A stretch of 64,000 bases of DNA from a virus: positions 1 through 64,000 of IMG/VR virus record IMGVR_UViG_3300021406_000010. One strand, written 5' to 3'. The notes below the pieces were generated by a model that saw nothing but the letters and a program-made list of their open reading frames with translations, was not told the origin of the DNA and ran no database searches. Made by a program: the position numbers and the translations under genes. Shown one piece after another: positions 1-64,000 of this stretch. How positions within the stretch are numbered: the first letter of the stretch is position 1; each line of letters starts with the position of its first letter.

Positions 1-3000
1 CGGTAGCACTCGTGTCCGGTAGGGTGCTCGCCGGTCCCGCCACAGCAGCTGCACCCGCCGCAGTGCGCGTCGGCTGAGCCATCCAGGCCGCAGGCCAGGC
101 ATGACCCGTCCGTGGCTTCAGCGAAATCATGGGGGGCGTCCTGGGCGTCGCCCATCGTGCCGTCAATCCCGGCCTGCTGCCGCAACGCCTCGCCGGCCTC
201 CTGCGGGTCCTCCCCGGTGGTCGAGGGCAGCGCGGCCTCCGGCTCCTCGTGCAGCTCCGCGAGCGCCCCGCCCAGCTCGGGAATGCGCGGGTCCGACGGC
301 ACCGGCGTCCCGGAGCAGGTGACCGGCCAGGTGAGCGACTCCTCCATCCGGATGCCCTGCGGGTCGCGAGGGGTGATGGACGTCGAGGGGCCTCCGGCGA
401 GCACCTGGCCGCCATAGGGGAACGGCTCCTGCCACTCCTGGCCGCTCATGTCGTCGAGGGCGGCGACGTTGGACAGCGGCATCTGGAACACGCTGTCGTC
501 GATCTGGCCCCAGTTGTCCGGGTCGGGGGCGGCCAGCGGGCCGTAGGAGCCGGGGTCGGTGTCCTTGTCGGGCGGCGAGGTGGCCCCGTACGGCTTCTGC
601 GGCGGGTGCCTGCTGACGTTCTCGCTTCCCCACGGGGCGTTCGCCTGGTCAGCGGTAACCCTGCGGCCGTAGGCGTGCATGCCCTCCTCGTCGAAGGCCT
701 GCGCGCGGGACCATGCTCCCGGGCGGGGGGAGGCCGGCTGCCAGTGCGGGGAGCTGGCGTCGGGCGGCGGCGGGTTCGACTTGTCCAGCCCGTGGTTGAC
801 GTCCATGTCCCACCGGACGTCATGCGGGTTGAAGTACCGGTTCCACCCGGCGGAGGGGTGGACATTGTGGATGTTCAGGTGCGGGGCCGCGTCCTTGCCG
901 GCGAATCCCGCCCACCACCGGGCGCCCTGCCGGGTGCGCACCCCGTGGTTGACCCAGGCGTCATTGGATGCCGCGTGCCTGGTCAGCTCTCCCATCATCC
1001 TGGTGGCGACCCCCTGGCCGCGCGCCGCCCTGGCGGTGTGCAGCATGGAGACCCTGATGGCCCGCGCGTCGTCGGACTGCTGGAAGTGCAGGCTGCCCAG
1101 GGCGCGGCCGTCCTCGCCGGTGGCGATCACCGCGTGGGTCGGGGTGCTCATGGCGGGATTCGCGCGGGCGAGCCTGGCGCGCTCCTCGTGGGCGAGCTCG
1201 CTGACGCGCACGCTGTAGTCCCCGACTGGCCGCCGGGACCAGAGCCAGGCGGTGACCTGGCCGTCGCCGGGGAAATGGCAGTCCCCGGGGTGGCTGAAGG
1301 CGCATAGCCCGCCCTCGCCGTCGTCCCCCTCGTCGTCCTGGCCCGGGATGCCGGACGTCTTGCTGATGCTGGCGGACGGGGCCAGCCACTCCTGGCGCCA
1401 CCGGCCCGCGTGGGGCTCGCCCTCGTACGGCGGCCAGGATTTCACTACCACCTGGTGCGGAGCCTCAGTCGGCCCGGGGGTGACCTGCTGGCCGAACATG
1501 CCCCGCGACTGGGCCTCCAGCCGCACCGCGCACACGTGGGAGCACATCCGGCCCGCGTACCTCGTGCTTCCCTTCCGCTCGTTCTGGTGGTAGCTGGCCC
1601 ACGGGCAGCCGCAAATCCAGGCCATCACGTTGCGGTGGCCTGGGTAGGACTGGAAGCCGGACTCGTAGGTGGCGTGGTCGCCGCGCACCTCGCCGATCAC
1701 CGTGCCCGATGCCACGTGGGTGATCCGCACCGCGCCCTCGGCGCGCAGCCGCTTGGCCTTGTCCATCACGTCCCGCCAGGTGGCGGTCAGGTGGAACCGC
1801 ACCTCGGGATGGGCGGCGGCCACCTTGCGGCTGCGCCTGCCGTCCTGCGATCCCTGTGTGAAGGCCGGGCCGCCCTCGGTGACGGGGGCCTGCGCCATCG
1901 GCCAGGCGCGCGGCTCGCCCGCCTCGAGTGAGTCGCCCTCGTCGTCGTGCTCGTGCTGCCCTAGCCCGGCCACCGCGTTGTCGACCTGGTCCCGGAAGCC
2001 GCTGACCTCCTCCGGCGGGGCGTCCGGCCCCGGCACCCGGCCGGTGCCGTCCTTGGAGGAGGCGCGCAGCTGCTGGCCGTGCATCTCGTCCCACGGCCCC
2101 TCCTGCGACGGCACTTCCGCCACGTACGCGGGAACCTCCGGGGCGGCCTTCCCGGCGGCGGCGGCCAGCAGCCTCGCGATGGCCCGGTGGTGGCCGTCCC
2201 CGATCACCTTGCGGCCGTCGGGCAGCGCGACGACCAGCGCCGGCTTGCCGTTGCCCTCCTCCATGAACGCGGTGACGCGGCGGGGCTGGGAGCTGGCCGT
2301 CCAGTGCGCGCGGTCGCCCCAGTCGATCTCGTGCAGCGGCACCATCTGCGGGCCGGTGACGGCGGCGGCGCGGATCCACTCCAGCGCGGCGGGCGGGTAG
2401 TCGTCGGCCAGCTGGGCGACCAGCGCCTCCCGGGCGCCGCGCGAGGACAGGGTGTGGTGCACCCAGCGGTGCCTGCCCTGCTGGTGGTCCAGCAGCCCGG
2501 CGACGTCGGTCCACTCGCCGTTGGCGTATTCCTCCCGGGTGTCCTCCGGCTTCCCGGTCCGGTCCGGCCGGGTGGACAGCAGGTCGGCGGCCGGCATCTC
2601 GGGCCACCGCTCCTCCGGGTCCTCGGCCGCCTGCGCCTGGAACCCGGGCGGATCGCGGTCCTCGTCGGTGAAGCCCGGGGACGGCACGAAGTCCCCCCAG
2701 GTCATGGTTGGCACGTCGTGCCAGGAGTGCAGGGTACCGCGCTCGGCGGGCGTCCACGGCACGCGGGCGGTGAACGGGCCGATCGGCAGGCCGGGACCGC
2801 TGCCGGACGAGATGCCCTCCGGGTACATGCCGACGGTGGCCCCGTTGGCGTCCTCCTTGTCCTCCCCGTGCACCGGCTGGCTCCACCTGGGGTCGCCCTC
2901 CCCCTCGGTGGACCTCTCGTCGTAGGAGTCCGGCCCGGCCGCGCGGGGCACGGTGCCGTGCTGCGGGGCGTCGCCGTGGCCGTCCACGTGGGTGCCGTTG

Positions 3001-3593
3001 ATGTCGGTGGCATGGTGCCGCATTCCCATGAGGGCGGCGGCCTCCTCGATCTGCGCGAGCCGGGCCATCGCCGGCGGCATCTCCCACGGCGGCGGCGGGG
3101 CCTCCTCCTGCGGGCCGATGTTCTCGTGCACCCACTCCTGCTGGCCCGGCTCGGCCCAGTACACTCCGGCATCGCCCTCGCCGCCGTTATAGTTCTCGTC
3201 GCGGAGGTCCTCCGGCCGTCCCCAGGTGCTGTCGGCGGTCCTGCGGGACCCGATCACGGTGATGATCCCTCCCGGGTCGGGCCGGTCATGCAGGATGGTG
3301 CCCATCTCCGGGTACCAGTAAGAGGCCATTCGCGTGTCCAGCGAGTCATCTACCTCGTCCAGCGCGGCCGTCACCCCGGAGGGCAGCAGGCCCGGCGGGA
3401 CGCCCGCGTAGGGGGAGCGCACGGCGTCGGGCAGCGGGCGCAGCTGGCTGGCGGTGTAGGCGCCCTGGCCCATGCCGCCGTCGAGGACCACCTGGTACTC
3501 CTCGACGCCCGGCGCGAATGATCCCGACACGAACAGGACGCGGCCGGGGATGTTGTCGATCGTCATCACCCGCTGTCCGACCCTGAAGTCCAT
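1..3593 (-). CDS. Large multidomain phage protein (ParB-like, SWIM-type zinc, GNAT modules), 3' end beyond window
   Basis: An open minus-strand frame runs from ATG at 3593 (preceded by GGAGAGGAGG) to the left edge with no stop, about 1,197 residues visible. The N-terminal 55 residues look like a small beta-barrel. A ParB-like motif GDGHHRA lies near residue 466. Around residues 660-690, CGC followed by CSHVC fits a SWIM-type CxCxnCxH zinc site. Near residue 860, ARGQGVATRM fits the acetyl-CoA loop of a GNAT acetyltransferase. A Cys-rich patch (CLACG, CGGCSCC) sits near the left edge. The mix of unrelated modules joined by acidic linkers resembles the polyvalent proteins further right. Frame choice rests on sensible composition (W, Y, D, H) against Arg/Gly-rich alternatives. 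Confidence 0.8.
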   Translation of the reverse strand, partial: MDFRVGQRVMTIDNIPGRVLFVSGSFAPGVEEYQVVLDGGMGQGAYTASQLRPLPDAVRSPYAGVPPGLLPSGVTAALDEVDDSLDTRMASYWYPEMGTILHDRPDPGGIITVIGSRRTADSTWGRPEDLRDENYNGGEGDAGVYWAEPGQQEWVHENIGPQEEAPPPPWEMPPAMARLAQIEEAAALMGMRHHATDINGTHVDGHGDAPQHGTVPRAAGPDSYDERSTEGEGDPRWSQPVHGEDKEDANGATVGMYPEGISSGSGPGLPIGPFTARVPWTPAERGTLHSWHDVPTMTWGDFVPSPGFTDEDRDPPGFQAQAAEDPEERWPEMPAADLLSTRPDRTGKPEDTREEYANGEWTDVAGLLDHQQGRHRWVHHTLSSRGAREALVAQLADDYPPAALEWIRAAAVTGPQMVPLHEIDWGDRAHWTASSQPRRVTAFMEEGNGKPALVVALPDGRKVIGDGHHRAIARLLAAAAGKAAPEVPAYVAEVPSQEGPWDEMHGQQLRASSKDGTGRVPGPDAPPEEVSGFRDQVDNAVAGLGQHEHDDEGDSLEAGEPRAWPMAQAPVTEGGPAFTQGSQDGRRSRKVAAAHPEVRFHLTATWRDVMDKAKRLRAEGAVRITHVASGTVIGEVRGDHATYESGFQSYPGHRNVMAWICGCPWASYHQNERKGSTRYAGRMCSHVCAVRLEAQSRGMFGQQVTPGPTEAPHQVVVKSWPPYEGEPHAGRWRQEWLAPSASISKTSGIPGQDDEGDDGEGGLCAFSHPGDCHFPGDGQVTAWLWSRRPVGDYSVRVSELAHEERARLARANPAMSTPTHAVIATGEDGRALGSLHFQQSDDARAIRVSMLHTARAARGQGVATRMMGELTRHAASNDAWVNHGVRTRQGARWWAGFAGKDAAPHLNIHNVHPSAGWNRYFNPHDVRWDMDVNHGLDKSNPPPPDASSPHWQPASPRPGAWSRAQAFDEEGMHAYGRRVTADQANAPWGSENVSRHPPQKPYGATSPPDKDTDPGSYGPLAAPDPDNWGQIDDSVFQMPLSNVAALDDMSGQEWQEPFPYGGQVLAGGPSTSITPRDPQGIRMEESLTWPVTCSGTPVPSDPRIPELGGALAELHEEPEAALPSTTGEDPQEAGEALRQQAGIDGTMGDAQDAPHDFAEATDGSCLACGLDGSADAHCGGCSCCGGTGEHPTGHECY

Positions 3594-3627
3594 GCCGCCT
3601 CCTCTCCCCTTCCGCGCAGGGCTGGCG

Positions 3628-3651
3628 GATAGCAGCTTTCCTTGCTATCGT
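3628..3651 (+). promoter_or_regulatory. Bidirectional promoter/operator element
   Basis: GATAGC at 3628 and GCTATC at 3644 form an inverted repeat around AGCTTTCCTT. Rightward, TGC-TATCGT looks like an extended -10 and ends exactly six bases before ATG 3658, which predicts a leaderless transcript. Leftward, the second arm would drive the multidomain gene that starts at 3593 through a leader of about 35-40 bases. Confidence 0.6.
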
Positions 3652-3657
3652 GCAAGC

Positions 3658-4056
3658 ATGACAAGCATGGCTGGGACTTTCCCGGTGACTAGCCTCATCA
3701 CGATCGCCGCCATCTTCCTGCTGGCCGTCGCCGGGGCCATGGCGGGCCTGGTGATGGCGGGCAGCCGGTCCGTAACCAAGTGGCCGCCGAAGCCCCCGGC
3801 GCGGCCGGAGGACCGGCTGCCCGCCATCCGGGGGCCACAGGAGCTGCAGGCACTGCCCGCGCCCCGCCCGGTCCTCGCGCTGCCGGCCGCCCCGGCCGGG
3901 TGCTCGCTAGCATCCTGCGGCGGCCCCCGCCAGGAGTGGCTGCTGACCGTGATGGTCGGCGGCGTCGCCCGGCGGGACCTCGGCTTCTGCTCGTGGGAGT
4001 GCATGGAGAAGTGGAAGCGGGCCGACATGGCCAGCCGCGCGCTGGCCGCCAGGTAA
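3658..4056 (+). CDS. Small membrane-anchored protein with Cys-rich tail
   Basis: 132 residues. Residues about 10-34 form one strongly hydrophobic segment (AAIFLLAVAGAMAGLVMAG within it), followed by a Pro-rich linker and a C-terminal part with four cysteines (CSLASC, FCSWEC) that could bind a metal. The start is the ATG placed six bases after a -10-like box, with no Shine-Dalgarno sequence. Function unknown. It heads a three-gene plus-strand island inside minus-strand structural genes. Confidence 0.7.
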   Translation: MTSMAGTFPVTSLITIAAIFLLAVAGAMAGLVMAGSRSVTKWPPKPPARPEDRLPAIRGPQELQALPAPRPVLALPAAPAGCSLASCGGPRQEWLLTVMVGGVARRDLGFCSWECMEKWKRADMASRALAAR

Positions 4057-4067
4057 GGGGAAAGGCA

Positions 4068-4355
4068 GTGCCAGCGATCGACATGCCAGTCAGCCCTGAC
4101 GGCAGCCGCCTGCTCATCGGTGGCAACGACAACCACGGCAAGCCGCGCCAGGAGTTCGCCGACCAGCTCGCCGCAGCGGACGAGGGCCAGTACCTCGAGC
4201 TGGCCGAGCGCTATGTCTGGCTGTCCGCGTACGCGGCCAATAACCGGCGAAGCGACTACCACTGGAAGTGCGACGCGGCTTACGCGGAGGCGAAGAGGCG
4301 CGGCAAGCCAGGCCTGTACGACAGGGCGCACCGCCATGCGTCCGGTTCCGAGTGA
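4068..4355 (+). CDS. Hypothetical protein, 95 residues
   Basis: GTG start after AGGGGAAAGG, 11 bases past the previous stop. Soluble, rich in charged and aromatic residues (SDYHWKCDAAYAEAKRRG). No recognised family. It overlaps the next gene by GTGA, so the two are probably translated together. Confidence 0.65.
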   Translation: MPAIDMPVSPDGSRLLIGGNDNHGKPRQEFADQLAAADEGQYLELAERYVWLSAYAANNRRSDYHWKCDAAYAEAKRRGKPGLYDRAHRHASGSE

Positions 4356-4600
4356 CAGTGCTCAGCTGCGAGTTCCACGGCCCGCTCCGGCACCGCCCGG
4401 AGCGGGCCGCGTGGGTGTGCCCCGGGTGGGACGGCGAGGGCTGCAGGAACGGACTCCTCGGCACCGATGGCATCTCTGAGGAGGCATACGCCAGGGTGGA
4501 CGCGGGCCTGACGTACTGGCCAGGGGCTGACGTGGACGGGGTGCCCTGGCGCGAGGCGCGCGAGAGGCTCAGGGCTACCCGGTCGCCCCGGGGAACGTAG
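4352..4600 (+). CDS. Hypothetical protein, 82 residues, with possible zinc site
   Basis: GTG start overlaps the previous stop (GTGA). The first half carries C-x2-H and C-x8-C spacings (LSCEFH, CPGWDGEGC) that could hold a metal. Its 3' end runs 26 bases into the convergent esterase/fibre gene. No recognised family. Confidence 0.6.
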   Translation: MTVLSCEFHGPLRHRPERAAWVCPGWDGEGCRNGLLGTDGISEEAYARVDAGLTYWPGADVDGVPWREARERLRATRSPRGT

Positions 4601-7343
4601 CCGCCTGGCCCCGCCGCCACGCCTCGTAGGCCTGGTCGGCCGCCTGCTGGGCGCGGTAGGCGGCACCGTACAGGAACCCGGCCGTCCCGTCGGTGCCGCC
4701 CGCCTGGCGCATCATGCGGTACTCGGCCCAGGCCTTGCCCGCTGCCTCCGAGGCTGCCGTGAAGGCCGTCCACAGGCTGGCCGCGCTCACCACCGTCATG
4801 CCGGACGCCACGGCGGCGAGGCTCCCCGGGGCGGCCATCGACGCGGCGCCCCGGACGGTGGCCAGCGGCGCGGCGCCGATGGCGCCTAGGCCTGACAGCA
4901 CTGGCCTCGCGCTGAGCGCGGATGAGGACGCCAGCGCGCCGGATCCGGACATGGCGGCGGCTTCCGGCAGCCGGGGCGCGGCGCCCATCGTCCCGGCTCC
5001 CGACAGGACGGCGGTCCCCGCTGGCGGCGCGGCGGACAGCGTCCCGGAACCGGACAGGGACGCCGCGATGCCCTCGGCCGGCGCGGAGGACAGGGACCCT
5101 GCCCCGGAAAGCGCGGCGGCGGCCATGGAGCCCTGGAGGGCGCTGAGCGTCCCGGACCCCGACAGGACGGCCGGGAGGGCCTCGCTGCCGGCGAGGGACC
5201 CGGACCCGGACAGGGGGACGGCGAGGCCCTCGGCGACGGCGAGGGACCCGGATCCCGCCATCGCGCTGCCGCCGGGCAGCACCGGGGCGGCACCGAGCGT
5301 CCCGGACCCCGACAGGGACGCGGTCCCCGGGAGCTGCGGGAGCGCCGTCACGGACCCTGAACCCGACATGGAGGGAGCGGCCTGCTGGCCAGGGGCGGCG
5401 CCGAGCGCCCCGGAGCCGTCCAGGGCGGCTGCCCCGCTGAGCTGGGAGGACGCCGCCAGTGCCCCGGAGCCGGACATCGCGGCCGATGGCGCCTGCTGCG
5501 GGGACGCGCTGAGGGACCCGTTCCCGTCCAGGGGGGCGGCGGCCCCCAGGGCGGGGGAGGCCGCCAGGGATCCGGCCCCGTCCAGGGGGGCGGCAGCTGC
5601 CTGGACGGGGGCCATCCCGGGGTCCAGCCGCAGCGACGCCAGGTCAAGCATGCTCTCCAGCAGCGGGTGCGGCACCTGCTGCGGCAGCATGGTCGTCGCC
5701 TGCGCGTAGCTGGAGGGGATGATCGCGCTCAGCGCCGCCTGGACCCAGTCGGGCTGCCACGCATGCGACTCGGACGTGTTGGCGAAGGTGTACGTGTGCG
5801 GGATCCCGGCGCTGGTAAGCGCCGAGTCGTAAGCCGGGACGTCGGCCCCGAAGGCGGGGCCGAGGCCGATCCAGATCCTGTTGACGCCGTACTGCCCGGT
5901 CGCCGCCCGGACGGGCAGCTGCGGCGGCAGCTCCCAGGTCGACGTGAAGTTGCCGCTCGTGCCGTAGAACAGCGCCGGCGAGCCGCCGACGGCACCCCCG
6001 TTCGTGGGGTCCGTGCCGTCGTAATCGGTCATCATCGCGGGAAAATCCCAGGATGCCGCCGCCGCGAAGGCGTCCTGATGCCGGAACAGCAGTCCCTGGG
6101 CGCCCAGCCCGGAGCGGCTGAACCCGATCAGGTAGACCTTCTCGCTGCCGGTGACGGCGAGGTTCGCCTGGATCCACGCCACCACCAGCATCGTGTACCG
6201 CTCATAGCTGATCGTGGGATCCAGCGGGTTGTCCGCGTACCACGGGCCGTTGAAGCTAACGCCGGGGTACCCCGGCTGGATGCAGGTCAGGTTGAAGGCG
6301 TTGTGCGCCCCCAGTCCCTGGGCCACGCCGATGCTGTCGCCGAATGTCGTGTCCTGGTTCGCGTCGACCGGCAGCATGACGAGGAAGGCGTGCGGGTAGC
6401 TCGCTGACGGCGCGGCCGGGGCCAGCACCCGCATGGTCGTCGAGCCGCCGGCCCACGGGCTCGTCACGTTCCACGTGTCGATGCCGCCGGACGACGACCC
6501 GTACGAAACGGTCAGGTCCGCGACGCCCTGGGCCTGCCAGTCGGCCCGCTGCCACGCCTCCTCGAGCAGCATGGCGGTGAAGTGGGGGTGCGGCGGGATC
6601 AGCGGCGGCGCCACCGGGGCGGACACAACGGCAGGGCCGCCCGCCGCGACGGTGGCAAGCTCTATCGTCCACTCGGTCCACCAGTTGTCGGTGGCGTTGG
6701 ACGTGGTGAACGACCCGCCGCCGATGGCCGCCCCTACAGCGCCCGCGCTGCCCGCCGAGTCGGCGCTGGCGTTGCAGACGCCCGAGTTGCCGTTGGACAG
6801 CTGCCGCTGCGTCATCCCGGAGGGGACCCCGGTGATGCTGCCGCCCGAGTCCGGGGTGATCGGACCGAGCTGGACGACCCACGACCCGGCCCGCAGCGCC
6901 GTCCCTGACGGGGTGGTGCCGACGGCGGTCTCCGCGCCGAACGCCGGGGTGATGGACTGCGCGATCGGGTCGGCGACCCAGAAGCCGCTGTAGGAGTCAT
7001 GGGTGGCGGTCCACCAGAAGCCATCGGTGGAGCCGATGCCGCCGGTCCAGGAGATGGTGAACGTGCTGTTCGGGTCAGACGCGGTGGCGACCCGCCACCA
7101 GGCCGTGGCGAAGGTCCCGGCGGTGCCGTTCTCGGCGGCCACCAGGGGGCCTATCGGCGTCCACGCGCCGCCGCCCGATGTCGGCGTGCTCGTGGCCGGC
7201 CCGGACAACGGGAACGAGAACGTGTTGATCCCGACGATCATCACGTCGCCGACGGCCACGCCCGCCGGGATGGTGAACGTGAACGGGGTGGTGTGGGCGC
7301 TCTCCCCGAGGGTCGCCGTGGTGCCCGTGTTGTGCGTCGCCAT
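4575..7343 (-). CDS. Fibre/receptor-binding-type protein with alpha/beta-hydrolase (esterase) domain and LSGSG repeats
   Basis: 922 residues, ATG 7343 after GCAGGAGGGGG. Residues about 1-230 are Thr/Ser/Gly/Trp-rich beta structure of the kind found at the base of phage fibres. Residues about 250-560 look like an alpha/beta-hydrolase: the nucleophile elbow GFSRSG lies near 409, with FGADVPAYDS and SESHAWQPDW as candidate acid and histidine sites. Residues about 570-840 hold about 14 copies of a 16-18-residue repeat built on L-[SD]-G-[SAN]-G-[ST]-L. The C-terminal 70 residues are Ala-rich and helical with several aromatic residues. It probably binds and de-acetylates or cleaves a cell-surface polymer (inference). 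It lies downstream of other fibre/head-type genes. Confidence 0.75.
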   Translation of the reverse strand: MATHNTGTTATLGESAHTTPFTFTIPAGVAVGDVMIVGINTFSFPLSGPATSTPTSGGGAWTPIGPLVAAENGTAGTFATAWWRVATASDPNSTFTISWTGGIGSTDGFWWTATHDSYSGFWVADPIAQSITPAFGAETAVGTTPSGTALRAGSWVVQLGPITPDSGGSITGVPSGMTQRQLSNGNSGVCNASADSAGSAGAVGAAIGGGSFTTSNATDNWWTEWTIELATVAAGGPAVVSAPVAPPLIPPHPHFTAMLLEEAWQRADWQAQGVADLTVSYGSSSGGIDTWNVTSPWAGGSTTMRVLAPAAPSASYPHAFLVMLPVDANQDTTFGDSIGVAQGLGAHNAFNLTCIQPGYPGVSFNGPWYADNPLDPTISYERYTMLVVAWIQANLAVTGSEKVYLIGFSRSGLGAQGLLFRHQDAFAAAASWDFPAMMTDYDGTDPTNGGAVGGSPALFYGTSGNFTSTWELPPQLPVRAATGQYGVNRIWIGLGPAFGADVPAYDSALTSAGIPHTYTFANTSESHAWQPDWVQAALSAIIPSSYAQATTMLPQQVPHPLLESMLDLASLRLDPGMAPVQAAAAPLDGAGSLAASPALGAAAPLDGNGSLSASPQQAPSAAMSGSGALAASSQLSGAAALDGSGALGAAPGQQAAPSMSGSGSVTALPQLPGTASLSGSGTLGAAPVLPGGSAMAGSGSLAVAEGLAVPLSGSGSLAGSEALPAVLSGSGTLSALQGSMAAAALSGAGSLSSAPAEGIAASLSGSGTLSAAPPAGTAVLSGAGTMGAAPRLPEAAAMSGSGALASSSALSARPVLSGLGAIGAAPLATVRGAASMAAPGSLAAVASGMTVVSAASLWTAFTAASEAAGKAWAEYRMMRQAGGTDGTAGFLYGAAYRAQQAADQAYEAWRRGQAATFPGATG
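4850..5630 (-). repeat. About 14 coding repeats of 48-54 bp (LSGSG-type)
   Basis: The minus-strand translation shows successive units such as LDGAGSLAASP, MSGSGALAASS, LSGSGTLGAAP, LSGSGTLSAAP and LSGAGTMGAAP at 16-18-residue spacing. DNA copies are divergent but clearly related. The repeated frame also creates a long Asp/Pro/Arg-rich antisense reading frame. Confidence 0.85.
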
Positions 7344-7366
7344 GGGCGCCCCCTCCTGCTAGGAGG

Positions 7367-7915
7367 TCAGCTGGCTGCCCACGCCATCAGGTTGTACGTG
7401 GTGATGCTGTTGCTCGCCGAGCTGGTGCCCCACGCGGCGCCGACGCCGATGGCGCGGTTGGCGGTGGTGTCCACGGTCACCGTCCGCAGCGCCTGCGTGG
7501 CCGGCATCGGGATGGGGGCGGCCATCGCGGTCAGGGACGTCCCCAGGTGCAGGACGCCCTGGCCCTTGAAGGAGCCGGAAGCGCCGATCGAGCGCAGCCG
7601 GCCCCGCCACCAGGCCTCCCACGGCCACGCCGCCGCGCCCGATCCGGTCGTGGTGGCGGTCGTCTGCGCCAGGATGCTGGTCGGGGCCGCTCCCGCCGAG
7701 CCGTTGAACCAGAAGCCGAGCGCCAGGGTCGGCGTGCCGGTCGTGGAGAACTCGCCGTGTGCGTACAGGTACAGCTCCAGCCCGACGTCCATCATCTGCT
7801 GCGGGAGGACCAGCTGCGGGGTTGGCGAGATGTCCTGGAATGTCGTGAATGTCGTGAATGCGCTGCCGTCCGCGACGTTCAGCGGGGTCAGCGGGCCGAC
7901 GATGGGCAGTCTCAC
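7367..7915 (-). CDS. Probable virion fibre/head decoration protein, 182 residues
   Basis: GTG start after GAGGGGAGCC. Thr/Ala/Gly/Trp-rich beta-type composition with few charged residues, as in small actinophage structural proteins next to fibre genes. No enzymatic motif. It lies between the esterase-type fibre protein and the Gp80-like protein, transcribed with both. The exact virion role is inferred from position only. Confidence 0.6.
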   Translation of the reverse strand: MRLPIVGPLTPLNVADGSAFTTFTTFQDISPTPQLVLPQQMMDVGLELYLYAHGEFSTTGTPTLALGFWFNGSAGAAPTSILAQTTATTTGSGAAAWPWEAWWRGRLRSIGASGSFKGQGVLHLGTSLTAMAAPIPMPATQALRTVTVDTTANRAIGVGAAWGTSSASNSITTYNLMAWAAS

Positions 7916-7928
7916 GTGCTGGCTCCCC

Positions 7929-8378
7929 TCACCAGGCCGAGGCGTCGGCGGTGACCGAGGACGCGGCGAAGCTGACCGTGTTCCCGTTGGACAGGGTGAA
8001 GCTGGTGACCGCCCCCTGCAGGTACCGCAGCGGGGTCGCGGCCGAGTCCCAGACCTCGATCGCGGTGACGGCGGACCAGGCGGCGCCGGCCGTCCAGGAG
8101 ACGGCGTTGGAATTGGTGATCACCCCGCCGGACGGGGTGCCGAAGGCGGGGGACCCGAGCGTTGACCCGCCGGCGGTGTACCCGGTGGCCGACAGCTCGG
8201 TCCCGTTGGCGGTGTCCGACCCGGCGGTGGTCATCAGCCGCATCTTGAACGGCGGCGTGACAGTGAAGGCCGACCCGCCGCCGGCCCCCGGGGTGTAGGT
8301 GGTGGTGGCCGTCAGGCAGTAGAGCGCCTGCATCAGCTTGTTGACCAGGTTGCAGCCGCCCGTGTTGCGGTCCGTCAT
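7929..8378 (-). CDS. Gp80-like minor structural protein, about 149 residues
   Basis: Start taken as ATG 8378, just after the upstream stop; a GTG nine bases earlier is also possible. The central pattern GSPAFG...NSNAVSWT...WSAVTAIEVWDSAATP followed by a C-terminal NGNTVSFAASSVT closely follows a widespread small phage structural family, often next to fibre or head genes. It lacks catalytic motifs. I am fairly sure of the family and less sure of the virion location. Confidence 0.65.
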   Translation of the reverse strand: MTDRNTGGCNLVNKLMQALYCLTATTTYTPGAGGGSAFTVTPPFKMRLMTTAGSDTANGTELSATGYTAGGSTLGSPAFGTPSGGVITNSNAVSWTAGAAWSAVTAIEVWDSAATPLRYLQGAVTSFTLSNGNTVSFAASSVTADASAW

Positions 8379-8379
8379 G

Positions 8380-8766
8380 CTAGGCACGGGCCGCCTCCCC
8401 GGCGAGCACGCCCAGGTCCAGGACGGTCACGGTGAGGGGGCGGCACGCCGTGCAGCCGTCGACTCCCTTGCCGCAGTGGCCTCCCGGGCACGGCTCGCCC
8501 GGCGGCGTGACCGCCTGGCACGCGGCCGGGTTGACGTCGGGGCACGGCGCCCCCCTGTGGTTCAGCCCGGCGCCGGGGCAGCTGTTGGCGGCCTGCCCGT
8601 GGTGGTGCGGCAGCGCGCAGCACCCCGCTCCGGGGGTGCACTGCAGCGCGGCGTCCAGGTCGGCCACGCGGCAGCCGTCCGCGTGGCCCGCCTCCGGGCT
8701 GCACCCGGCCGTGCACGAGACCGTGGTGCTGGCCCGGCAGCCGTTGCATGTCAGGATCAGCCGCAT
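8380..8766 (-). CDS. Cysteine-rich small protein, 128 residues
   Basis: ATG 8766 after GGGAG. About 17 cysteines plus several His and Pro residues (CNGC, CPGGHCGKG, CTAC) suggest several bound zinc ions or disulfides. It lies directly downstream of the portal gene, four codons before the Gp80-like gene. No family recognised. Confidence 0.6.
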   Translation of the reverse strand: MRLILTCNGCRASTTVSCTAGCSPEAGHADGCRVADLDAALQCTPGAGCCALPHHHGQAANSCPGAGLNHRGAPCPDVNPAACQAVTPPGEPCPGGHCGKGVDGCTACRPLTVTVLDLGVLAGEAARA

Positions 8767-8816
8767 CGGCGACTCCCGTCGTCAGGGGGACTGCGTCACC
8801 CCTTCCGGGCCGCTGG

Positions 8817-11108
8817 TCAGCCTCCCTGGGCCGGGGCGTAGCGCTCGTAGTCGCACAGCGCGTCCCCGTCTTCCGGGCGCACCCCCAGCCGGGCGCGGAT
8901 GCCCACGTGCGGCGGGTCGGCATAGGCGCGGATCGGGTCGCCGGACGTCCAGGACCCCTTCCCGTCCCGGGCCAGGGCCTCGGACTCGGGCAGGTGCTCG
9001 ACCGGTCCCGGGACGGGAAGGCCGGCGGCGCTCGCGGTGACCCGCAGCCCCTCGGCCTCCGCCTCGTCGACCGCCCGCGCCAGCCTGGCCACCTGTCGCA
9101 CCCGGGCGGACCGGCGGAACAGCGCCCCGGGCTGCGGCATGCCCCTGCGGGCGGCGCGGGGCATCCCGTCGCGCTCCTCGTCGGACTCCGGCGGGCGCTG
9201 CGGCTCGTCGCCGGGCGGCCCTTCCCCCTCCGGCGGCGGCCCCTCCGGGGGCGCGTTCGGGTCCATGCCCTCCTCCTGCGCCTGCTGGGCCTCCTCCATG
9301 TCGGCCGGGACCGGCGCGAGGTCGGGCAGCGGCAGCGGCTGCGCGCCCATCCGGTCGATCATCAGCTGCTGCGCCGCCATCGCGGGCGGCACCCCCTCGA
9401 CCTGCGCCATGGGGGCGAAGTCGGCCATCAGGTCGGCGGGGACGGGCAGCCCGGCGTCGCGCAGCGCGATGAACGCGGCCTTCCGGGTCTCCTGCTGGGC
9501 GATGATGTCGGCGACCGCCTCGTCCTGGCACGCCTGCCGCTCCTCGTCCAGGTCAATGCCCAGTCCCCGGGTGCGGGTGCGGGCCGAGATCGGGAGGCCG
9601 GACGCCCGCAGCGCCTCGGTGAACTGCCGGACGACGTCCTCGTCCCGGAAGTTGAGGACCTTGTACTCCGGCTCGGGGACCAGCAGCCTGGGCTGCTCGG
9701 TGATCCGCTGCTCGCCGGTCTCCTCGTCGGCCTCCAGGACCTCCTCCATGACCACGTACCGGCGGCCGTTGCGCTCCTCATAGTCGTAGTGCTCCTGGGC
9801 CTCGGCGACCACCAGTGCCCGCTGCCGGAAGTGCCGCGAGATGTAGCGCTGGTAGTGCGTCATCAGCTGCTCGACCAGCTGCTTGTTCAGGGCGTCGGCG
9901 GCGTACGTCTCGCCCTCTCCCGCGCCCTGCAGGAAGGTGCGGGAGAGGCCGAACACCTGCAGGATCCTGTCCTCGATCCGCTCGAAGTCGGCGGACAGGT
10001 CCGGCATGTTCTCCCGGCCGAACACCGGCTCGATGTCGACCGCGAAGTTGTGGATCAGGGCGCGGAAGTCGCCTGCCAGGGCCGCGTCGAGGGCCAATTC
10101 GAAGTTTTCGAGGTCATCGTCGGTGGGGATCCAGGGGACCTCGGTCCCGAGGTCGGTGGCGGAGGCGCCCAGCTTGCAGAGGATGAGGGGGGTGTACAGC
10201 CGGTCGGCGATCGAGTCCATCGCCGTGTTGAGCATCTCCTGCTGCAGCATGCTCCTCATGGCCCTGGTGAGCAGCGGCAGCCCCCGCAGGTTGAAGGTGT
10301 CGCCCTTGAACTTCAGCTGCCGCAGCAGGATGTTGCTCACCGGCATGAAGGCGTTCTCGGCGGTGTAGGCGGCCAGCTCCGGGTACTCCTGGACCAGCTT
10401 GTTGTACTCCCAGGCGGGCTGGCGGGTGGTGAGGACCTGTCGGATCGTCCACGGCAGCCGGATGAAGTAGCGCGGCTCCTTCAGGAACGGCGACCGCTCC
10501 ACCTTCACGTCGTCGGGGTTGAGCAGCTCCTCATCGTCCCATATGCCCAGGTCCTCATTGAATGTCGCGAATGGCCACGCCTCCCCAGCGGTGTAGTACT
10601 CCCTCCCCATGTCCACCGTGAACTCGTGGTAGTCGAGGTTGTCCTCGCCGAAGAAGTGGTCGGTGTAGAAGTCGGCGAGCCGGGAGTCCTTGCACTTCAG
10701 GCTCATCCCGAGGACCGGGAACTTGGAGAAGATGTCGACGCAGGAGCCGACGATGGGGTCGGTCTGGTAGAGCAGCCGGCAGAAGGCCCTGACCTTAGCG
10801 AGCTCCTCGTTCTGGCTGAAGTCATAGGGGAGGTTGTTCTGCCGCCAGTAGAACAGCGGGTCTCGCGGGCGCCCTGTGGCGAACTGGATGTCGGACCCGC
10901 CACCGCCGGAGGCCCCCGCCCCGCCGGCCAGCGCGGTGCGCCGGGCCAGCATCGCCGAGCGGGCGTTGGCCCGGCGGTTCTTTATCGCCTCCCGCACGTC
11001 GTCGGTCATCTTCGGCTGGCCGTCGGCGCCCATCCCGATGCCGATGGTGGCCCCCAGCTGCCCCGCTACCGATGCCTGCCGGGCGCCCGGCACGTACGCC
11101 ACCCTCAT
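8817..11108 (-). CDS. Portal protein
   Basis: 763 residues from ATG 11108 (after CGGGAGGCAACCGC). It would form the dodecameric ring at the capsid vertex through which DNA passes. Portal-like features are the early segment ending in YQTDPIVGSCVDIFSKF, the basic/aromatic middle with LRGLPLLTRAMRSMLQQE, and ERIEDRILQVFGLSRTFLQG near residue 390, typical of the clip/stem region of large portals. The last 200 residues are acidic and Pro-rich (PPEGPPPEGEGPPGDEP) and include VTASAAG, a possible processing site. The usual partner, terminase, lies about 52 kb away on the same strand. Confidence 0.85.
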   Translation of the reverse strand: MRVAYVPGARQASVAGQLGATIGIGMGADGQPKMTDDVREAIKNRRANARSAMLARRTALAGGAGASGGGGSDIQFATGRPRDPLFYWRQNNLPYDFSQNEELAKVRAFCRLLYQTDPIVGSCVDIFSKFPVLGMSLKCKDSRLADFYTDHFFGEDNLDYHEFTVDMGREYYTAGEAWPFATFNEDLGIWDDEELLNPDDVKVERSPFLKEPRYFIRLPWTIRQVLTTRQPAWEYNKLVQEYPELAAYTAENAFMPVSNILLRQLKFKGDTFNLRGLPLLTRAMRSMLQQEMLNTAMDSIADRLYTPLILCKLGASATDLGTEVPWIPTDDDLENFELALDAALAGDFRALIHNFAVDIEPVFGRENMPDLSADFERIEDRILQVFGLSRTFLQGAGEGETYAADALNKQLVEQLMTHYQRYISRHFRQRALVVAEAQEHYDYEERNGRRYVVMEEVLEADEETGEQRITEQPRLLVPEPEYKVLNFRDEDVVRQFTEALRASGLPISARTRTRGLGIDLDEERQACQDEAVADIIAQQETRKAAFIALRDAGLPVPADLMADFAPMAQVEGVPPAMAAQQLMIDRMGAQPLPLPDLAPVPADMEEAQQAQEEGMDPNAPPEGPPPEGEGPPGDEPQRPPESDEERDGMPRAARRGMPQPGALFRRSARVRQVARLARAVDEAEAEGLRVTASAAGLPVPGPVEHLPESEALARDGKGSWTSGDPIRAYADPPHVGIRARLGVRPEDGDALCDYERYAPAQGG

Positions 11109-11111
11109 GCG

Positions 11112-11135
11112 GTTGCCTCCCGCACCTTCCGGGGG
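11112..11135 (-). promoter_or_regulatory. Portal leader: CCCG-N7-CGGG stem next to the ribosome binding site
   Basis: On the minus strand CCCCCGGAAGGTGCGGGAGG precedes ATG 11108. CCCG can pair with CGGG across GAAGGTG, taking up part of the Shine-Dalgarno GGGAGG. Near-identical leaders precede the genes starting at 46292 and 62856. Confidence 0.5.
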
Positions 11136-11143
11136 TTGCAATC

Positions 11144-11166
11144 AATGCGGGATTTATTGCTATACT
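11144..11166 (+). promoter_or_regulatory. Bidirectional promoter element
   Basis: GGGATTTATTGCTATACT matches the window-wide element. TGC-TATACT ends six bases before ATG 11173, so the rightward transcript should be leaderless. The element also lies upstream of the divergent portal gene. Confidence 0.55.
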
Positions 11167-11172
11167 TCAGTC

Positions 11173-11688
11173 ATGCACGGCTGGGAGCCGACAAGGCAAG
11201 GAGGCTTCCGCCGTACCCGACCGGGGGTAGCTCAGAGTCCTAAGAGCGCTGCGCGGATCACGCAGAGGACGGTTCCTGGCAAGGGCCTCCCCGGACTAAT
11301 CTTCACCTGGCGCGAGCCGCTCGGGCTGCCGGGCTGCCCCTACGTCCTCCGCTGGAGGGCGGAGGCGCCCTTCGGGTCAGTGCGGGTCCACCACTGGCTG
11401 AAGGCCGACGATGACCGCGCCTTCCACGACCACCCCTGGTGGTTCCTCACCGTCGTGCTCCGGGGCGGCTACGCTGACCGGTCGCCGGCCGGGGACGACG
11501 TCCTGCGGGCCGGGTCCGTCCGGTTCCGTCGCGCCCTGCACCGGCACACGGTCGTCCCCGGCGGGGATGGCGCCTGGACCCTGGTCATCACCGGCCCCAG
11601 GGCCAGGCCATGGGGATTCTGGCGGAACGGCAGGTTCATCAAGGCGAACAAGTGGTTCGCCAGCTTCGGGCACCACCCGTGCGGGTAA
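11173..11688 (+). CDS. Cupin-like protein, paralog of the protein at 39905
   Basis: 171 residues. The core HDHPWWFLTVVLRGGY with HHW before it and WTLVITGPRARPWGFWR later matches the protein at 39905-40360 (HDHPWAFISLVLAGGY, WTLVITGPRRAEWGFWR). The closely spaced histidines suggest a metal-binding double-stranded beta-helix. Substrate unknown. The first 45 residues are encoded by a sequence that folds like a tRNA, and the start is a predicted leaderless ATG. The 3' third overlaps the antisense peptidase gene. Confidence 0.65.
   Translation: MHGWEPTRQGGFRRTRPGVAQSPKSAARITQRTVPGKGLPGLIFTWREPLGLPGCPYVLRWRAEAPFGSVRVHHWLKADDDRAFHDHPWWFLTVVLRGGYADRSPAGDDVLRAGSVRFRRALHRHTVVPGGDGAWTLVITGPRARPWGFWRNGRFIKANKWFASFGHHPCG
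11221..11295 (+). other. tRNA-like cloverleaf (Ile GAT-like), probably not a functional tRNA
   Basis: CCGGGGG (11221) pairs with TCCCCGG (11288), GCTC with GAGC in the D arm, CTGCG with CGCAG in the anticodon arm and GGTTC with GGGCC in the T arm. The seven-base loop CGGATCA puts GAT at the anticodon position. Against a working tRNA: U33 is replaced by G, the D loop lacks GG and the T loop is CTGGCAA rather than TTCRANN. It lies inside the cupin reading frame. Confidence 0.3.
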
Positions 11689-12216
11689 GAACCGTTCCCA
11701 GCCCCTGGTCAGGCACCATTCTTCCCAGTTGCTGGGCTGGACGGTGCGCTCGCGGCCCGGTGGCCGGGGAAGCCCCGCCTTGTCGTGACCGTAGGCGGCC
11801 AGCGCCGAGCACACCGTCTCCCCGCGCACCAGGCCGTGATCGGGCAGCCACAATTCCCCCAGGTGCAGGTCCTCGGCGGCGTCGGCGGCGATGGCCTCCC
11901 AGTCGTACCGGTCGCCCAGCATGCCGCGCATGGTGACGGTCACAAGGCGGCGCTGCTCATCCGTCTTCGGCTGCGCCGCGTTCGACGTGGTCCAGGAGGA
12001 GGCCAGGTAGGCCGCCAGGTCTACCCAGCCCACCCCGCCGGGACGGCCCTCGACGCCCCACAGGGTACCGTTCGCGTCCGCGTGGTCCGCGACGGCGACG
12101 TGGTTGGCGACGTTCGGCTTGTCCTCCAGCGCCTCGCCGAGGCGGATCATCTCCGCCGCCCATCCCGTGGTCCGCACTACCAGGACGTCACCGGGCTGCA
12201 CCGCGAGGGCGGTCAC
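11377..12216 (-). CDS. Papain-like (permuted NlpC/P60 or YiiX type) peptidase/amidase
   Basis: 279 residues. VQPGDVLVVRTTGWAAEMI, NHVAVADH, WGVEGRPGGVGWVD and GETVCSALAAYGHDKAGL fit the small papain-fold enzymes common in actinophages and streptomycetes; His in NHVAV and Cys in TVCSA are the likely catalytic residues. Possible roles are cell-wall cleavage or de-amidation. About 105 C-terminal residues are antisense to the cupin gene and Pro/Gly-rich, so the real protein may end near 11690 with a lost stop. Confidence 0.6.
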   Translation of the reverse strand: MTALAVQPGDVLVVRTTGWAAEMIRLGEALEDKPNVANHVAVADHADANGTLWGVEGRPGGVGWVDLAAYLASSWTTSNAAQPKTDEQRRLVTVTMRGMLGDRYDWEAIAADAAEDLHLGELWLPDHGLVRGETVCSALAAYGHDKAGLPRPPGRERTVQPSNWEEWCLTRGWERFLPARVVPEAGEPLVRLDEPAVPPESPWPGPGAGDDQGPGAIPAGDDRVPVQGATEPDGPGPQDVVPGRRPVSVAAPEHDGEEPPGVVVEGAVIVGLQPVVDPH

Positions 12217-12374
12217 GGAGACCCGCTGCCCTGGCCCGGCTGCCCGGTGCCCCCGGGCAGCGCCTTCAGGTCAGTGACGTTCCGGCACCCGTCGCACCTG
12301 ACCCAGGCGCACTGGGGGTTCTGGCAATGGTCAGTGACCTTCCTGGACCCGCAGGTGCCGCACTGCCTGTCCAT
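12213..12374 (-). CDS. Zinc-ribbon protein, 53 residues
   Basis: ATG 12374 after GAGGAGGGGCG. CGTC, HCQNPQC and CDGC give six cysteines in paired spacing, typical of a small zinc ribbon, followed by a Gly/Pro tail. It overlaps the start of the peptidase gene by four bases. Function unknown. Confidence 0.65.
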   Translation of the reverse strand: MDRQCGTCGSRKVTDHCQNPQCAWVRCDGCRNVTDLKALPGGTGQPGQGSGSP

Positions 12375-12404
12375 CGCCCCTCCTCTCGTGCTTCCCTGGC
12401 GGGA

Positions 12405-12429
12405 GCCAGATGGCAATGTTCCCTGTAAT
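12405..12429 (-). promoter_or_regulatory. Promoter element, divergent copy
   Basis: On the minus strand ATTACAGGGAACATTGCCAT keeps the outer ATTACAG and TTGC-AT positions of the recurring element. It lies about 35-55 bases upstream of the 12374 start and downstream of the paralog array. Confidence 0.4.
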
Positions 12430-12449
12430 GATCATAGCGGCAGGGCGCC

Positions 12450-12914
12450 TCAGCCGTAGTGCCGGAAGTGGACGCTGTTCTTCTGGACGTCGCTCCACTG
12501 CGTGGCATAAACAGGGCCGAGGCCGTAGGGGTCGCCGCTCTCGGCGGCGCGCTGCATCTGGCCGCCCATGAACCTCACCACGTCGGGGTGCCGCAGTTCC
12601 CGCAGCGCCCTGTCCCCCACCTTCTCGTCGTCGTCTCCCAGGTCGGACCATCCCGTGGCGCCGGTGGGATCGCCCCCGTGATGCGCCATCATCGTCCAGC
12701 GGTTTCGCTCCGGGTCCAGGTGGAAGCCGAGCTTGTGCCCTGACTCCAGGTGCGCGTGATCGTCCGGCCAGTGCTCCTCGCCCGGGTACAGCCCCCGGCT
12801 CCGCAGGTCCTCCTGCACCCGGTGCGTGCGCGCCTGCAGCTCGCTGAACGGGATCGCCCAGTTCCCCCGGTGGCCCCGGTAGTGCGCCGGGTATGCGTTG
12901 TCGCGGTAGATCAT
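12450..12914 (-). CDS. E-x-G-H family protein, member 9 (154 residues)
   Basis: Contains LESGHKLGFHL, then WTMMAHHGGDPTG, SDLGDDDEKV and RHPDVVRFMGGQMQRAAESG. The same blocks in the same order occur in eight upstream neighbours. Start ATG 12914 after AAGGGACG. Last gene of the tandem array. Function unknown; conserved His, Glu and Trp could form an active or binding site. Confidence 0.7.
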   Translation of the reverse strand: MIYRDNAYPAHYRGHRGNWAIPFSELQARTHRVQEDLRSRGLYPGEEHWPDDHAHLESGHKLGFHLDPERNRWTMMAHHGGDPTGATGWSDLGDDDEKVGDRALRELRHPDVVRFMGGQMQRAAESGDPYGLGPVYATQWSDVQKNSVHFRHYG

Positions 12915-12923
12915 CGGCGTCCC

Positions 12924-13334
12924 TTAACCGTAGTGCCGGAAGGCGTGCGAGGGGTCCTGCTGCCACCTCTGGTCCATCGGGCTGGTGAGGCCATGCGGGT
13001 CCCCGGCCTCGGTCGCCCGCCGCCACTGGTCGCCCATGGCCTTCACCACGTCGCGGTGCCGCAGCTCAGCCTTCAGCCGCTCGGCGAACTGGCTGTCGTC
13101 AGCGCCGAGGTCAGACCTTATCCACGACCCGGTGGGGTCGCCGCCGTGACGGATTGAGAGGCTCCACCGCCTCTCGCCGGACTCCGGGTCCTGGTCGAGG
13201 GAGTAGTGGACATAGTGGCCGGACTCCAGCGGCCCGACCATCGGCCACCCGTCGCGCTCGGCCTCGGGGCTGAGGAGCCGGTGCCGGGCCAGCTGCCGCT
13301 TCACGTCGCTATAGCGCCCGGGGATTCCCGTCAC
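12924..13334 (-). CDS. E-x-G-H family protein, member 8 (136 residues)
   Basis: Has LESGHYVHYSL, WSLSIRHGGDPTG, SDLGADDSQF and RHRDVVKAMGDQWRRATEAG, closest to member 9; both end in FRHYG. GTG start overlaps the previous stop (GTGA). Probably a recent duplicate of its downstream neighbour. Confidence 0.7.
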   Translation of the reverse strand: MTGIPGRYSDVKRQLARHRLLSPEAERDGWPMVGPLESGHYVHYSLDQDPESGERRWSLSIRHGGDPTGSWIRSDLGADDSQFAERLKAELRHRDVVKAMGDQWRRATEAGDPHGLTSPMDQRWQQDPSHAFRHYG

Positions 13335-13834
13335 CGTTCCTCCCCGCTGCCCCGCAGCGCGACGCCCTCGGCGTCGTGGTGCACGTACTGCATGGTCCCC
13401 CGTCGCCTGCGCGGCCCCTGCTCACCCGTGCCCCGCATCTGCCCCGCCATCTCGCGGGTCACGTGACGGCAGCCCAGCTCCCGCTGCACCAGCCTGGGCA
13501 CCTCCTCATCGCGGGTGCCCAGGTTCACGTGCACCATAACCGGCGTGGCACGGTCGTCGCCGGGGTGCCAGACGTTCATCACCCACCCCTGGTCCTGGCG
13601 GGACAGCCCGACGCCCACGTGGTGCCCGGTCTCAAGATCGAAGCTCGGGGCGTCCACGGCGTAGCCATGGGAATCCCTGAAGTGCACCGGGAACCCGGCG
13701 GCGTGCATCTGGTCGCGGACGGACCGCAGCCGCCTGACCTGGTCGCGCTGGGTCAGGGAATCGCCGGGGAACAGCTTGTCGCTGCCCCGGAACCCGCCGT
13801 CATCGGACGCGAAGTGCCGGATCAGGTCATTCAC
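13331..13834 (-). CDS. E-x-G-H family protein, member 7 (167 residues)
   Basis: Begins MNDLIRHFASDD, the LIRHFA tag shared with members 4 and 6. Core LETGHHVGVGL, WVMNVWHPGDD, VNLGTRDEEV and CRHVTREMAGQM. Basic C-terminal tail. GTG start in a GTGA overlap. Confidence 0.7.
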   Translation of the reverse strand: MNDLIRHFASDDGGFRGSDKLFPGDSLTQRDQVRRLRSVRDQMHAAGFPVHFRDSHGYAVDAPSFDLETGHHVGVGLSRQDQGWVMNVWHPGDDRATPVMVHVNLGTRDEEVPRLVQRELGCRHVTREMAGQMRGTGEQGPRRRRGTMQYVHHDAEGVALRGSGEER

Positions 13835-14253
13835 CAGTCATCCTCATGAGAGCGGCGCTGGCCCCAGGGGTCATCGTCGGTGGCCAGGGGGCCACTCGAC
13901 CTGCGCACGTAGTCGAGGAACTCCGGGCTGCGGTAGCCTTCCGCGAGGCGGCGCGGGACGTCGGAGTCGACGGGGCCGAGGGGCATCCGGTACTCCATGC
14001 TGTCATCGCCGTTCACCCACCGGTCCTCCATGGGCCCGCGCGGCGGGGTGACGGCCGCCGCCCACTGGCCGAGGGCGTGATGCCAGGAAATGCCCGCCAG
14101 GTGGCCGCTCTCCATCGTCTGGCGGCGGGACAGCAGCCGCTGCCGCTTGACCTCGGCCAGGATCGCGTCCCGGCGCTCCTGGTGCTCGCGCATGCTTCCC
14201 GGTCGCCCGGACGCGGACGCGAAGTGCCGGATGAGGTCATCGCCGCGCGCCAT
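13831..14253 (-). CDS. E-x-G-H family protein, member 6 (140 residues)
   Basis: N-terminal DDLIRHFASASG, then MESGHLAGISW, WAAAVTPPRG and LGPVDSDVPRRLAEGYRSPEF. The most divergent member in its middle part, but block order is kept. TAATG overlap with the upstream gene. Confidence 0.65.
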   Translation of the reverse strand: MARGDDLIRHFASASGRPGSMREHQERRDAILAEVKRQRLLSRRQTMESGHLAGISWHHALGQWAAAVTPPRGPMEDRWVNGDDSMEYRMPLGPVDSDVPRRLAEGYRSPEFLDYVRRSSGPLATDDDPWGQRRSHEDDW

Positions 14254-14642
14254 TAGCCGTCCCTGAAGTCATGGAAGAAGTGACTGACGCCATGCCACTT
14301 CGACCGGGAGTGCAGGCGCTTGTCCCCTCGCGGGTCTCCCGCCCCGGCGGCGCGCTGCCATTGGTCCCCGAGGGCCCTCACGAAGGCGGGGCGGCGCAAC
14401 TGGTCCGCGACGCGGTCCGCCACCCCCTCGTCTTCCCGGCCGAGGTCCGCGATCACGGCGGACCCGCTGGGGTCGCCGGGATGCCAGGCCTGCATCTCCC
14501 AGCCGCCGCCCCACTTGCCGATGCCGTAGTTGTGGCCGGACTCCAGCTGGTTCAGGTCCGGGTCAGACGGGTGCTGGCGCCCGATCCCCTGGCCGCGCAG
14601 GTGCTGCAGGATCATGGCCTCCCTCGCCGGCTCGTCGCCCAT
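14253..14642 (-). CDS. E-x-G-H family protein, member 5 (129 residues)
   Basis: LESGHNYGIGKW, WEMQAWHPGDPSG, ADLGREDEGV and RRPAFVRALGDQWQRAAGAG: close to the family average. It lacks the LIRHFA tag. ATG 14642 overlaps the upstream stop (TAATG). Confidence 0.7.
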   Translation of the reverse strand: MGDEPAREAMILQHLRGQGIGRQHPSDPDLNQLESGHNYGIGKWGGGWEMQAWHPGDPSGSAVIADLGREDEGVADRVADQLRRPAFVRALGDQWQRAAGAGDPRGDKRLHSRSKWHGVSHFFHDFRDG

Positions 14643-15064
14643 TAGCCGAACCTCCTCGGCCAGGAGGGGTCGTCATCACGGGGATGCGCCATCTGCTCGC
14701 GCATCGCCCGCATGACGTCCCCGTGGCCGAGCCACTTCCTGGCCATGGCCCCGATGGCGTCCGGGTCACCGCCGAGGTCGGCCAGTATCACCCGGGGATT
14801 CCGGAATCGTGAAGGCCCCTCGCCTGTCCGCCCTATCGTGGGGTCCGGCTCGCGGGTCACCCACATGCGCCAGGTGCCGCGCTCGTGGTTGTAGGGGACG
14901 ATGATGTGGTGGCCGGTCTCGGTGCGCATCTCGTCCGACAGCCCGGCCGCGCGCAGCGAGGCGGCAGCCCGCTCGCGCCGGGCGTCCTCGCCGCCGGCGG
15001 CGAAGTGCCGGATGAGGTTCTCGCCGAACCACCCGTCGTCGGGAGGAACGCGTCCCCGTCCCAT
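14642..15064 (-). CDS. E-x-G-H family protein, member 4 (140 residues)
   Basis: GENLIRHFAAGGED near residue 15, then TETGHHIIVPY, WRMWVTREPDP, ADLGGDPDAI and GHGDVMRAMREQM. A 10-15-residue insertion follows the Trp block. Start ATG 15064 shares its A with the upstream TGA. Confidence 0.7.
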   Translation of the reverse strand: MGRGRVPPDDGWFGENLIRHFAAGGEDARRERAAASLRAAGLSDEMRTETGHHIIVPYNHERGTWRMWVTREPDPTIGRTGEGPSRFRNPRVILADLGGDPDAIGAMARKWLGHGDVMRAMREQMAHPRDDDPSWPRRFG

Positions 15065-15543
15065 CAGCGCTCCCCGTAGTGCGGGCCTGTCAGCCGCCTG
15101 CTGTGCAGCGCCGCGCCGCCATGGTCCACGACGCGCCCGTCCGGCTCGTCGCCGGACGGGTCGCCGTTGCCGAGCGCCCGCTTCCACTGGGCGGCTAGCC
15201 GCCCGACGACATTCGGGTGGGTCATGAAGTGCCGGAACCGGTCCGGCACCCGGGCGTCGTCCTCGCCCAGGTCGGAGGTGATCACCTCATTCGTCGGGTC
15301 TCCGGCGTGCGCAATGCTCACTTGCCAGCGGCGGGTATGCGAGTGCAGCCAAACGGAGAAGTTATGCCCCAACTCAGTACGGAACCCCTCAAGTCCTTCA
15401 GGGTAACCGCTGATGAGCCGCTGCCCGCGCAGGGCATCGTATACAGCGCTCTCGCGAGCAGCTCGCTCTCGGTTCGGGACACGGCCGGACGATCCAGAGA
15501 GCCTGTGCCTTTCCTCCTCGGGGGAGATATCCCACTCGCTCAC
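15064..15543 (-). CDS. E-x-G-H family protein, member 3 (159 residues)
   Basis: Charged N-terminal half, then TELGHNFSVWL, WQVSIAHAGDPT, SDLGEDDARV and THPNVVGRLAAQWKRALGNG. The family motif is E-L-G-H here, so the third residue varies. GTG start, 20 bases after the previous gene, with only a weak ribosome binding site. Confidence 0.7.
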   Translation of the reverse strand: MSEWDISPEEERHRLSGSSGRVPNRERAARESAVYDALRGQRLISGYPEGLEGFRTELGHNFSVWLHSHTRRWQVSIAHAGDPTNEVITSDLGEDDARVPDRFRHFMTHPNVVGRLAAQWKRALGNGDPSGDEPDGRVVDHGGAALHSRRLTGPHYGER

Positions 15544-15562
15544 CAGTCGCCCCGTACTCGCG

Positions 15563-15766
15563 TCAGCCCGCGTAGTAGGACGGGCTGCGCTTCCAGTCGC
15601 TGCGCGCCATGGTGCTCGCGTGGGCGGCGTCGCGGTGCCCGTCGTGGGCGGGCACGGTAATCACGTGGTTAGCCTGCTGCACCGTGACCATCGCCTCCTG
15701 GCCCGGCTCGATCGGCTCCCCGCATCCCGCGCAGGCGTGCTGGCTCTGGTTCCTGGCTGCTTCCAT
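15563..15766 (-). CDS. Possible separate zinc protein from an internal start (67 residues)
   Basis: In the same frame as the 272-residue gene, ATG 15766 follows a copy of the promoter element by seven bases. The product would be a self-contained module with CAGCGEPI, then H-x5-H (VPAHDGHRDAAH). Leaderless translation as at other element sites would yield it independently of the long protein. Confidence 0.35.
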   Translation of the reverse strand: MEAARNQSQHACAGCGEPIEPGQEAMVTVQQANHVITVPAHDGHRDAAHASTMARSDWKRSPSYYAG

Positions 15767-16381
15767 GGTCTTCATCTTAGCAAGGAAAGCTGTATCTTCG
15801 CGACCCGCCTCGCGGCGCAGCGCCGACAGCACCCGGGGATCATGACCGGAGGCGTGCGCGGCGAGGTGGCGGATGAGCTGGCCCTCGGTCAGCGGCTGGC
15901 CCTGCAGGCCCCGGTAGAGGGCGCCCTCCTTCTTGCCCTTCGGCGGCGGCTTCTTCTCGCCTTTGCCCTTCGGGAAGGGGGAGCCCTCGCTATCGTCATC
16001 GTCACCCGGCGACGGGGGCGCGCCCTCGCCGCCGGGACCAGCCTCCTCATCATCGCCAGGGGGCATGCCGCCTTCCTCGCCGCCTTCCTCCGGGGGCATG
16101 CCGCCGCCCACGGGCATCCCGTCCGGGCCGATCATGCCCGGATCCATGAGGCCGCCGTCGGGGCCGACGTCAGAAGGAGCGCCTGGGCCGCCGGGCATCT
16201 GGGGGGCGCCCGGGAAGGCCGGCTGGACGCGGACGATGTAGTTCTGTCCGCAGAAGGAGCACGCGATCGTCCCGTCACTCCTGCCCACCACTTGCCCTGA
16301 GCCGCAAAACGGACAATGAGACGTGATCAGGGGATCGCCTGGGTCGTGGGCCAACCTGGTGCCGATGCCACGTGCCGCCAT
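15563..16381 (-). CDS. Zinc-ribbon virion-type protein, 272 residues
   Basis: N-terminal CPFCGSGQ...CSFCGQNY is a four-Cys zinc ribbon, followed by a Pro/Gly/Met-rich acidic low-complexity stretch, a lysine-rich patch and LIRHLAAHASG, the tag also found in the E-x-G-H proteins. The ribbon followed by VRVQPAFPGAPQMPGG is seen in proteins near capsid genes of actinophages. A promoter-like element and a second zinc module lie inside the last 70 codons, so two products are possible. Confidence 0.65.
   Translation of the reverse strand: MAARGIGTRLAHDPGDPLITSHCPFCGSGQVVGRSDGTIACSFCGQNYIVRVQPAFPGAPQMPGGPGAPSDVGPDGGLMDPGMIGPDGMPVGGGMPPEEGGEEGGMPPGDDEEAGPGGEGAPPSPGDDDDSEGSPFPKGKGEKKPPPKGKKEGALYRGLQGQPLTEGQLIRHLAAHASGHDPRVLSALRREAGREDTAFLAKMKTMEAARNQSQHACAGCGEPIEPGQEAMVTVQQANHVITVPAHDGHRDAAHASTMARSDWKRSPSYYAG
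15774..15798 (-). promoter_or_regulatory. Promoter element inside a coding region
   Basis: The minus strand reads GATACAGCTTTCCTTGCTAA, matching the consensus through 18 of its core positions. Unlike most copies it lies inside a gene, where it encodes DTAFLAK. Confidence 0.5.
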
Positions 16382-16405
16382 GATGCCTCCTGGTCCTTCC
16401 GGGGA

Positions 16406-16699
16406 TCATGGCATCATGTCGCGCAGGCGCCGCATGATCCCCGGCTCGCACAGCTTCCGGCCTAGCACCCTCGCAACCGCGTCATCGTCATGGCCCAGGT
16501 GCAGGTGCACGACAAGGTCGCGGCCAGGCCAGGTGATGTTGGCCCACCACCACTCGTGCCGGGGATCCCTGCGGCCATGACCCATCCCGACCTGCACGTG
16601 GTGGCCGGACTCCAGCTTCTGCCGCTGGCTGGTGATCCCGGCCGCCAGGATCGAGTCCCACACGCGCACTAGCCGGGCCATGTCGCCGTCCCTGGTCAC
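16406..16699 (-). CDS. E-x-G-H family protein, member 2 (97 residues)
   Basis: Short form: LESGHHVQVGM, WWWANITWPG, LHLGHDDDAV and CEPGIMRRLRDMM. It lacks the C-terminal GDP-rich extension of members 3, 5, 8 and 9. GTG start in a GTGA overlap. Confidence 0.7.
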   Translation of the reverse strand: MTRDGDMARLVRVWDSILAAGITSQRQKLESGHHVQVGMGHGRRDPRHEWWWANITWPGRDLVVHLHLGHDDDAVARVLGRKLCEPGIMRRLRDMMP

Positions 16700-17007
16700 G
16701 CCATCAGCCTCCGCATCGCCCTCATCGTGCCCGGCTCGGACAGCAGCCGGGCCAGCTCGGCGGCCACCTGCCCGTCATCACGGCCCAGGAACAGGGTGAC
16801 CACCCCCTCGCGGTCCTGGTGGGTGACGTTCACCCACCAGGACCATGCCTGGGGGCCGTCCGGCCCGGGGCTGAGGAAGACCTGCAGGTGGTGGCCGGAC
16901 TCGGTGCGCATCGACGGGCCGCACAGCCCGGCGGCCACGACCGAGCCCCAGACAGCCCAGACCCTGAGCAGCGTGCGCGCGTAGAAGGCGTGGTCGCTCC
17001 AGCTCAT
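16696..17007 (-). CDS. E-x-G-H family protein, member 1 (103 residues)
   Basis: TESGHHLQVFL, WSWWVNVTHQD, LFLGRDDGQV and SEPGTMRAMRRLM. Closest to member 2. ATG 17007 overlaps the upstream stop (ATGA). First member in transcription order. Confidence 0.7.
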   Translation of the reverse strand: MSWSDHAFYARTLLRVWAVWGSVVAAGLCGPSMRTESGHHLQVFLSPGPDGPQAWSWWVNVTHQDREGVVTLFLGRDDGQVAAELARLLSEPGTMRAMRRLMA

Positions 17008-17306
17008 GACCCGAAGCCTCCCAGGGCCTCGCCGACCAGTGCATGGAGCAGGCGCAGGTGCTTCTGCGCCAGCTGGCCGACCGCCTGCGCCCGCTCCAGG
17101 CCGGGCCGGATGTCTGCCTGCGGGTCGGCCGCCAGCCGGTCGCGGGCCGTCCGGATGAGCGCCGCAGCCTCGTCCAGCCCGGCAGCGGGGCCGCTGACGT
17201 ACGGCGCGAGGCCGGGGACGGCCAGGGCCAGCTCGCGGGCGGCTGCCGAGCTGCGGGCGAGAAGGGCCGCTGACCTGTCCAGGCCCTCCGGCGTGAACTC
17301 GCTCAC
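17004..17306 (-). CDS. Helical protein, 100 residues
   Basis: GTG 17306 in a GTGA overlap. Ala/Leu-rich, mostly helical with heptad-like spacing (AQAVGQLAQKHLRLLHALVG). No cysteines, no recognised family. Second gene of the leftward operon starting at the divergent promoter near 17560. Confidence 0.65.
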   Translation of the reverse strand: MSEFTPEGLDRSAALLARSSAAARELALAVPGLAPYVSGPAAGLDEAAALIRTARDRLAADPQADIRPGLERAQAVGQLAQKHLRLLHALVGEALGGFGS

Positions 17307-17533
17307 GGCTCGTCCCTCGCCAGCATCATGCCGGGCCACGCCTGCGCCATGGGCACCAGCCGGTAGCCGGGAGCGCACCAGTCGCCTTGCGGGCACGGCC
17401 TGCCGAAGCCGTCCTCGGCGGGCCCTTCCGGGCAGTGCGAGGCGACCAGCTCGCCCAGCAGGATGCCCGTCTCCCCTCTCGGCAGGTACACGAACACGTT
17501 GCCCGGCCCGCTGCTAGTGGTGATGACGTCCAC
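17303..17533 (-). CDS. Small Cys-containing protein, 76 residues
   Basis: GTG 17533 after GAGGGGAGCGGA, about 20 bases from the divergent promoter element. Beta-type N-terminus (NVFVYLPRG), then HCPEG, RPCPQG and DWCAPGY, a possible metal site. First gene of the leftward operon that holds the E-x-G-H array. Confidence 0.65.
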   Translation of the reverse strand: MDVITTSSGPGNVFVYLPRGETGILLGELVASHCPEGPAEDGFGRPCPQGDWCAPGYRLVPMAQAWPGMMLARDEP

Positions 17534-17550
17534 TCCGCTCCCCTCGCTCA

Positions 17551-17573
17551 ATGCAGCTTTCCTTGCTATCATA
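17551..17573. promoter_or_regulatory. Divergent promoter between leftward and rightward operons
   Basis: ATGCAGCTTTCCTTGCTATC: rightward TGC-TATCAT is followed by a leader with GGAAGGGAG before GTG 17598; leftward TGCATTGA is followed by GAGGGGAG before GTG 17533. The best single case for the element working in both directions. Confidence 0.6.
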
Positions 17574-17597
17574 GCGGACGAGGAAGGGAGCCATCCA

Positions 17598-17765
17598 GTG
17601 GCGACGATAGCGGAGCAGATCGCGGCCAAGCAGGCCGAGATCGCGGCGGTGGCCGAGCGGACGCGGGCCGCGTACCACGCCTGGCAGGACCTGGACCAGG
17701 CGCATAACGCGCTGTGCGAAGAGCTGCGGGAGCTGAAGAGGCGCCAGCGGGAAGGCGGGCAGTGA
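17598..17765 (+). CDS. Short coiled-coil protein, 55 residues
   Basis: GTG start after GAGGAAGGGAG. Nearly all helix with heptad spacing (IAAKQAEIAAVAERTRAAY; ELRELKRRQREGG). First gene of the long rightward operon; its TGA overlaps the next ATG (TGATG). Function unknown. Confidence 0.65.
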   Translation: MATIAEQIAAKQAEIAAVAERTRAAYHAWQDLDQAHNALCEELRELKRRQREGGQ

Positions 17766-17992
17766 TGGCCCGCGAGCAGATGATGCTCCCCGACGCGGTC
17801 GCCGCTTACCTGGACGACTGCGCGGTGGCGCACGCGGCCGGGTGGCGCGCCGAGCCGCACGCCACGGTGGAGGAGCTCTGCCAGGTCTTCAGCATGGTGC
17901 CATCGGCGATGATGGCGGACTGCCTCGCTGGCCTGGCGGCCAGCGGGGACGCGGAGGTCGGCCTGGTGGCCGGGGAGTGGAGGTCACGGTGA
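17765..17992 (+). CDS. Hypothetical protein, 75 residues
   Basis: Ala-rich helical protein with three cysteines and a helix-turn-helix-like middle (TVEELCQVFSMVPSAMMADC). Could be a small winged-helix-type regulator, but this is weak. Overlaps its neighbours by TGATG and GTGA. Confidence 0.65.
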   Translation: MAREQMMLPDAVAAYLDDCAVAHAAGWRAEPHATVEELCQVFSMVPSAMMADCLAGLAASGDAEVGLVAGEWRSR

Positions 17993-18243
17993 GCGAGGAG
18001 CGGCACCTGGCCGTGCGCGTGCGCGACCCGGGGAGCAGCCGGTGGGAGTGGGTGGGCCATCACGGCCAGGGGCTGACCCGGCGCGTGGACGAGACATTCA
18101 CCTACCCGGACGACTGCAGGCGGGTGGCCGATGAGGTCGCCAGTCTGGCCCGCGCGCATGGCCTGATCGCTGAGGTCGTAGACCTGGACCAGGCAACGGC
18201 GGCCGGACCCCGGGGCAAATGGCGAAACTGGAGGTCGCGGTGA
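17989..18243 (+). CDS. Hypothetical protein, 84 residues
   Basis: GTG in a GTGA overlap. An alternating pattern (LAVRVRDPGSSRWEWVGHHG) suggests an N-terminal beta hairpin followed by a helix. No family recognised. Confidence 0.6.
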   Translation: MSEERHLAVRVRDPGSSRWEWVGHHGQGLTRRVDETFTYPDDCRRVADEVASLARAHGLIAEVVDLDQATAAGPRGKWRNWRSR

Positions 18244-18455
18244 GCGAGAGGCAGGCGCAGGTGCCCCCGGGGACGGACATCACGCAGCCGATGGCGCAGC
18301 ACGTCGCGCTGGTCATCACCGGGATCCTGGTCGGCATCAGCGAGGCCGACCCGGCGGGGGCGGGCCAGGAGCTGCTGGAGACGCTCGGCCTCAAGGCGGT
18401 CAGGCGCAGGATCCGCTCGCGCTACGCCCATGGCGGGGACAGGACGGGATCGTGA
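18240..18455 (+). CDS. Hypothetical protein, 71 residues
   Basis: GTG 18240 chosen because it overlaps the preceding TGA; an ATG 21 bases upstream is possible. Helical with a moderately hydrophobic stretch (HVALVITGILVGISEAD) and a basic tail. Confidence 0.6.
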   Translation: MSERQAQVPPGTDITQPMAQHVALVITGILVGISEADPAGAGQELLETLGLKAVRRRIRSRYAHGGDRTGS

Positions 18456-18781
18456 TGGGCGGCCTGAAGGGCGTCCAGCCGGGCGACGAGCTCATCGTCA
18501 GCGACCCGCGCTCTCCCCGGCGCAGGCCGAACAGGGCCACGGTCGCCTCAGTCGGCCGGACCTGGGTGACCGCGAGGGGCGGCCTCCGCTACCGGATCGA
18601 CGACGGGCGCGACGAGTGCGGGGCCACCGTAGCAGAGGTCCCGGCGGACTACGAGGAGCGGATGGCCTGCCACGCGCTCCGCGAGGACCTCCGGGAGGCG
18701 GGAATCCTGACGGGCGGCGCCGAGCTGTCCCGCCCGCAGCTGGAGGCGATCCTCGCGATCGTCAAGGAAGGAGCGCGATGA
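18455..18781 (+). CDS. SH3-like small protein, 108 residues
   Basis: Residues 1-50 (VQPGDELIVSD, RATVASVGRTWVTARGGLRY) have the strand pattern of a KOW/SH3-like barrel, common in small phage proteins. The rest is helical and acidic. TGATG overlap upstream, ATGA downstream. Role unknown. Confidence 0.6.
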   Translation: MGGLKGVQPGDELIVSDPRSPRRRPNRATVASVGRTWVTARGGLRYRIDDGRDECGATVAEVPADYEERMACHALREDLREAGILTGGAELSRPQLEAILAIVKEGAR

Positions 18782-19038
18782 CCACCAGGCAGCACCAGAA
18801 GGACCTTGTCAGCCAGGCCAGCGCGGCGCTGGACATCGCGCTCTCGCGGAACATGGGGCTGGAGCGCGTCACGCCCGTCATGACGCTGGCCGAGGTCGCG
18901 GAGGCGGTGCGCCGTGCCCGGGGCCGCTACGCGTCGTTCCCGGACGTGCGGGCCGCCCTTGACGAGGCGGTCGCCGCCGGGCTGGCGACTAAGTGCGCTT
19001 ACGGCTGGATGGCCCGTTTCGAGAAGGGAGCGCGGTGA
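18778..19038 (+). CDS. Hypothetical helical protein, 86 residues
   Basis: ATGA overlap with the gene before. VTPVMTLAEVAEAVRRARG and FPDVRAALDEAVAAGLATK read as two helices with turns, followed by YGWMARF; a winged-helix fold is possible. No firm assignment. Confidence 0.6.
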   Translation: MTTRQHQKDLVSQASAALDIALSRNMGLERVTPVMTLAEVAEAVRRARGRYASFPDVRAALDEAVAAGLATKCAYGWMARFEKGAR

Positions 19039-19493
19039 CCGCGCGGCCGATCAACTACTCCACCGTCATCGACCCGATGAAGACGGTGACGGAGTGCACC
19101 GAGCTGCTGGCCCGGCACGGGGCGCGGAAGATCCTGACCGAGTACGGCCCGGACCGGCAGCCGACTGGCCTGTCATTCCAGGTGGACGCCCCGTGGGGGC
19201 CGCAGCAGTTCCGGATGGAGGTCAACCCCGAGGGGACCTACCGGGTGCTGGCCATGGCGAGGAAGCGGGGCGAGATCGCGCCGCGCTTCGCCACCAGGGA
19301 GCAGGCCGCCCGGGTCGCCTGGCGGGTGCTGAAGACGTGGGTGGAGGTGTGCCTGGCCCTGTCGGAGACGGGGATCGTCAACCTCACCCAGGCGATGCTC
19401 TCGTTCGCCATGACCGGGCCGGACACGACCCAGTGGGACGACTTCGCGACCGCGAGGGCGATCACGGCGGGAGGCGGCGATGACCAGGCCTGA
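19035..19493 (+). CDS. Conserved phage hypothetical protein, 152 residues
   Basis: The pattern KTVTECTELLARHGARKI, FRMEVNPEGTYRVL, REQAARVAWRVLKTWVEV and ALSETGIVNLTQAML matches a small soluble family found in many siphophages of Gram-positive bacteria. Its biochemical role is unknown. GTGA overlap upstream; 14-base overlap with the next gene. Confidence 0.7.
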   Translation: MTARPINYSTVIDPMKTVTECTELLARHGARKILTEYGPDRQPTGLSFQVDAPWGPQQFRMEVNPEGTYRVLAMARKRGEIAPRFATREQAARVAWRVLKTWVEVCLALSETGIVNLTQAMLSFAMTGPDTTQWDDFATARAITAGGGDDQA

Positions 19494-19719
19494 GTTCCTC
19501 GCCCCGCCCGGCGGGTCGCTCGTGGCGGATACGCGCATGGCACTTGCCCTTATCGGGGTGGAAATTCCCGAGGACGACGTCCGGGGGTGGACCAAGTACG
19601 AGCTGATGCTCGCCTACGACTGGGCGATGCGGGAGCACCTGAGCGCGTCCGACAACACGGTGCGCAGGCGGCCGAAGCCGTCGTTCGTGACGGCGGCAGA
19701 GCGGGAAGGGGAAGGGTAA
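19480..19719 (+). CDS. Hypothetical protein sharing a module with the protein at 26049 (79 residues)
   Basis: DDVRGWTKYELMLAYDWA and RPKPSFVTAAER are identical, or nearly so, in the 161-residue protein at 26049-26534. The tyrosine/tryptophan-rich module is about 55 residues. TAATG overlap with the next gene. Confidence 0.7.
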   Translation: MTRPEFLAPPGGSLVADTRMALALIGVEIPEDDVRGWTKYELMLAYDWAMREHLSASDNTVRRRPKPSFVTAAEREGEG

Positions 19720-20111
19720 TGGGCAGGACAGGGCAGGTGGCGGCCGGGGACCTGCGGCGGGAGATCGCCAGGGCAGTCAGCCTCGAAGGCCTGAGCGACG
19801 GGCTCACGCCCATCCTGCGGGCGCACGGCCGGGATTTCGGCGTGATCGGCATGGGCGTGATGATGCACGAGGGACTGTTCGTGCTCGTCATCCACGGCGA
19901 GCGCGGAGGCCGCAAGGACCCCTTCTGGACTATCGCCGACCTGCGGACGGCACTCGTGTCCATTATGGAGGAGGGCATCTTCCCGGGATCAATGACCCTG
20001 GGCGAGGGCAAAAAGGTGCTGCTGATGATCTACGGCCAGCTGTTGGGGGTCTCCTCGGCCGCGCCGGACAGGCGCCGGGAGCGCTTCGTCCTCCAGGGGG
20101 AAACGCTGTGA
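19719..20111 (+). CDS. Hypothetical protein, 130 residues
   Basis: Alpha/beta protein with GRDFGVIGMGVMMHEGLFVL and VLLMIYGQLLGV as buried strands. No catalytic motif seen. TAATG and GTGA overlaps tie it to its neighbours. Confidence 0.65.
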   Translation: MGRTGQVAAGDLRREIARAVSLEGLSDGLTPILRAHGRDFGVIGMGVMMHEGLFVLVIHGERGGRKDPFWTIADLRTALVSIMEEGIFPGSMTLGEGKKVLLMIYGQLLGVSSAAPDRRRERFVLQGETL

Positions 20112-20494
20112 GCCCCGGGCCGGAGGGCATCCTGGACCGCCATCCCGAGCTGCTGCTGCTGCATGTCGCGGTGCCCGTCGCCATCCAGGACACCGTGCGG
20201 TACCTGGCAGAGGACAGGCGGCTGGCGCTGGCCGCCGAATGCGGGCAGTACATCGCGGAGCACGGCGACGACCTGATGTTCCGGGGCCGGAAGGGCGCGG
20301 CGGCCAAGGCGTTCACGATGCTGGCCCACGGGCTGGCGTGCGCGGCGTTCCAGCCGGGCGGCATCGACTTCGCCGGGATGCACTTCTGCGCTGACCACGG
20401 CGCGTGCACCGGCGCGGACGGCGGCCCCCCGCAGCCTGCGCCGGTGTGCAAGAGGCTAACGGACACGATCAGGGCACGGGAGGAGTTGCTGTGA
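20108..20494 (+). CDS. Hypothetical protein, 128 residues
   Basis: Mainly helical; the C-terminal third carries H, D and C residues (GMHFCADHGACTG) that could bind a metal. GTG start in a GTGA overlap. Confidence 0.65.
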   Translation: MSPGPEGILDRHPELLLLHVAVPVAIQDTVRYLAEDRRLALAAECGQYIAEHGDDLMFRGRKGAAAKAFTMLAHGLACAAFQPGGIDFAGMHFCADHGACTGADGGPPQPAPVCKRLTDTIRAREELL

Positions 20495-20655
20495 ACGTTA
20501 AGGCACTGATGGAGACGGCCCGGGAGTGGAGGCGGCGCATGGCCGGGCACGTCTACCTTGACTGGAATGACCAGTGGGTGGGGCGCTACCGGAGCGACAC
20601 CCACAACTACGTCTGCCCGCTGCCCTGCCTGGTGATCAGGTGGCGGCGGTCATGA
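20491..20655 (+). CDS. Hypothetical protein, 54 residues
   Basis: GTG start in a GTGA overlap; ends in an ATGA overlap. Aromatic-rich (VYLDWNDQWVGRYRSD) with two Cys near the end. No family recognised. Confidence 0.6.
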   Translation: MNVKALMETAREWRRRMAGHVYLDWNDQWVGRYRSDTHNYVCPLPCLVIRWRRS

Positions 20656-20849
20656 CGGCCAAGGGACAGCCCGACGAGTACTTCGTGAGCATACCGATGG
20701 AGGACGCCCTCCAGCTGGCCAGGTGGATCGCCAGTGCGCAACCCGGTGACGTGACGCGAACGGGCGACCATGAGCGGATCTCCTTCGAGCGCATCGGGGA
20801 CAAGGGGTTCCTGGTCCGGGCCAGGCCGTGGAAGCCGGGGTCGCGGTGA
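20652..20849 (+). CDS. Hypothetical protein, 65 residues
   Basis: ATGA overlap with the gene before. Looks like a small beta-alpha-beta fold (YFVSIPMEDALQLARWIAS, ISFERIGDKGFLVRARPW). Function unknown. Confidence 0.6.
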   Translation: MTAKGQPDEYFVSIPMEDALQLARWIASAQPGDVTRTGDHERISFERIGDKGFLVRARPWKPGSR

Positions 20850-21202
20850 GCCGCCCGGCCCTGCAGTGGGGGTGGGTGCTGTCATGGGCGGACGCCAATG
20901 AGGTGCCAGGAGAGGCCCGGCTGCTGTGCCTGGAGAGCGGCCGTGAGGTCGTCGCGGTCAGCCCCTACGGCGAGGACCTCATCCTGGAGACGGCCAGCAT
21001 GTCCGGCCATCGCCCGGGGCTCACCTGGGGCCAGGCACGGGAGATGGCGGGCGAGTGCGATGAGGGGCTGCGGGTCAGGTTCCAGGACGGGTCCCCCGCG
21101 CTCGACCTGTCCCAGTACGGGCAGTGCGAGTCCGGCGGCGAGTACGGGCAGGACGGCGAGCCGGCCGGGCCGGAGCTCTACGTCCAGCGGAGGTGGGGAT
21201 GA
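20846..21202 (+). CDS. Hypothetical protein, 118 residues
   Basis: GTGA overlap. Acidic, with LCLESGREVVAVSPYGEDL as a strand-rich core; the C-terminus is Gly/Glu/Tyr-rich. No family recognised. Confidence 0.6.
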   Translation: MSRPALQWGWVLSWADANEVPGEARLLCLESGREVVAVSPYGEDLILETASMSGHRPGLTWGQAREMAGECDEGLRVRFQDGSPALDLSQYGQCESGGEYGQDGEPAGPELYVQRRWG

Positions 21203-21525
21203 CCGCGCGCAACGCGCCCCGGAGGTTCATCCGCCTCCGCAACGGGCGGGCCATGGGCTGGAACGGCGAGCCGCACTGGGCGCTTGCGATGGCCGAGCGG
21301 GCGGCCATCGCGCAGATGAGCCATCCCGTCGAGTGCTGCAAGTGCGGTGCCGTCTACGACCTGGGCAAGATCGAGGTGACCGGGCACTACCTGGACTGCA
21401 CCATGTGGCGCACCCCGTGCTGCCGGGCGACAGTCGACGACCGGGGCAACTTCGGCGGCTTCGGCCAGCCGGCCTACCAGGACATCCCGAGGCCGCCGCG
21501 CCGGGGAGATGGCCCGGGTGAGTAA
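21199..21525 (+). CDS. Zinc-binding hypothetical protein, 108 residues
   Basis: CCKCGAVYDL followed about 30 residues later by TPCCRATV gives a four-Cys zinc site. Basic N-terminus (NAPRRFIRLRNGR). ATGA overlap with the previous gene. Confidence 0.65.
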   Translation: MTARNAPRRFIRLRNGRAMGWNGEPHWALAMAERAAIAQMSHPVECCKCGAVYDLGKIEVTGHYLDCTMWRTPCCRATVDDRGNFGGFGQPAYQDIPRPPRRGDGPGE

Positions 21526-21775
21526 CGGCCACGGGGACGCGACCCTGGTGACCAGGACCGAGACGGTCATCGAGGGACTGCCCGCCATAGGCGGCTGGCT
21601 CGACCATGACTCTCCCGGTCCGGTCATACACTTCCACCGCATGTTCAGCGAGCTGCCGCGCGAGGGCCTGGCCGGGCGGCGGATGGAGCTGCGCGCCGGC
21701 GGCAGGACATGGGTGTACGTGATCACGGACTATGACCCGGCTACCGGGGAGTTCACGGCGCAATGGCCGGACTGA
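21518..21775 (+). CDS. WPD-tail family protein, copy 1 (85 residues)
   Basis: Ends VYVITDYDPATGEFTAQWPD. The next two genes end in the same way, so three tandem paralogs lie together. GTG 21518 preferred because GGGGAG sits at good distance; ATG 21509 is too close. TGATG overlap downstream. Function unknown. Confidence 0.65.
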   Translation: MSNGHGDATLVTRTETVIEGLPAIGGWLDHDSPGPVIHFHRMFSELPREGLAGRRMELRAGGRTWVYVITDYDPATGEFTAQWPD

Positions 21776-22038
21776 TGCCCGAGCCGTGGGAGGTGAGGCT
21801 CCACGTCGGCGGAGGGCGCGGGTACACGATCATCGCGGACGAGCCATTCGACGGCAGGCTCCCCAACCCGTCGGCGACGATAGTGATCCGGCCCTCCCAG
21901 CTGCAGCCAGAGCACAGGGACATGACCGTGTTCGCCGGCCAGCCGCTGGAGGTCACGTACCAGGGGAAGCGCTGGGTGTACGTCGTGCACGCGGTTGACC
22001 CGGAGGCCGGGCTGGTGCACGCCCGGTGGCCAGACTAG
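21775..22038 (+). CDS. WPD-tail family protein, copy 2 (87 residues)
   Basis: ATG 21775 shares the A of the previous TGA. Beta-rich; TYQGKRWVYVVHAVDPEAG and ARWPD at the end align with copies 1 and 3. Copies 1-3 have diverged except for this last strand pair. Confidence 0.65.
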   Translation: MPEPWEVRLHVGGGRGYTIIADEPFDGRLPNPSATIVIRPSQLQPEHRDMTVFAGQPLEVTYQGKRWVYVVHAVDPEAGLVHARWPD

Positions 22039-22051
22039 CGAGGAGGACGGC

Positions 22052-22339
22052 ATGACGGAAGACGAGGAGGCGCGGTCGGTCGCCATCGGCGGCCGGGACG
22101 GCAACGGGCGGCTGTTCCTCGACATCGAGAACGGCTGGCCATTTGCGATGGAGCCGGAGATCCAGGTAGACGGCTTCATCGACGCGCTGATCGCCTACAG
22201 CCCGGAATGCTACGCGGGTGACCCGGCGGCGCTGGTCGGCGAGCCACTCGTCCTGACGGTGAACGGGCGCCGCAGCGTGTACGAGCTGACGGCCTGGGAC
22301 CCGGCCGGGAGGTCCTTCACGGCGCGGTGGCCAGACTAG
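22052..22339 (+). CDS. WPD-tail family protein, copy 3 (95 residues)
   Basis: ATG after GAGGAGGACGGC. NGRRSVYELTAWDPAGRSF then TARWPD repeats the family ending. Last gene before a promoter element, so the end of the first rightward operon. Confidence 0.65.
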   Translation: MTEDEEARSVAIGGRDGNGRLFLDIENGWPFAMEPEIQVDGFIDALIAYSPECYAGDPAALVGEPLVLTVNGRRSVYELTAWDPAGRSFTARWPD

Positions 22340-22344
22340 CCACA

Positions 22345-22367
22345 ATTACAGCTTTCCTTGCTATGCT
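22345..22367 (+). promoter_or_regulatory. Promoter element
   Basis: ATTACAGCTTTCCTTGCTAT with TATGCT as the -10-like hexamer; a leader of about 30 bases containing GAAAGGA follows before ATG 22402. Confidence 0.55.
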
Positions 22368-22401
22368 GGGCACGTAGCAGCCCTCCTGAAAGGACTTGAG
22401 C

Positions 22402-22623
22402 ATGTTCGGCAAGAAGAGCAACGGCGTGGCCAACCACGGCGGGGAACTCCGCATCGAAGACGTCGTGATCGACGGGGAAGACCCGCAGTCGGGAGACGTT
22501 CCCGTCGAGGACCTCCCGGACGGCGGCACCATCCGGAACACCGGGATCGCCAGCTACGGGGGGAGGACCATCATCAGGGGCTCCGCGATCGGCAACGGCG
22601 CCCGGATAGACAACGACGAGTAA
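22402..22623 (+). CDS. Acidic beta-repeat protein, 73 residues
   Basis: Starts after AAAGGA at eight-base spacing. Asp/Glu/Gly/Ile pattern (GGTIRNTGIASYGGRTIIRG) resembles a short beta-helix. Single-gene transcript between a promoter element and a strong hairpin. Function unknown. Confidence 0.65.
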   Translation: MFGKKSNGVANHGGELRIEDVVIDGEDPQSGDVPVEDLPDGGTIRNTGIASYGGRTIIRGSAIGNGARIDNDE

Positions 22624-22630
22624 GGCGCGC

Positions 22631-22660
22631 GCAGGGGCAGGCGGGAGATGCCGCCTGCCC
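22631..22660 (+). terminator. 12-bp hairpin terminator
   Basis: AGGGGCAGGCGG, loop GAGATG, CCGCCTGCCCCT: a perfect 12-bp stem eight bases after the stop. There is no U-run, as is common in high-GC actinobacteria. Confidence 0.75.
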
Positions 22661-22686
22661 CTGCGGCTATCCGGATGTCCTCCACT

Positions 22687-22709
22687 ATTACAGCTTTCCT
22701 TGCTATAGT
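22687..22709 (+). promoter_or_regulatory. Promoter element, leaderless type
   Basis: ATTACAGCTTTCCTTGCTAT followed by AGT; the -10-like TATAGT (22704-22709) is six bases before ATG 22716. Confidence 0.6.
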
Positions 22710-22715
22710 GAGGGC

Positions 22716-22883
22716 ATGGGAAAGAACAGGCAGGTCACCGTCCTGATCGACATGCCGCCATGGGTCGGCTGGTCGTTCGTGGTGGACCCTAACGGCTTCA
22801 TCGAAATCCGCAACGCCGACGGCGAGCTCGTGCAGGGCATGTACCTCGGCAGCATCCTGCAGGGCAAGGTCGGGCTGCTATGA
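22716..22883 (+). CDS. Small hypothetical protein, 55 residues (leaderless)
   Basis: Reads MGKNRQVTVLIDMPPWVG at the start, then FVVDPNGFIEIRNADGEL. Strand-rich and compact. There is no Shine-Dalgarno sequence; the ATG lies at the predicted transcription start. ATGA overlap with a tiny next gene. Confidence 0.65.
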   Translation: MGKNRQVTVLIDMPPWVGWSFVVDPNGFIEIRNADGELVQGMYLGSILQGKVGLL

Positions 22884-22948
22884 GGGCCGCGCCGCAGCAG
22901 GACGAGGACAGGCAGCGGGCGGCGGCGGCCCTGAAGGGCCTGCCGTGA
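22880..22948 (+). CDS. Tiny coupled ORF, 22 residues
   Basis: Reads MRAAPQQDEDRQRAAAALKG plus two residues. It starts in an ATGA overlap and ends in a GTGA overlap, filling the gap between two genes exactly, which supports translation. It may act only to couple its neighbours. Confidence 0.45.
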   Translation: MRAAPQQDEDRQRAAAALKGLP

Positions 22949-23286
22949 CCGGCGCGGTCACCCTCGCCGACAGGTGCCGCCTTGCCTGGTCCATTGAGGG
23001 CGAGGCCTGGTACGCGGGGTCCCTGGACCGGGAGCGCCGCCGGCAGGTCATCATCATGTCCGCCTGCGAGGACGGCGGCATTGACTGGGACGTCTTCGTC
23101 AGCCCGGCGGGGACAGGGCTGCGGCGAAGCCTTAGCATCGCCTACCGCCCGTCCAGGGACGCGATGAGGGACATTCCCGGCATCATCAAGGCCATCCAGT
23201 CGGGCGAGGTCAGGACCGTGCGCGGCCTCATCGCCATGCTGCGGGAGGCCGGCGCCCTCGACGAGACGGAAAGGGACAGGCCATGA
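22945..23286 (+). CDS. Hypothetical protein, AWY pair copy 1 (113 residues)
   Basis: RLAWSIEGEAWYAGSL, GGIDWDVFV and REAGALDETERDRP align with the next gene (HLAYSACWEAWYARSI, HGCDWELVV, KMGAADETMRERRW). A tandem duplicate pair. GTG start in a GTGA overlap. Confidence 0.65.
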   Translation: MTGAVTLADRCRLAWSIEGEAWYAGSLDRERRRQVIIMSACEDGGIDWDVFVSPAGTGLRRSLSIAYRPSRDAMRDIPGIIKAIQSGEVRTVRGLIAMLREAGALDETERDRP

Positions 23287-23603
23287 GGCTCGGGGGCGGA
23301 TTCCACCTCGCCTACAGCGCCTGCTGGGAGGCCTGGTACGCGAGGTCCATCGGCGAGGAATCGGCTTCGCTGATCGTCTGGTCCCAGTCTGATGATCATC
23401 ACGGCTGCGACTGGGAGCTGGTCGTCCTGGGCAGCAGCCGGGGCGAGTTGCAGCCGGGCGCGGGCGGGATCGACCCGCTCATCCGCCGCCAGGCATCAGA
23501 GGTGCTGGCGGCGATGCGGGAGGCGAGGACCCTCCCGGAGATGAGGCACGCGCTCGACAAGATGGGCGCGGCCGACGAGACGATGAGGGAGAGGCGCTGG
23601 TGA
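23283..23603 (+). CDS. Hypothetical protein, AWY pair copy 2 (106 residues)
   Basis: Second copy of the tandem pair. Conserved are the EAWYA segment, a D-W strand and the C-terminal D-E-T pattern. Function unknown. ATGA overlap upstream, GTGA downstream. Confidence 0.65.
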   Translation: MRLGGGFHLAYSACWEAWYARSIGEESASLIVWSQSDDHHGCDWELVVLGSSRGELQPGAGGIDPLIRRQASEVLAAMREARTLPEMRHALDKMGAADETMRERRW

Positions 23604-23875
23604 ACGCCAGGACGGGAACGGGGACGCTGGGCGAGTACCTGCGGGAGGCGTTCCGCGACTACCTCGCCGCGCTGCCTGAGCCGGAGCCGGTCGACGGGCA
23701 CGCTGCCCTGGAGCTGCTGCGGCAGGCCGGGATGAGCAGGCGCGAGGCGCGGAACGCCGTGCGGGACCTGTACGGGACGGCCGGGTCGAGCATCGAGGGG
23801 CGCGGCTGGCGGATCGCCAGCGCCGGGGGATCGCTGTGGCTGCTGACGGCCACGAGCGAGGGGAAGGGACGATGA
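23600..23875 (+). CDS. Hypothetical DNA-binding-like protein, 91 residues
   Basis: ALELLRQAGMSRREARNAV looks like the paired helices of a small winged-helix or replication-initiation domain, then a strand pair (GWRIASAGGSLWLLTA). Tentative. GTG start in a GTGA overlap. Confidence 0.6.
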   Translation: MNARTGTGTLGEYLREAFRDYLAALPEPEPVDGHAALELLRQAGMSRREARNAVRDLYGTAGSSIEGRGWRIASAGGSLWLLTATSEGKGR

Positions 23876-24186
23876 CATTCTGGATCGAGCTGCCCGCCGG
23901 GCCAGGCGAGTGCCTGAGCCTGCCGCCGGCCGTGGCCGAGGGCGAGATGGTGCGGGGTGCCCCTGAGCATCACCCGTTCACCAACCCACGGCGGCAGGCC
24001 ATCATCTTCTCGGCTCCGCCCGAGATGGCCCGGCATGAAGGGCAGTACGCCGACGACTCCGGCGGCTGGGCGCAGGTGCCGGGCCCTGCCCGGATGCTCA
24101 CCCGCGAGGAGCACAGCGCGCTCGTCGTCTCGGTCCGTCCGGACCTGGCCGTTCCGGCTGCCGAGGGGCATGATGCGCATCGCTGA
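23872..24186 (+). CDS. Hypothetical protein, 104 residues
   Basis: ATGA overlap. Pro/Glu/His-rich with no clear motif; ends SALVVSVRPDLAVPAAEG. Overlaps the next gene by 17 bases. Confidence 0.55.
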   Translation: MTFWIELPAGPGECLSLPPAVAEGEMVRGAPEHHPFTNPRRQAIIFSAPPEMARHEGQYADDSGGWAQVPGPARMLTREEHSALVVSVRPDLAVPAAEGHDAHR

Positions 24187-24415
24187 CCTGAGGACCGGGG
24201 ACCTGGTCAAGCTGCCGGGCGCCGGCTCCGCGCTGTTCATCACCGACCTGGAGCACCCGCTGTACCCGATGCTGCGGCTGGTCATCTGGCGGACTCCGGA
24301 CGGCGTGACCTTCATGGACGCCCTGTCCGCGAGGCAGGACCTCGGGGAGGTGGCGCCGTCCACGCTCGCCGAGCGCCAGGCGCGGCTGCGGGCGGCCCTG
24401 AACGGGGCGCCATGA
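24170..24415 (+). CDS. SH3-like hypothetical protein, 81 residues
   Basis: IADLRTGDLVKLPGAGSALF begins like a small beta-barrel (the barrel start GDLVKL recurs in phage accessory proteins). ATG 24170 or 24173 both follow CCGAGGGG. Confidence 0.6.
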   Translation: MMRIADLRTGDLVKLPGAGSALFITDLEHPLYPMLRLVIWRTPDGVTFMDALSARQDLGEVAPSTLAERQARLRAALNGAP

Positions 24416-24654
24416 GGCTGTCGGCGGCAGACAGGGCCGCTGCCGCCTTCCTCGCCGAGCAGGTGGCGGTGTACGGGCCGCTGACGCGAGGGCAGGTGGC
24501 GGACTACGCGGCACGGCTGCGCGACGGCCGCATCCCCGTCGGCTTCCTGGACCCGCCCGCTCACGTGACCGCGTACGGGCTTGAGGTCATCGCGTCCCGG
24601 ATGGCGCCAGGTGACGTAGTGTCCGGCGCCATCCCGTGGCGGAGGCGGGCATGA
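24412..24654 (+). CDS. Hypothetical protein, 80 residues
   Basis: Helical N-terminus (DRAAAAFLAEQVAVYG) then a basic region. Similar in style to the winged-helix genes near 39000. ATGA overlaps on both sides. Confidence 0.6.
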   Translation: MRLSAADRAAAAFLAEQVAVYGPLTRGQVADYAARLRDGRIPVGFLDPPAHVTAYGLEVIASRMAPGDVVSGAIPWRRRA

Positions 24655-24893
24655 CGGGCGGATGGCAGCCCGGCAGGCCTCCCGTGCCCGGGTACTACCT
24701 CGGGGCGTGGAAGCGCGGCGGCAGGTGGGTCGTGAGCGAGCTGTGGTTCAACCAGGACAGCGCCGGGTCCGGCTGGTGGTCATCCCGGGGCTACCTGGAG
24801 GGCACCGGAAGGACGGCCGTCCAGGTCGAGGTGAAGGCCTGGATGCCGGTGCCGGAGTACGGCGGAGAGCCCGTTCCGGGCGAGGAGGCCTGA
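24651..24893 (+). CDS. Hypothetical tryptophan-rich protein, 80 residues
   Basis: PGYYLGAWKRGGRWVVSELW and SGWWSSRGYLEG give an aromatic beta core; resembles the many small phage proteins that begin with a PPVPGYYL segment. Unknown role. Confidence 0.6.
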   Translation: MTGGWQPGRPPVPGYYLGAWKRGGRWVVSELWFNQDSAGSGWWSSRGYLEGTGRTAVQVEVKAWMPVPEYGGEPVPGEEA

Positions 24894-24896
24894 TGC

Positions 24897-25058
24897 ATGA
24901 AGGCAGGGACGTGCCCGCTGTGCCTGACCCCGCTGCAGCGCACCCAGGAGGGGACGCTGCAGGACGGGATGAACGAGCACCTGAAGGTGATCCACCCGGA
25001 GCACTGGAAGCGGGGGTGCCGGTTCGGGACGGACCTGGCACTCCGGGAGCTGAGGTGA
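24897..25058 (+). CDS. C2H2-type zinc-finger protein, 53 residues
   Basis: Reads MKAGTCPLCLTPLQRTQEGT at the start, then HLKVIHPEHW. C-x2-C followed by H-x4-H matches a classical zinc-finger layout seen in small actinophage proteins. ATG 24897 lies four bases after the previous stop; GTGA overlap downstream. Confidence 0.6.
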   Translation: MKAGTCPLCLTPLQRTQEGTLQDGMNEHLKVIHPEHWKRGCRFGTDLALRELR

Positions 25059-25426
25059 CCCCCGCCGTGGCGCAGCCGGCCCCGGGCGACGCCGCCAGGA
25101 TCCTGCGCGGCCTGGAGATGCTGCTGGACCTGCCCAGCGCGCCCGTGGTGTACGCCGTCGTGGTGGCCGGGGCGGGAGGCAGGCTGTCAGTGCGGTCGAA
25201 CGCCGCCCCGTGGGCATGGAAGCGGCTGGTCCTGGAGGCCGCCCGGGTGCTGGACGCGCCGTCGCACCTGAGCCCCGGCCGGGAGGCCGCGATGCTGTCG
25301 TCCTACCTCGACGCGCTGGCGATCGAGCGGGGGGCGGTGCCGCGCTGCTGGGAGCACTGCGGGGAGGACCCGGACGGGCTGCCGGGGCACTGCCCGTGCC
25401 GGCGCTGCCACGGGCGGCGGCTGTGA
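25055..25426 (+). CDS. Hypothetical protein with Cys-rich tail, 123 residues
   Basis: Helical middle followed by CWEHC and CPCRRCHGRR, a likely zinc site at the C-terminus. Last gene before a strong hairpin. GTG start in a GTGA overlap. Confidence 0.6.
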   Translation: MTPAVAQPAPGDAARILRGLEMLLDLPSAPVVYAVVVAGAGGRLSVRSNAAPWAWKRLVLEAARVLDAPSHLSPGREAAMLSSYLDALAIERGAVPRCWEHCGEDPDGLPGHCPCRRCHGRRL

Positions 25427-25453
25427 AGGCGCCTCATTAAGGGTGATTGGGGC

Positions 25454-25490
25454 TGAAGGGCCACGGGAGCGGGGTTTCCGTGGCCCTTCA
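25454..25490 (+). terminator. 13-bp hairpin terminator
   Basis: TGAAGGGCCACGG and CCGTGGCCCTTCA form a perfect stem with an 11-base loop; TTTT follows seven bases later. Ends the operon that began near 22687. Confidence 0.8.
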
Positions 25491-25505
25491 CATGGCCTTT
25501 TGCAT

Positions 25506-25526
25506 GATAGCAATAAAGGCTATAAT
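25506..25526 (+). promoter_or_regulatory. Promoter element with perfect inverted repeat
   Basis: GATAGC-AATAAAG-GCTATAAT: the two ATAGC/GCTAT arms match perfectly, and TATAAT is an ideal -10. Drives the next operon through a leader of about 65 bases. Confidence 0.65.
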
Positions 25527-25554
25527 CAGGTCGCAGGAGGGAACGCAAGCACAA

Positions 25555-25578
25555 GTGCAATTGCACCAGCACGTGCAA
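25555..25578 (+). promoter_or_regulatory. Leader with alternative GTGCAA/TTGCAC pairings
   Basis: GTGCAATTGCAC (25555-25566) is a 12-bp palindrome. TTGCAC can instead pair with GTGCAA at 25573 across six bases. Both lie just upstream of the GGGAGGGG ribosome binding site of the gene at 25592, so either an operator or an RNA switch is possible. Confidence 0.35.
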
Positions 25579-25591
25579 CAGGGAGGGGCAA

Positions 25592-25846
25592 ATGCAGAGA
25601 GGCGACAACCCCGGATGGGCTTCCGCGACCGGGCGGGCGAGGCCGGGGGGCATCGCCGGCGGGACGGTGGTCATCCGCCGGCCGCACGGCGACCGGGCGA
25701 TAGTCGAGTGCGTCCACGGCGACCGGGCGTACCTCAGGGCCACGTGGGGGAACCGGTACGACGCCCCGCTGGCCGAGCTGGACTGCGACCCCGACCAGGA
25801 CTGGTCCGGGGCGCCGCCCCACCCCTGCCTCGGCGGCGGATCGTGA
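25592..25846 (+). CDS. Hypothetical protein, 84 residues
   Basis: ATG after GGGAGGGGC. RPGGIAGGTVVIRRPHGDRA then HGDRAYLRATWGNRY: strand-rich, SH3-like, with a repeated HGDRA. First gene of its operon. GTGA overlap downstream. Confidence 0.6.
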   Translation: MQRGDNPGWASATGRARPGGIAGGTVVIRRPHGDRAIVECVHGDRAYLRATWGNRYDAPLAELDCDPDQDWSGAPPHPCLGGGS

Positions 25847-26052
25847 GCCGCCCAGACGCCACCATGCCGCTCCGCCGGAAGCTGGGGAGGCTCTCCAAGG
25901 GCGAGCTGATCCGCCTGCACAGGCAGGGCGGCGGCCTGATGCGCATCGCCGACTACTGGGGATGGACGCATGAGGAGCTCATCGAGGCGTGCGTCGAGGA
26001 CCAGGAGGGATCCGTGGTGATCCACGAGGAGCCGACGGGAGGGCCCCTGTGA
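25843..26052 (+). CDS. Small helix-turn-helix-like protein, 69 residues
   Basis: KGELIRLHRQGGGLMRIADY then GWTHEELIEACVED reads as two or three helices in a homeodomain-like order. GTGA overlaps on both sides. Possible DNA-binding role, inferred. Confidence 0.55.
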   Translation: MSRPDATMPLRRKLGRLSKGELIRLHRQGGGLMRIADYWGWTHEELIEACVEDQEGSVVIHEEPTGGPL

Positions 26053-26534
26053 ACCTCACCCTGTTCGAGGAGCCCGGCATGGGCGCGGGCACCGTCCTGG
26101 AGCAGCTCGCCGCCGCCGGGGTGACCCTCGGCCTGGACGACGTCCGGGGGTGGACCAAGTACGAGCTGATGCTCGCCTACGACTGGGCGCGCCGCTCGGC
26201 GATCCTGCGGGAGGACCCCGCCGCCGAGGTCACTGGCCGCCCCAAGCCGTCGTTCGTGACGGCAGCCGAGCGCGCCCGGGAGGAGGACGCCCCCGCAAAC
26301 GGGATGGCGCGCCGCGTCGAGCACGCCCTGGAGGTCATCGCGGCCTGCGACGAGGCAGACGGCGCGCACCACCTGCAGTGGGCGCTCGACCAGGCCGCCC
26401 GCCACCTGACCGGCTGCGTGTACGAGCCGGCCACCGGCACCACCGGGGAGCCCCTCGGCCACGACCGGCTCGGCACCAGCGGGGCCTACCTGGCCTGGCG
26501 GCCGGAAGGCTGGGACAGGGGGATCGCGCCATGA
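26049..26534 (+). CDS. Hypothetical protein sharing a module with the protein at 19480 (161 residues)
   Basis: Residues about 28-78 repeat the module of the 79-residue protein at 19480 (DDVRGWTKYELMLAYDWA, RPKPSFVTAAER). A further 80 residues follow, with helical HHLQWALDQAARHLTGCVYE. The module seems to have been copied between operons. Confidence 0.65.
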   Translation: MNLTLFEEPGMGAGTVLEQLAAAGVTLGLDDVRGWTKYELMLAYDWARRSAILREDPAAEVTGRPKPSFVTAAERAREEDAPANGMARRVEHALEVIAACDEADGAHHLQWALDQAARHLTGCVYEPATGTTGEPLGHDRLGTSGAYLAWRPEGWDRGIAP

Positions 26535-26893
26535 GGCACACGACGGGCAGGCCCCTCCCGGCGGAGCTGGAGGCCCTCGACTTCGAGGCGCGGTACGTGC
26601 TGGCGTTCATGCCGCCGGCCCTGAACGGGCTACGGTGGCGCCGCGACCGGGACTGCGCGTCCTGGGAGCTGCTGACCGAGGCCGAGTACGATGCGGGCGA
26701 CAGCGCGATGGAGGGCTGGTACCTCGCCGAGGGCGAGCACTGCCCGGTAGGGGTCCTCGCGCGGTGGACGGCCACCAGGCTCGGCCTGCCGGCATCAGAG
26801 GTCCTCCTGGACCCGGACTGGCATGAGGTGAAGCCCCGGCGGCGGCGCGCGGTGACCGCGCCGCTGTTCCGGGTGAGGAGGGCGGCGCGATGA
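26531..26893 (+). CDS. Hypothetical protein, 120 residues
   Basis: ALDFEARYVLAFMPPALNGL and GWYLAEGEHCPVGVLARW; basic end (VKPRRRRAV). ATGA overlap with both neighbours. No family recognised. Confidence 0.6.
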   Translation: MRHTTGRPLPAELEALDFEARYVLAFMPPALNGLRWRRDRDCASWELLTEAEYDAGDSAMEGWYLAEGEHCPVGVLARWTATRLGLPASEVLLDPDWHEVKPRRRRAVTAPLFRVRRAAR

Positions 26894-27051
26894 TGGCCAG
26901 TCCCGCGATCCAGGGTGCCTGCGGGTGCGGGGACGACGACCCGGCCGGGTGCGTCTACGTCAACGCCGGGTACGCGTGGTGCGGGCCATGCGGCGAGCAC
27001 CACCGCCCTCCCGCGTGCCCCAGCACCCCGGGAGAGGTGATCGCGCCATGA
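26890..27051 (+). CDS. Cys-rich zinc protein, 53 residues
   Basis: CGCGDDD, GYAWCGPCGEHH and PACPSTPG give six or seven Cys/His ligands. ATGA overlap with genes on both sides confirms the frame. Probably binds one or two zinc ions. Confidence 0.6.
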   Translation: MMASPAIQGACGCGDDDPAGCVYVNAGYAWCGPCGEHHRPPACPSTPGEVIAP

Positions 27052-27416
27052 TGGGCGATGCGGGGATATCCCGGCAGGGCGCCCTGTTCACCTGCGTGAA
27101 CGGGTACCCGTCAGGGCCAGCTGAGCTGACCGTCCGGGTCACCCGCGAGGACATCGCCGGGTTCCGCTCCTACGGCACGCATCCGGTCACGGTTGCGGTA
27201 AAGCGCATCACCGGCGGGAAGGTCGCCACCGGCGGGGAGATGGTGGACATATGGCTCCCCGTCGGGGCCGGAAGCCGGGAACTGGCGCATGACGAGCTGA
27301 CGTACGAGATGACCCGTGACACCGCCGCGCTCATCGACGCGATCGACCGGGCCACCCCGTCGCAGCGGGCGAAGATGGCCCCGTTCAGCTTCACGATGAC
27401 ACTGGCCGACCGGTGA
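27048..27416 (+). CDS. Hypothetical protein, 122 residues
   Basis: Strand-rich first half (AELTVRVTREDIAGF, PVTVAVKRITGGKV), helical end. No motif recognised. ATGA upstream, GTGA downstream. Confidence 0.6.
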   Translation: MMGDAGISRQGALFTCVNGYPSGPAELTVRVTREDIAGFRSYGTHPVTVAVKRITGGKVATGGEMVDIWLPVGAGSRELAHDELTYEMTRDTAALIDAIDRATPSQRAKMAPFSFTMTLADR

Positions 27417-27673
27417 CGCGGCGGCCATGGCGGGACGCCAGGGTCACGGAGGCGGCCCTCTCGGTCCTGAGCGCGGGCGGCGGCGTCGCGTGGGGACTCG
27501 ATCCGGGCCAGTGGCCGTGGTGGGCCAGCGGGATGATGGCTGTCCTGGCCGCCGTGTACCTCGTCAGCGCGACCGAGAGGATGATCAGGAAGGCTTCCTA
27601 TCGCCAGCTCCTCCCTGGCACGGAACCGAAGACCTTGCGGGAGGATGCCCGCAAGAAGCGCCACGCGCGTTAG
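27413..27673 (+). CDS. Small membrane protein, 86 residues
   Basis: Two hydrophobic stretches (AALSVLSAGGGVAWGL and WWASGMMAVLAAVYLVSA) suggest two membrane helices, then a basic cytoplasmic tail. Size would suit a holin or superinfection protein, but no context supports either. Confidence 0.6.
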   Translation: MTRRPWRDARVTEAALSVLSAGGGVAWGLDPGQWPWWASGMMAVLAAVYLVSATERMIRKASYRQLLPGTEPKTLREDARKKRHAR

Positions 27674-27703
27674 ACGGCAGCGGCTATCAGGAAAGGGGCG
27701 CCA

Positions 27704-27877
27704 GTGGACGACGTCGGGTGGTACATCGCCACCCTCCACGACCTCCTCGGCCACGATGGGGTGGCCGCCGTCATCGGCATGCCAGCGTGCGACCAGGCTG
27801 CCTGCGTGCTGTGCCGGCACGATCGCGGCGAGGCCACCAGGGAGGACGTCATCGCCATGATCGGAGGAGGACCATGA
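27704..27877 (+). CDS. Small Cys/His protein, 57 residues
   Basis: GTG after GGAAAGGGGC. GVAAVIGMPACDQAACVLCRHD has C-x4-C-x2-C-x-H, a possible metal site, then REDVIAMIGGG. Ends in an ATGA overlap. Confidence 0.55.
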   Translation: MDDVGWYIATLHDLLGHDGVAAVIGMPACDQAACVLCRHDRGEATREDVIAMIGGGP

Positions 27878-28554
27878 AGAACCAGGAAGGGCAGTCATCC
27901 CTGCCCGAGCGGCGGGAGTGGGAGCAGGAGCTGAGGACGACGTTCCGCGCAGTGCTCCTGCTCAACCCCGAGGCCCATGCCCTGGCCCACATGGCCGGCG
28001 AGGTATTCGGCGCCTACGAGGAGCGCGTGGCCGCCCTGGAGGCGGAGCTCGCGCGGGCCAGGGAGGCGGCAACGAGCGGCGTCACGCCAGAGGACAGGGA
28101 CACGGCCCGGCACGCCGCCACCCGCATCGTCCGCATCACAAGCCCGGAGATCGATCCGCGCGTGCGGGATGCCCTCGATTCCGCCCTGGAGGAGACGGGC
28201 CCTCCCCCGCTGGTGGTACCCGGCATCCCGGCGCTCAAGGCCCTCGCGAGGGACTACCTCGCCGCGCAGGAGGACCTGGTGCACCTCGCCAACCACGGCG
28301 CCCTGGCCGGGGTGGCGGAGGTCATCAGGGAGCGCAGGCGGCAGGTGGAGAAGGGATACACGGCGGTGCACGACGACGCGGCGAACCCGGACGGGGGCCT
28401 CATGAGCCTGGCCGAGGACGTTCTCGCCTTCGCCATCCAGGACCGCCGCGATGGCACCGCCAGCCCGGCCGGCGATGAGGAGGGGCTGCGCGAGGCCGGA
28501 GCGCTGTGCGCGGCCGAGATCGACCGGCTGAACAGGCTCGTCACCCCGGCATGA
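27874..28554 (+). CDS. Conserved phage hypothetical protein with RQVEKGYT-HDD motif, 226 residues
   Basis: Residues about 30-75 are a coiled coil. The C-terminal 80 residues have RERRRQVEKGYTAVHDD, LMSLAEDVLAFA and REAGALCAAEIDRLNR, a module that recurs at the end of many phage proteins of unknown function. ATGA overlaps on both sides. Confidence 0.65.
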   Translation: MKNQEGQSSLPERREWEQELRTTFRAVLLLNPEAHALAHMAGEVFGAYEERVAALEAELARAREAATSGVTPEDRDTARHAATRIVRITSPEIDPRVRDALDSALEETGPPPLVVPGIPALKALARDYLAAQEDLVHLANHGALAGVAEVIRERRRQVEKGYTAVHDDAANPDGGLMSLAEDVLAFAIQDRRDGTASPAGDEEGLREAGALCAAEIDRLNRLVTPA

Positions 28555-28862
28555 GGCAGCGCGTCATCACCCCGCCTCGTCCCGCCGGGGCGGCCGTCCG
28601 CGCCTGGCGGGCCGTGCGGTGGCGGGTGCGCGACTGGCACCGCACCCTGTGCTTCGCGTCCGTGACCAGGCGGCCCCGCTACTGGGGCATCATGGCGGCG
28701 CTCAGCGCCACCGGCACCGCGCTGCTGTCAGGGTCCCCGCTGCTGGGGACCGGGGTGGCATGGGCCGCCGCCGGGGCGCTGGGCGCATCCGCCGTCATCC
28801 TGCTGCTCATCGACGCGCTGCGCGGCACGGGAGACAGCGGATCACGAGGCGGGACCTGTTAG
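28551..28862 (+). CDS. Membrane protein, 103 residues
   Basis: Basic amphipathic N-terminus (RAWRAVRWRVRDWHRTL), then two membrane helices (WGIMAALSATGTALLSG; VAWAAAGALGASAVILLLID). Function unknown. Confidence 0.6.
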   Translation: MRQRVITPPRPAGAAVRAWRAVRWRVRDWHRTLCFASVTRRPRYWGIMAALSATGTALLSGSPLLGTGVAWAAAGALGASAVILLLIDALRGTGDSGSRGGTC

Positions 28863-28874
28863 GGGAGGCTGGCC

Positions 28875-29285
28875 GTGGGCTACATGAGGCATGACGCGGT
28901 GATCGTGACCGCAAGCGGATGGGCGGTGGACGGGACCGCGAGAGACGTCCCCGTGCCGGACGTGGAGGCGTTCCGCCAGTCGCTGCCGGAGGAGTGGCGG
29001 CCCCTGGTGGTCGGCCCGGTGACATCCGTCGTCAACGGGTACCAGAGCTTCGCCTTCCTCCCGGACGGCTCCAACGAGGGGTGGGAGGACTCAGAGAAGG
29101 GGGACGAGTACCGGGAGCGGTTCGCGGCCCTGTTCTCGTTCGCCTTCGAGGACGGCTCGTCGCCGTTCAGCGTGCTCGTCATCAGGGCCCGCTTCGGCGG
29201 CGACGAGCCTGCCGACGGCAGTGAGCAGGAGGTCATCGTGTCCACCCGCCCGCCGTTGCCCGTCCGGGAGGAGCCAGGCCTGTGA
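28875..29285 (+). CDS. Hypothetical acidic protein, 136 residues
   Basis: GTG after AGGGGAGGCTGGCC. AFLPDGSNEGWEDSEKGDEY and RFAALFSFAFEDGSSPFSV indicate a compact alpha/beta fold. Its stop overlaps the next promoter element. Confidence 0.6.
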   Translation: MGYMRHDAVIVTASGWAVDGTARDVPVPDVEAFRQSLPEEWRPLVVGPVTSVVNGYQSFAFLPDGSNEGWEDSEKGDEYRERFAALFSFAFEDGSSPFSVLVIRARFGGDEPADGSEQEVIVSTRPPLPVREEPGL

Positions 29286-29314
29286 TAGCAAGGAAAGCCG
29301 TATTAACGTATAGT
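29284..29314 (+). promoter_or_regulatory. Promoter element with second -10 box
   Basis: The element is in reverse orientation (GATAGCAAGGAAAGCCGTAT) and is followed at 29309 by TATAGT. The latter would start transcription about 30 bases before a seven-codon ORF. Confidence 0.5.
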
Positions 29315-29347
29315 GGGGGGAACACCGCGAGGGAAAGGGAGTCCCCC

Positions 29348-29371
29348 ATGCACGCGAGCAGGGCCGGGTAG
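29348..29371 (+). CDS. Possible 7-residue leader peptide (MHASRAG)
   Basis: ATG 29348 has a good ribosome binding site (GAAAGGGAG) and ends in TAG just before ATG 29378, which itself has almost none. Translation of the short ORF could deliver ribosomes to the main gene. Confidence 0.35.
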   Translation: MHASRAG

Positions 29372-29377
29372 CCGGCG

Positions 29378-29647
29378 ATGCCACGACAGAGGGAAAGCGC
29401 CGTCCCCCTCGCCGAGGCGATCGGGTCCGTCATGATGGGAGCGGCCGTCGGGTGGGGCACCGGCTGGACCGGGGAACTGCCGGACGGGATGAACTACAAG
29501 CTCGGATTCGAGGACGTCCCCGGTGACGACATGGCCTTCATCACGATGGTCACCGAATCGGAGGGCCCGCGCTGGCCGGGGCATGACAGCAGCGGGCACG
29601 AGGGCAGGCGGTTCATGGTCCGCGTCACCGTCGAGGAACTGCCGTGA
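29378..29647 (+). CDS. Hypothetical protein, 89 residues
   Basis: Reads AVPLAEAIGSVMMGAAVGWG, possibly one short membrane-associated helix, then a soluble acidic part. Overlaps the next gene by GTGA. Confidence 0.6.
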   Translation: MPRQRESAVPLAEAIGSVMMGAAVGWGTGWTGELPDGMNYKLGFEDVPGDDMAFITMVTESEGPRWPGHDSSGHEGRRFMVRVTVEELP

Positions 29648-29955
29648 GCGTCCCGGAGCTGCCCAGGCGGACGGTGACCGTGCACTGCAAGCGGTCCGGG
29701 TATGACGTCTACATCGGGCGCCCCGGCCCCTGGGGCAACCCGTTCACCATCGGCCGCGACGGCACCCGGCAGGAGGTCATCCGGAAGTACGAGGAGCACC
29801 TGCTCGCCAGTCATGCCCTCCTTGAGCTAGTCCCCGAGCTGGCCGGCATGACCCTGGGGTGCTGGTGCTCCCCGCGCCCGTGCCACGGCGACGTGCTCGC
29901 CCGCTACGCGAACGACCCCGCCCTCCTCGCCGCCGCCCTGCTGGACGCCCCGTGA
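29644..29955 (+). CDS. DUF4326-like protein, 103 residues
   Basis: YDVYIGRPGPWGNPF, TRQEVIRKYEEHLLA and LGCWCSPRPCHGDVLARYAN match the DUF4326 family, found in many phages and bacteria. The CWC-x3-C-H part suggests a metal site. Family function is not established. Same length as typical members. Confidence 0.8.
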   Translation: MSVPELPRRTVTVHCKRSGYDVYIGRPGPWGNPFTIGRDGTRQEVIRKYEEHLLASHALLELVPELAGMTLGCWCSPRPCHGDVLARYANDPALLAAALLDAP

Positions 29956-30143
29956 ACGGGCAGTGCGCCGGCATCCGGGAGCAGGCCAGGGAACGCGCCC
30001 TCGCCGAGTACGGGGACCTGAGCCGCCGCGAGCTGAGGCGGACCGAGGACCTGCTGCTGAGGGCCGCCAGCGAACAGGTCGGCAGGGCCGACCGCGAGGT
30101 GCTGGACGGGGAGCTGGCTGCCGTTGCCGAGCTGCTGGGATGA
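29952..30143 (+). CDS. Helical hypothetical protein, 63 residues
   Basis: Highly charged and helical (SRRELRRTEDLLLRAASEQV). GTGA overlap; last gene before a promoter element. Confidence 0.6.
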   Translation: MNGQCAGIREQARERALAEYGDLSRRELRRTEDLLLRAASEQVGRADREVLDGELAAVAELLG

Positions 30144-30160
30144 TCCCCCCTCATTCGACA

Positions 30161-30183
30161 AATACAGCTTTACTTGCTATTGT
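30161..30183 (+). promoter_or_regulatory. Promoter element
   Basis: AATACAGCTTTACTTGCTAT with TATTGT as -10-like box; a leader of about 30 bases with GAGGAGGG precedes ATG 30219. Confidence 0.55.
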
Positions 30184-30218
30184 TGGCCTTGCAGGGGAAC
30201 GACGGCGAGGAGGGTCAC

Positions 30219-30500
30219 ATGGCTTACGAACTGGTGCGAGACGGCGACTACCCGGGCACGGACCTGCCTGTGTACAAGGTCTACCCGGCTGGCGACCCGA
30301 AGGCCCGCGCCATCGGCGAGGTCTGGGAGACCGGCGTCCGGGGCGTCTCCGGCCGGTTCATCCCCACCGGAACGCGCTTCCAGCTCTCAGGCTCATGGGA
30401 GGAGGCGCCGGTGCTTCCCGCCGGCGCCTACGCGGACGCGGCACGGGCCATGATCGCCCTTTACGAGTCGGTGCCCGCCACGCACAGCGCCACGGCCTGA
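30219..30500 (+). CDS. Hypothetical protein, 93 residues
   Basis: Strand-rich (LPVYKVYPAGDPKARAIGEV, FIPTGTRFQLSGSW). First gene of its operon after GAGGAGGG. No family recognised. Confidence 0.6.
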   Translation: MAYELVRDGDYPGTDLPVYKVYPAGDPKARAIGEVWETGVRGVSGRFIPTGTRFQLSGSWEEAPVLPAGAYADAARAMIALYESVPATHSATA

Positions 30501-30528
30501 CCGGCGCGATGAACAGCAGGAGCACCTG

Positions 30529-30714
30529 ATGAGCAACTACACGATCCTCGTCACCGACCGCAAGCTGGGCGGCACGTCAGCCCATGGCCTGTTCAGGTCC
30601 ATGGCCAAGGCGAACCAGGTCATCGAGCGGTGCTTCCGGGACCTTAGCGCGGTCGAGTACCGCGACCCCGAGGAGTACGACGTCGAGGCCAAGATCATCA
30701 ACGGGGTTGAGTGA
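30529..30714 (+). CDS. Hypothetical protein, 61 residues
   Basis: ATG after CAGGAGCACCTG. Alpha/beta: NYTILVTDRKLGG then a helix (MAKANQVIERCFRDL). Function unknown. Confidence 0.6.
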   Translation: MSNYTILVTDRKLGGTSAHGLFRSMAKANQVIERCFRDLSAVEYRDPEEYDVEAKIINGVE

Positions 30715-30715
30715 G

Positions 30716-30868
30716 ATGACGAAGACCGAGCGCGAGGCTGCGTGCCTGCGGTTCGTATGCCCCTCCTGCCACGCGGAGGCGGGCAGCAAGTGCAAGGACA
30801 AGGGCCGGGGTCGGCTGCGCCGGATCGCGCGCCCGCACCCCGAGCGCATCGCGAAGGTGAGGGCCTGA
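30716..30868 (+). CDS. Phage zinc-finger protein, 50 residues
   Basis: CPSCHAEAGSKCKDKGRGRL then RPHPER fits the small CPxCxAxxGxxC...H-P-x-R zinc domain common in actinophages, thought to bind nucleic acid. Two more copies lie at 31092 and at the end of the gene at 31997. Confidence 0.65.
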   Translation: MTKTEREAACLRFVCPSCHAEAGSKCKDKGRGRLRRIARPHPERIAKVRA

Positions 30869-31095
30869 TGGCGAGGATCCCCCCGGGCCTGAAGGCGGAA
30901 CTCGACCAGGAGCAGGCCAGGCGCGGCGCCGAGGTCGCGAGGCTGGCCGCGATCCTGGTGAAGCGCCGCGATGCGGGCCAGGAGACTGAGGGCAAGGTTC
31001 AGATGTTCCAGCAGTTCACGGAGCAGTACGACCCGAGGCACGTGGCCAGCCTGCTCATCGCGGCGATCTCGCGGATCAGCGAGGAGGACCGGTGA
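30868..31095 (+). CDS. Helical hypothetical protein, 75 residues
   Basis: Charged helices (AELDQEQARRGAEVARLAAI). TGATG overlap with the gene before, GTGA after. No family recognised. Confidence 0.6.
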   Translation: MARIPPGLKAELDQEQARRGAEVARLAAILVKRRDAGQETEGKVQMFQQFTEQYDPRHVASLLIAAISRISEEDR

Positions 31096-31295
31096 GCAGG
31101 CTGTTCCACGACCAGCCGGACGCCGAGGTGCGGGCGCTAGCCTTCGCGTGCCCGCAGTGCGGGGCGAAGGCGGGCGACCGTTGCACGTCACTGCGGCAGG
31201 CGGCGTGGCCGTCGCACCTTCGCGCCCGGCTGATGAGGCCGCATCCCCGGCGGCTGGAGCTGGAGAGGGCTTCCGCCGCGAAGGGAGCATCATGA
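31092..31295 (+). CDS. Phage zinc-finger protein, 67 residues
   Basis: CPQCGAKAGDRCTSLRQAAW then H-x3-R and RPHPRR: same domain as the protein at 30716. Basic overall, consistent with nucleic-acid binding. GTGA overlap upstream, 4-base ATGA overlap downstream. Confidence 0.65.
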   Translation: MSRLFHDQPDAEVRALAFACPQCGAKAGDRCTSLRQAAWPSHLRARLMRPHPRRLELERASAAKGAS

Positions 31296-31693
31296 GCGCT
31301 GAGTTCCGGCCGCGCCTGACCGTCGCGGACGGCGAGCGGATCATCGCCGCCCTGGAGGAGTCGCTGCACGCGTGCGACGACCGCGATGAGTCGGAGGCCA
31401 TATCGGGCCTCCTGGCACGCCTCGCGCCCCTTGCGAGGACAGCAGCGGCACGCGACGCGCAGCGGTCGCGGCGGGTGAACTACCGGGTGCACCTGTACGA
31501 CACCCGGGACGGCAGGTGGCGGGACAGCGCCGACTTCGCTCAGCGGCCTAGCCAGGAGGAAGCGGCCGGGGCCTTCCACCAGCTGCAGGGTCCCGGCTGG
31601 TTCGAGCTGCGGCTGTGCCGCATGTCCGGCAGGGATGAGCACCTCGCCAGCTGGACCTGGCAAGACGGCAGCCTGGGGCGGAAGGAGGCGTGA
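31292..31693 (+). CDS. Hypothetical protein, 133 residues
   Basis: Helical N-terminus with an acidic middle (LHACDDRDESEAISGLLARL), then a strand-rich part (NYRVHLYDTRDGRW, GWFELRLCRM). No family recognised. Confidence 0.6.
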   Translation: MSAEFRPRLTVADGERIIAALEESLHACDDRDESEAISGLLARLAPLARTAAARDAQRSRRVNYRVHLYDTRDGRWRDSADFAQRPSQEEAAGAFHQLQGPGWFELRLCRMSGRDEHLASWTWQDGSLGRKEA

Positions 31694-32010
31694 TGGCACG
31701 GGGGATCGCCGGCTACGGCCGGTATGACGACGACCCAGGGCACGTCGGCTGCCCGTTCGCGAAGTCTGACATGACGCCGTGCATCGCCCGGGACGGGCAC
31801 ACGGCCCTGTCCAGCGGTGGCCTTCGCGTGTGCGTCGGCTGCGGGCACGCCCCCGGGCGGCTGATCACCGACCTCGGCAGGGAGTACCCGCCAGCCCGGG
31901 GACCGCAGCCAGCCAACCCGGTCGCGGCGGCCAGGAAGCTCACTGAGCTGGTCCGCGCCGCCACCGAGCCGCTCGCGAAGGGAAAGGAAGAGCCCGATGG
32001 CGCGCAGTGA
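31693..32010 (+). CDS. Cys-containing hypothetical protein, 105 residues
   Basis: HVGCPFAKSDMTPC, H and VCVGCGHAPG give a likely zinc site of the type C-x8-C...C-x2-C. The rest is low-complexity. TGATG overlap upstream; 14-base overlap downstream. Confidence 0.6.
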   Translation: MARGIAGYGRYDDDPGHVGCPFAKSDMTPCIARDGHTALSSGGLRVCVGCGHAPGRLITDLGREYPPARGPQPANPVAAARKLTELVRAATEPLAKGKEEPDGAQ

Positions 32011-32479
32011 GCAGCACCGGCCGGTGAGCATGGCCGACCTGCTAGACCAGGCGGTGTTCTGGTGCACCAGCGAGGGCGGGATCATCCGGCTGGCCGACAT
32101 GAGCCACAAGTACCTGGGCAACGTCCGCCGGTGGCTGACGGGCAACGCCGGCACCGTCCAGGAGCAGGTCGCGGCCGAGCTGTCCCGGGATGAGAACGCC
32201 GCCGGGGACAAGGCTTCCGAAGCGGGCATGCGACTCTACCTGATGGGCCAGTACGGCGACCCCCGAGGATGGATGGACGACCAGCCGCTGGCGCGGGAGA
32301 TCGACCGGCTCACGTCCGCCGAGGCGCAGGAGTCCAGGCAGGGCCGCGAGGAGCAGGTGACCGAGATCAGGGCCTGTCCCCAGTGCGGGGCGCAGCCGGG
32401 CCAGCAGTGTGTCTCGCTGTCGTCCATGAGAGGCCGCGTGCTGAACCACCCGCACGCGGCCCGGATGAGGCAGCCGTGA
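31997..32479 (+). CDS. Hypothetical protein with C-terminal phage zinc finger, 160 residues
   Basis: Residues 1-110 are helical with no recognised motif. The last 35 (CPQCGAQPGQQCVSLSSM then HPHAARM) are the third copy of the zinc domain seen at 30716 and 31092. This shows the domain moving onto other proteins. Confidence 0.65.
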   Translation: MARSEQHRPVSMADLLDQAVFWCTSEGGIIRLADMSHKYLGNVRRWLTGNAGTVQEQVAAELSRDENAAGDKASEAGMRLYLMGQYGDPRGWMDDQPLAREIDRLTSAEAQESRQGREEQVTEIRACPQCGAQPGQQCVSLSSMRGRVLNHPHAARMRQP

Positions 32480-32718
32480 GCGGTCGTCCGCAGTGGGAGC
32501 CCGGCATGAGGGTCGAGCTGGTCGAGCATGTCGATGCCACCAGGCAGCCCCGCGAGAACGGCCGGGTGATCCCCGGCGAGGTCACCGAGGTGACCAGCCT
32601 CTACGTGATCGTGCGGCACGAACTGTCCAGGCGCCCGGACCCGTTCTTCGCGGACTCCGGGTGGCGGGCCTGGGACGGCATGTTCAGCTGGCGGCTGCGC
32701 CCGGCGGTCACGCCATGA
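32476..32718 (+). CDS. SH3-like hypothetical protein, 80 residues
   Basis: WEPGMRVELVEHVDATR and GEVTEVTSLYVIVRHEL give the strands of a small barrel. GTGA upstream, ATGA downstream. Confidence 0.6.
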   Translation: MSGRPQWEPGMRVELVEHVDATRQPRENGRVIPGEVTEVTSLYVIVRHELSRRPDPFFADSGWRAWDGMFSWRLRPAVTP

Positions 32719-33053
32719 GCGCCCGCCGGTGCCCCGCCTGCGGGTACACGGACCCGCACCCGGTAGTCACCCACCAGGAGTGCAGGAAGCGGGCCAGGGA
32801 GGCCGCCCTGCAGCGCGCGCTGGATGATGGCCGCCCGCTGGACAGGAAGTGCCCGTCCTGCGGGCGGCTTGACGTGGAGTACAACGGCAACTACTGCTGC
32901 CGCTCCTGCGACTGGGGGCTACCAGAGGACGGCGACGTGCAGCCGTGGCTGCGCAGCCTGATCAGGCTGCGGAGGTCAATGGGGAAGGACACCGCATGGG
33001 AGGAGCAGTACCTCGACTCGCCCATGCCAGGACGGCGGGGAGGAAACCGGTGA
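32715..33053 (+). CDS. Double zinc-ribbon protein, 112 residues
   Basis: CPACGYTD...C gives one site; CPSCGRLDV...CCRSCDWG gives a second, complete C4 ribbon. Basic C-terminus. Could bind nucleic acid or act as an adaptor. GTGA overlap downstream. Confidence 0.65.
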   Translation: MSARRCPACGYTDPHPVVTHQECRKRAREAALQRALDDGRPLDRKCPSCGRLDVEYNGNYCCRSCDWGLPEDGDVQPWLRSLIRLRRSMGKDTAWEEQYLDSPMPGRRGGNR

Positions 33054-33610
33054 GCGCCAGGGACGAGTGGAGGTCAGCCCGCACCCTGGAGGACCTGGGC
33101 GAGCTGACGGCCAGGTGGCTGGAGGGCAGCCTGGATTCGGTGCCCGGCCACTCAGGACCGCCAGCGGATGAGACGCGCTGCATCGCGCCCACTCTGGCCG
33201 TCCTGAACAGGGCGGGGTACGTGACTACGTCCTCCCAGCCGGGACTCACCTCCTGGGAGGACGGCTGCCAGTGGCGGCAGCGGGCCTTCGTCACGGGCCT
33301 GACGGGCTACCGGGCAGCGGTGGCCATGAGCAACGCGATGCTGCCGCTTGGGTACTGGGTCATCGTGAGCCATACCCCCCGCCGGGGGCGCCCTGGCAGG
33401 GACCTCCCCGTGACCTGCCAGGGCGACCGGGAGGTCACCGGCGCGGGCCGCGCCCGGTCGCTGGGCGACCTGCGGAACTGGCACACGGGATTCGGGCGGT
33501 GCCACCCGGACGCGGTGGCCGCCGTCGCCGGCGCGCTGCAGGTGACGGTCATCGACCGCGAGTGGGGCAGCAACCTCATGTGGGACCGCCTCACCGCCGT
33601 CGTTGCGTGA
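33050..33610 (+). CDS. DUF6919-like protein, 186 residues
   Basis: ARTLEDLGELTARWLEGSL, APTLAVLNRAGYVTTSSQPG and QRAFVTGLTGYRAA follow the pattern of a family common in streptomycetes and their phages. The function of the family is not known. Its stop overlaps the next promoter element. Confidence 0.7.
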   Translation: MSARDEWRSARTLEDLGELTARWLEGSLDSVPGHSGPPADETRCIAPTLAVLNRAGYVTTSSQPGLTSWEDGCQWRQRAFVTGLTGYRAAVAMSNAMLPLGYWVIVSHTPRRGRPGRDLPVTCQGDREVTGAGRARSLGDLRNWHTGFGRCHPDAVAAVAGALQVTVIDREWGSNLMWDRLTAVVA

Positions 33611-33632
33611 ATACAGCTTTTCTTGCTATAGT
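33610..33632 (+). promoter_or_regulatory. Promoter element
   Basis: ATACAGCTTTTCTTGCTATA with TATAGT at 33627; a leader with GAGGGGAGC leads to ATG 33669. It overlaps the stop codon of the upstream gene. Confidence 0.6.
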
Positions 33633-33668
33633 GGACCTGTAGGCCACCAGCGAGGGGAGCACCCGACG

Positions 33669-33836
33669 ATGAGCAGGGAAACGGCGCGAAGGATCGCCAG
33701 GAGCCTGGACGTGATAGCCCGCAAGCCCGGCGGCGCAGACGGCGCGGACCTTTCCTTCATCAGTGACTTCTACTACCGCCTGAGCGCGGCCGACGCCCGG
33801 AAGGTCTTCCGCTACACCACGGCGTTCCCGTCATGA
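33669..33836 (+). CDS. Hypothetical protein, 55 residues
   Basis: Helical N-terminus (ETARRIARSLDVIARKPG) and aromatic C-terminus (FISDFYYRLSAADARKVF). First gene of its operon. ATGA overlap downstream. Confidence 0.6.
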   Translation: MSRETARRIARSLDVIARKPGGADGADLSFISDFYYRLSAADARKVFRYTTAFPS

Positions 33837-34705
33837 CGCCGCGCGAGCACGACGAGAAGCAGGCGGCGCTGGATGGCGACCTCGGCATGGCCCTGGCACG
33901 GCGGACGACGGCCCGCAATGCCGTCCACCGGCTGGCCGGCGACAAGCTGCGCTGGCACGGCCGCGTCCAGGAGTGGGGGATGAGCTACGACGGGGCGCTC
34001 ATGGCCGTGGCGGGGACCGCCCGGGAGGGCGTGGACCCGGTGGCCGTCACCGCCGCCAGGACGCTGGCCGATGCGGAGTTCTGGAGCAAGAGCGTTGCGG
34101 CCCTGAAGGACAAGATCTCGGTCATGGAGGCCGTCTACCGCAAGGACCCGTGGCCCCGCTACTTCCCCTGCCTCAACTCCGACGGCCACGTCCACCGCTC
34201 CGAGCGCGGCTGCAGCACCCTCCGCTACGACACCGCGATGGGGTGGGACACCAGCCTGTCAGGGCAGCCGGTCGAGGCGTGCATCGCGAAGCTGGGGCCG
34301 CGCCTGTGCTCGGTGTGCTTCCCCGACGCCCCGGCCGAGCACTGCCGGTCGCTGAGCGACATCACCCGCGCCGACCGCGAGGCCGCCAGGGCGGCCCGGC
34401 AGGAGGCCAGGTACGCCAAGCGGCTCCGCGATAACGAGCGGTTCCGGGAGACTGCCCATCCCCAGTGGTGCGAGACCGTGGCCCGCTGCAAGGAGATCCT
34501 GCGCGATGAGGTCGAGTACCGCGACTACTACGGGCGCGGCGAGCACTCCAGTCACGCCGCCTCGGTAACGGACGCGGCCAGGGCCGCCGAGGTGCTGCTG
34601 GCCCGCGAGGCCGCCATCCCGGGCACCGGCGCCACCCAGGACGAGATCGACCGCATCATCGCCAGCGCGGTGAAGAGGAACCGGAAGGACGGCGCGAGGA
34701 TCTGA
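33833..34705 (+). CDS. Hypothetical protein with Cys/His core, 290 residues
   Basis: Long helical N-terminus, then WPRYFPCLNSDGHVHRS, GCSTLRYDT, LCSVCFPDAP and H-C, a Cys/His cluster that looks like a zinc site; then charged helices. The Cys/His block is found in proteins of unknown role in actinophages. Possibly nucleic-acid binding. Confidence 0.65.
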   Translation: MTPREHDEKQAALDGDLGMALARRTTARNAVHRLAGDKLRWHGRVQEWGMSYDGALMAVAGTAREGVDPVAVTAARTLADAEFWSKSVAALKDKISVMEAVYRKDPWPRYFPCLNSDGHVHRSERGCSTLRYDTAMGWDTSLSGQPVEACIAKLGPRLCSVCFPDAPAEHCRSLSDITRADREAARAARQEARYAKRLRDNERFRETAHPQWCETVARCKEILRDEVEYRDYYGRGEHSSHAASVTDAARAAEVLLAREAAIPGTGATQDEIDRIIASAVKRNRKDGARI

Positions 34706-34920
34706 TGACCGATGAGGAGCGGGCCGCGCTGCATGAGATGGCGCGGCCCGAGAACCAGTCCAGCGACGCGGTCCGGTACCGCATCGCCAGGAACGAGTGC
34801 GAGATCGAGCGGCACCTCGGGACGGCGGCCTGGCATGAAGCCAAGGCCCTGGAGCTGCAGGACGAGAACGAGCACATGCGAGCCGTGCTGGAGGCCAGGA
34901 AGGAAGGGGCGGGGACCTGA
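34705..34920 (+). CDS. Helical hypothetical protein, 71 residues
   Basis: TGATG overlap. IARNECEIERHLGTAAWHEA and KALELQDENEHMRAVLEARK form a likely coiled coil. Function unknown. Confidence 0.6.
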   Translation: MTDEERAALHEMARPENQSSDAVRYRIARNECEIERHLGTAAWHEAKALELQDENEHMRAVLEARKEGAGT

Positions 34921-35111
34921 TGATGTACGTGATCAGCTTCAGCGCCAGGGTGAGGCCGAACGACCGCGAGCGGACCGAGTTCCGCGAGGAGGTCGACGCC
35001 CACAACCAGCAGGTCGCCCTGCTGAAGGCCGGGATGGCGATCGCCGGGCGCGGCGAGTCGTTCATCGGCTCCAGCATGCAGGGCCTGGCCATCAGGCGGC
35101 GGTCGTGGTGA
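34920..35111 (+). CDS. Hypothetical protein, 63 residues
   Basis: MMYVISFSARVRPNDRERTE gives a strand then an acidic helix (EVDAHNQQVALLKAG). TGATG overlap upstream, GTGA downstream. Confidence 0.6.
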   Translation: MMYVISFSARVRPNDRERTEFREEVDAHNQQVALLKAGMAIAGRGESFIGSSMQGLAIRRRSW

Positions 35112-35494
35112 GCGGCCGGGAGCCGTGCCGGGGCGACGACGGCCTCGTCCGGCTGCTGGTCAGGCCGTCAAGGGGCGCCGCCACGATCAGCAGCCGGCTG
35201 CTGGCGCGGCTGCGCGCCGAGCTCAGGCCGCTCGGGGTAATCATCCCCGAGGGCGCCGGGCCGCGCCGCGTGAACGCCAGCGCGGCGGACCGGTGCAACG
35301 GGGCGTGGTCCTGGTGCATGGAGCCGGCCCTGTGGCCCGACGGCTCCACCGTCGGCTCCAACTACCCGATGGGCGTGATGGCGAGGTGCGCGGCATGGCG
35401 CGTCTCCCGGATAAGCCAGGTGGGCAGCTACGGAGACTTTTACGTGGACCCGTGCGACGCCTGCATCACCCGGCACGGCCGGGTCAGGTTCTGA
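35108..35494 (+). CDS. Cys-containing hypothetical protein, 128 residues
   Basis: DRCNGAWSWCMEP, RCAAW and DPCDACITRHG provide six cysteines, likely one zinc site. N-terminal half basic. No family recognised. Confidence 0.6.
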   Translation: MSGREPCRGDDGLVRLLVRPSRGAATISSRLLARLRAELRPLGVIIPEGAGPRRVNASAADRCNGAWSWCMEPALWPDGSTVGSNYPMGVMARCAAWRVSRISQVGSYGDFYVDPCDACITRHGRVRF

Positions 35495-35775
35495 TGGCGT
35501 CCTGGAAGACGATCGCGGGCATCCTGGCCGCCCGCATGGCGGAGACGGAGGGCGTCGCCGGCGGCTGCCCCCAGCACGGGAGCGCCTGGCGCGAGCACCA
35601 CCGGGACTGCGCCTACTGCGAGGACCAGCGGGCGTACTCCGCCTGGCTGGAAGCCGGCGGCCATGACTTCCGGGAGCCGCCGTACGAGGGCAAGTCAGTA
35701 TCGGTGCTTGACCTGCTGCCCAGGCACCAGGCGGCAACCAAGGAGAAGGACGGTGAGTGCATCGATGACCAGTGA
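35494..35775 (+). CDS. Cys/His hypothetical protein, 93 residues
   Basis: GGCPQHGSAWREHHRDCAYC has a C-x2-H...H-x3-C-x2-C layout, a probable zinc knuckle. TGATG overlap upstream. Confidence 0.6.
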   Translation: MASWKTIAGILAARMAETEGVAGGCPQHGSAWREHHRDCAYCEDQRAYSAWLEAGGHDFREPPYEGKSVSVLDLLPRHQAATKEKDGECIDDQ

Positions 35776-35935
35776 CCGCAGGCGCAAGCAAGCCATCCGC
35801 CAGCGGATGGCGGAAGCCGGCGAGCCGTACTCGGTCGCCGCACGGCACGTTGACGAGGAGCGCGCCGCGAGGCGGCAGGCCTCGGCAGGGCCAGCGAGTG
35901 AAGCGGAGGAGGACGGCGATGAGCTACGGGACTGA
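35765..35935 (+). CDS. Small RRRKQAIRQRM-type protein, 56 residues
   Basis: RRRKQAIRQRMAEAGEPYSV then AARH is a short motif seen, often at protein ends, in many actinobacterial proteins. Here it stands alone, followed by an acidic tail. Confidence 0.6.
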   Translation: MTSDRRRKQAIRQRMAEAGEPYSVAARHVDEERAARRQASAGPASEAEEDGDELRD

Positions 35936-36065
35936 GCCAGGGCTCGTGACCGTCACGTTCGACCCCCGGGACCCGGTCAGCGTCCTGCGGGCGCTGCGCG
36001 AGGCCGTCGGCCGCGACGTGCTGAAGGTCGTCGCGGACGCGGAGGCGCTCCGTGGCGAAGGCTGA
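35919..36065 (+). CDS. Hypothetical protein, 48 residues
   Basis: LVTVTFDPRDPVSVLRALRE reads as a strand and a helix. Overlaps its neighbours by 17 and 14 bases. Confidence 0.55.
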   Translation: MSYGTEPGLVTVTFDPRDPVSVLRALREAVGRDVLKVVADAEALRGEG

Positions 36066-36267
36066 AAGCGACCGGGAGCGCAGCCCGGCGGTGCGCCGTG
36101 CCCTGAACGAGCTGCGGCTGCTGCGGTCCCGGGAGGAGCTGGCCAGGAGGCAGAAGCAGTATTACGAGAAGGCAGTCGCCGCGCTGAGCCCGGAGGAGCT
36201 AGACCAGTACCTGCGCATCGCCTACGCGCAGGGCGCGCCGGCGATCCCGGAGTGCCCCTGCCAGTGA
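36052..36267 (+). CDS. Helical hypothetical protein, 71 residues
   Basis: GTG 36052. Charged helices (ALNELRLLRSREELARRQKQ), C-terminal CPC. Last gene before a strong terminator. Confidence 0.6.
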   Translation: MAKAESDRERSPAVRRALNELRLLRSREELARRQKQYYEKAVAALSPEELDQYLRIAYAQGAPAIPECPCQ

Positions 36268-36274
36268 CCAGGCC

Positions 36275-36311
36275 CGCGAGGCCCGTGCCGCGACCCGGCG
36301 CGGGCCTCGCG
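36275..36311 (+). terminator. 15-bp hairpin terminator
   Basis: CGCGAGGCCCGTGCC and GGCGCGGGCCTCGCG pair with one G-T wobble around GCGACCC, eight bases after the stop. Confidence 0.8.
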
Positions 36312-36324
36312 TCATCCCCTCCTA

Positions 36325-36346
36325 ATGGCAAGCAATCCTGTATTCT
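36325..36346 (+). promoter_or_regulatory. Promoter element, reverse orientation, leaderless type
   Basis: ATGGCAAGCAATCCTGTATT: the element lies in reverse yet points rightward, using its other arm. TG-TATTCT ends six bases before ATG 36353. This is direct support for bidirectionality. Confidence 0.55.
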
Positions 36347-36352
36347 GAGGGC

Positions 36353-36529
36353 ATGAAGCTGCCATCCATCCTGACCCGGCGCGGATTCGCCTGGTACGCC
36401 CTCCTGGCGTTCACCATCTGGTGGTGCTCCCGCAACCCGCATGACGCCGCCGCCGCCGGGCGCAACCTGCTCCGCTTCACCGCCTATGCCGTCGGCCAGC
36501 TCTCGGTGTTCGCCCGGAAGGCAGCATGA
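36353..36529 (+). CDS. Small membrane protein, 58 residues
   Basis: FAWYALLAFTIWWCSRNPHD then AAAAGRNLL: one membrane helix followed by an amphipathic helix. Very similar small proteins with a WWC...P pattern are common in streptomycetes and their mobile elements. Leaderless start. ATGA overlap downstream. Confidence 0.6.
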   Translation: MKLPSILTRRGFAWYALLAFTIWWCSRNPHDAAAAGRNLLRFTAYAVGQLSVFARKAA

Positions 36530-36660
36530 TGAGGCTGCGAGCACGCAATGCGCTCTGGCGGCTGTCTGACTGGCTGTGCGCACACAAGGCGACCTTCGGG
36601 CTAGGGCACCAGGTCGGCGAGCTCGGCTGGAAGCTGCGACGCCCCGGGGACCGGGCGTGA
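36526..36660 (+). CDS. Small basic protein, 44 residues
   Basis: MMRLRARNALWRLSDWLCAH begins the protein; basic and Trp-rich, perhaps membrane-associated. It sits exactly between ATGA and GTGA overlaps. Confidence 0.55.
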   Translation: MMRLRARNALWRLSDWLCAHKATFGLGHQVGELGWKLRRPGDRA

Positions 36661-37142
36661 GCCCCGTCGTCATCGCGGAGGCCGCCACCGGGGCGGTCGC
36701 CGTCATCGCGGTCGCCGCGCCGCTGCTGGGCCTGATGGCGGCCGAGTCCGTCATGCTGCTGGTGCCAGCCGGATGGCGGGCCAGGAGGCGGCACGGGCGC
36801 CCCCGGCCCGCCATTCCCGCCCGGCTGCGGCGCATCATCGGCTCCGCTGACCGGCACCGGTGCTGCTACTGCCACTCGCGACACGAGCCGCAGGTGGACC
36901 ACATCCGGCCGTGGTCACTCGGGGGCCTGTCCGCCGCGTGGAACCTCGCCATCCTCTGCGGCCACTGCAACCGGGTGAAGAGCGACTACTGGCGGCACCG
37001 GGACGGGGACGTGCACTACAACCCCTGGGAAGGGCACGGCGACATGCACCTGGCGGCCATGATCCTCGCCCGGGAGCTGCGGCACCGGCGCAGCCCGCTG
37101 CGGTGGGCGCGGCTGGCCATCGCGGCGTGCGCCGTACGGTAG
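36657..37142 (+). CDS. HNH endonuclease with N-terminal membrane segment, 161 residues
   Basis: Residues 1-40 contain a hydrophobic helix (GAVAVIAVAAPLLGLMAAES). From about residue 70, CCYCHSRHEPQVDHIRPWSL, N in WNLAILC and CGHCNRVKSDYW form the HNH motif with its two zinc-binding Cys pairs. HNH nucleases nick or cut DNA; the membrane segment is unusual and suggests action at the cell envelope, for example on incoming DNA (inference). Last gene of a three-gene leaderless transcript. Confidence 0.75.
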   Translation: MSPVVIAEAATGAVAVIAVAAPLLGLMAAESVMLLVPAGWRARRRHGRPRPAIPARLRRIIGSADRHRCCYCHSRHEPQVDHIRPWSLGGLSAAWNLAILCGHCNRVKSDYWRHRDGDVHYNPWEGHGDMHLAAMILARELRHRRSPLRWARLAIAACAVR

Positions 37143-37167
37143 CGCGGGCGCCGGCCTCTCTTGGTGA

Positions 37168-37189
37168 ATACAGCTTTCCTTGCTATAGT
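37168..37189 (+). promoter_or_regulatory. Promoter element, leaderless type
   Basis: ATACAGCTTTCCTTGCTATA with TATAGT at 37184-37189, six bases before ATG 37196. The cleanest consensus copy. Confidence 0.65.
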
Positions 37190-37195
37190 GGGGTC

Positions 37196-37453
37196 ATGAG
37201 CACAGCAGCTGGGACCGGGACCGTGATCGAGGTCCGGCGCGCGGAGGCCCGCTTCCCCGGGCAGCGCAGCCGGGCGTTCACCTACAGCTGGAAGGCCATC
37301 GCGGACGAGGACTTCCCGCGCCCTGACGGCACCGTCTTCCACCGCCCGGCGGGCACCTGGGTCGAGCACGGCACCAGCATTGTCGCGCTGCGGGACACGC
37401 TGCGGCGCAAGTTCGGGCGCGGCATCACGATCAGCGAGGACTGGAAGCCATGA
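37196..37453 (+). CDS. Hypothetical protein, 85 residues (leaderless)
   Basis: RSRAFTYSWKAIADEDFPRP and FHRPAGTWVEHGTSIVALRD: small alpha/beta protein. First gene of an operon that ends with the DNA methyltransferase. ATGA overlap downstream. Confidence 0.65.
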   Translation: MSTAAGTGTVIEVRRAEARFPGQRSRAFTYSWKAIADEDFPRPDGTVFHRPAGTWVEHGTSIVALRDTLRRKFGRGITISEDWKP

Positions 37454-37620
37454 GCGGGGAGATCACCGCCAGCCAGGTCGGGGCCCTCCGCGACGAGGCC
37501 GGGCAGCATGGCGACCTGGAACAGGCCGCCATCTGTGAGCAGGCCCTCGGCGGGGACTTCACCGCGTGGGCCATCTGCGTGGAAGTCATCAGCTACGCCG
37601 CGAGGGAGAGCCGGCCATGA
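37450..37620 (+). CDS. Small helical protein, 56 residues
   Basis: ITASQVGALRDEAGQHGDLE, AICEQALGGD and VEVISYAA match a short helical module (ALRxEAGxxGD...C..AL.GD) seen in many actinophage proteins. Function unknown. Confidence 0.65.
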   Translation: MSGEITASQVGALRDEAGQHGDLEQAAICEQALGGDFTAWAICVEVISYAARESRP

Positions 37621-38123
37621 GCACGCGGAAGAACATGATCGCCCGCGCCAGCGACGGCACCGAGGTCGTCCTGCGGACCGCCGGGGGATACGACACGGCG
37701 GGCCTGATCCGGCGGCCCGACGGCACCTGGTACATCGCGGCGCAGGGGAACTCGGCGGAGTCAGTGCGCAAGCGCACCCGGGCGGCCGTGAACCGCTACC
37801 ACGGGGGCAGCGCCCCCATCGAGGTGCGCCCCCTGCACGAGGAGACCGCGCCGATGGTCCGCGACTACTTCGGCACCCACGACGTCAGGATCACCAGCTG
37901 CTTCTCCGAGGGCCAGTGGCGCCTGGTGCTGACCTCGTCCGGCCAGCCAGGATCATACCGGGGGGACCGGACGATGCTGCGCAGGCTGGCGCTAGCGGGC
38001 GTGGAGGCCGTTGCCGTGACCGGGCAGCGGCCGGGCGAGGACCGCCAGCGGACCGCTGACTTTCAGATGGACGAGATCGCCCGGAGCTGCGGCTTCCGGC
38101 TACCGCAGCGGGCCGCGTCATGA
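37617..38123 (+). CDS. Hypothetical protein, 168 residues
   Basis: Strand-rich N-terminus (GTEVVLRTAGGYDTAGLIRR), then alternating strands and helices. No catalytic pattern recognised. ATGA on both sides. Confidence 0.6.
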   Translation: MSTRKNMIARASDGTEVVLRTAGGYDTAGLIRRPDGTWYIAAQGNSAESVRKRTRAAVNRYHGGSAPIEVRPLHEETAPMVRDYFGTHDVRITSCFSEGQWRLVLTSSGQPGSYRGDRTMLRRLALAGVEAVAVTGQRPGEDRQRTADFQMDEIARSCGFRLPQRAAS

Positions 38124-38491
38124 CCACCGAGGAGTGGCAGGCCCTCCAGGACGAGCTGTACGACAGGTTCTGCCGTAAGGAGCTGGACCCCGGGGAGTAC
38201 TGCGAGGCGTCCCTCGGCCTGGGCCCTGCTGCCGTCGCCATTAACGAGGAACGCAGGCGGATCGTGGAAGCCGGCGGGCGGATCGGGGTCGCCAGGGTGC
38301 CCCACGCGGACAGCACCCGCGTGGGGCACTACGGCGTGTACGGCCTGCCCGACGACGGCCACGTGGTCATCGAGTACGAGGGCTACGAGCAGGACGGCGT
38401 CCAGCACGGCATCGGCGGGCGCAGGAGGCCGGTCCGCTACAAGGCGCTGCGCGACGGCCTGGACATCACGATCTTCGGGGAGGGGCAGTGA
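38120..38491 (+). CDS. Hypothetical protein, 123 residues
   Basis: Helical start (EEWQALQDELYDRFCRKELD), strand-rich centre (GHYGVYGLPDDGHVVIEYEG). GTGA overlap with a winged-helix gene. Function unknown. Confidence 0.6.
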   Translation: MTTEEWQALQDELYDRFCRKELDPGEYCEASLGLGPAAVAINEERRRIVEAGGRIGVARVPHADSTRVGHYGVYGLPDDGHVVIEYEGYEQDGVQHGIGGRRRPVRYKALRDGLDITIFGEGQ

Positions 38492-38784
38492 GCGGCAGGC
38501 AGCTGAGCGAGCGGGAGACCCTCCTGCTGCGGGTGATCTTCAAGAGCATGCCGGATGGCATCAGCCGTGACCAGCTGGCCGAGGAGATGCAGTTCATGAC
38601 GGGAAGCGCTACCCAGGCTGGCATCACGCGGACAGTCGGCTGCCTGTGCCGCAAGAATCTGGCCTGGCAGGCCGTTCACGTCCACGCCGGCCGCAAGGCA
38701 CAGTTTTACAGGATCACCGATACGGGCCGTGATGCCCTGAAAGGCGACATGTCCGGCCAGTGGATCGCGAGGAGGAAGCGGTGA
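38488..38784 (+). CDS. Winged-helix DNA-binding protein, 98 residues
   Basis: ETLLLRVIFKSMPDGISRDQ, ITRTVGCLCRKNLAWQ and QFYRITDTGRDALKG follow the helix-helix-recognition helix-wing order of MarR/PadR-like domains. Likely a transcriptional regulator. Confidence 0.65.
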   Translation: MSGRQLSERETLLLRVIFKSMPDGISRDQLAEEMQFMTGSATQAGITRTVGCLCRKNLAWQAVHVHAGRKAQFYRITDTGRDALKGDMSGQWIARRKR

Positions 38785-39023
38785 AGGTCATGACCATGAG
38801 GATCGCGGGAAGCGAGGTCAGGGTGGGGGACGACGTCATCTTCCTGGGCACTCCGCACCACGTCACGTCCGTCGAGCCGTACTCCCACCCGGTGGCCACG
38901 GGGGGCGAGCAGTGGGCCATCGCCTACGCCGCCACCCCGGAGCGGCCGGCGAAGGGGAACGCCTGGGCGATCACCCTGGAGCCGCACTGCGACTATGACA
39001 TCACCCGGGTGGTAGCGCCATGA
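38781..39023 (+). CDS. SH3-like hypothetical protein, 80 residues
   Basis: SEVRVGDDVIFLGTPHHVTS and WAITLEPHCDYDITRV form a small barrel. Found between two winged-helix genes. GTGA upstream, ATGA downstream. Confidence 0.6.
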   Translation: MKVMTMRIAGSEVRVGDDVIFLGTPHHVTSVEPYSHPVATGGEQWAIAYAATPERPAKGNAWAITLEPHCDYDITRVVAP

Positions 39024-39289
39024 TCATCGACGGCCTGACCGCCCGCGAGGCGAGGGCGCTGGCAATCCTGGACGAGCAGCACGGCCCGGTCACGGTGGAC
39101 GCCCTGCACGCGGCGATGACGCGGAACGCCACATGGCTCACCCTGGGGGCCGTGAGGATGACGGGGGAAATCCTCGCGGGGCAGCAGCTGGCCGCCCGGC
39201 GGGCCGACAGGCGGTACGTGATAACCGAGGCAGGGCGCGAGTGGGTGAGGCGGAACCGCAGCGCCCTGGACGAGATCACCCGGTCATGA
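39020..39289 (+). CDS. Winged-helix DNA-binding protein, 89 residues
   Basis: AREARALAILDEQHGPVTVD, MTGEILAGQQLAARR and RYVITEAGREWVRRN fit a winged helix with C-terminal wing (YVITEAG). Second regulator-like gene in the operon. Confidence 0.6.
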   Translation: MIIDGLTAREARALAILDEQHGPVTVDALHAAMTRNATWLTLGAVRMTGEILAGQQLAARRADRRYVITEAGREWVRRNRSALDEITRS

Positions 39290-39474
39290 GTGAATTCCTG
39301 CACCACGTCTCCAGCCAAGACAGGATCGAGTTCAAGGAACTTCCGGGCGGCATGGTCAGGATCTTCATCCTCGGCCCGAGGGGCGGCGTGCGGGCGAACA
39401 TCACCGTGCGCCGGAGCAGCCTGGAGACCCTGGCCATCCGGATACTGGCGAAGAAGGAGAACCGGGGCGAATGA
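39286..39474 (+). CDS. Hypothetical protein, 62 residues
   Basis: Strand-rich (RIEFKELPGGMVRIFILGPR) with a short C-terminal helix. ATGA overlaps on both sides. Function unknown. Confidence 0.6.
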   Translation: MSEFLHHVSSQDRIEFKELPGGMVRIFILGPRGGVRANITVRRSSLETLAIRILAKKENRGE

Positions 39475-39902
39475 GCGAGACTGAGTCGCTGACCGATGAG
39501 CAGCTGGACTGGCTGGAGCGCCGGTACACCCCGGCGGAGGACCAGAAGTGCGTCGTATGCGGGGCGCCCCTGCGGTTCTCCCATTCCGAGTCAGGGGAGA
39601 AAGCGGTGTACAACTGCTCCAGCGACGCCGTAAGCCCGCTGCGCAGCACCCTGCCGTTGCGGGAGCGGATCGAGCATTACCGGCGCAGCGCCTGGTACGA
39701 CCAGGGAGAGGCCAGCGTCGTGGTGGTGGCCGTCCGGGAGCTGCGGCAGTGGCGCGAGCACGCTAAAGGGCGCGAGAAGGCGGCGGTCCGCGACGAACTG
39801 GACGACATCGCCGCCGACATCGCCCTCCGCATGAAGAACGCGGCACGCGCCGACGCGCTAGCCATCGTTGCCGCGTTCAGGCAGCGGAACGAGGCCCGGT
39901 AG
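39471..39902 (+). CDS. Cys-containing phage accessory protein, 143 residues
   Basis: TDEQLDWLERRYTPAEDQKC then CGAPL: an N-terminal Cys pair (CVVC) and a long helical C-terminus (ALRMKNAARADALAIVAAFR). Resembles the many small phage accessory proteins (Ea22-like) of unknown role. Confidence 0.6.
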   Translation: MSETESLTDEQLDWLERRYTPAEDQKCVVCGAPLRFSHSESGEKAVYNCSSDAVSPLRSTLPLRERIEHYRRSAWYDQGEASVVVVAVRELRQWREHAKGREKAAVRDELDDIAADIALRMKNAARADALAIVAAFRQRNEAR

Positions 39903-39904
39903 CC

Positions 39905-40360
39905 ATGGCCGAGCAGGTGCTGACGGGCAACGCCGGCGGCGAGCGGCGCTGGGCATTCATGGAGGGCCTGGACATCGGGGCGGACGGCGACCCGTACCTG
40001 GACCGGCTGCGCATCGTGCAGACGCCATGGGCGAGCCTCTACCTGCACCACATCCACCGGCCCGACCGGGACCACGACCCGCATGACCACCCGTGGGCGT
40101 TCATCTCGCTGGTGCTGGCGGGCGGCTACACCGAGCTGGCGTGGCGGGACAAGGAGCGTCCCTCCTCATTCCGGACCCGCGAGCGAAGGCGCTGGTCGGT
40201 CGCTCGCACCCGGCGGTCCTCGGCGCACGTCATCACCGGCATCGAGGGACCGCTGTGGACGCTCGTCATCACCGGCCCGAGGCGCGCGGAATGGGGATTC
40301 TGGAGGCTCGGGGAGTTCATTCCATGGCGCGAGTACACCAGCCGGGCCGAGGACTCATGA
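39905..40360 (+). CDS. Cupin-like protein, paralog of the protein at 11173
   Basis: 151 residues. LHHIHRPDRDHDPHDHPWAF then LVLAGGY, and WTLVITGPRRAEWGFWR; matches the protein at 11173. Several clustered His residues would bind a metal in a beta-barrel. The two copies lie in different operons 28 kb apart. Substrate unknown. Confidence 0.7.
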   Translation: MAEQVLTGNAGGERRWAFMEGLDIGADGDPYLDRLRIVQTPWASLYLHHIHRPDRDHDPHDHPWAFISLVLAGGYTELAWRDKERPSSFRTRERRRWSVARTRRSSAHVITGIEGPLWTLVITGPRRAEWGFWRLGEFIPWREYTSRAEDS

Positions 40361-40503
40361 GCATCCCCTCGAATTCCTGCGAGGACAACGGGTGCCCGGC
40401 CTGCGGGTCCGACGACTACAGCACGGAGCCAGGGGACGACGGCACCCCAGACTACGAAAACGGCCTGAAGACCTGCGATGAGTGCGGGGAGTCCTGGATA
40501 TGA
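40357..40503 (+). CDS. Zinc-ribbon protein, 48 residues
   Basis: CPACGSDDYST and KTCDECGESW form a C4 zinc ribbon. ATGA overlap with both the cupin and the methyltransferase gene, so the three are probably made together. Confidence 0.65.
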   Translation: MSIPSNSCEDNGCPACGSDDYSTEPGDDGTPDYENGLKTCDECGESWI

Positions 40504-41525
40504 CCACCGTCCTGGAGATCTGCGGCGGCGGCGGCGGGATGGCCCTCGGGCTGGAGCAGGCCGGGTTCGAGTGCGCCGCGATCGCGGAGATCGACCATGA
40601 CGCCTGCGACACGCTGCGCGCCAACCGTCCCGGCTGGAAGGTCATCGAGGGCGACGTCCGCGACCTGGACGGGAAGCAGTTCGACGGCATCGACCTGGTC
40701 GCGGGCGGGCCGCCTTGTCAGCCCTTCTCCGTCGGCGGCATGCAACTGGGGGAGGGCGACGAGCGGGACCTCTTCCCCGAGGCGCTGCGAATCGTCGGGG
40801 AAGCCCGGCCGCGCATGGTGATGCTGGAGAACGTCAAGGGCCTTTCCCAGAAGAGGTTCCTCGGTTACCGGGCCCAGGTCATCAAGAGCCTCTGCAAGAT
40901 GGGATACCGGAGCATCCGGTGGCGGGTAGTTAATGCCAGCTCGTGGGGGGTTCCCCAGCTCCGGCCACGGATGGTCCTCATCGCCGGGCGTAATCCCTCC
41001 TCCCTTTCCCTCGCCGGCGTCGGTGCTGACGGATCGCTGATCACTGACCTGCACGCAAGGGTGCCGTGGGCGCTCAGCATGCCTGGCGCGTCGTCCATGG
41101 CACCGTCCGTTGGCACGACCCTGCATGACCTCATGGCGTCCCGGGGCTGGCCCGGCGCATATGACTGGGCGATCAAGGCCAATGACATCGCCCCGACGAT
41201 CGTCGGGGGAAGCAAGAAGCACGGCGGCGCCGACCTCGGCCCGACCCGGGCGAAGGAGGCATGGCGGCGACTGAGGGTCGATGGCATGGGAATAGCCGAT
41301 GAGGCCCCCGGGCCGGACTTCCCCGTGGACGGGCTGCCAAGGCTCACCCTGCGGATGGTGGCACGGCTCCAGGGCTTCCCCGATGACTGGCTGTTCTCCG
41401 GCCGCAAGACGTCGGCCTACCGGCAGCTCGGCAACGCGTTCCCCCCGCCAGTCGCCAGGGCCTTCGGCGAGTCGATGGCGGCGGCGCTGCGGGGCAATCC
41501 GGCTTGCCCCGGGTTATGCTCGTAA
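40500..41525 (+). CDS. C5 cytosine-specific DNA methyltransferase
   Basis: 341 residues. Motif I EICGGGGGMALGLEQAG, motif IV GGPPCQPFS with the catalytic Cys near 73, motif VI ENVKG (110-114), motif VIII PQLRPRMVLIAG and motif X RQLGNAFPPPVA are all present and in order, so the enzyme should be active. It transfers a methyl group from S-adenosylmethionine to cytosine; the target site cannot be read from sequence. No partner restriction enzyme is nearby, so the likely role is protection of phage DNA against host restriction. Last gene of the rightward operon. Confidence 0.9.
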   Translation: MTTVLEICGGGGGMALGLEQAGFECAAIAEIDHDACDTLRANRPGWKVIEGDVRDLDGKQFDGIDLVAGGPPCQPFSVGGMQLGEGDERDLFPEALRIVGEARPRMVMLENVKGLSQKRFLGYRAQVIKSLCKMGYRSIRWRVVNASSWGVPQLRPRMVLIAGRNPSSLSLAGVGADGSLITDLHARVPWALSMPGASSMAPSVGTTLHDLMASRGWPGAYDWAIKANDIAPTIVGGSKKHGGADLGPTRAKEAWRRLRVDGMGIADEAPGPDFPVDGLPRLTLRMVARLQGFPDDWLFSGRKTSAYRQLGNAFPPPVARAFGESMAAALRGNPACPGLCS

Positions 41526-41526
41526 G

Positions 41527-41551
41527 TGCCGCCGACCCCCCGTAGGCGGCA
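41527..41551. terminator. Hairpin after the methyltransferase gene
   Basis: TGCCGCC and GGCGGCA pair across an 11-base loop, two bases after the stop codon. Probably a first terminator or an RNA 3'-end stabiliser. Confidence 0.5.
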
Positions 41552-41587
41552 CAGGGCGGCGATGCCCCCGTCTCGCCGGCCCGTCAA

Positions 41588-41622
41588 GGCGGCTCTTCGG
41601 CACCAGCAACCGAAGGGCCGCC
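41588..41622. terminator. Bidirectional terminator between convergent operons
   Basis: GGCGGCTCTTCGG and CCGAAGGGCCGCC form a 13-bp stem with one G-T pair around CACCAGCAA; GCCCTTTT follows on the plus strand. It lies between the rightward methyltransferase operon and the leftward late genes. Confidence 0.8.
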
Positions 41623-41629
41623 GCCCTTT

Positions 41630-42610
41630 TCAGAGGGCGAGCAGCGGGGCCGCCTCGGCCAGCTCCCCGGCGCCAGCAGCGGCGCCGCCGCCTCCCATGC
41701 CGGGCAGCAGCGACCGGAGGCCCTGCCCCTCGAGCATGTGCGAGGCGGCACCGCCGCCGTGGTCGCCCCCTTGCGGCGCGGCCGGGCCAGGGCCGGCCGG
41801 GGTGTCGGAGATGACCTGGGACGACAAGTCCGTGGCGGCGGTCAGGTAGCGGCCCACCACGGCGCGGGCGATCCGCCCGCACTCCGGCTCCGGCAGCCCG
41901 GGGTTGGACCGGGAGATCATGGCCTCCACCCGGATGACCTCCCGCAGCACCGGGTCGGCGGAGGCCTGGCGGGGCGGCAGCGGCCCCTCCCCCGAGCCGG
42001 CGGGGAGGGTGGGCGCCATGCCGCCCATCTCAGGCGACGGGACGCCGGTTTCCAGCGACCCCGGTCCCGTCCCGGTTTCCGGCGGGGTGAAGGCGGGCAT
42101 CATCGCCGACTCGGGCATGGCGTCGGCCTGGCGGCGCAGCGACCCGGTGGCCTGGGTCACCGGTCCCGCGTACGGCGGCCGGGGCCTGGTGACATCCGGG
42201 GAAGGGCCGCCGGGGGCGCCCTGCGGCACCTCGGCGTAGGAGCCGGAGAAGTCCGGCCCCTCGTCGTGCTCGTCAGGCTTGGCGGGGCCGGACCCGTAAC
42301 CGGACCCGTTGCTGGCCAGCCCCGCCACCTCCTCCGCCGGGTCCTGCCCCTCGGCGAGGGCCTCGCGGCACAGCTCATAGCGGCGCCGGGCGGTGGCCAT
42401 CAGGTCTTCGGGATCGAGATCGCAAGCGTGCGCGATGGCGGCGATGGAGCCCTGCGCGAGGGCGCTGCGGTGCGCGTACTCCTGCGGGGAGCGGGCGGCC
42501 AGCAGGAACGGCATCACCGTCTCCAGGTGCGCGTCGGCCAGGTCGAGGGCCGCCTGCCGCCGCCCGAGGTCGTGCTCGGCCCAGCTGCCGTCCCACAGGT
42601 CGTCGCTCAC
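41630..42610 (-). CDS. Pro/Gly-rich virion-type protein, 326 residues
   Basis: The first 110 residues are helical (ALDLADAHLETVMPFLLAAR); the rest is Pro/Gly-rich with SGYGSGPAKPDEH and SYAEVPQGAPGG. The same signature occurs in the 642-residue protein. GTG start in a GTGA overlap. Position and composition suggest an internal or scaffold-associated virion protein, but there is no direct family match. Confidence 0.65.
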   Translation of the reverse strand: MSDDLWDGSWAEHDLGRRQAALDLADAHLETVMPFLLAARSPQEYAHRSALAQGSIAAIAHACDLDPEDLMATARRRYELCREALAEGQDPAEEVAGLASNGSGYGSGPAKPDEHDEGPDFSGSYAEVPQGAPGGPSPDVTRPRPPYAGPVTQATGSLRRQADAMPESAMMPAFTPPETGTGPGSLETGVPSPEMGGMAPTLPAGSGEGPLPPRQASADPVLREVIRVEAMISRSNPGLPEPECGRIARAVVGRYLTAATDLSSQVISDTPAGPGPAAPQGGDHGGGAASHMLEGQGLRSLLPGMGGGGAAAGAGELAEAAPLLAL

Positions 42611-44367
42611 TGCGCCCCTCCTGCCATCGCCCGTGCCCCGTGCTGGACGCGGGCCCGGAATGCCGCCAGCCGCTGGCTGGCCACCCGGTCGGTGCCCCGG
42701 TCGCCCTCATACGCGGGCTTGTTAGAGTACCCGGGCTGATTGGCGGAGTTGGGGGCGACGGGGGCCAGGGTGGCGTTCTCCGGGTGCGCCCCGGAGAAGG
42801 TCTGGGTGAACGGGCCGTCCGGCTGCTCTGGGCGCTGCGGCTTCCCCATCACGTCATCGGGGACCACCGGCCCGCCGGACAGCGGCGGGGCACCCTGGTA
42901 GGGCGGCGCCCCGCCGGGGGCAGCCGCCTCGGTGAGGCCGCCCATCGGGGGTTGGGTGCCAGGGCCGTTCAGGGGGGTGGCGCCCATGGGGTCCGGGGAG
43001 GTTCCCGGACCGTCGGTGATCAGGTCGGTGGAGGTGGCCGCCTGGCGCTGGACGTACGCCCCGGTGGCCTGGATTCCGGCCCTGCGGGCGTGCTTGCGGG
43101 TGAACGAGACGTGCCGCTCGATCCGGTGCGCCAGGTCTGGGTGGGTGCCCATCGCGTGCGCTGCCAGCCACTCCTGCTGGGCACCCGGGGCGTCGGTGAT
43201 GCCGGAGTACAGGCCCGCCTCGAACCGGGCGCTGCCCTGGGACACGAGCCGCTGCCCGGGTTGCCACCGGGTGGCGAACAGGTACCCCTTGCGGAAGTCC
43301 GGGTCATCGAAGAGGGCGTCGGGGGCGAACGTGGCCGACGCGCGGCGCAGCGACGCGGTCCTCGACGCCTTCGACACCTGGAAGGCCCGCTGCGCCTCCT
43401 GGGCGTTCGCCGCCTGGCCGGAGTCACCTCCCAGGGAGCGGGGCGCGTCCATGGGGCCGGCCGGGGCCTGGGCGCCCGCGTACCCCTCGGAGTAGCCCTT
43501 CACGTAGGGGGAGACCCCAGGGGAGGAGTCGGCGAACGCCGGCCGCTCGCCTGATGCCCGGTCGGCGCGGCCGGCCTTCTCGCCCGCCGCGTAGTCCGCG
43601 CCGCCCGGCTGGTCCGGGGGGGTGGTCTGCGGCGAGTTGTACGGGGGGTGCAGGTCGTCGGTGGTGGAGCGCGGCTGGGACCATGCGTCGGCAGTGTGCA
43701 GCGCCGCCGTGGTGCCGCGCTGCTCGGCGTACAGCAGCGTGCCGGGCGCGGTGTGCATCTTGCGGCCCTCGGCGTAGGCGGCGAGGTACTCGCCGTGCAG
43801 GTCGCGACGGCCGGTGGACTTCTCGTACTCGTCGGCCGTCATGGGGGCGCGGCCCACCATGCCGTGCATCAGCCCGGCCGTCCCGTTCCAGCCGCTCAGG
43901 TAGCGGCCGTGCTGGATCTTGGAGTGCCCGAAGTCCTCCTGGTGGCGGGGCTTGCGGCCGTCGAGGGCGTCGGCGTGGCCCATCATCCGGGCGCCCTGCG
44001 GCGGCAGGTCGGACTTTGCTCCCTGGCGCGCCTTGGGGCGCGGCCCGGCGGGGCTGGTCACCCACTGCTCCCCGAGGGAGTCCCCGAGGGGGAAGGCGAC
44101 CCCCTCGGGGAGCTGGTCGTCCTCCGGGGACGGGACGTTATCCGGGTCGGTCACCTGCTGCACCTGGTCCAGGCCGGAGGCGGCAGTATGAGCGTTGCCC
44201 CCGTTAGCAGGAGCCTTGTCCTCGGTGCGGTGCTTAATCTCCCCGCAGTATGATGACGGGTCTCGTTTTTCGCTGTTCCGGGCGACGCAGTCCTCGAAGT
44301 CCCGGTACCCCGCGAACGGGGCGCCCTTCCGGAGCGAGGCAGTGAGGCCGTCCTCCACGGCGGTCAC
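42607..44367 (-). CDS. Virion-type protein with DFEDCV...YCG motif, 586 residues
   Basis: GTG 44367 (GTGA overlap) is the sensible start. APFAGYRDFEDCVARNSEKR followed by DPSSYCGEIKH near residue 20 is a short motif seen in actinophage capsid-region and maturation proteins. Near residue 65, LDQVQQVTDPDNVPSPEDDQ is shared with the 642-residue protein. A middle region (FRKGYLFATRWQPGQRLVSQ, EFEAGLYSG-like) is helical, and the end is Pro/Gly-rich. SRTASLRR could be a processing site. Confidence 0.65.
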   Translation of the reverse strand: MTAVEDGLTASLRKGAPFAGYRDFEDCVARNSEKRDPSSYCGEIKHRTEDKAPANGGNAHTAASGLDQVQQVTDPDNVPSPEDDQLPEGVAFPLGDSLGEQWVTSPAGPRPKARQGAKSDLPPQGARMMGHADALDGRKPRHQEDFGHSKIQHGRYLSGWNGTAGLMHGMVGRAPMTADEYEKSTGRRDLHGEYLAAYAEGRKMHTAPGTLLYAEQRGTTAALHTADAWSQPRSTTDDLHPPYNSPQTTPPDQPGGADYAAGEKAGRADRASGERPAFADSSPGVSPYVKGYSEGYAGAQAPAGPMDAPRSLGGDSGQAANAQEAQRAFQVSKASRTASLRRASATFAPDALFDDPDFRKGYLFATRWQPGQRLVSQGSARFEAGLYSGITDAPGAQQEWLAAHAMGTHPDLAHRIERHVSFTRKHARRAGIQATGAYVQRQAATSTDLITDGPGTSPDPMGATPLNGPGTQPPMGGLTEAAAPGGAPPYQGAPPLSGGPVVPDDVMGKPQRPEQPDGPFTQTFSGAHPENATLAPVAPNSANQPGYSNKPAYEGDRGTDRVASQRLAAFRARVQHGARAMAGGAQ

Positions 44368-46292
44368 TTGCCGCCCACGGGCGCTGCCCCGTACTCCCTC
44401 GCCATCTCGCTGAGGTACTGCACTACCTTGACGTGCGGATCGCCGGCGGCGGCGGTCTTGCGGCCAGGGTGCCCGCAGGAGCACGAGCCGCCCGCGCAGC
44501 CGCCGCAGTCGCCGCCGGAGCAGGCCCCGCACCGCTGGGACTCGGCGAGCACCGGGCGGACGATCGCGAGGAAGCCGTGCAGCACGGCGGAGTCCTCGGC
44601 GGTGCGGTCAGAGGATCCCCACCCGGCCGTCACCCGGTTGTGCCAGGCGCCCAGGTCAGCCGGCCCCCGGGAGGCGGTGACGGCCCGCAGTCCCTCGGCG
44701 GCGCCGATCCGCTCGCACCGGGCAGCGCGGCGGGCCTGGTCGTAGTCCATCAGGTAGCCGACCGCGACCGACGCGGTGTGCGACCTGTCCCCGCAGCAGC
44801 CCTCGTCGGGCCAGTGCGCGGATCCGCAGCGCTCATGGAACGGGTGCATCACCTCCCGCTGCATCGCCCACCGGTAGCCGAACGGGTCGGGCAGCGAGTA
44901 GCCGTCGACCGAGGCCACCACCGGGCGGCGGTCCGCCCCGGCGTCCTGCGGCTGCCCCTGGATCGGCGTGGGCGCCGTGGGAGCGGACGGCCCCTGCCCG
45001 GGGGCCGCAGTGGGGATGGTCCCCGGCGGGCCGAGCGGCACCTCGGCGTAGGAATCTGCGGTGTCGAAGGCCGTGGTGTGCTCGTCCGGCTTCTCCGGCC
45101 CCGACCCGAACCCGGATCCCGAGTTCTCCTGCCGGTTGATCAGGCCCAGCATCGGCGCACCGGTGCTGGCGGCCTGCGAGTCGTGGCCGTCGCCCTCCAC
45201 CTGATTGAACGGGTCCTGCTCCTCCCCGAAGGTATCGAACACCTCGGTGGGGTACGGGGTGGCAGACGGGGCGTTGTCGGGGTCAACCGTCTGGTCGACC
45301 TGCGGCAGGCCGGAGGCTCCCTCGCGGGAGGACAGGTAGCCGACGACCGACAGGAACTCGGCCTCGGCGGCAGGCGCCTGGGCGCCGTGCGCGGAGGCCA
45401 GCGACCGGGCGCGGCCCCGGGCCTGCTCGGCCAGCTCCCCGCCGTCGCGGCGGACGGCCGGGTCCAGCGACCGGTACCACGACGACGCCTGGGCGATCAT
45501 GGCCTCCCGGTACCCGGCTCGGGGCTCCTGCCAGTCGGCCAGCCAGTCGGTGGCGGCGGTGTGGTGCTCGTGCAGCGGGACGGGAGTGAGCCGCTGGGCG
45601 GCCAGCCGCGCCCCCAGGTCGGACTCCCGCTCCCCGGCCGCCTGCGCCGCGCGCTGCCGGTCCCAGGAGTCCAGCGCGGCGACGGCCCGCGCGAGGTCCT
45701 GCCCGCTGCCACGGGCGTGGGCGGCTGCGACGGCCTGGGCCAGGGCAGTGCGGTCGGTCATCGGGGTGTCCCTCCGCTTTGGTCTCCTGACCCTTCTGCG
45801 GCCCGTGACGTCACGGGCAGGTAACGGTAACGCGGTGATAACGGCCACGACGAGCCGCAGGTCACGGTGCCGGACCGGCGGGAGCCGCCCGGCCTCCAGG
45901 AAGTCCGTCCACATGCCCGCCACCTCGTCCGCGTCCAGCCCGGCCGCCACCCGCGCCGCCGACCACCCGGCCAGCTTGCCGTGCCAGCGCTGCCTGGTGC
46001 CCTGGTCGGGCCTGCGGACCGGGACGAGGCCCCTCTGGACGGCCATGTCCACCAGGGCGCGGAGCTGGCTGCGGGTGAGGACCGCCCGGCCGCCGGCGCT
46101 GACGAGGCGGCAGGCCACCTCCAGGACGTCCTCCCCCTCCCCGGCGGCGACCCTGCGCGCTGCGGCGTCAGCGGCGGCGCAGGCGGGGTGGAGCTTGGCG
46201 CCGTGCCAGAACATGACGTCCTCGCCCAGCGTGAACTCGAGCTGGCACCCGCCGCAGGTGAGGCCAGCCTCCCAGGCCGTGATCGTGGACAA
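44364..46292 (-). CDS. Virion-type protein, 642 residues, possibly two fused genes
   Basis: TTG 46292 after GGGAGGGAGCG. Residues 1-177 start with a zinc site (CGGCQLEF, HPACAAAD) and end in a basic patch. At residue 178 an internal ATG (45761) has its own ribosome binding site CGGAGGG. The second part shares SGFGSGPEKPDEH, SYAEVPLGPPG and LPQVDQTVDPDN with its downstream neighbours, and ends with Cys-rich CGACSGGDCGGC and RKTAAAGD. The leader carries the CCCG/CGGG element. Probably virion or virion-assembly protein. Confidence 0.65.
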   Translation of the reverse strand: MSTITAWEAGLTCGGCQLEFTLGEDVMFWHGAKLHPACAAADAAARRVAAGEGEDVLEVACRLVSAGGRAVLTRSQLRALVDMAVQRGLVPVRRPDQGTRQRWHGKLAGWSAARVAAGLDADEVAGMWTDFLEAGRLPPVRHRDLRLVVAVITALPLPARDVTGRRRVRRPKRRDTPMTDRTALAQAVAAAHARGSGQDLARAVAALDSWDRQRAAQAAGERESDLGARLAAQRLTPVPLHEHHTAATDWLADWQEPRAGYREAMIAQASSWYRSLDPAVRRDGGELAEQARGRARSLASAHGAQAPAAEAEFLSVVGYLSSREGASGLPQVDQTVDPDNAPSATPYPTEVFDTFGEEQDPFNQVEGDGHDSQAASTGAPMLGLINRQENSGSGFGSGPEKPDEHTTAFDTADSYAEVPLGPPGTIPTAAPGQGPSAPTAPTPIQGQPQDAGADRRPVVASVDGYSLPDPFGYRWAMQREVMHPFHERCGSAHWPDEGCCGDRSHTASVAVGYLMDYDQARRAARCERIGAAEGLRAVTASRGPADLGAWHNRVTAGWGSSDRTAEDSAVLHGFLAIVRPVLAESQRCGACSGGDCGGCAGGSCSCGHPGRKTAAAGDPHVKVVQYLSEMAREYGAAPVGGK

Positions 46293-46316
46293 CGCTCCCT
46301 CCCGGACCTTCCGGGG
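46293..46316 (-). promoter_or_regulatory. Leader element with CCCGGA/TCCGGG stem
   Basis: On the minus strand CCCCGGAAGGTCCGGGAGGG precedes TTG 46292. CCCGGA pairs perfectly with TCCGGG across AGG, next to the Shine-Dalgarno sequence. Same design as upstream of the portal and of the gene at 62856. Confidence 0.5.
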
Positions 46317-46323
46317 GGAGGAG

Positions 46324-46566
46324 TCACTGGCCCGGCTGCTCCGGCGGGTAGGCGGCGAGCACGGCCGCCGCGAGCAGTGCGCGGGCCTGCTCCTTCAGCG
46401 CCGACAGCAGCATGGACGCCTCCTGGTGGGAGGATCCCTTCAGGGCGGCCTGCACGTCGGCGATGGCCCTGATGTCCTCGACGTGCCCCCAGATGTTCTC
46501 GCGATGGGGCCAGTCGCGCGGGTCGGGGCCATCGACGACGACCTCCTGCGGCTCGTCAGGAGTCAT
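46324..46566 (-). CDS. Helical hypothetical protein, 80 residues
   Basis: ATG 46566 overlaps the upstream gene by 11 bases. HRENIWGHVEDIRAIADVQA then SMLLSALKEQARALLAAAVL, all helical. Function unknown. Confidence 0.6.
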   Translation of the reverse strand: MTPDEPQEVVVDGPDPRDWPHRENIWGHVEDIRAIADVQAALKGSSHQEASMLLSALKEQARALLAAAVLAAYPPEQPGQ

Positions 46567-46750
46567 CGCCGTCGTCCTCCAGCTCAGGCTCGCCACGGTG
46601 TACGCGCGTGCACCGCGCCGCGCCGCGCTCGGACAGGTGATGGCCTCCGCTAGCGCACACCCACATCGTGACCGGCCTGCTCTCTCGCGGCTCGGTCAGC
46701 CACTTGAGCGTGCTCTCCCTGGACTCGGCCAGCCGCCTGATGAGCCCCAT
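46556..46750 (-). CDS. Small hypothetical protein, 64 residues
   Basis: ATG after GGAGGGATGAC. Basic helix followed by MWVCASGGHHLSERGAARC, with C-x5-H-H...C as a possible metal site. Unknown role. Confidence 0.6.
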   Translation of the reverse strand: MGLIRRLAESRESTLKWLTEPRESRPVTMWVCASGGHHLSERGAARCTRVHRGEPELEDDGDDS

Positions 46751-46751
46751 G

Positions 46752-47378
46752 TCATCCCTCCAGGACCGAGCGGAACGCGGCCACCGTCGAGGCGCGCATC
46801 TGCGCCCGCGTGGCGCCGACGGCGTGCAGGATGGCGGACGGGTGGTAGACGGGCAGCAGCAGCCACGGCCCGGCGTCGTCCCGCAGGCGCCCGCGCCACT
46901 CGGGGAGGCTCCCGGGGTCGCCGGTGACGCAGTTCCAGGCGGGCGTCCCGCAGGTGATGACCACCTGCGGCCCGGTCAGGCCGATCTCGGCCAGCACCCG
47001 GCCGCGCGAGGCCTGCACCTGGAACGGGTAGGGGGTGCGGTTGCCGGGCGGGCGCCACGGCAGCACGTTGGTGACGTAGCACTCCCCCCACGGGATTCCC
47101 GCCTCGCCGAGCATCTTCTGCAGCAGCCGGCCGGCGGGTCCCACGAAGGGGGCGCCCGCTTCCTCTTCCTCCTTGCCCGGGGCCTCCCCGACGATGACGA
47201 CGGGGGCGTTCGGCGGCCCGCAGCCGCGCACCAGGCGCTTCCCGTCCGCTGCCTGCCGCAGGACCGGGATGGCCGCGTACCGCTCCCACAGGGCGTCCAT
47301 GGCCTCCTCGCGGGTGGTCACGCACTTCTCCAGGGCGTATTGCTCGTACGGCTCCACGAGCGACTCCCCGCCGTTCAC
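46752..47378 (-). CDS. Uracil-DNA glycosylase-like protein (family 4/SPO1-type), lacking the iron-sulfur cysteines
   Basis: 208 residues. VVIVGEAPGKEEEEAGAPF, FVGPAGRLLQKML, YVTNVLPWRPPGNRTP and the late VYHPSAIL are the hallmark motifs I, the flanking loop and motif III of family-4 UDGs, which remove uracil from DNA. The usual four Fe-S cysteines are not there: only one Cys lies in the N-terminal region and the P-E-x-x-x-C segment reads PYPFQVQAS. It may protect phage DNA or have another base specificity. GTG start in a GTGA overlap. Confidence 0.8.
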   Translation of the reverse strand: MNGGESLVEPYEQYALEKCVTTREEAMDALWERYAAIPVLRQAADGKRLVRGCGPPNAPVVIVGEAPGKEEEEAGAPFVGPAGRLLQKMLGEAGIPWGECYVTNVLPWRPPGNRTPYPFQVQASRGRVLAEIGLTGPQVVITCGTPAWNCVTGDPGSLPEWRGRLRDDAGPWLLLPVYHPSAILHAVGATRAQMRASTVAAFRSVLEG

Positions 47379-47632
47379 GTGCAGTCCAGGCCGCAGCCAT
47401 TGCAGGCGAGGATGGTGCCGTCGTCGTTCCAGGTGGTCGCGAGCGGGTCCCCGGCGGCCGTGCAGGTCCTCGGGGTGCAGGGCCAGTTGCCGGGCTGGAC
47501 CTTACGGCCGCCGTCGGCGTGCCCGGGGAGGTGGCCGATTCCGAACGCCGCGCTCAGCGGCCAGGGCACGTCGCCGAGCCGCACCGGGTTTCCGTCAACG
47601 TGCACGATCTCGTCGGGTGATCGCCGTTCCAT
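47375..47632 (-). CDS. Cys-rich zinc-type protein, 85 residues
   Basis: ATG after CAGGGAGGCCACC. GNWPCTPRTCTAAG and ILACNGCGLDC give five or six ligands. Translationally coupled to the glycosylase gene downstream. A promoter element lies 30-50 bases upstream, inside the 3' end of the neighbouring gene. Confidence 0.6.
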   Translation of the reverse strand: MERRSPDEIVHVDGNPVRLGDVPWPLSAAFGIGHLPGHADGGRKVQPGNWPCTPRTCTAAGDPLATTWNDDGTILACNGCGLDCT

Positions 47633-48291
47633 GGTGGCCTCCCTGCAGTCATTCCCATGATAATGCAGGGTTGCTTGCTAATGAAACCCGGTCCGGGGAG
47701 CTGTCCACGATGACGGTGCCCCGGACGTCCAGCACGAGCCACCTGTCGGGGATGGCGCAGCCCACGACGCAGTCCGGGCCGTGCTGGTGGCGGTCGTACT
47801 CCCCGCCGATCAGCTCCCAGTCCCGCAGGTCGGCCGCCGTCCGCCACAGCTGCCAGCCGGCCGTCCGGTCGCACTGGACCTGCAGCCCAACCTGCAGCCC
47901 GTAGGGAAGGTCGAACAGCCGCGTGCGGGGGATGCCCGGTGCCGTGACGTGCAGGTCGTGGTAGGAGGGAGGGCCTCCGGGCGGGTAATCCCTCACGGCC
48001 AACGGCCCTCATGACCTCGTCCTTCCAGGCGATCCCGGCGGTGCCCGACCACTGCATCAGGCCGTGCAGGAACCGCATGGCCCCCTCGTCCCAGCGGGAC
48101 TCGTCCCCGGTGACGGACAGGAAGCCGCGCTCGTCCTCGGTCATCACCAGCAGCTCGGTGCCGTCGGCGGCCGGGATGACGATGCGGAACCGGGAAAGTT
48201 GCGGGATGTTGCTCGCGACGATGGCCCCTGGCGGCGCGGTTACCCTGCCTGGCAGCCGGGCGGTCATGTGGTCACGGGGGTCCGGCTGCAC
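47554..48291 (-). CDS. Hypothetical protein; only the first ~96 residues look genuine
   Basis: GTG 48291. RFRIVIPAADGTELLVMTED and MRFLHGLMQWSGTAGIAWKD look like real protein. After about residue 98 the frame becomes Pro/Arg/Gly-rich and overlaps the 117-residue gene completely, so the true end is probably near 48000 and a stop was lost, or a +1 shift joins the two. Confidence 0.5.
   Translation of the reverse strand: MQPDPRDHMTARLPGRVTAPPGAIVASNIPQLSRFRIVIPAADGTELLVMTEDERGFLSVTGDESRWDEGAMRFLHGLMQWSGTAGIAWKDEVMRAVGREGLPARRPSLLPRPARHGTGHPPHAAVRPSLRAAGWAAGPVRPDGRLAAVADGGRPAGLGADRRGVRPPPARPGLRRGLRHPRQVARAGRPGHRHRGQLPGPGFISKQPCIIMGMTAGRPPWNGDHPTRSCTLTETRCGSATCPGR
47649..48002 (-). CDS. Hypothetical protein, about 117 residues
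   Basis: TTG 48002 or GTG 47996. SYHDLHVTAPGIPRTRLFDL, WQLWRTAADLRDWELIGGEY and WLVLDVRGTVIVDSS have natural composition. A second frame through the same DNA is the open end of the upstream gene; this frame looks like the real one. Function unknown. Confidence 0.55.
   Translation of the reverse strand: MAVRDYPPGGPPSYHDLHVTAPGIPRTRLFDLPYGLQVGLQVQCDRTAGWQLWRTAADLRDWELIGGEYDRHQHGPDCVVGCAIPDRWLVLDVRGTVIVDSSPDRVSLASNPALSWE
47661..47683 (-). promoter_or_regulatory. Promoter element, reverse type
   Basis: Minus strand TAGCAAGCAACCCTGCATTA matches the copy at 36325 (GCAAGCAATCCTGTATT). TG-CATTAT would be the -10 for the gene starting at 47632. Confidence 0.45.
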
Positions 48292-48532
48292 CGGGGCCTC
48301 CCTTCAGCTGGGCCTCCAGCGGGGCAAACGGGTCATCGGAGGGGACGGCCGACTCCCAGCCGGGATTCGCTGCCTCCCACGCCTCCCGGCGGTCTATGGC
48401 CGCCCGTAGCGTCCTGGGGCAGCACGGGCCAGGGTGCAACTCGGGAAGCGAGCAGTGATGGTCGATGAGGCCGTCCTCGGACTGGGCGAGGCGGCAGGAC
48501 CGCTGCGGGTGCTCGGCGAACTTAGCTGTCAT
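48272..48532 (-). CDS. Cys/His hypothetical protein, 86 residues
   Basis: ATG 48532 in an ATGA overlap. RSCRLAQ, DHHCSLPELHPGPCC: a possible C-x-n-H-x2-C-C metal site, then helices. Function unknown. Confidence 0.6.
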   Translation of the reverse strand: MTAKFAEHPQRSCRLAQSEDGLIDHHCSLPELHPGPCCPRTLRAAIDRREAWEAANPGWESAVPSDDPFAPLEAQLKGGPGAAGPP

Positions 48533-48813
48533 ATGCCCGTCACCACCAGGCGGAATGAGCGCTTCACCATCAGGCCGAGTATCTCGTCCAGCTGCCACCG
48601 GGTGGCGGCCGGGACGTCAAGCGCCAGCGGCGGGAGCGCCCCCGGCAGCGCGGACGCGGCCAGGACCACGCCGCTGAATCCCTCCAGGCAGGGAGTCTCC
48701 TCCACCCGCAGGAACTCCTCGCCCCGGTCGCGCAGGATGCGCTCCGCCTGCTCCCTGAGGCCGGGCGCGCAGAACGCCATCGGCGGCGGGACCGGGTCAT
48801 CGGGGCTGGTCAT
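48529..48813 (-). CDS. Hypothetical protein, 94 residues
   Basis: ATG 48813 in an ATGA overlap with the polyvalent gene. FCAPGLREQAERILRDRGEE then FSGVVLAASALPG; compact alpha/beta. No family recognised. Confidence 0.6.
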   Translation of the reverse strand: MTSPDDPVPPPMAFCAPGLREQAERILRDRGEEFLRVEETPCLEGFSGVVLAASALPGALPPLALDVPAATRWQLDEILGLMVKRSFRLVVTGI

Positions 48814-51800
48814 GGCAAGGATCCTCCTCCCAGCGGGAAGCCTACATCGTCCTTGCCACGGCGCACCCGCAGCTCGGCGAACCGCACCCCCACCGGAGGC
48901 CGGGCGGCCGACATGTCCTCGCCATCTTCCAGGAACCCGAGCGTCATGTGCGGCTTCCACTGCCGGTGCTCACTGGCCGACAGGTCTTCCAGGGCCTCCC
49001 GCAGCGCGGTGATGCCAGGCGCGTGCACGTGGGTGAACGCCGGGACCTTGCCGTCGTCGCCCGGCGGGAAGGACCCGACCCCCTGCAGCACCGCGTCCAT
49101 CGGGGGATGCGCGGCGGCGGCGGTCCTGGCCCGGTCGCAGGCGGCGGCGTACGCCTCGTCGCTGACGTCCGCCCCCAGGTAGACCAGGGTGACGTGCTGG
49201 TGGTCGACGGCGCCCGGCAGCGGCTCGACCAGGCCGCTGGGGACGGGCAGGTAGATCATCCCGGAGCGGGGCTTCAGGTCATAGCCGGAGGCGGCGGTGA
49301 CCGGCGGGAGCTGGTGGACGCGCCTGCGGTAGTTGCTGACCAGCGCCATGGCGTCGGCATGGTGGCGCAGGAAGTCGCCACCCGATCCCGGCTCGATCGC
49401 GTCGAGGGCGGTGGCGTAGTGCCGGGCGAACTCCGGGCCGTGCATTACCTCGTCGGGGAGCCTGGCCAGCGGGTCCAGCCCGGCATGGTGGATGTGCAGC
49501 AGGTGCCCCGCCTCGTGGGCGACGGTGCCCCGGCGCCAGTGCTCCGGGTACAGCAGCGCCACCCCGGGGTGCCCGTCGATGAGCGCCACGCTGGAGGCAC
49601 CGCGTCGCGGGTCCTGGTGGGCGATGACGGAAGCGCGGGCCGCCTTGGCCGCCGGGTAGCCGCCAGCCGCCAGGGCGTGGCGCAGGATGGCCGACCCTGC
49701 CTCGCTCGGCATGCCCAGCAAGCCGCTGAAGTCGTCGGGGTCTCGGTCGTCGAGCGGGGCGGCGAGGGCGGGATGGTCAGCGTAGGCGCGATCCTGGGCG
49801 ATGCGGATGACGGCCTTGTGCGGGCGGTCGGCCGCCCAGGCGCTCAGCGGGCTCCACGCTCCACCGCGCGCTGACTCCCGGCGGCGTGGCTCCAACGATG
49901 AGGCCGTCCTGCTTGGAGGCTCATGCGGAACCCTGCTCGCGATCTTGCCCTGGTTCAGGATGATGTGGCCGACGAAGTCCTTGGGCGGGTGGAACTCCAG
50001 CACGTCGGCGCCGGCGTCCCTGGCCTGCTGCACGCTGTCCACCATTGCCTTCAGGCTAGAAAGGCCAGCCTTCCGGACCACGGCGTCTGGCGCCATCTCG
50101 ATGCGGTCCACTTTCGGCCCGTAGAGCCTGGCGACCTCAGGATCGTGGGACACGAACAGCCCGGCGTTGTCCCAGGCGTCGATGCCCGTCAGGGCGCGCT
50201 CCTTGCGCCCGTAACCGTGGTAATAGACGCGAGGGCGGACTGGCTTCCGCGCTGCCCCTGACTTGCGCACCTTCTCCCACGACGCGGCGAATCCCGGGTG
50301 CAGCGGCAGTCCCTTCATCTCCCCTGGGGTGAACCACCCGTGGCCGGAAGACTCCCAGTCGGCGTCCGGGTCGCCGCCGCGCGGGGCGAACCGGGAGGGG
50401 GAGTCCATCACCACGGTCGAATAGGCCCATCCGCCATGATCGTCAGTGTGGGTCCGGACGTGCCGCAGGCCGCCCGGCAGCGGCCCCAGCTCCTCCTCGG
50501 CCTCCCGCCGCGCCCCTTCCTCGGGGGACTCGCCGCGTCGCAGCGCCCCGCCGGGCGTCGACCAGGTGCCCCCGTGCTGGACGTAAGGGGAGCGGTGCTG
50601 CAGGAGGTAGCGGTACTGGCCGTCATCGCCCCGGTGGCGGACGAGCAGCCCGGCCGCGCCCGCCGTGCCCCAGTGGGAATGGCCCTGGGCGCAGGTGGTG
50701 TAGTCTTCGGTGTCGCCCTCGTCGTCATCCTCGCCTGGCATCGAGGTGACTTCCATGCCGATCCGGCGGATGACCCGGACGGGGTGCTTGCTGGTGAAGG
50801 TGCTTGCGTTGAAGTCGTGACGGTAGGGACCGAGCGGCTCTACCTCGTAGACGTACGCCTGCTCTCCCGGTCGCCCGGGACGGCCGAAGGCGGGGATCGC
50901 CCCGGTAGCCAGCTCGGCGAATGTCCGGGCCGATGACTCACGATCGGTGAAGTACACGCTGCCTGGGTCACTCCCCTTCATCGTCCTCTCGTGAGACTGC
51001 GCGGGGTCCAGGACGTGGCCGGGATCATAGGGCTTGTTCGTGCCGTGGAAGAAGCGCTGTGGCTCCTCCTCCAGCGCCGACGTGACGTCCATGCCGTGGC
51101 TGAGGCGATGATGCGTCCAGGCGGGGTCATCCTTCAGGCGCGTCCTGGCCTGGTGATCCGGGGGCGCCCAGGAGATGCCCATCAGCCGGACGGGAGCGCC
51201 CTTGCGGATCGGCACCTCGGCGTGATCCTCGTGCCCCCTCTCGTCATAGCGGGTAGTGCCCAGCTCGTCGAGGACGCCAGGGTCTTCCTCGATGTGCTCG
51301 CGGGCAGGCGCCTGGGCGTGCAACATGACCGGAGTGGCCCCCGGCACGGGCCTGGTGATGAGGTTCCCCTCGGCATACCCCTTGGCCGTCTCCCGGTTCC
51401 CGGACCAGTTCACCCCCGTGCCCTGGCCGACGTGGCGCAGCAGCAGCCGCGCCCGCTGGCGCACCGGCAGGGACTCATCGTGCACCTGCTCATGGACGCC
51501 GGGCGGCAGCAGGACGCTCAGCCCCCGGTGCACCTGGGCTGGCAGCCTGACGTGCTCCCACTCGGTGATCGCCGGGTGCTCGTAGCGCCACATCCGGTGG
51601 TCGGCCTCGTGCCGCCCGCTGCCGCCGTCGTTACGGTCGCTTCCGCAGTAAGGGCACGGGTCCGGCTCGTCTTCGTCGCCTAGCGCTGCCTCGGCCTGCA
51701 GGCCGCCGCCGGTCATGTCGCGGGAGGCAGTGCGGCCTGGCAGGTTCCGCTGGTGGCTCTCCCAGTCGCCGTAGGCGCCCCCGAGGGTCTCGTCTTCGTC

Positions 51801-54713
51801 CCACAGGCGCCTCGGGATGGGCATCAGGTCAGGCTGGCGCCCTAGCGGCACCTCGCGCACGACGCGCAGCGGGTGGCGCGACATCCAGGAGTTCGGGGCC
51901 GGGCCGAACTCAGGGTCGTGCCCGCTGACCTCCTCCCTGTCAGGGAGCACGGGACCAGTCGGCTCGACCTCGAAGACGCGCCCCTGGTGGGGGGTCTTGG
52001 CCTGTGCGGCGAAGTCTGCCGCCTCGTCCCGGTCGTCGGTCGCGTAGACGTGCTCGCGCTTCCTGTCCCAGGTCCTGTCCGGGGAGTTGCTCGGGTGACC
52101 GGGGCTGATCAGGTCGCCTGGCCTGAAGGGGAAGCGGGCACCGTGGTAGATCGGCACGCTCTCGTCGCGGGCGGCCGTGTGCTGCCCGGCCGGCGGCCCG
52201 TCGCCGATCATGTCCCTGAACCGCTGGTGGTGGTAGGTGAAGTCGTCCCCGGCGTGCTTCGAGATCTTGTTGAGCACCGCCCCGTAGGCCCGCGCCCACT
52301 CCGGCCCGTGGGACTCCTCGTCCGGCGCGTGCTCGTTCGGCTTCCGGCCATGGGCGAGCAGGACGACGTGGTGGGCGCACTCGTGGGCGGCGGTGCCGTA
52401 GTCCCACATCTGCGGGTGCAGGGTGACGCCGGGATGGCCGTCCAGCCACGCGGGGTTGGACGTCTTCCGCTCCGGGTGCGGGTGCCGGGAGACGAACGAC
52501 CCTTCCGTCAGCTCGGCCGGGTACCCGGCGTGCCGCAGGAGGTGGCCCACCATCTCATCGCCCTCGTCGCCCGTGGGGAAGGGCATGCCCAGCCTCGGGT
52601 GCTGCCGGCGGACCTCCTGCTGGGCCAGGGCAGTAGCGGCGTGCCACGGCTCGTGCCCGCGCAGGCCCCACTCATCCATCTCCCGGTCCAGGTCGGCGGC
52701 GTCGCGGATAAGCGGCTCGTCCTCGGGGACGTGCGCGGCGGTCTTCCCGAACGGGTCGTCGGCCTCCCCGCGCCGCATGTAGGCGTCATACTCGGCCGGG
52801 ACGGCCTTCCGGTGCTCGCGCCAGTGCCGGTAGCTGGCGAGGTAGTCATCCCCCGGCTGGTAGTCGCCGTGCTCCTGGGTCCGGACGTACGGCACGGGAA
52901 CACCAAGCCGCCAGGCGACCGCCGCCCGGTGGTGGCCGCCTCCTACTTCCCAGGCGCCCTCGTCATGGTGGGCGACCTCAACCGGGTGCTCGAAGCCGTG
53001 CTCGCGGACGTGTGCCTCCAGGTCTGCCATGTAGCGCGGCTCGCGGCGCAGCAGGTCAGCAGTTACCCCGGCGATGTCATGGTGAGGGTAGTCCGTGAAG
53101 GTCAGCCGACTGAGGTCGCCAGGGTGCAGGACGCCAGACTCTGCCTCATCCTCGTCGTCTAGCGCGGCGGTCTTGGGCGCGTGGGCCAGCTCCCGGATGC
53201 GGTGCAGCACCCCGCCCGGAGCGTATGCGACGTACTTTTCTGTCACGTTTGAAACGTCGTCCCAGCCGGTGCCATCCGGCCCGAACGCCATGTCGCGGCC
53301 CGCGTGCAGCCGGTCCCACAGCGCCCTCGCCTCGCGGGTGCGCAGCGGCTCCTCCAGCCGCAGGATGGCCCGCGCCTCGGCCAGCACCGCGCGGGCCTGC
53401 GCCAGGACGGCCGGGGGAAAATCGGCGAGCGAGTGCTGCGGGAGGTGCGGCGGGGAAACGCTCCAGCGCATGGCGGTGACGTCGTAGGCGGCGTAGGGCC
53501 TGATGGCGGTGACGCCGTCCTCGCCGCCGCCGATCGCCTGGTTGCAGTAGGCGGTGAGCGACCAGGCACCCCCGAACGGCGGGTGCCAGTCCGGGTCGTT
53601 GAACCGGGCGCGGAGCACCGCGTTCAGGGACTGCGTGACCTGGTCATCGCTCATGGCCGACAGGGCGGGTGAATGGGACCGGGCGCAGTCATAGTCCGCG
53701 CCTATGAGCACGTCCAGGTCCTGCGCCTCGTCGTTGGGGCGGCTGCCCGCCCACTCCGACGCCGACCCCCCGGCTATGTAGACCCGCAGCCAGGACTGCC
53801 AGTCGCTGCTCGCGATGCCGGAGTCCGCCCGCAGTGCCTGGTCCAGGCGGGTCATGATGGCCTCGCGGACCTCCGGGCGAAGCTGGCGGTCCTCATCGAA
53901 CAGGCGGGGGTCAAGGCCGGTGGTCGCCGAGAAGATCCCGGAGGAGGGCGACCAGCGGGCTGCTGCCGTCCTGTGCCGGTGCAGCTCCGGCATCAGGCAA
54001 CCCCGCGCCCTGGTCACCCGGACCTCCTCCAGCCCGGCATCCCGTGCCGCCATGTAGCGGTGCTCGCCGTCTTCCAGGATGGTCCCGTGCGAGCAGGTTA
54101 CGAGGGAGCCGGGGACCGTGCCATGGTCCTCGGCGTAGCCGCGCAGGGCCGCCTGCTCCCGGGCAGCCCCTGCCGCTGCTTCGTCACCGTATCTCTTCTG
54201 CGGCTCGTCCTCGGGATGGCGGTACTCCCACACGTCGCCCAGGGTCATCCCCGGGTGGTTCATCGAGGCTACGCCGTGCAGGTCATCAAGCGGCACCATC
54301 GCGCCCCGGTCCTGCGGGCCGGGGCCTTCCGCCGCCCCGGTCACGCTTTTGGGCGGAACGTGCTCCCGCAGGACGCGCACGGGATGCCTGGAGCGGTACG
54401 CCTCTGGCTCGATGCCGCCTTCCTGCAGCTCCGGGTCGGGCTCCATCGGCCCGGTGGGCTGGACCACATACACGCGAGGGGTACTCCCGGGGTTCGCGCG
54501 CACCGCCTCGTCAGCGAAGAAGTCCGCCATCTCGTGCGTGGTGGAGGCGTAGACGTGCTCCCTGGCCCCGCCCTCGCCGATGGCCCCGAGGTCATCGTTC
54601 GCGGGAAATCCGGGAGCGACCAGGTCACCGCGCCTGAGCTTGCGGTGTGTGCCGTGATACCAGGGGCCGCCCGCGTCCGCCCCCCCGGTCACGCTTTTGG
54701 GCCAGGCTCCCAT
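48810..54713 (-). CDS. Giant polyvalent protein: Arr x3, ART, ParB-like x2, nucleotidyltransferase, two metallopeptidases, Nudix, 2H phosphoesterase
   Basis: 1,967 residues. In order (rough positions): Arr-type ADP-ribosyltransferase 17-115 (WYHGTH, YVVQPTGP, SRHPVRVL); ParB-like near 210 (EDGEHRYMAARDAG); nucleotidyltransferase near 320 (GGSASEW, DLDVLIG); ParB-like 595 (GGGHHRAAVAWRLG); metallopeptidase 776 (AAHECAHHVV, SHGPEW); Arr 857 (IYHGAR, FEVEPTGP); R-S-E ADP-ribosyltransferase 1063 (VHRGLS, EDHAE); Arr 1224 (FFHGTN, YEVEPLGP); Nudix 1390-1411 (GGALRRGESPEEGARREAEE); another ART-like unit 1498 (VYYHGYG, GLFVSHDPEVARLYG); metallopeptidase 1730 (VAHEAGHLLH, HGPEFARHY); 2H phosphoesterase 1841 and 1922 (HVTLVYLG, HMTLGFLE). 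Such multi-enzyme phage proteins are thought to enter the host with DNA and act on host defences. Acidic linkers with TA[AS] may be cleavage sites. Confidence 0.85.
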   Translation of the reverse strand: MGAWPKSVTGGADAGGPWYHGTHRKLRRGDLVAPGFPANDDLGAIGEGGAREHVYASTTHEMADFFADEAVRANPGSTPRVYVVQPTGPMEPDPELQEGGIEPEAYRSRHPVRVLREHVPPKSVTGAAEGPGPQDRGAMVPLDDLHGVASMNHPGMTLGDVWEYRHPEDEPQKRYGDEAAAGAAREQAALRGYAEDHGTVPGSLVTCSHGTILEDGEHRYMAARDAGLEEVRVTRARGCLMPELHRHRTAAARWSPSSGIFSATTGLDPRLFDEDRQLRPEVREAIMTRLDQALRADSGIASSDWQSWLRVYIAGGSASEWAGSRPNDEAQDLDVLIGADYDCARSHSPALSAMSDDQVTQSLNAVLRARFNDPDWHPPFGGAWSLTAYCNQAIGGGEDGVTAIRPYAAYDVTAMRWSVSPPHLPQHSLADFPPAVLAQARAVLAEARAILRLEEPLRTREARALWDRLHAGRDMAFGPDGTGWDDVSNVTEKYVAYAPGGVLHRIRELAHAPKTAALDDEDEAESGVLHPGDLSRLTFTDYPHHDIAGVTADLLRREPRYMADLEAHVREHGFEHPVEVAHHDEGAWEVGGGHHRAAVAWRLGVPVPYVRTQEHGDYQPGDDYLASYRHWREHRKAVPAEYDAYMRRGEADDPFGKTAAHVPEDEPLIRDAADLDREMDEWGLRGHEPWHAATALAQQEVRRQHPRLGMPFPTGDEGDEMVGHLLRHAGYPAELTEGSFVSRHPHPERKTSNPAWLDGHPGVTLHPQMWDYGTAAHECAHHVVLLAHGRKPNEHAPDEESHGPEWARAYGAVLNKISKHAGDDFTYHHQRFRDMIGDGPPAGQHTAARDESVPIYHGARFPFRPGDLISPGHPSNSPDRTWDRKREHVYATDDRDEAADFAAQAKTPHQGRVFEVEPTGPVLPDREEVSGHDPEFGPAPNSWMSRHPLRVVREVPLGRQPDLMPIPRRLWDEDETLGGAYGDWESHQRNLPGRTASRDMTGGGLQAEAALGDEDEPDPCPYCGSDRNDGGSGRHEADHRMWRYEHPAITEWEHVRLPAQVHRGLSVLLPPGVHEQVHDESLPVRQRARLLLRHVGQGTGVNWSGNRETAKGYAEGNLITRPVPGATPVMLHAQAPAREHIEEDPGVLDELGTTRYDERGHEDHAEVPIRKGAPVRLMGISWAPPDHQARTRLKDDPAWTHHRLSHGMDVTSALEEEPQRFFHGTNKPYDPGHVLDPAQSHERTMKGSDPGSVYFTDRESSARTFAELATGAIPAFGRPGRPGEQAYVYEVEPLGPYRHDFNASTFTSKHPVRVIRRIGMEVTSMPGEDDDEGDTEDYTTCAQGHSHWGTAGAAGLLVRHRGDDGQYRYLLQHRSPYVQHGGTWSTPGGALRRGESPEEGARREAEEELGPLPGGLRHVRTHTDDHGGWAYSTVVMDSPSRFAPRGGDPDADWESSGHGWFTPGEMKGLPLHPGFAASWEKVRKSGAARKPVRPRVYYHGYGRKERALTGIDAWDNAGLFVSHDPEVARLYGPKVDRIEMAPDAVVRKAGLSSLKAMVDSVQQARDAGADVLEFHPPKDFVGHIILNQGKIASRVPHEPPSRTASSLEPRRRESARGGAWSPLSAWAADRPHKAVIRIAQDRAYADHPALAAPLDDRDPDDFSGLLGMPSEAGSAILRHALAAGGYPAAKAARASVIAHQDPRRGASSVALIDGHPGVALLYPEHWRRGTVAHEAGHLLHIHHAGLDPLARLPDEVMHGPEFARHYATALDAIEPGSGGDFLRHHADAMALVSNYRRRVHQLPPVTAASGYDLKPRSGMIYLPVPSGLVEPLPGAVDHQHVTLVYLGADVSDEAYAAACDRARTAAAAHPPMDAVLQGVGSFPPGDDGKVPAFTHVHAPGITALREALEDLSASEHRQWKPHMTLGFLEDGEDMSAARPPVGVRFAELRVRRGKDDVGFPLGGGSLP
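54336..54705. repeat. 19-bp direct repeat flanking an Arr module
   Basis: CCCGGTCACGCTTTTGGGC occurs at 54336-54354 and again at 54686-54704. On the minus strand both encode PKSVTG and bound the first Arr module of the 1,967-residue protein. Confidence 0.75.
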
Positions 54714-57700
54714 GACCCTTCCGGGCCGTCGCCCGCCGCCGCGATCACCCGCAGCGCCAGGTCATGCACCGCCTCGGCGACCTCCCGGGCGACCGGGGCG
54801 TCCTCCAGCCTGACGGCCACCGCCAGCAGCCGCTCCCCGGTGAACCGCAGGAACCCCGGGATGGCGGCGAGCAGCTCCCGTGCCTCGTCCGCAGCAGTGC
54901 CGGCGGTGATGGCGGCCGGGACCACGTCGGCGACGGGGGAGATGACCATGCCCTGCGAGGCGGACTCCTCGTTGTCGCCGACCCGGCGGATGACGCGCAG
55001 CGGATGCGCGGACTTCCACTCATCGCCGTTGTAGCCGCCCTTCACCTCGCCGGTCGGCGCCACCTCGTAGACGTGGCCGCCAGCGTCCCGGGCGTAGTCC
55101 CGCGCCCCGGTCAGGTCGGTGGTGAAGTGGTTGAACTGCGAGCGCGGTCCCTCGTCGCCCCACGCGTTGGTCGGATGGCCGACAGTGACCTGGCTGCCCT
55201 CGCGCAGCCGCTTCGACCGGCTGCCATGGTAGAAGGGGCCGGTGACCTGCTGCTCCTTGCTGACGTAACCGCCCTCCGGGCCGTGCGTCTGGTACCGCCA
55301 GGTGAACGACGGGGGACCAGGTGGCTCCAGGGCGGCCTCGTGCCGGGAACCGCCGTCGTCCTCGTCCGGCTCGTGCAGGTGCCGGTACTCCTCCGGGACC
55401 GGCATCTCCCGCTTGACGTCGAACCCGGCGCGGCTGCGCACGTCATCGTCGTTGTTGCCGCGCGGCCACCCGTCCTTCAGGTAGAACGGGTCCTTCTCCA
55501 GGTCATCGGCCTTCGGCGTCACCTGGTAGACGCGCGGCGGACGGCCGAGCGTCAGGCTGGCCTTCTCCGCGTAGCCCCAGGCGTGCGCCAGGCCCGCCGT
55601 GGCGTACCCGTGCGTGCCCTCGTGGTCCATCCCGAAAGCGCGGCCACGGCCGGGAGTGACCTCCTGCAGGCCCTCCTCGGTGGTGCCATGGTAGTAGGGG
55701 CCCCTCGCGGGCAGCCCCTGCCGGTGGCGCTCGACGTTCTCGTCCAGGCGCGCCTGCCTGCCTGCAGCCGCCTCCGGGCTGACGTCGAAGGCGTGCGAGC
55801 AGTTAGCGCAGGTGGCCGTGCTCCCGCGACTGCCCGGCTGCCGCTCGCGGCTCCCGCACTGAGGGCACCTCTCCTGCGTCATCAGGGCCAGCTCGCGCTC
55901 GAACTCCGGGGATCGCCTGACCGGCTGGTGCCCCTCCCCGGGGAAGTGATGGACGGGGGCCTTGTGGCTGTCTGAGCAGTTCACGCAGAAGGGGGCCTCA
56001 CCGGGAACGCGCTCCTCGGCCCCGGACGCCTCATCGCGGTGGCGCGCCCACAGGAACCCGTCCAGGTCGCGCTCTGGCGCGATCCTGGTGTGCGGGCCGC
56101 CTTTGGTGGCGGCCGTCACCTCATGCCCCTCCCCGAAGTGCGCCTCCAGCTCCCGGGCCGCCGTGTGCTGCCGTGGCTCGTCCGCGTCAGCGGCATGCGG
56201 GAACCCCGGGTAGGAGGTCCGCTTCCGCTCGCCGCTCGGGTAGTTCAGCGGGGCGGGCCGGTCCTGCGCCTCCGCGCCGTGGAACGGCCCCCTGCGCCCG
56301 TCGGCGAACGGCTCGTCCTCGTGCGGGGAGTAGGCGACGTAGGCGCGGATGCTGGGCCAGTGAGCCGCGTTGGCGCCGTTCGCCCGGTGGTGCCCGTCGG
56401 CCACCTGGAACACGCCGTGGCGGTGCACCAGGACCACCGGGGGAACCTTGTCGCGCTGCCGGTGGTCCCTGAACCCGTCGGCGGCGCGCTTCACGCGGGG
56501 GTCCCACGGCTCGGCCTTCATGTAGTCGATGCGGCTGGTGTCCACCGTGCGCGGGCGGAACCGGATCTCTGACCCCGGGTAGCCGGTGAGCGGGTGCAGT
56601 TCACCGGTGGACTCGGCATAGGGATGTCCTGGCCGGTCGTGGTACAGCTCGGCAGCAGCATCGCCGATGTCCCAGCCGTATCCGTTGCCCGTGTCCGGCC
56701 CGAATCCCTCAGGCGCCCCGTGGACTTCAGGGTCCCCGTACAGGTGCGGGTGCCGCCTCCCGATCTCCTCCCAGGTGAGACCGTCATCGTCTCGGCCAGC
56801 CTCCAGGACGGCCTGGCGGTGCTGCGGGGTGCCCCCCAGCTCGGTCAGCGGCCTGCGGCAGTAGTGGCAGCGCAGCTCCGCCGACGGGTCGCGGACCTCG
56901 TACCGGCCCGAAGACCGGCCAGCAGGCTCCCCGAAGGGGCCGTTCAGCTGGGGCATGTCCCCGCCGGGGAAGATGCCGTGCTCGTCGTGCTCCGGCTCGC
57001 CCTCGGCGAACGTGTGGTGCACCCCGATGCCATGGGCGCGGTCCTCAGCGTGCGACTGCTCGCAGGTGAGGTTGCAGTACCTTCCCTGGTCGTACTCGCC
57101 CCGGTCCCAGCGCTCGTCCCGGGCGCGGTCCCGGGCCAGGGCCGCCTCCACCTCCGGGGAGTGGCCGTCCTCCGGCCAGTGACGCACCTCGGCGCCCTCG
57201 CGGCGGGAGCAGTGCAGGCACTGCGGCACCTCATCTGGGTCGCGCTCGGTGATACCGTCGTCCTCACCCCTGCGCATGGCCCAGGCGAAGCCATGCTCAT
57301 CCTGCTCAGGCGGCATCCGCCGGTAGGACTGATGGTCCTCGTCATCCATGTCGTCCCAGGGCTCGCCATCGTCGTCCTCGCCGCTCGCGGCAGCCTCCAG
57401 GGCGGCAGTGCGCCCGTCGTCATTGCCCTCCAGGTAGCGCATGGCCTCGTCGTGCCCCGGCCCGGCGAACATCCGGTCGATATCGCGGCCGGCATCCCGC
57501 CCGGCCCTCTCGCGGCCCGCCAGCTCGTGGTGCTCGGCCAGCGCCGCGTGCCAGTCGTCGGAAGTGCCCCAGCGGTAGTGGTGCCGGGTGCTATCCGGCG
57601 TGAACGGCTGGTCGCCCTCCACGTGCGGCGGCGTTCCCGGGTCGAGTTCCTTGTGCCGCCAGGCGTCCTCGGTGACCTCCGTCGGGCCGGAGCGCGAGGT

Positions 57701-58461
57701 GACCTTCCCGTGCAGGATGTCCGCCATCGATGACGGGCACTCGGCGCTGTCCGTGCACTCCGCCTGGGTGTGGGGACGCGGCCAGGTCAGCCGGTCGTTG
57801 CAGTACTGGCACTCCTCGCCCCGCACCGGGTCGCCGTACCGGCGCATCCGGCCCCAGGAGGCCCCCTCCATGTCGGAGACGTCCTCCCGGGCCTCGTGCT
57901 CCCACCAGTTCTTGCACGACGGGCACGAGTAGCCTCCCTCGCCCGACCAGGCGTAGCGCGCGTCGTCCGGGCCGCTGACCGCCTCCATCCGGGCGACGGC
58001 CCGCTCGTGCTCGCCGGTGCGGGCGTGCTCCGCCTCGATCCTCGGCCGCAGGTCATCCCAGTACGTCTTGCCCTCGCCGCCAGCGGCCTCGTCATTTGCG
58101 GCAGCAGCTTCCAGGGCGGCCGTGTGCCCGCGCAGGTCGGGAACCTCGCGGATCACCTCGGCAGGATCCTGGGTCGCCCAGTCATGCCCTTGCGCGTCGC
58201 TGCGGTGGCCGATCCAGCCGACCGGCCGTACCTCGTAGACGTGGCGCCCGTACCCCCTTGCCCCCTTGCCGTGCCCGCCGGGCCCCCAGTCGTCCTCGGG
58301 GTGCTCCGTCATGTAGACGTGCTCCAGCGGCTCGTCGGTGAAGTTGCCGGGGTGCCCTGGCTCGACGTGGCCGCCGGGCGCGATCTCGTGCCTGGTCCCG
58401 TGGTAGAGCGGTCGCGGGGCGTCCAGCGGGTGCCGGTGGTCCTCCAGGCCAGAGTCGCTGG
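54689..58461 (-). CDS. Polyvalent protein, second part: Arr x3, ParB-like and zinc-ribbon modules (frame-shifted from the upstream ORF)
   Basis: About 1,250 residues in a frame with no good start codon near its first sensible residue, so it is probably the continuation of the ORF starting at 62856. Modules in order: Arr (LYHGTRHEI, YEVRPVG) at the start; zinc ribbons (CPSCKNWW, CQYC, CLHC, CHYC); ParB-like near 56400 (VFQVADGHHRANG); more Cys pairs (CVNC, CPQCGSRE, CANC); Arr near 55690 (YYHGTTEEG, YQVTPKA); Arr near 55225 (FYHGSRSKR, YEVAPTGE, AHPLRVIRRV). Linkers repeat HTAALEAAA and RTAALEAAA. The stop overlaps the next gene by 25 bases. Confidence 0.7.
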
Positions 58462-61400
58462 GTAGTAGCGGTCCTGCGCGCCTTCCGGCCCCCGGGCGTG
58501 GATGACGCCGTAGGTGCCGTGGTTGTAGCTCCACCCGGCCGGGGACGGGGGCGTCCATTCCGGTTCGCCGTTCTCCTCAAAGTGGGCGACCACCGGCGGG
58601 AGGTGCAGGCTGCTCTCGCTCGGCGTCAGCGGCCGGAACGGCCTGCTGGCCTCCGGGTCGTGCAGCACGCGCTCGAACTCCCCGTTCCTCCTGGGAGTGC
58701 CGCCGAAGAAGTCGGTGTGCTCCGAGAGCTGGAAGACGTCCGGCCACTGCCGCTCGCCGGGGAGGCCGCGCTGGGTTTCGTGCTGGTGCGTCGAGTTGGT
58801 GCGCTGGTGCTCACCGGCGTGCCACCGCTCCTGGTTCTTCGGGGACATGTGCAGGTCGGAGGTGCGGGAGTCCATCCCGTGCATGTGGTGCATGTGGTCG
58901 CGCAGCTCGCCCTCCCTGGGCGGCTCCACGTAGGGCAGCGCCGCGCGCCTGGCGGCCTCCGCCGCCGCCTGGCTCCTCTCGTACGCGTCGTCCTCATCCT
59001 CGGTGTCGCGGCCTTCATCATCGTCATCCTCGTGGCCACCCTGGATGTCGTCGTCCCAATCGTCCTCGTCCATGGCAGTGGCTTCCAGGACAGCCTCGTG
59101 GTGGCGGCCCTCCTCGTCGAACAACGGGTCCATGTGCCGCTGGCCGCCGGGCCACTGGCGCTGCGCCTCGTCCTCGGGCAGGCACTCGGCGCCGGTGTGC
59201 CGCTGGGTGACGTCCACCTGGTCCTCACCGAAGGCGATGGCACACCGGTTGGCATCCTTCTCCGAGCTGAGGCCATCACACGGCGACTTCTCGAAGGCGT
59301 TCCCGTACACGATCCCGTCATGGCCCTGAGACCGCAGGTGGGCGATATGCCGCTGGGCTATCTCGTACTTCTCCGGGTGGGCGTTCAGCCAGCCGGTCGC
59401 GTACGGATGCACCTGCCGGTGCTGGCGCATGTAGTGCTCGCTCGGCTCGTCCTGGCGGCGCATCCGCTCGCCGTCGTCGGCGTAGTCGTAGGCCACCCCG
59501 ACGTCAGACCCTTCGTCGTGGTACTCCTTCAGCTCCGGGTCCAGGTGCCGCTCGATGTGGTTGCCGGCCTTCCACTCCCGCTCGTATGCCTCCTGGTCCA
59601 TGTCGTGCTCGGAGGCGTAATGCTTCGGGCTCCTCATGAGGAGCCGGGCGTGGATGACGTTCTCCTGCGGGCCGCCCTGCGGGAAGCCGCCGGATGGGTG
59701 GTCGCCGTGGGCGAACTGCTCGGCCACCTTGTGGCAGGCGGTGAAGTGGTGGCCCAGCAGCGTGTTCCAGTGCGACGTGTCGTCGGGGTCGTCCTCGTAC
59801 TCCAGGTCGCTGTACGGCCGGTCGCCGCCGAAGTCCCCGAACCGGTGCGGGGAGCCGTGGAACCACTCCAGTCCCCGGGTGTGCGGGTTCGGGTACGGGG
59901 CGCGGCCCGGTGCGGGATCATGGAGATCATGGCGCTCGCCCTCCGAGGCGAGCGAGGATCGCAACGGGTACGCGGCTGCCGCTGCGGTCACCGGCCTTGT
60001 CCTTCCCGTGCTGGGGCGCGCCGCGACGGCCTCGCGCCGGGCGGGGGCCGAGGGAGGCCCCTCCGGCGGGTCGCGGCGCTCGCGCCCCTTCAGCCCGCGC
60101 GCCCACTTCTTGCCCTGTTCCGTCTGGTCCTTCGAGTGCCTCGCCTTCGGGGACATCTCCTGCGACCAATCCCACATCGCGGTGGCCAGGCCCCGGGCCT
60201 GGTGGTCGCGCCCGTCGCCGAGCAGGGACCCCCTGGCGGTGTCGTCCTCGTCGCCGGCCACGTCCATGTGGTGGACCCAGCCGGTGGCGCCGAACCAGTT
60301 CAGGCGGCCGACGACACGGCCCTCGGGGGTGTGCGCCTCGATGAAGTGGCGGGGCTTACGCTCCCCCATGTCCTCCGTGCGGTAGCGCAGCGTGTAGTAC
60401 CCGAAGGGCCGCTCATCGCCGTCCCGCTGGCGCGAGGCGCGCTTAGGCGACAGGGGCGGCTCCTCGTGCGGTGCCACGATCGCGGGCGGCTCGTCGCGGG
60501 CCGCCTCCCTCGGCGGGACGCGCATCTTGTGGCTGCAGTACTCGTGCATGTGCAGGGCCTCGCGCGGCTCGCCCCAGTAGCCCCACTCCTGCAGGTCGTC
60601 GCCGTTCCCGTTGCGGACGTCCTGCGCCCGGACGGTGGTGCCCCAGATGTGGTACCTGCCAGGGTGGTCAGCGGGCAGGCTGCCCGACGGCGGGTCGTTC
60701 ACCTCGGCGGCAGTCTGCTCGGCGTACTTCCGGTTCAGGGCCACCCAGTCGCCTGGGTTGAACTGGCCCCGCTTGGCGTTGCGGGACTCCGGGTTGAGCG
60801 CCGGGGCGGCCCGCCAGATGCGGACCTTCGCGCCGGGCTTGCCGCGCGCCCTGCGGATCATGCGCAGGTGGTCATGGCCGAACTGGCCCTCGCCGAAGTC
60901 ATACCACTCAGGGTGGTCGTAGACGTCGGCGGGGAAAGTGTCGCCCTGCGTCAGGTCGTGCAGCGGCGCAGCCTCGTCGTTCGGGCGGTGGCTGACGCCG
61001 TAGTCCTCCGGGGTGGCCGCCGCCTCGAAGTGGGCCACCACCTCCGCCACCGGGGCGGCGGGCGGCTCGGCCGCCGCCTGGTGCCGCTGCTTCCACCGCC
61101 GGATGCGCGGGTCCTCCTGCTCCAGGTGCTCGCGCGTGCCGCCCGCCTCGCCATGCCAGGCGTTCAGGGCCTCCTCCACGTGCCGGGGACCGACGTGGGC
61201 GGCCAGCTCCCCGGTCTTGGGGTCGGTGTCCAGCCCGGTGACGTCGTGGGCGTACTCCCCGGTGGCCTGGTGGTGCAGCTGCAGGTACATGCCGCCGAAG
61301 CTGCGGCCCGTCCAGCCGGACGGCCTCCCAGACGGAAGGCGGTGCTCCAGTTCGTAGTACGGCTCGCCGTCGTCCCTGAACCTGATCTTGCCGCGCCCGC

Positions 61401-62856
61401 CCTCGTAGCGGGTCATCAGCTCCTGGCCGTTGCGCAGCGCCCGGTCGGACTGGCGGGACTCCTCGGTGCCGCCGGGGTCCTCGATGTCCTGGACCTTCCT
61501 GAACAGAGCATCACCGAACGCCTTCCCCGCCTCCTGGGACTGGCGCTTGTGGTCGATGTAGTCCCGGCTGGCCTCGGCCTGGTGCTGGGTCTCGAAGCCC
61601 CGGGCGTTGCCGGTCATCGCGTGGCGGCCCGCGTTGTCGACGACGTGGAAGCGATTGGTCTGCGGGTGGCGGACCACCTCGTACGGGCCGTGCCACTCCT
61701 CGCTAGGGCTGTAGCCCTGCGGCTCGTGCACGCGCGGCTCCGGCCGGGCGGCCAGCTCCAGGTCATAAGCGCTGACCCGGGAGTGCGGGAACTGCGGCGG
61801 GTTGCGGCGCAGGTGCTCCCGGTAGGCCTCGTGCAGCCCGACGGCGTCGACCTCTCCGGGATGCGTGCGGCGGACCTCGTCCGGCTCGCGACGGGTGGTC
61901 AGCCGGTACCAGTCCTGCATGGCGCTGCTGTTGCCGGAGAACATGCCACGGCTGCCGTCGTAGGCGCCCTCGTTCGGGTGGGTGGACCTGCCCTCGCGGT
62001 CCACGACGTGGTAGGTGGCGTTGCGCTCCCGCTCGCTGTAGTCGCGGCCCTTCTCGCGCTCCGGGTCCCGGGTCACGTAGTAGGGGCCGTGGTCGGGGGC
62101 GGTCAGGTGCGGGTGCTCCTCCAGCCTGCGGTTACCCGGGTCGCGCTGGCCATCGCGCATCCGGGCCAGGAAGTGCCCCGCCACCGGGGACTCGCCCGTG
62201 GGGGTGGCGAACACGTCCTCGCTCTCGGGAACATCGGCGGCTGCCTCGAAGTGGCCGAGCAGGTCATCGCCCGCGCTGGCCTTGCGGAGTTGCCGCTGAT
62301 GCGCTTCCATGCGCTCATAGTCCTCACGCGTGAAGTCCCAGTCCGGCCCCCATCCGTGCGGGCTGCCCAGGTAATGCCTGCCCTCCTGGTAATCCCCATG
62401 GTCGCCGCTCCACTCCTCGTGCAGCCTGACGACGCGCAACGGATGATCAGTAATCCGCGATCCACCGTGTCGCAGCTGGCCCCGCCTGGTGCCCCCAAGG
62501 TTCTCCGGGTCATGCATGTGCGGGCCTGTCGGCTCTACCTCATAGACTCGCGCTCGCCCGGACTCCCCGTACCGGTCAGCTCCTGGCGGCTCGTGGGCAC
62601 CGTCAGCGAACCAGCGAGCCTGGCCGGGGTTGACCGACATGTAGAGGGGCTTGCCTGTCACTGACTGCCACTTCGGCAGCCTGCCCACGTGCTCGTAGTT
62701 CCGGTGCGCGGCGGCTTCCTCGCCAGTCAGCAGGTCCCCGGGATGCAGTTCGTACCGCGTGCCGTGAAAGAAGGGGCCGCGCTCCTCGTCGAGGAAGCCT
62801 GCCCGCCGCTCATCGCCCATGCCCTCAACGATAGCAAGAAAACCTGCATTAGTCAT
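58309..62856 (-). CDS. Polyvalent protein, first part: Arr, two further ART-like modules, GNAT
   Basis: ATG 62856 is preceded by GGGAGG and the stem-forming leader; a second ATG at 62820 follows a promoter element by seven bases and could give a leaderless form. Modules: Arr 30-145 (FFHGTRYEL, YEVEPTGP, DHPLRVVRL); two copies of an HGPYxV...HVVDxxGR segment (about 260-300 and 390-415); ART-like 685-765 (VRIWRAAP, FNPGDWVALNRKYAEQ, DDLQEWGYWG); GNAT acetyltransferase 815-915 (VVGRLNWFG, HQARGLATAMWDWS); MuF-type ART 995-1220 (WFHGSPHRF, GHDGIVYGNAFE, AIAFGEDQVDV). Real coding ends near 58462; the last 50 residues of this frame are Thr/Arg/Ser-rich and out of frame with the next Arr module. Confidence 0.75.
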   Translation of the reverse strand: MTNAGFLAIVEGMGDERRAGFLDEERGPFFHGTRYELHPGDLLTGEEAAAHRNYEHVGRLPKWQSVTGKPLYMSVNPGQARWFADGAHEPPGADRYGESGRARVYEVEPTGPHMHDPENLGGTRRGQLRHGGSRITDHPLRVVRLHEEWSGDHGDYQEGRHYLGSPHGWGPDWDFTREDYERMEAHQRQLRKASAGDDLLGHFEAAADVPESEDVFATPTGESPVAGHFLARMRDGQRDPGNRRLEEHPHLTAPDHGPYYVTRDPEREKGRDYSERERNATYHVVDREGRSTHPNEGAYDGSRGMFSGNSSAMQDWYRLTTRREPDEVRRTHPGEVDAVGLHEAYREHLRRNPPQFPHSRVSAYDLELAARPEPRVHEPQGYSPSEEWHGPYEVVRHPQTNRFHVVDNAGRHAMTGNARGFETQHQAEASRDYIDHKRQSQEAGKAFGDALFRKVQDIEDPGGTEESRQSDRALRNGQELMTRYEGGRGKIRFRDDGEPYYELEHRLPSGRPSGWTGRSFGGMYLQLHHQATGEYAHDVTGLDTDPKTGELAAHVGPRHVEEALNAWHGEAGGTREHLEQEDPRIRRWKQRHQAAAEPPAAPVAEVVAHFEAAATPEDYGVSHRPNDEAAPLHDLTQGDTFPADVYDHPEWYDFGEGQFGHDHLRMIRRARGKPGAKVRIWRAAPALNPESRNAKRGQFNPGDWVALNRKYAEQTAAEVNDPPSGSLPADHPGRYHIWGTTVRAQDVRNGNGDDLQEWGYWGEPREALHMHEYCSHKMRVPPREAARDEPPAIVAPHEEPPLSPKRASRQRDGDERPFGYYTLRYRTEDMGERKPRHFIEAHTPEGRVVGRLNWFGATGWVHHMDVAGDEDDTARGSLLGDGRDHQARGLATAMWDWSQEMSPKARHSKDQTEQGKKWARGLKGRERRDPPEGPPSAPARREAVAARPSTGRTRPVTAAAAAYPLRSSLASEGERHDLHDPAPGRAPYPNPHTRGLEWFHGSPHRFGDFGGDRPYSDLEYEDDPDDTSHWNTLLGHHFTACHKVAEQFAHGDHPSGGFPQGGPQENVIHARLLMRSPKHYASEHDMDQEAYEREWKAGNHIERHLDPELKEYHDEGSDVGVAYDYADDGERMRRQDEPSEHYMRQHRQVHPYATGWLNAHPEKYEIAQRHIAHLRSQGHDGIVYGNAFEKSPCDGLSSEKDANRCAIAFGEDQVDVTQRHTGAECLPEDEAQRQWPGGQRHMDPLFDEEGRHHEAVLEATAMDEDDWDDDIQGGHEDDDDEGRDTEDEDDAYERSQAAAEAARRAALPYVEPPREGELRDHMHHMHGMDSRTSDLHMSPKNQERWHAGEHQRTNSTHQHETQRGLPGERQWPDVFQLSEHTDFFGGTPRRNGEFERVLHDPEASRPFRPLTPSESSLHLPPVVAHFEENGEPEWTPPSPAGWSYNHGTYGVIHARGPEGAQDRYYPATLAWRTTGTRWTPRDRSTTGPGTRSRPAATSSQGTPATSPTSRWSTST
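58455..58470 (-). other. Reading-frame break between two halves of a polyvalent gene
   Basis: The good protein sequence passes from frame ...GAQDRYYP into frame ...SDSGLEDHRHPLDAP around a run of three C on the minus strand (58460-58462). One extra C would join the halves into a single protein of about 2,700 residues. No canonical slippery heptamer is visible. Confidence 0.6.
62829..62852 (-). promoter_or_regulatory. Promoter element inside the 5' end of the polyvalent gene
   Basis: Minus strand AATGCAGGTTTTCTTGCTAT with TATCGT seven bases before ATG 62820. Where translated it encodes NAGFLAIV. Confidence 0.5.
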
Positions 62857-62859
62857 AGC

Positions 62860-62883
62860 CGCCTCCCGCAACTTCCGGGCGGG
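62860..62883 (-). promoter_or_regulatory. Leader element with CCCG-N7-CGGG stem
   Basis: Minus strand GCCCGGAAGTTGCGGGAGG just before ATG 62856. CCCG pairs with CGGG across GAAGTTG, as in the portal leader. Confidence 0.5.
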
Positions 62884-62904
62884 AAGAATAGCGGGAGGCG
62901 GGGC

Positions 62905-63111
62905 CTAGGAGGCGACGGGCATGGCCTGCGCCAGGAACTCCTGGCAGGGGCCGCCCTCGGGGCCCGCCGTGCAGGCGAACGCCCGGCACGCGGTGGTGCC
63001 GTTGGAGTGCAGGGCGTACGGGTGCCGGCACCGGGCACAGGGGCCGGAGCGAGACCGGGAGGCCTGCGGGACCAGGGTCTTCTCCTGGGGGAAGGGAGCC
63101 TCGCGCGTCAT
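62905..63111 (-). CDS. Zinc-binding small protein, 68 residues
   Basis: ATG 63111 after GGAAGGAGAG. CARCRHPYALHSNGTTAC then C-x6-C gives a probable zinc site (C-x2-C...H...C). Very similar short Cys/His proteins lie next to capsid genes of actinophages. It lies between terminase and the first polyvalent gene. Confidence 0.6.
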   Translation of the reverse strand: MTREAPFPQEKTLVPQASRSRSGPCARCRHPYALHSNGTTACRAFACTAGPEGGPCQEFLAQAMPVAS

Positions 63112-63189
63112 CGTCTCTCCTTCCGTCACGTGGCAATCATCCTGTCCAGGATACCGTGATGATCACCAGCGGCTGAAGGGGGCGCGCCG

Positions 63190-64000
63190 TCAGGACCGGT
63201 GCCGCCGCATGGCGGCCGGGGAGCGGCCGAGGCCCGGCGGCATCCGGGACCCGGGGACGGGGCGGGTGCCACGGGACAGGCCGCCCCGGCCGGTCATCCC
63301 GCCGAGGGACGTGGCGTAGGGGTTCTGCGCCTCCGGGTTGAACCGCTGCAGCGCGTCGTAGTCGCCCATCGCCGCGTGCGGGCGCAGGGACCGCAAGTCA
63401 GAGCTGATGTAGGCCTTCATCTGCTCGCCCAGCAGCCGGGCCACGGTAATCGAGCAGGCGTCGGCGATGTCCTTGGTCCGCACCGGGCCGGAGTCCGCGC
63501 ACACCACCTTCGCCTGGCCCTCCGGCTTCTGCACGAACCGGAGCTCGTCCCGCAGCTCCCCGTGCGGGGGGCAGTGCGCCAGGCCCATGTTGAGGCACGC
63601 CTTGAACGTCTCCCAGGTCGCCCAGTTCAGGGCGGCGGTCGCGGTCCGCTCCCACACCATCACGTTCTTCTGGAGATGGGCGCGGCGGACCATCTTCTGC
63701 AGCGCCTGGACCGACGCGGCGGCGTTCCACTGGTCGAAGGACAGCTGGCCCGGCTGGAACGGCAGGACGACGTTGGCCATGATCCAGTCGCGGACCTCGT
63801 CGTAGTCGATCGTGTGGCCCTCGAAGTCGGCCGGGTCCCAGAAGTGCACCAGGTCGATGACCGCGTGGGCCAGCTGCGGCTCGCCCGGCACGGGGAGGCC
63901 CGGCTCGGCGTGCGCCACCACCAGGCCGAACCGGCAGTTCACCGACGACGGGTCACCGTGCGCGGTGTAGGAGACGGACAAGGGGCCGCGCGCCTGCATG
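63190..64000 (-). CDS. Terminase large subunit, C-terminal nuclease part (5' end beyond window)
   Basis: About 270 residues visible; the frame stays open to the right edge. The visible part is the RNase H-like nuclease that cuts concatemeric DNA during packaging: HGDPSSVNCRFGLVVAHAE as first strand, IDYDEVRDWIM, LSFDQWNAA with an acidic residue of the active site, and VVCADSGPVRTKDIADACSI near the end. A Gly/Pro/Arg-rich tail follows. The ATPase domain must lie outside the window. First gene of the leftward structural cluster. Confidence 0.8.
   Translation of the reverse strand, partial: MQARGPLSVSYTAHGDPSSVNCRFGLVVAHAEPGLPVPGEPQLAHAVIDLVHFWDPADFEGHTIDYDEVRDWIMANVVLPFQPGQLSFDQWNAAASVQALQKMVRRAHLQKNVMVWERTATAALNWATWETFKACLNMGLAHCPPHGELRDELRFVQKPEGQAKVVCADSGPVRTKDIADACSITVARLLGEQMKAYISSDLRSLRPHAAMGDYDALQRFNPEAQNPYATSLGGMTGRGGLSRGTRPVPGSRMPPGLGRSPAAMRRHRS

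What the first reader, a model, noticed from the sequence alone, without database searches (positions are those of the whole stretch)
12450..17007. Nine tandem paralogs with an E-x-G-H motif: an undescribed family
Nine overlapping minus-strand genes (97-167 residues) share, in order, E-[STL]-GH, a Trp-containing strand often followed by HPGDP-T, an LG-x-DD segment and a C-terminal helix (VVRxMGxQWxRA). They are too diverged to be recent copies, yet all keep the GH. Such amplification beside structural genes suggests diversified virion decoration, antigenic variation or a family of anti-defence proteins.
Basis: seen in the sequence. Interest (0 to 1): 0.85.

Follow-up and report, generated by a model that had tools for sequence, protein, structure and literature searches.

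The report
Shuffled phage gene array beside portal
A large soil phage, probably of actinobacteria, carries nine diverged copies of a small, previously uncatalogued protein domain next to its portal gene. The copies are swapped and lost between near-identical phages, and the evidence best fits a set of fast-changing proteins packed into the phage head to act on the host.

Summary
Nine minus-strand genes form one family: each is found by a profile of the other eight (E 3e-9 to 5e-29). G-H is invariant in all 67 unique domains collected. Correction: the array is split by a 272-aa zinc-ribbon gene (15563-16381) that belongs to the story.

The family matches nothing in Pfam, NCBIfam, PHROGs or PDB sequences. 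It was found only upstream of the portal gene in uncultured, cluster-C-like myoviruses, in 2-10 copies. Two AlphaFold models agree on one compact alpha-beta3-alpha2 fold without a confident PDB match.

Two near-identical relatives differ mainly inside the array: lost, replaced and fused genes, two as natural chimeras with the seam at a shared N-terminal LIRHFA(S/A) codon block. That tag resembles the N-terminus of the phage's own head-maturation protease. The zinc-ribbon protein is the conserved partner just upstream of the portal. In relatives it carries one or three of these domains, or polyvalent-protein effector domains (ADP-ribosyltransferases, acetyltransferases, ParB-like).

Most likely: head-packaged, injected, rapidly diversifying effectors or defence inhibitors, analogous to T4 internal proteins but made from one repeated domain. 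Virion location and targets are inferred.

The parts
12450..12914 (-). W1, family member, 154 aa; modelled by AlphaFold2 (pLDDT 83)
12924..13334 (-). W2, family member, 136 aa; truncated in near-identical phage L013, with a different paralog next to it
13331..13834 (-). W3, family member, 167 aa, N-terminal tag LIRHFAS
13831..14253 (-). W4, family member, 140 aa, N-terminal tag LIRHFAS; missing from L013
14253..14642 (-). W5, family member, 129 aa
14642..15064 (-). W6, family member, about 140 aa from the ATG at 15064, N-terminal tag LIRHFAA
15064..15543 (-). W7, family member, 159 aa; fused in frame to W6 in L013
15563..16381 (-). Zinc-ribbon gene, 272 aa: ribbon, Pro/Gly-rich acidic linker, LTEGQLIRHLAAHASGHDPRVLSALR segment, second CxxC region; the conserved gene upstream of portal in relatives
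16406..16699 (-). W8, family member, 97 aa, minimal domain; AlphaFold2 pLDDT 91
16696..17007 (-). W9, family member, 103 aa
17004..17396 (-). Possible small helical protein overlapping W9 by 4 nt, probably first gene of the operon; unassigned
11690..12216 (-). Conserved part (175 aa) of the ORF between array and portal, no firm assignment
8817..11141 (-). Portal protein (phrog_2833, E 2.6e-136), next structural gene downstream

Best explanation
The nine genes encode a rapidly shuffled set of small head-cargo proteins. They are made late, on the same strand as the portal, protease and capsid genes. They are brought into the assembling head either by their own N-terminal hR(K/R/H)(F/Y/Q)A(S/A) tag or through the neighbouring zinc-ribbon protein, and released into the host with the DNA. 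There each subfamily would bind a different host or defence protein. The invariant Gly-His and Leu-Gly are read as fold-defining rather than catalytic, because their possible catalytic partners (E57, H79) are not strictly kept. Shown: the family, its fold prediction, its fixed place, its modular link to the zinc-ribbon protein, and the shuffling. Inferred: late expression, packaging, injection and anti-host action.
For: (1) Found only upstream of portal in the relatives; no other place in the virus records searched. (2) The zinc-ribbon gene in the array is the conserved gene just upstream of portal in the relatives; more than 80 viral loci carry the ribbon. In relatives its C-terminus carries one of these domains, or three in one 1,227-aa protein that also has an intein-like insert. 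(3) In L051 and L070 the same ribbon lies near the C-terminus of 1,550- to 1,580-aa proteins with ART-PolyVal and Arr-type ADP-ribosyltransferase domains, or three GNATs plus a ParB-like domain. Such 'polyvalent proteins' of phages are predicted to be packaged and injected (PMC5512222). In Rhodococcus phage E3 the large gene at this place (gp70) is annotated 'structural protein' and contains a weak GNAT match. (4) The motif [LIVM]R[KRH][YFQ]A[AST] occurs 5 times in 212 called genes (0.29 expected): W3, W4, W6, the N-terminus of the head-maturation protease, and one other. Most protease homologs begin with a (L/V/I)RKYA(S/T)-type stretch. A related tag is present in 16 of 61 N-terminal regions of the family versus 2% background. 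(5) Near-identical phages L012 and L013 differ by loss, truncation, replacement and fusion inside the array. Two chimeric genes (W6 start + W4 body; W4 start + W3 body) have their seam at the tag. Against L013, dS is 0.3-0.57 in W3, W5, W7 versus 0-0.014 in W8, W9 and the zinc-ribbon gene, and 0.11 in portal.
Against: No proteomic or functional data exist for any member. Six of nine members in the window lack the tag. The tag pattern was defined after seeing the data, and the sequences counted are related. The polyvalent fusions are in relatives that lack this domain, so that link runs through the zinc-ribbon protein only. dN/dS is below 1, so positive selection is not shown. E3 gp70 lacks the zinc ribbon by our profile.
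Confidence: 0.45

Rival explanations
1. Minor structural or decoration proteins: the domains sit on the portal, neck or capsid surface as interchangeable accessory subunits, and variability reflects host-surface or environmental adaptation.
For: Position beside portal; near-neutral pI for most members; small single-domain proteins; absent in some relatives, so dispensable.
Against: Decoration proteins are usually single genes with a constant capsid-binding face (general knowledge); here up to ten diverged paralogs coexist, some fused to a zinc-ribbon protein with a long probably disordered linker.
Confidence: 0.2
2. Assembly chaperones or adaptors for the zinc-ribbon protein or other late proteins, not themselves effectors; each paralog serves a different client.
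Against: The Z-scores are within the range the tool gives for unrelated folds, and the second model ranks other folds first. No matching set of diversified clients was seen; the zinc ribbon itself is strongly conserved.
Confidence: 0.13
3. Intracellular inhibitors of host defence or host functions that act during infection and are never packaged.
For: Fast turnover and allele replacement typical of host-conflict genes; six of nine lack the tag.
Against: Position next to portal, and the tag shared with the head protease, argue for a virion link.
Confidence: 0.15
4. Recombination by-product: a duplicating module maintained by unequal crossing-over with no selected diversity.
For: Seams at repeated tag DNA; truncated W2 and fused genes in L013.
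Against: Open frames, strict Gly-His and Leu-Gly conservation across subfamilies, dN/dS below 1.
Confidence: 0.07

Closest known systems
T4-type internal (injected) proteins Ip1, Ip2, Ip3 (PMC12373910)
   Same: Small variable proteins, several per phage, with a shared N-terminal signal; the T4 ones block specific type IV restriction enzymes.
   Different: T4 Ip1-3 are described as apparently non-homologous to each other; here one domain family is repeated nine times, sits beside portal, and is linked to a zinc-ribbon protein. Packaging is not shown here.
Phage polyvalent proteins (Iyer et al. 2017, PMC5512222)
   Same: Modular effector sets encoded among virion genes; in relatives the zinc-ribbon partner is fused to ART, GNAT and ParB-like domains.
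   Different: In this phage the modules are separate small genes of one family without a recognised enzymatic domain, not one large multi-domain protein (except three copies in one protein in L061).
Rhodococcus phage E3 gp70-gp72 and Bxz1-like (Ceeclamvirinae) portal regions
   Same: Homologous portal (about 35-38% identity) and a large protein upstream of it.
   Different: No member of this family and no matching zinc-ribbon protein found in E3 or Skog; no match to the ribbon in the phage collection.
dsRBD-like / ribosome hibernation factor (HPF/RaiA) folds and T7 Gp1.2
   Same: Three-stranded sheet with packing helices; weak structural matches (Z about 4.5-5.3).
   Different: Scores are at noise level; the family has an acidic LGxDD segment where dsRBDs have a basic KKxAK (general knowledge), and near-neutral pI for most members.

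Membership tests
T4-type internal head proteins | Several small variable genes per phage | tested here: met
   Nine in the window, 2-10 in relatives, allele replacement between near-identical phages
T4-type internal head proteins | Common N-terminal packaging signal on every member | tested here: inconclusive
   LIRHFA(S/A) on 3 of 9; related tag on 16 of 61 N-terminal regions; similar to head protease N-terminus
T4-type internal head proteins | Present inside virions and injected | not testable with these tools
   No proteome held
T4-type internal head proteins | Sequence homology to T4 Ips | not tested
   No direct comparison made; PHROGs gave no consistent family
Polyvalent proteins | Multi-domain protein with recognised effector domains | tested here: not met
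   Members are single-domain with no known effector domain; only the zinc-ribbon homologs in L051 and L070 qualify
Polyvalent proteins | Encoded among virion genes | tested here: met
   Upstream of portal; protease and major head protein on the same strand
dsRNA-binding domain / HPF fold | Confident structural match | tested here: inconclusive
   Foldseek best E 0.069; VIA-align Z about 4.5-5.3
Type III secretion class I chaperone fold | Confident structural match | tested here: inconclusive
   SchA Z 5.3, ExsC Z 5.0 with rmsd 3.2-3.6 over about 90 residues
Known defence families in PADLOC | Profile match across members | tested here: not met
   One of 65 members matched RT_UG5_small at 1.1e-4; none of 20 representatives did

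The most novel reading that the evidence does not exclude
A head-packaged effector system in which one small domain family is multiplied into a tandem array beside the portal gene. New effectors are created by homologous recombination at the DNA of a shared packaging tag, so that the targeting signal is also the shuffling seam. A conserved zinc-ribbon protein serves as a docking platform that accepts either these domains or enzymatic effectors.
Probability: 0.25. Interest if true: 0.85.

Novelty: new variant of a known kind. Interest (0 to 1): 0.6.

Why it matters
If right, it gives actinobacterial phages a counterpart of the T4 internal proteins and points to an unsampled set of host-directed proteins in uncultured soil phages. 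The conserved zinc-ribbon gene upstream of portal, and its terminal RHLA-type segment, give a search handle for variable head cargo in this whole phage group, and the natural chimeras show how such a set diversifies.

Tried and rejected
Known families: Pfam, PHROGs, NCBIfam and PDB sequence searches gave nothing consistent. Cellular homologs: about 700 actinobacterial genomes gave only marginal matches; those inspected were a short spurious ORF and proteins reading LESGDHFSYRRDRTTGRLAGYVW, which lack the Gly-His. Isolated phages and plasmids: no significant tblastn match for W1 or W2 in phages, or for W1 in plasmids. Similarity to the W-rich C-terminus of Skog gp150, noticed by eye, was not supported by profile. 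Metal or catalytic site E57-H60-H79-D82: considered and set aside because only G59-H60 are invariant. A dsRBD reading of E-x-G-H as the E-x-GPxH RNA-binding motif: set aside because the motif lies before the first long strand in the models and most members are near-neutral. Positive selection: not seen. PADLOC single match: not reproduced in 20 representatives. The structure searches listed no enzyme or phage decoration family with a trustworthy score, which does not exclude one.
Full report
What is there. The window is the first 64 kb of a 166,488-base virus record, 71% G+C. On the minus strand, upstream of a clear portal gene (phrog_2833, E 2.6e-136), lie nine genes of 97-167 aa. A profile of the nine finds exactly these nine in the whole record. 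In leave-one-out tests every gene is found by the other eight at E 3.3e-9 to 4.8e-29, while the best non-array ORF scores 0.03-0.7. So the family is real and not a product of composition. A 272-aa zinc-ribbon gene at 15563-16381 splits the array between members 8 and 7. Most other junctions are 4-nt or 1-nt overlaps, as expected for a coupled operon.

Relatives. The portal protein brought 60 distinct loci from uncultured viruses. Named phages with a related portal, at about 35-38% identity, are large actinobacterial phages such as Rhodococcus phage E3, Gordonia phage Skog and Bxz1-like mycobacteriophages. Family members were found upstream of portal in about 18 relatives. In whole-record searches they were nowhere else in those genomes, and were absent from E3, Skog and several relatives with 71-76% identical portals. 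Eighty-four domains, 67 of them unique, were collected; Gly-His is invariant in all 67 and Leu-Gly nearly so. The tree gives about ten supported subfamilies, in different combinations in different phages, which is birth and death rather than one fixed set. No cellular, plasmid or isolated-phage homolog was found.

Structure. Two AlphaFold2 models, for W1 (pLDDT 83) and the minimal W8 (pLDDT 91), agree on helix, three-stranded sheet, two helices. Foldseek gave no match below E 0.001. VIA-align gave Z 5-6 to type III secretion chaperones, LptE, CapZ, HPF and T7 Gp1.2, which its own notes say may mean only a common arrangement. I draw no function from the fold. The Gly-His sits at the start of the first long strand. 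Because E57 and H79 are not strictly kept, a catalytic site is unlikely.

The zinc-ribbon partner. The ribbon sequence (AHDPGDxxITSHCPFCGSGQVVGRSDGTIxCxFCG) is the most conserved feature upstream of portal in this phage group: more than 80 viral loci carry it. After an acidic Pro/Gly-rich linker nearly all end in, or contain, a segment of the type yRT-G-LtEdxYxRHLA-dPxVLaxlR. In several relatives one domain of the new family follows that segment in the same protein. In L061 three domains follow it in a single 1,227-aa protein, which also carries an intein-like insert with a LAGLIDADG match. In more distant L051 and L070 the ribbon instead lies near the C-terminus of 1,550- to 1,580-aa proteins with ART-PolyVal and Arr ADP-ribosyltransferase domains, or GNAT and ParB-like domains. 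These are domain classes of phage polyvalent proteins, which are predicted to be packaged and injected (PMC5512222). The large gene at this place in phage E3 is annotated as structural protein.

The tag. W3, W4 and W6 begin with LIRHFA(S/A) within their first 25 residues. In relatives, members often begin MGxxDLIRRQAA, DLLRKRAAS, EAVRRAAS and the like: 16 of 61 distinct N-terminal regions against 2% of other genes and 0.17 expected in shuffles. The stricter pattern [LIVM]R[KRH][YFQ]A[AST] occurs five times in 212 called genes of this genome where 0.29 is expected. Three of these are W3, W4 and W6 and one is residue 2 of the head-maturation protease (LLRKQAS), most of whose homologs begin with an RKYA(S/T)-type stretch. 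The zinc-ribbon protein of the same phage has QLIRHLAA. These patterns were chosen after inspection and the sequences are related, so the numbers are descriptive. The simplest reading is a head-targeting or head-protease-processing signal, comparable to the N-terminal signal of T4 internal proteins (PMC12373910).

Shuffling. L012 and L013 have portals 99% identical to the window's, yet their arrays differ. L012 carries a chimera of the W6 start and W4 body and lacks W5. L013 carries a chimera of the W4 start and W3 body, a W7-W6 in-frame fusion, a truncated W2, a different paralog beside it, and one additional family gene next to portal. Both chimeric seams fall on the tag codons, where W3 and W4 share 27 nt at 96% identity. 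Between L013 and the window, dS is 0-0.014 in W8, W9 and the zinc-ribbon gene and 0 in three genes beyond portal, 0.11 in portal, but 0.57, 0.52 and 0.32 in W7, W5 and W3. This is a local hypervariable island produced by recombination. dN/dS there is 0.4-0.5 in those three genes against 0.04 in portal, which is relaxed or mildly diversified but not positive selection.

Verdict. The best-supported mechanism is variable head cargo acting on the host after injection (0.45). Virion location, injection and targets are inferred. It may work like T4 internal proteins and polyvalent proteins but cannot be filed as a member of either.

Noticed in passing
L012:1657-1735 and L014:7481-7556: The zinc-ribbon frame is broken at both Cys knuckles by 5-8 nt inserts that start TTA(A/G) right after a TGT codon; GTTTA(A/G) occurs nowhere else in these two loci, and the protein between the inserts is conserved. 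A collection scan for the first-knuckle form found only these two contigs. Pseudogene, endonuclease scar or programmed hop: unresolved.
   Followed up: partly
L061:6225-10019; also L038, L055, L062, L065: The zinc-ribbon gene is split by intein-like inserts at or near the same HC/PFCGSG site; L061 matches LAGLIDADG_3. Portal genes of L057, L058 and L061 are also longer by what may be inteins.
   Followed up: partly
window 10876-11688 (+): Plus-strand ORF matching phrog_4786 (cysteine dioxygenase, E 5e-34) inserted in reverse between the array and portal, antisense to the tail of the 279-aa minus ORF; L013 has an extra family gene near this place.
   Followed up: partly
L155 (NZ_SSBL01000019.1) and L156 (NZ_MULI01000008.1): About 153- and 157-kb contigs of two Streptomyces isolates carry the zinc-ribbon/portal module, suggesting extrachromosomal or carried phage genomes and Streptomyces as a host of the wider group.
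   Followed up: partly
window 3-3593 (-): 1,197-aa same-strand protein with weak ParB-like and phrog_2940 matches, possibly another polyvalent-type protein.
   Followed up: no
window 12213-12377 (-): Small protein with CxxC pairs (MDRQCGTCGSRKVTDHCQNPQCAWVRCDGC) between the array and the 279-aa ORF.
   Followed up: no
one member of alignment A2 (not identified): A single family member matched PADLOC RT_UG5_small at E 1.1e-4; not seen in 20 representatives.
   Followed up: partly

What the first reader, a model, noticed from the sequence alone, without database searches (positions are those of the whole stretch)
48810..62856. A 14-kb array of ADP-ribosyltransferase-rich polyvalent proteins
Three linked reading frames encode about 4,700 residues with at least seven Arr-type modules (YHGT...VxPTGP...HPxRV), four other ART-fold units, four ParB-like or zinc modules, a GNAT, a nucleotidyltransferase, two HExxH-type metallopeptidases, a Nudix hydrolase and a 2H phosphoesterase. 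Polyvalent phage proteins are a known concept, but this density of NAD-using domains together with enzymes that handle ADP-ribose (Nudix) and cyclic phosphates (2H) suggests a self-contained ADP-ribose chemistry delivered into the host.
Basis: partly seen in the sequence, partly recalled or inferred. Interest (0 to 1): 0.92.

Follow-up and report, generated by a model that had tools for sequence, protein, structure and literature searches.

The report
Phage effector polyprotein rich in ADP-ribosyltransferases
A large virus of actinobacteria carries, in its head-building gene cluster, two giant chains of many different enzyme modules (about half of them ADP-ribosyltransferases), joined by short linkers that look like cutting sites for the virus's own head protease, so it probably loads a kit of host-takeover enzymes into its head and injects them.

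Summary
At 48810-62856 (minus strand) there are seven Arr-type modules. The weakest folds as Arr (best PDB hit 2hw2), and five of seven keep the catalytic H-Y-D triad. Other ART-type units, Nudix, 2H phosphoesterase, nucleotidyltransferase, two HExxH zincins and ParB-like modules are also present. The 'three frames' are probably two genes with a frame switch near 58.44 kb. The window is part of a 166-kb actinophage-type myovirus contig; the array lies directly behind the terminase. At least seven related contigs carry a different shuffle of the same modules there. These are polyvalent proteins (Iyer 2017), a known class. New here: inter-module linkers carry [K/R/H]TA[A/S/G] (35 seen, 2.5 expected; 12 vs 1.1 in held-out phages; permuted motifs not enriched). 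KTA or RTA is also the most over-represented tripeptide in head-cluster proteins of cultured relatives Finch and Stormageddon, and related sites recur at fixed places in portal, capsid protein and protease-scaffold. Best reading: an effector polyprotein cut by the head-maturation protease, packaged and injected. A 'self-contained ADP-ribose chemistry' is not specifically supported; the constant core is nucleotidyltransferase plus 2H. Cleavage, packaging and NAD use are untested.

The parts
58309..62856 (-). Array frame A1 (ATG 62856): Arr, 340-aa conserved region, R-S-E-like ART, GNAT-like, YHGS..DGIVYGN ART
54689..58460 (-). Array frame A2, probably the continuation of A1 after a frame switch near 58.44 kb; three Arr, ParB-like, zinc modules, conserved C-terminal helical domain
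48810..54692 (-). Array protein A3 (1960 aa): three Arr, two ParB-like, nucleotidyltransferase, two zincins, R-S-E ART, ART-like, Nudix, 2H
62413..62775 (-). Arr module 1, H-Y-D kept
58139..58411 (-). Arr module 2, lies at the frame switch, D not kept
55343..55705 (-). Arr module 3 (weakest by sequence), H-Y-D kept, Arr fold by prediction
54962..55237 (-). Arr module 4, Y to H, D not kept; stand-alone homologue in Streptomyces phage Frankenweenie gp344
54354..54665 (-). Arr module 5, H-Y-D kept
51846..52154 (-). Arr module 6, H-Y-D kept
50754..51056 (-). Arr module 7, H-Y-D kept
51138..51563 (-). ART-type module with R / W[ST] / E[VI]P triad
60547..60900 (-). second R-S-E-like ART module (PHROG 2579 match)
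59284..59796 (-). ART-PolyVal-like module (YHGS ... DGIVYGN), shared with relatives' arrays
49938..50270 (-). ART-like module (YYHGYGR ... DVLEFHPP), motif only
   Evidence: inspection
53190..53957 (-). Pol-beta-type nucleotidyltransferase (GGS...DLD), present in all six other or same-lineage arrays searched with the profile
   Evidence: no PDB sequence match
52206..52673 (-). zincin-like metallopeptidase 1 (HECAH)
   Evidence: (SprT-like, below cut-off)
49338..49841 (-). zincin-like metallopeptidase 2 (HEAGH)
50289..50702 (-). Nudix hydrolase
   Evidence: E 7e-13
48825..49229 (-). 2H phosphoesterase (two HxT motifs), present in every array searched with the profile
52815..53123 (-). ParB-like module
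   Evidence: PHROG E about 0.001-0.003
53961..53972 (-). linker motif RTAA before the nucleotidyltransferase
53163..53174 (-). linker motif KTAA after the nucleotidyltransferase
52734..52745 (-). linker motif KTAA before zincin 1
52170..52181 (-). linker motif HTAA between zincin 1 and Arr
51723..51734 (-). linker motif RTAS after Arr
49899..49910 (-). linker motif RTAS before zincin 2
58115..58126 (-). linker motif HTAA(LEAAA) after Arr module 2
57401..57412 (-). linker motif RTAA(LEAAA)
56156..56167 (-). linker motif HTAA
63190..64000 (-). large terminase subunit (g105, runs to 65310 of the contig), directly upstream of the array
8817..11108 (-). portal protein; RRTA just before the conserved core, at the same place in relatives
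3..3593 (-). g001, another polyvalent late protein (ParB-like, SWIM-like, GNAT)

Best explanation
The array encodes two polyvalent effector polyproteins of an actinobacterial myovirus. They are made with the head proteins. I infer that they are taken into the prohead and cut between modules at [K/R/H]TA[A/S/G] by the phage's head-maturation protease (g220), the same enzyme that would trim scaffold, portal and capsid protein. The released single-domain enzymes (about eleven ART-fold units plus nucleotidyltransferase, 2H, Nudix, zincin, ParB-like and GNAT-like) would be ejected with the DNA and act on host proteins, nucleic acids or nucleotide signals. The repeated (L/V)xHFE linker and N-terminal motif may be a head-targeting signal. 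Shown here: module content, position, shuffling, and a non-chance linker motif shared with head proteins. Inferred: cleavage, packaging, injection, catalysis, targets.
For: Position behind TerL in this and related contigs. Motif: 10 seen vs 1.05 expected in the window array; 35 vs 2.45 in shuffled linkers while permuted forms give 0-7; 3 of 38 inside domains covering 45% of the sequence, P 9e-7; held-out contigs L058 and L030 12 vs 1.15, 0 of 1000 shuffles. KTA/RTA is the top tripeptide of the head-cluster proteins in Finch (17 vs 1.2) and Stormageddon (12 vs 1.4), not enriched in their tail and replication proteins. RRTA/RKTA precedes the portal core, RVA[SA] lies at the capsid-protein N-terminus and KTAA/RTAA flanks protease domain, coiled coil and C-tail in relatives. 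Codons at the motif vary like background, so selection is on protein. g220 matches a head-maturation protease family. Rhodococcus phage E3 gp70, which contains the array's GNAT-like module (E 3e-16), is annotated a structural protein. ARTs packaged in myovirus heads are documented (PMC9503650; T4 Alt, PMC9026906).
Against: No cleavage or virion data exist for this phage. The motif is short and was first noticed by eye in the same data. The window phage's own portal (RRTALA), capsid protein (RVAS) and g001 do not carry the exact four-residue form. The more distant Myrna shows it only weakly (RTA 6 vs 1.3). Known T4/phiKZ-type head proteases cut after glutamate, so a basic-T-A specificity would be different. 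Two of seven Arr copies lack the catalytic Asp, and one lies on a frame switch.
Confidence: 0.6

Rival explanations
1. Polyvalent proteins packaged whole, or processed by their own zincin modules (the scheme of Iyer 2017), with the linker motif serving as a zincin site or only as a flexible hinge.
For: Zincin modules occur in several arrays; P1 DdrB is processed and N4 vRNAP packaged whole (PMC5512222).
Against: The motif is equally present where no HExxH module was found: L006, L030, Finch and Stormageddon head proteins, and in portal and scaffold proteins. A mere hinge would not need fixed residue order.
Confidence: 0.2
2. The linker motif is a DNA-level recombination hook that drives module exchange, with no role in the protein.
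For: Modules are shuffled between phages.
Against: Codons at the motif are as varied as in the rest of the array; the motif also sits at fixed positions in single-copy head proteins.
Confidence: 0.05
3. The modules act in a self-contained ADP-ribose circuit: ARTs add ADP-ribose, Nudix and 2H remove or recycle it.
For: ART-fold, Nudix and 2H modules in one operon.
Against: Nudix is absent from about half of the arrays while ARTs stay; nucleotidyltransferase and 2H are the constant pair; no macro or ADP-ribosylglycohydrolase domain turned up in the Pfam scans.
Confidence: 0.12
4. The Arr modules confer rifamycin-type antibiotic resistance on the infected host.
For: Arr fold and mostly intact triad; Arr genes in Gordonia and Microbacterium phages were read this way (PMC9503650).
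Against: Seven divergent copies (23-34% identity to the reference copy within the window) in late genes, inside polyproteins; the DPN motif residue N86 that contacts rifampin through water (PMC6092378) is replaced in most copies.
Confidence: 0.1

Closest known systems
Polyvalent proteins of phages and conjugative elements (Iyer et al. 2017, PMC5512222)
   Same: Many unrelated effector domains in one chain; ART, zincin, ParB, Pol-beta nucleotidyltransferase, 2H and GNAT types; late-gene position; extensive mosaicism.
   Different: Arr-class ARTs dominate; inter-module linkers carry one repeated motif shared with the portal, capsid and scaffold proteins, pointing to processing by the head protease in trans.
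T4 Alt and internal proteins with gp21 protease (PMC9026906)
   Same: Head-packaged ART and small effectors trimmed by the prohead protease; short N-terminal targeting sequences.
   Different: Separate genes in T4, not a polyprotein; gp21 cuts after L/I-x-E, here the candidate site is K/R/H-T-A.
SPN3US/phiKZ ejection proteins (PMC10052503)
   Same: Large protein load in the head, many substrates of one head protease.
   Different: Different protease motif and unrelated protein modules.
Rifampin ADP-ribosyltransferase Arr (2HW2)
   Same: Fold and most catalytic residues.
   Different: Repeated modules within phage polyproteins; rifampin-contact residue mostly not kept; substrate unknown.
Head-cluster proteins of Rhodococcus phage Finch (gp12, 13, 16, 17), Gordonia phage Stormageddon (gp8, 9, 12, 13) and Rhodococcus phage E3 gp70
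   Same: Same late position and gene order, same KTA/RTA linkers; E3 gp70 shares the GNAT-like module.
   Different: Fewer and other modules, no Arr found there.

Membership tests
Polyvalent proteins (Iyer 2017) | several functionally unrelated effector domains in one polypeptide | tested here: met
Polyvalent proteins (Iyer 2017) | encoded among late/head genes of a phage | tested here: met
   directly behind TerL; portal, protease, capsid genes on same strand
Polyvalent proteins (Iyer 2017) | delivered with the DNA into the host | not testable with these tools
   no virion data
Arr (PF12120) | profile match over the curated cut-off | tested here: met
   all three frames
Arr (PF12120) | Arr fold | tested here: met
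   weakest copy: 2hw2 E 7e-5, prob 1.0
Arr (PF12120) | catalytic H19-Y49-D84 | tested here: met
   full triad in 5 of 7 copies; two copies lack D
Arr (PF12120) | modifies rifamycins | not testable with these tools
   needs assay; contact residue N86 mostly not kept
R-S-E ADP-ribosyltransferase (module 51138-51563) | R, S/T, E triad | tested here: met
   R13, W53-S/T, E116
R-S-E ADP-ribosyltransferase (module 51138-51563) | ART fold | tested here: inconclusive
   top PDB matches all ARTs but best E 0.09
Head-maturation protease substrates | shares a site motif with head proteins of the same phages | tested here: met
Head-maturation protease substrates | cleaved in vivo at that site | not testable with these tools
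   no proteomics
Self-contained ADP-ribose circuit | writer and eraser modules kept together across relatives | tested here: not met
   Nudix in only 4 arrays, Arr variable

The most novel reading that the evidence does not exclude
A phage lineage keeps a bar-coded effector cassette: any enzyme module flanked by a [K/R/H]TA[A/S/G] cut site (and perhaps an HFE targeting tag) can be slotted into a polyprotein, carried into the prohead, released by the capsid protease and injected, so cargo can be exchanged freely without evolving new packaging signals.
Probability: 0.5. Interest if true: 0.78.

Novelty: new variant of a known kind. Interest (0 to 1): 0.62.

Why it matters
Polyvalent proteins are known from sequence, but how their domains are packaged and released is mostly guessed. 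A motif shared by effector linkers and by portal, capsid and scaffold proteins would tie the effectors to the head protease and would let one predict injected effectors, and their exact boundaries, from sequence in a whole group of actinophages, including cultured ones on laboratory hosts. It also offers many compact ART-fold domains for finding bacterial targets.

Tried and rejected
DNA similarity to the phage collection: no match. PDB sequence search for the nucleotidyltransferase and zincin families: nothing useful. Foldseek for the R-S-E ART: ART-only top ranks but not significant against PDB; best viral hits are ParB-annotated mycobacteriophage proteins. RNA elements in the array region: none at gathering score. 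DNA-level repeat as cause of the linker motif: rejected by codon variety. Array absent in G006: my first gene call suggested so, but a lower-GC array is there and the caller missed it. Three separate genes: rejected for two, with a frame switch. Bacterial genomes holding the nucleotidyltransferase: only distant relatives in Streptomyces and Nonomuraea, so the host is not identified.

Full report
What is there. The window is bases 1-64000 of a 166,488-base IMG/VR virus record, 71% GC. My own gene calls show late genes on the minus strand. TerL (g105) matches terminases of Gordonia, Rhodococcus and cluster C mycobacteriophages over about 88% of its length at 30-33% identity, and the capsid protein matches theirs at 56-58%. 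A head-maturation-protease family match lies in g220. The gene order TerL, array, g095-g093, portal, g001, protease-scaffold, capsid protein parallels that of Stormageddon and Finch, where TerL is followed by large hypothetical proteins, portal, a SWIM-type protein related to g001, protease and capsid protein. (The contig ends lie between g001 and g220, so that last join is inferred from the relatives.) The host is not identified; an actinobacterium is inferred.

The array. Codon-usage scores move from frame A1 to frame A2 at about 58.43-58.46 kb without a start codon of coding quality, and relatives have a single frame with the same C-terminal domain, so the array is most likely two genes. 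Pfam, a lineage profile and an alignment of 16 Arr modules give seven Arr copies in the window. The weakest was modelled and matches only Arr structures significantly. H is kept in all, Y in six, D in five; roles of these residues are from PMC6092378. A second ART class with R, W-S/T and E conserved in ten copies ranks with ARTs in Foldseek but weakly. Nudix and 2H are firm. The nucleotidyltransferase (GGS, DLD invariant), zincins and one ParB-like module rest on motifs and weak profile matches. Stand-alone homologues of two modules exist (Frankenweenie gp344; LuckySocke gp186), which supports their being autonomous units.

Relatives. At least seven other contigs carry an array at the same place (L006, L007, L028, L029, L030, L031, L058; L018 in part) built from the same modules in different orders and numbers. 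Nucleotidyltransferase and 2H are the constant pair; Arr, R-S-E ART, DGIVYGN-ART, Nudix, zincin, ParB-like and GNAT-like units vary. This is the mosaicism described for polyvalent proteins (PMC5512222).

The linker motif. Junctions between modules repeatedly read [K/R/H]TA[A/S/G], and in the first protein also (L/V)xHFE, sometimes joined as HTAALLEHFEAAE. Counts: window array 10 against 1.05 expected; all linkers 35 against 2.45 in shuffled linkers, with permuted versions at 0-7; only 3 of 38 copies inside recognised domains that cover 45% of the sequence (P 9e-7), HFE 0 of 20 (P 7e-6). Because the pattern was first seen by eye, I tested it on two contigs not used to find it: 12 against 1.15, none of 1000 shuffles. 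An unbiased tripeptide scan puts KTA first in Finch head-cluster proteins (17 vs 1.2), RTA first in Stormageddon (12 vs 1.4) and TAA first in the window (20 vs 4.4), while tail and early proteins show nothing of the kind. In relatives RRTA or RKTA stands just before the portal core, RVA[SA] at the capsid-protein N-terminus, and KTAA or RTAA between protease domain, coiled coil and C-tail of the protease-scaffold. Codons at the motif are varied. Zincin modules are absent from several proteins that have the motif.

Interpretation. A short motif in flexible linkers of exactly the proteins that a head protease is expected to meet, and of the effector array, is best explained as the protease site. 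T4 Alt and the internal proteins are the precedent for head-packaged effectors trimmed by such a protease (PMC9026906), SPN3US for a large load of ejection proteins (PMC10052503). E3 gp70, which holds one of the array's modules, is annotated as structural; I do not know the experimental basis of that annotation. What each effector does is open. Rifamycin modification is unlikely to be the main role given copy number and loss of a rifampin-contact residue.

Limits. Gene calls are home-made. Motif specificity is inferred from enrichment and position, not from cut termini. Domain borders used in the linker test come from homology between arrays. Myrna, a more distant relative, shows the motif weakly. 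Only two structure predictions were possible.

Noticed in passing
window about 58430-58460: Coding frame switches from A1 to A2 inside what relatives encode as one frame; assembly error, mutation or programmed frameshift.
   Followed up: partly
L030 (G006), reverse-complement positions about 4480-5120: The nucleotidyltransferase module is interrupted by an insertion encoding a NUMOD4/HNH-like protein; no Rfam intron match.
   Followed up: partly
L007 15350-15940: HNH-like reading frame lies inside the second array gene of this relative.
   Followed up: no
window 12450-17007, minus strand: A run of small genes sharing an ESGH motif and, in some, an N-terminal LIRHFA like the array's HFE motif.
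   Followed up: no
contig 158775-162770 (L012 15775-19770): Protease-scaffold protein carries an inserted DUF7178 domain and zinc ribbons.
   Followed up: no
window 17598-41525, plus strand: A block of small plus-strand genes ending in a cytosine-methyltransferase-like gene splits the late cluster between array and portal; L006 and L007 also have such a methyltransferase-like gene downstream of their arrays.
   Followed up: no
window 46752-47378: Uracil-DNA glycosylase family gene conserved behind the array in relatives.
   Followed up: no
L058 10983 on: Another relative (160,709-base contig) with several repeats of LLxHFGA in its second array protein.
   Followed up: partly
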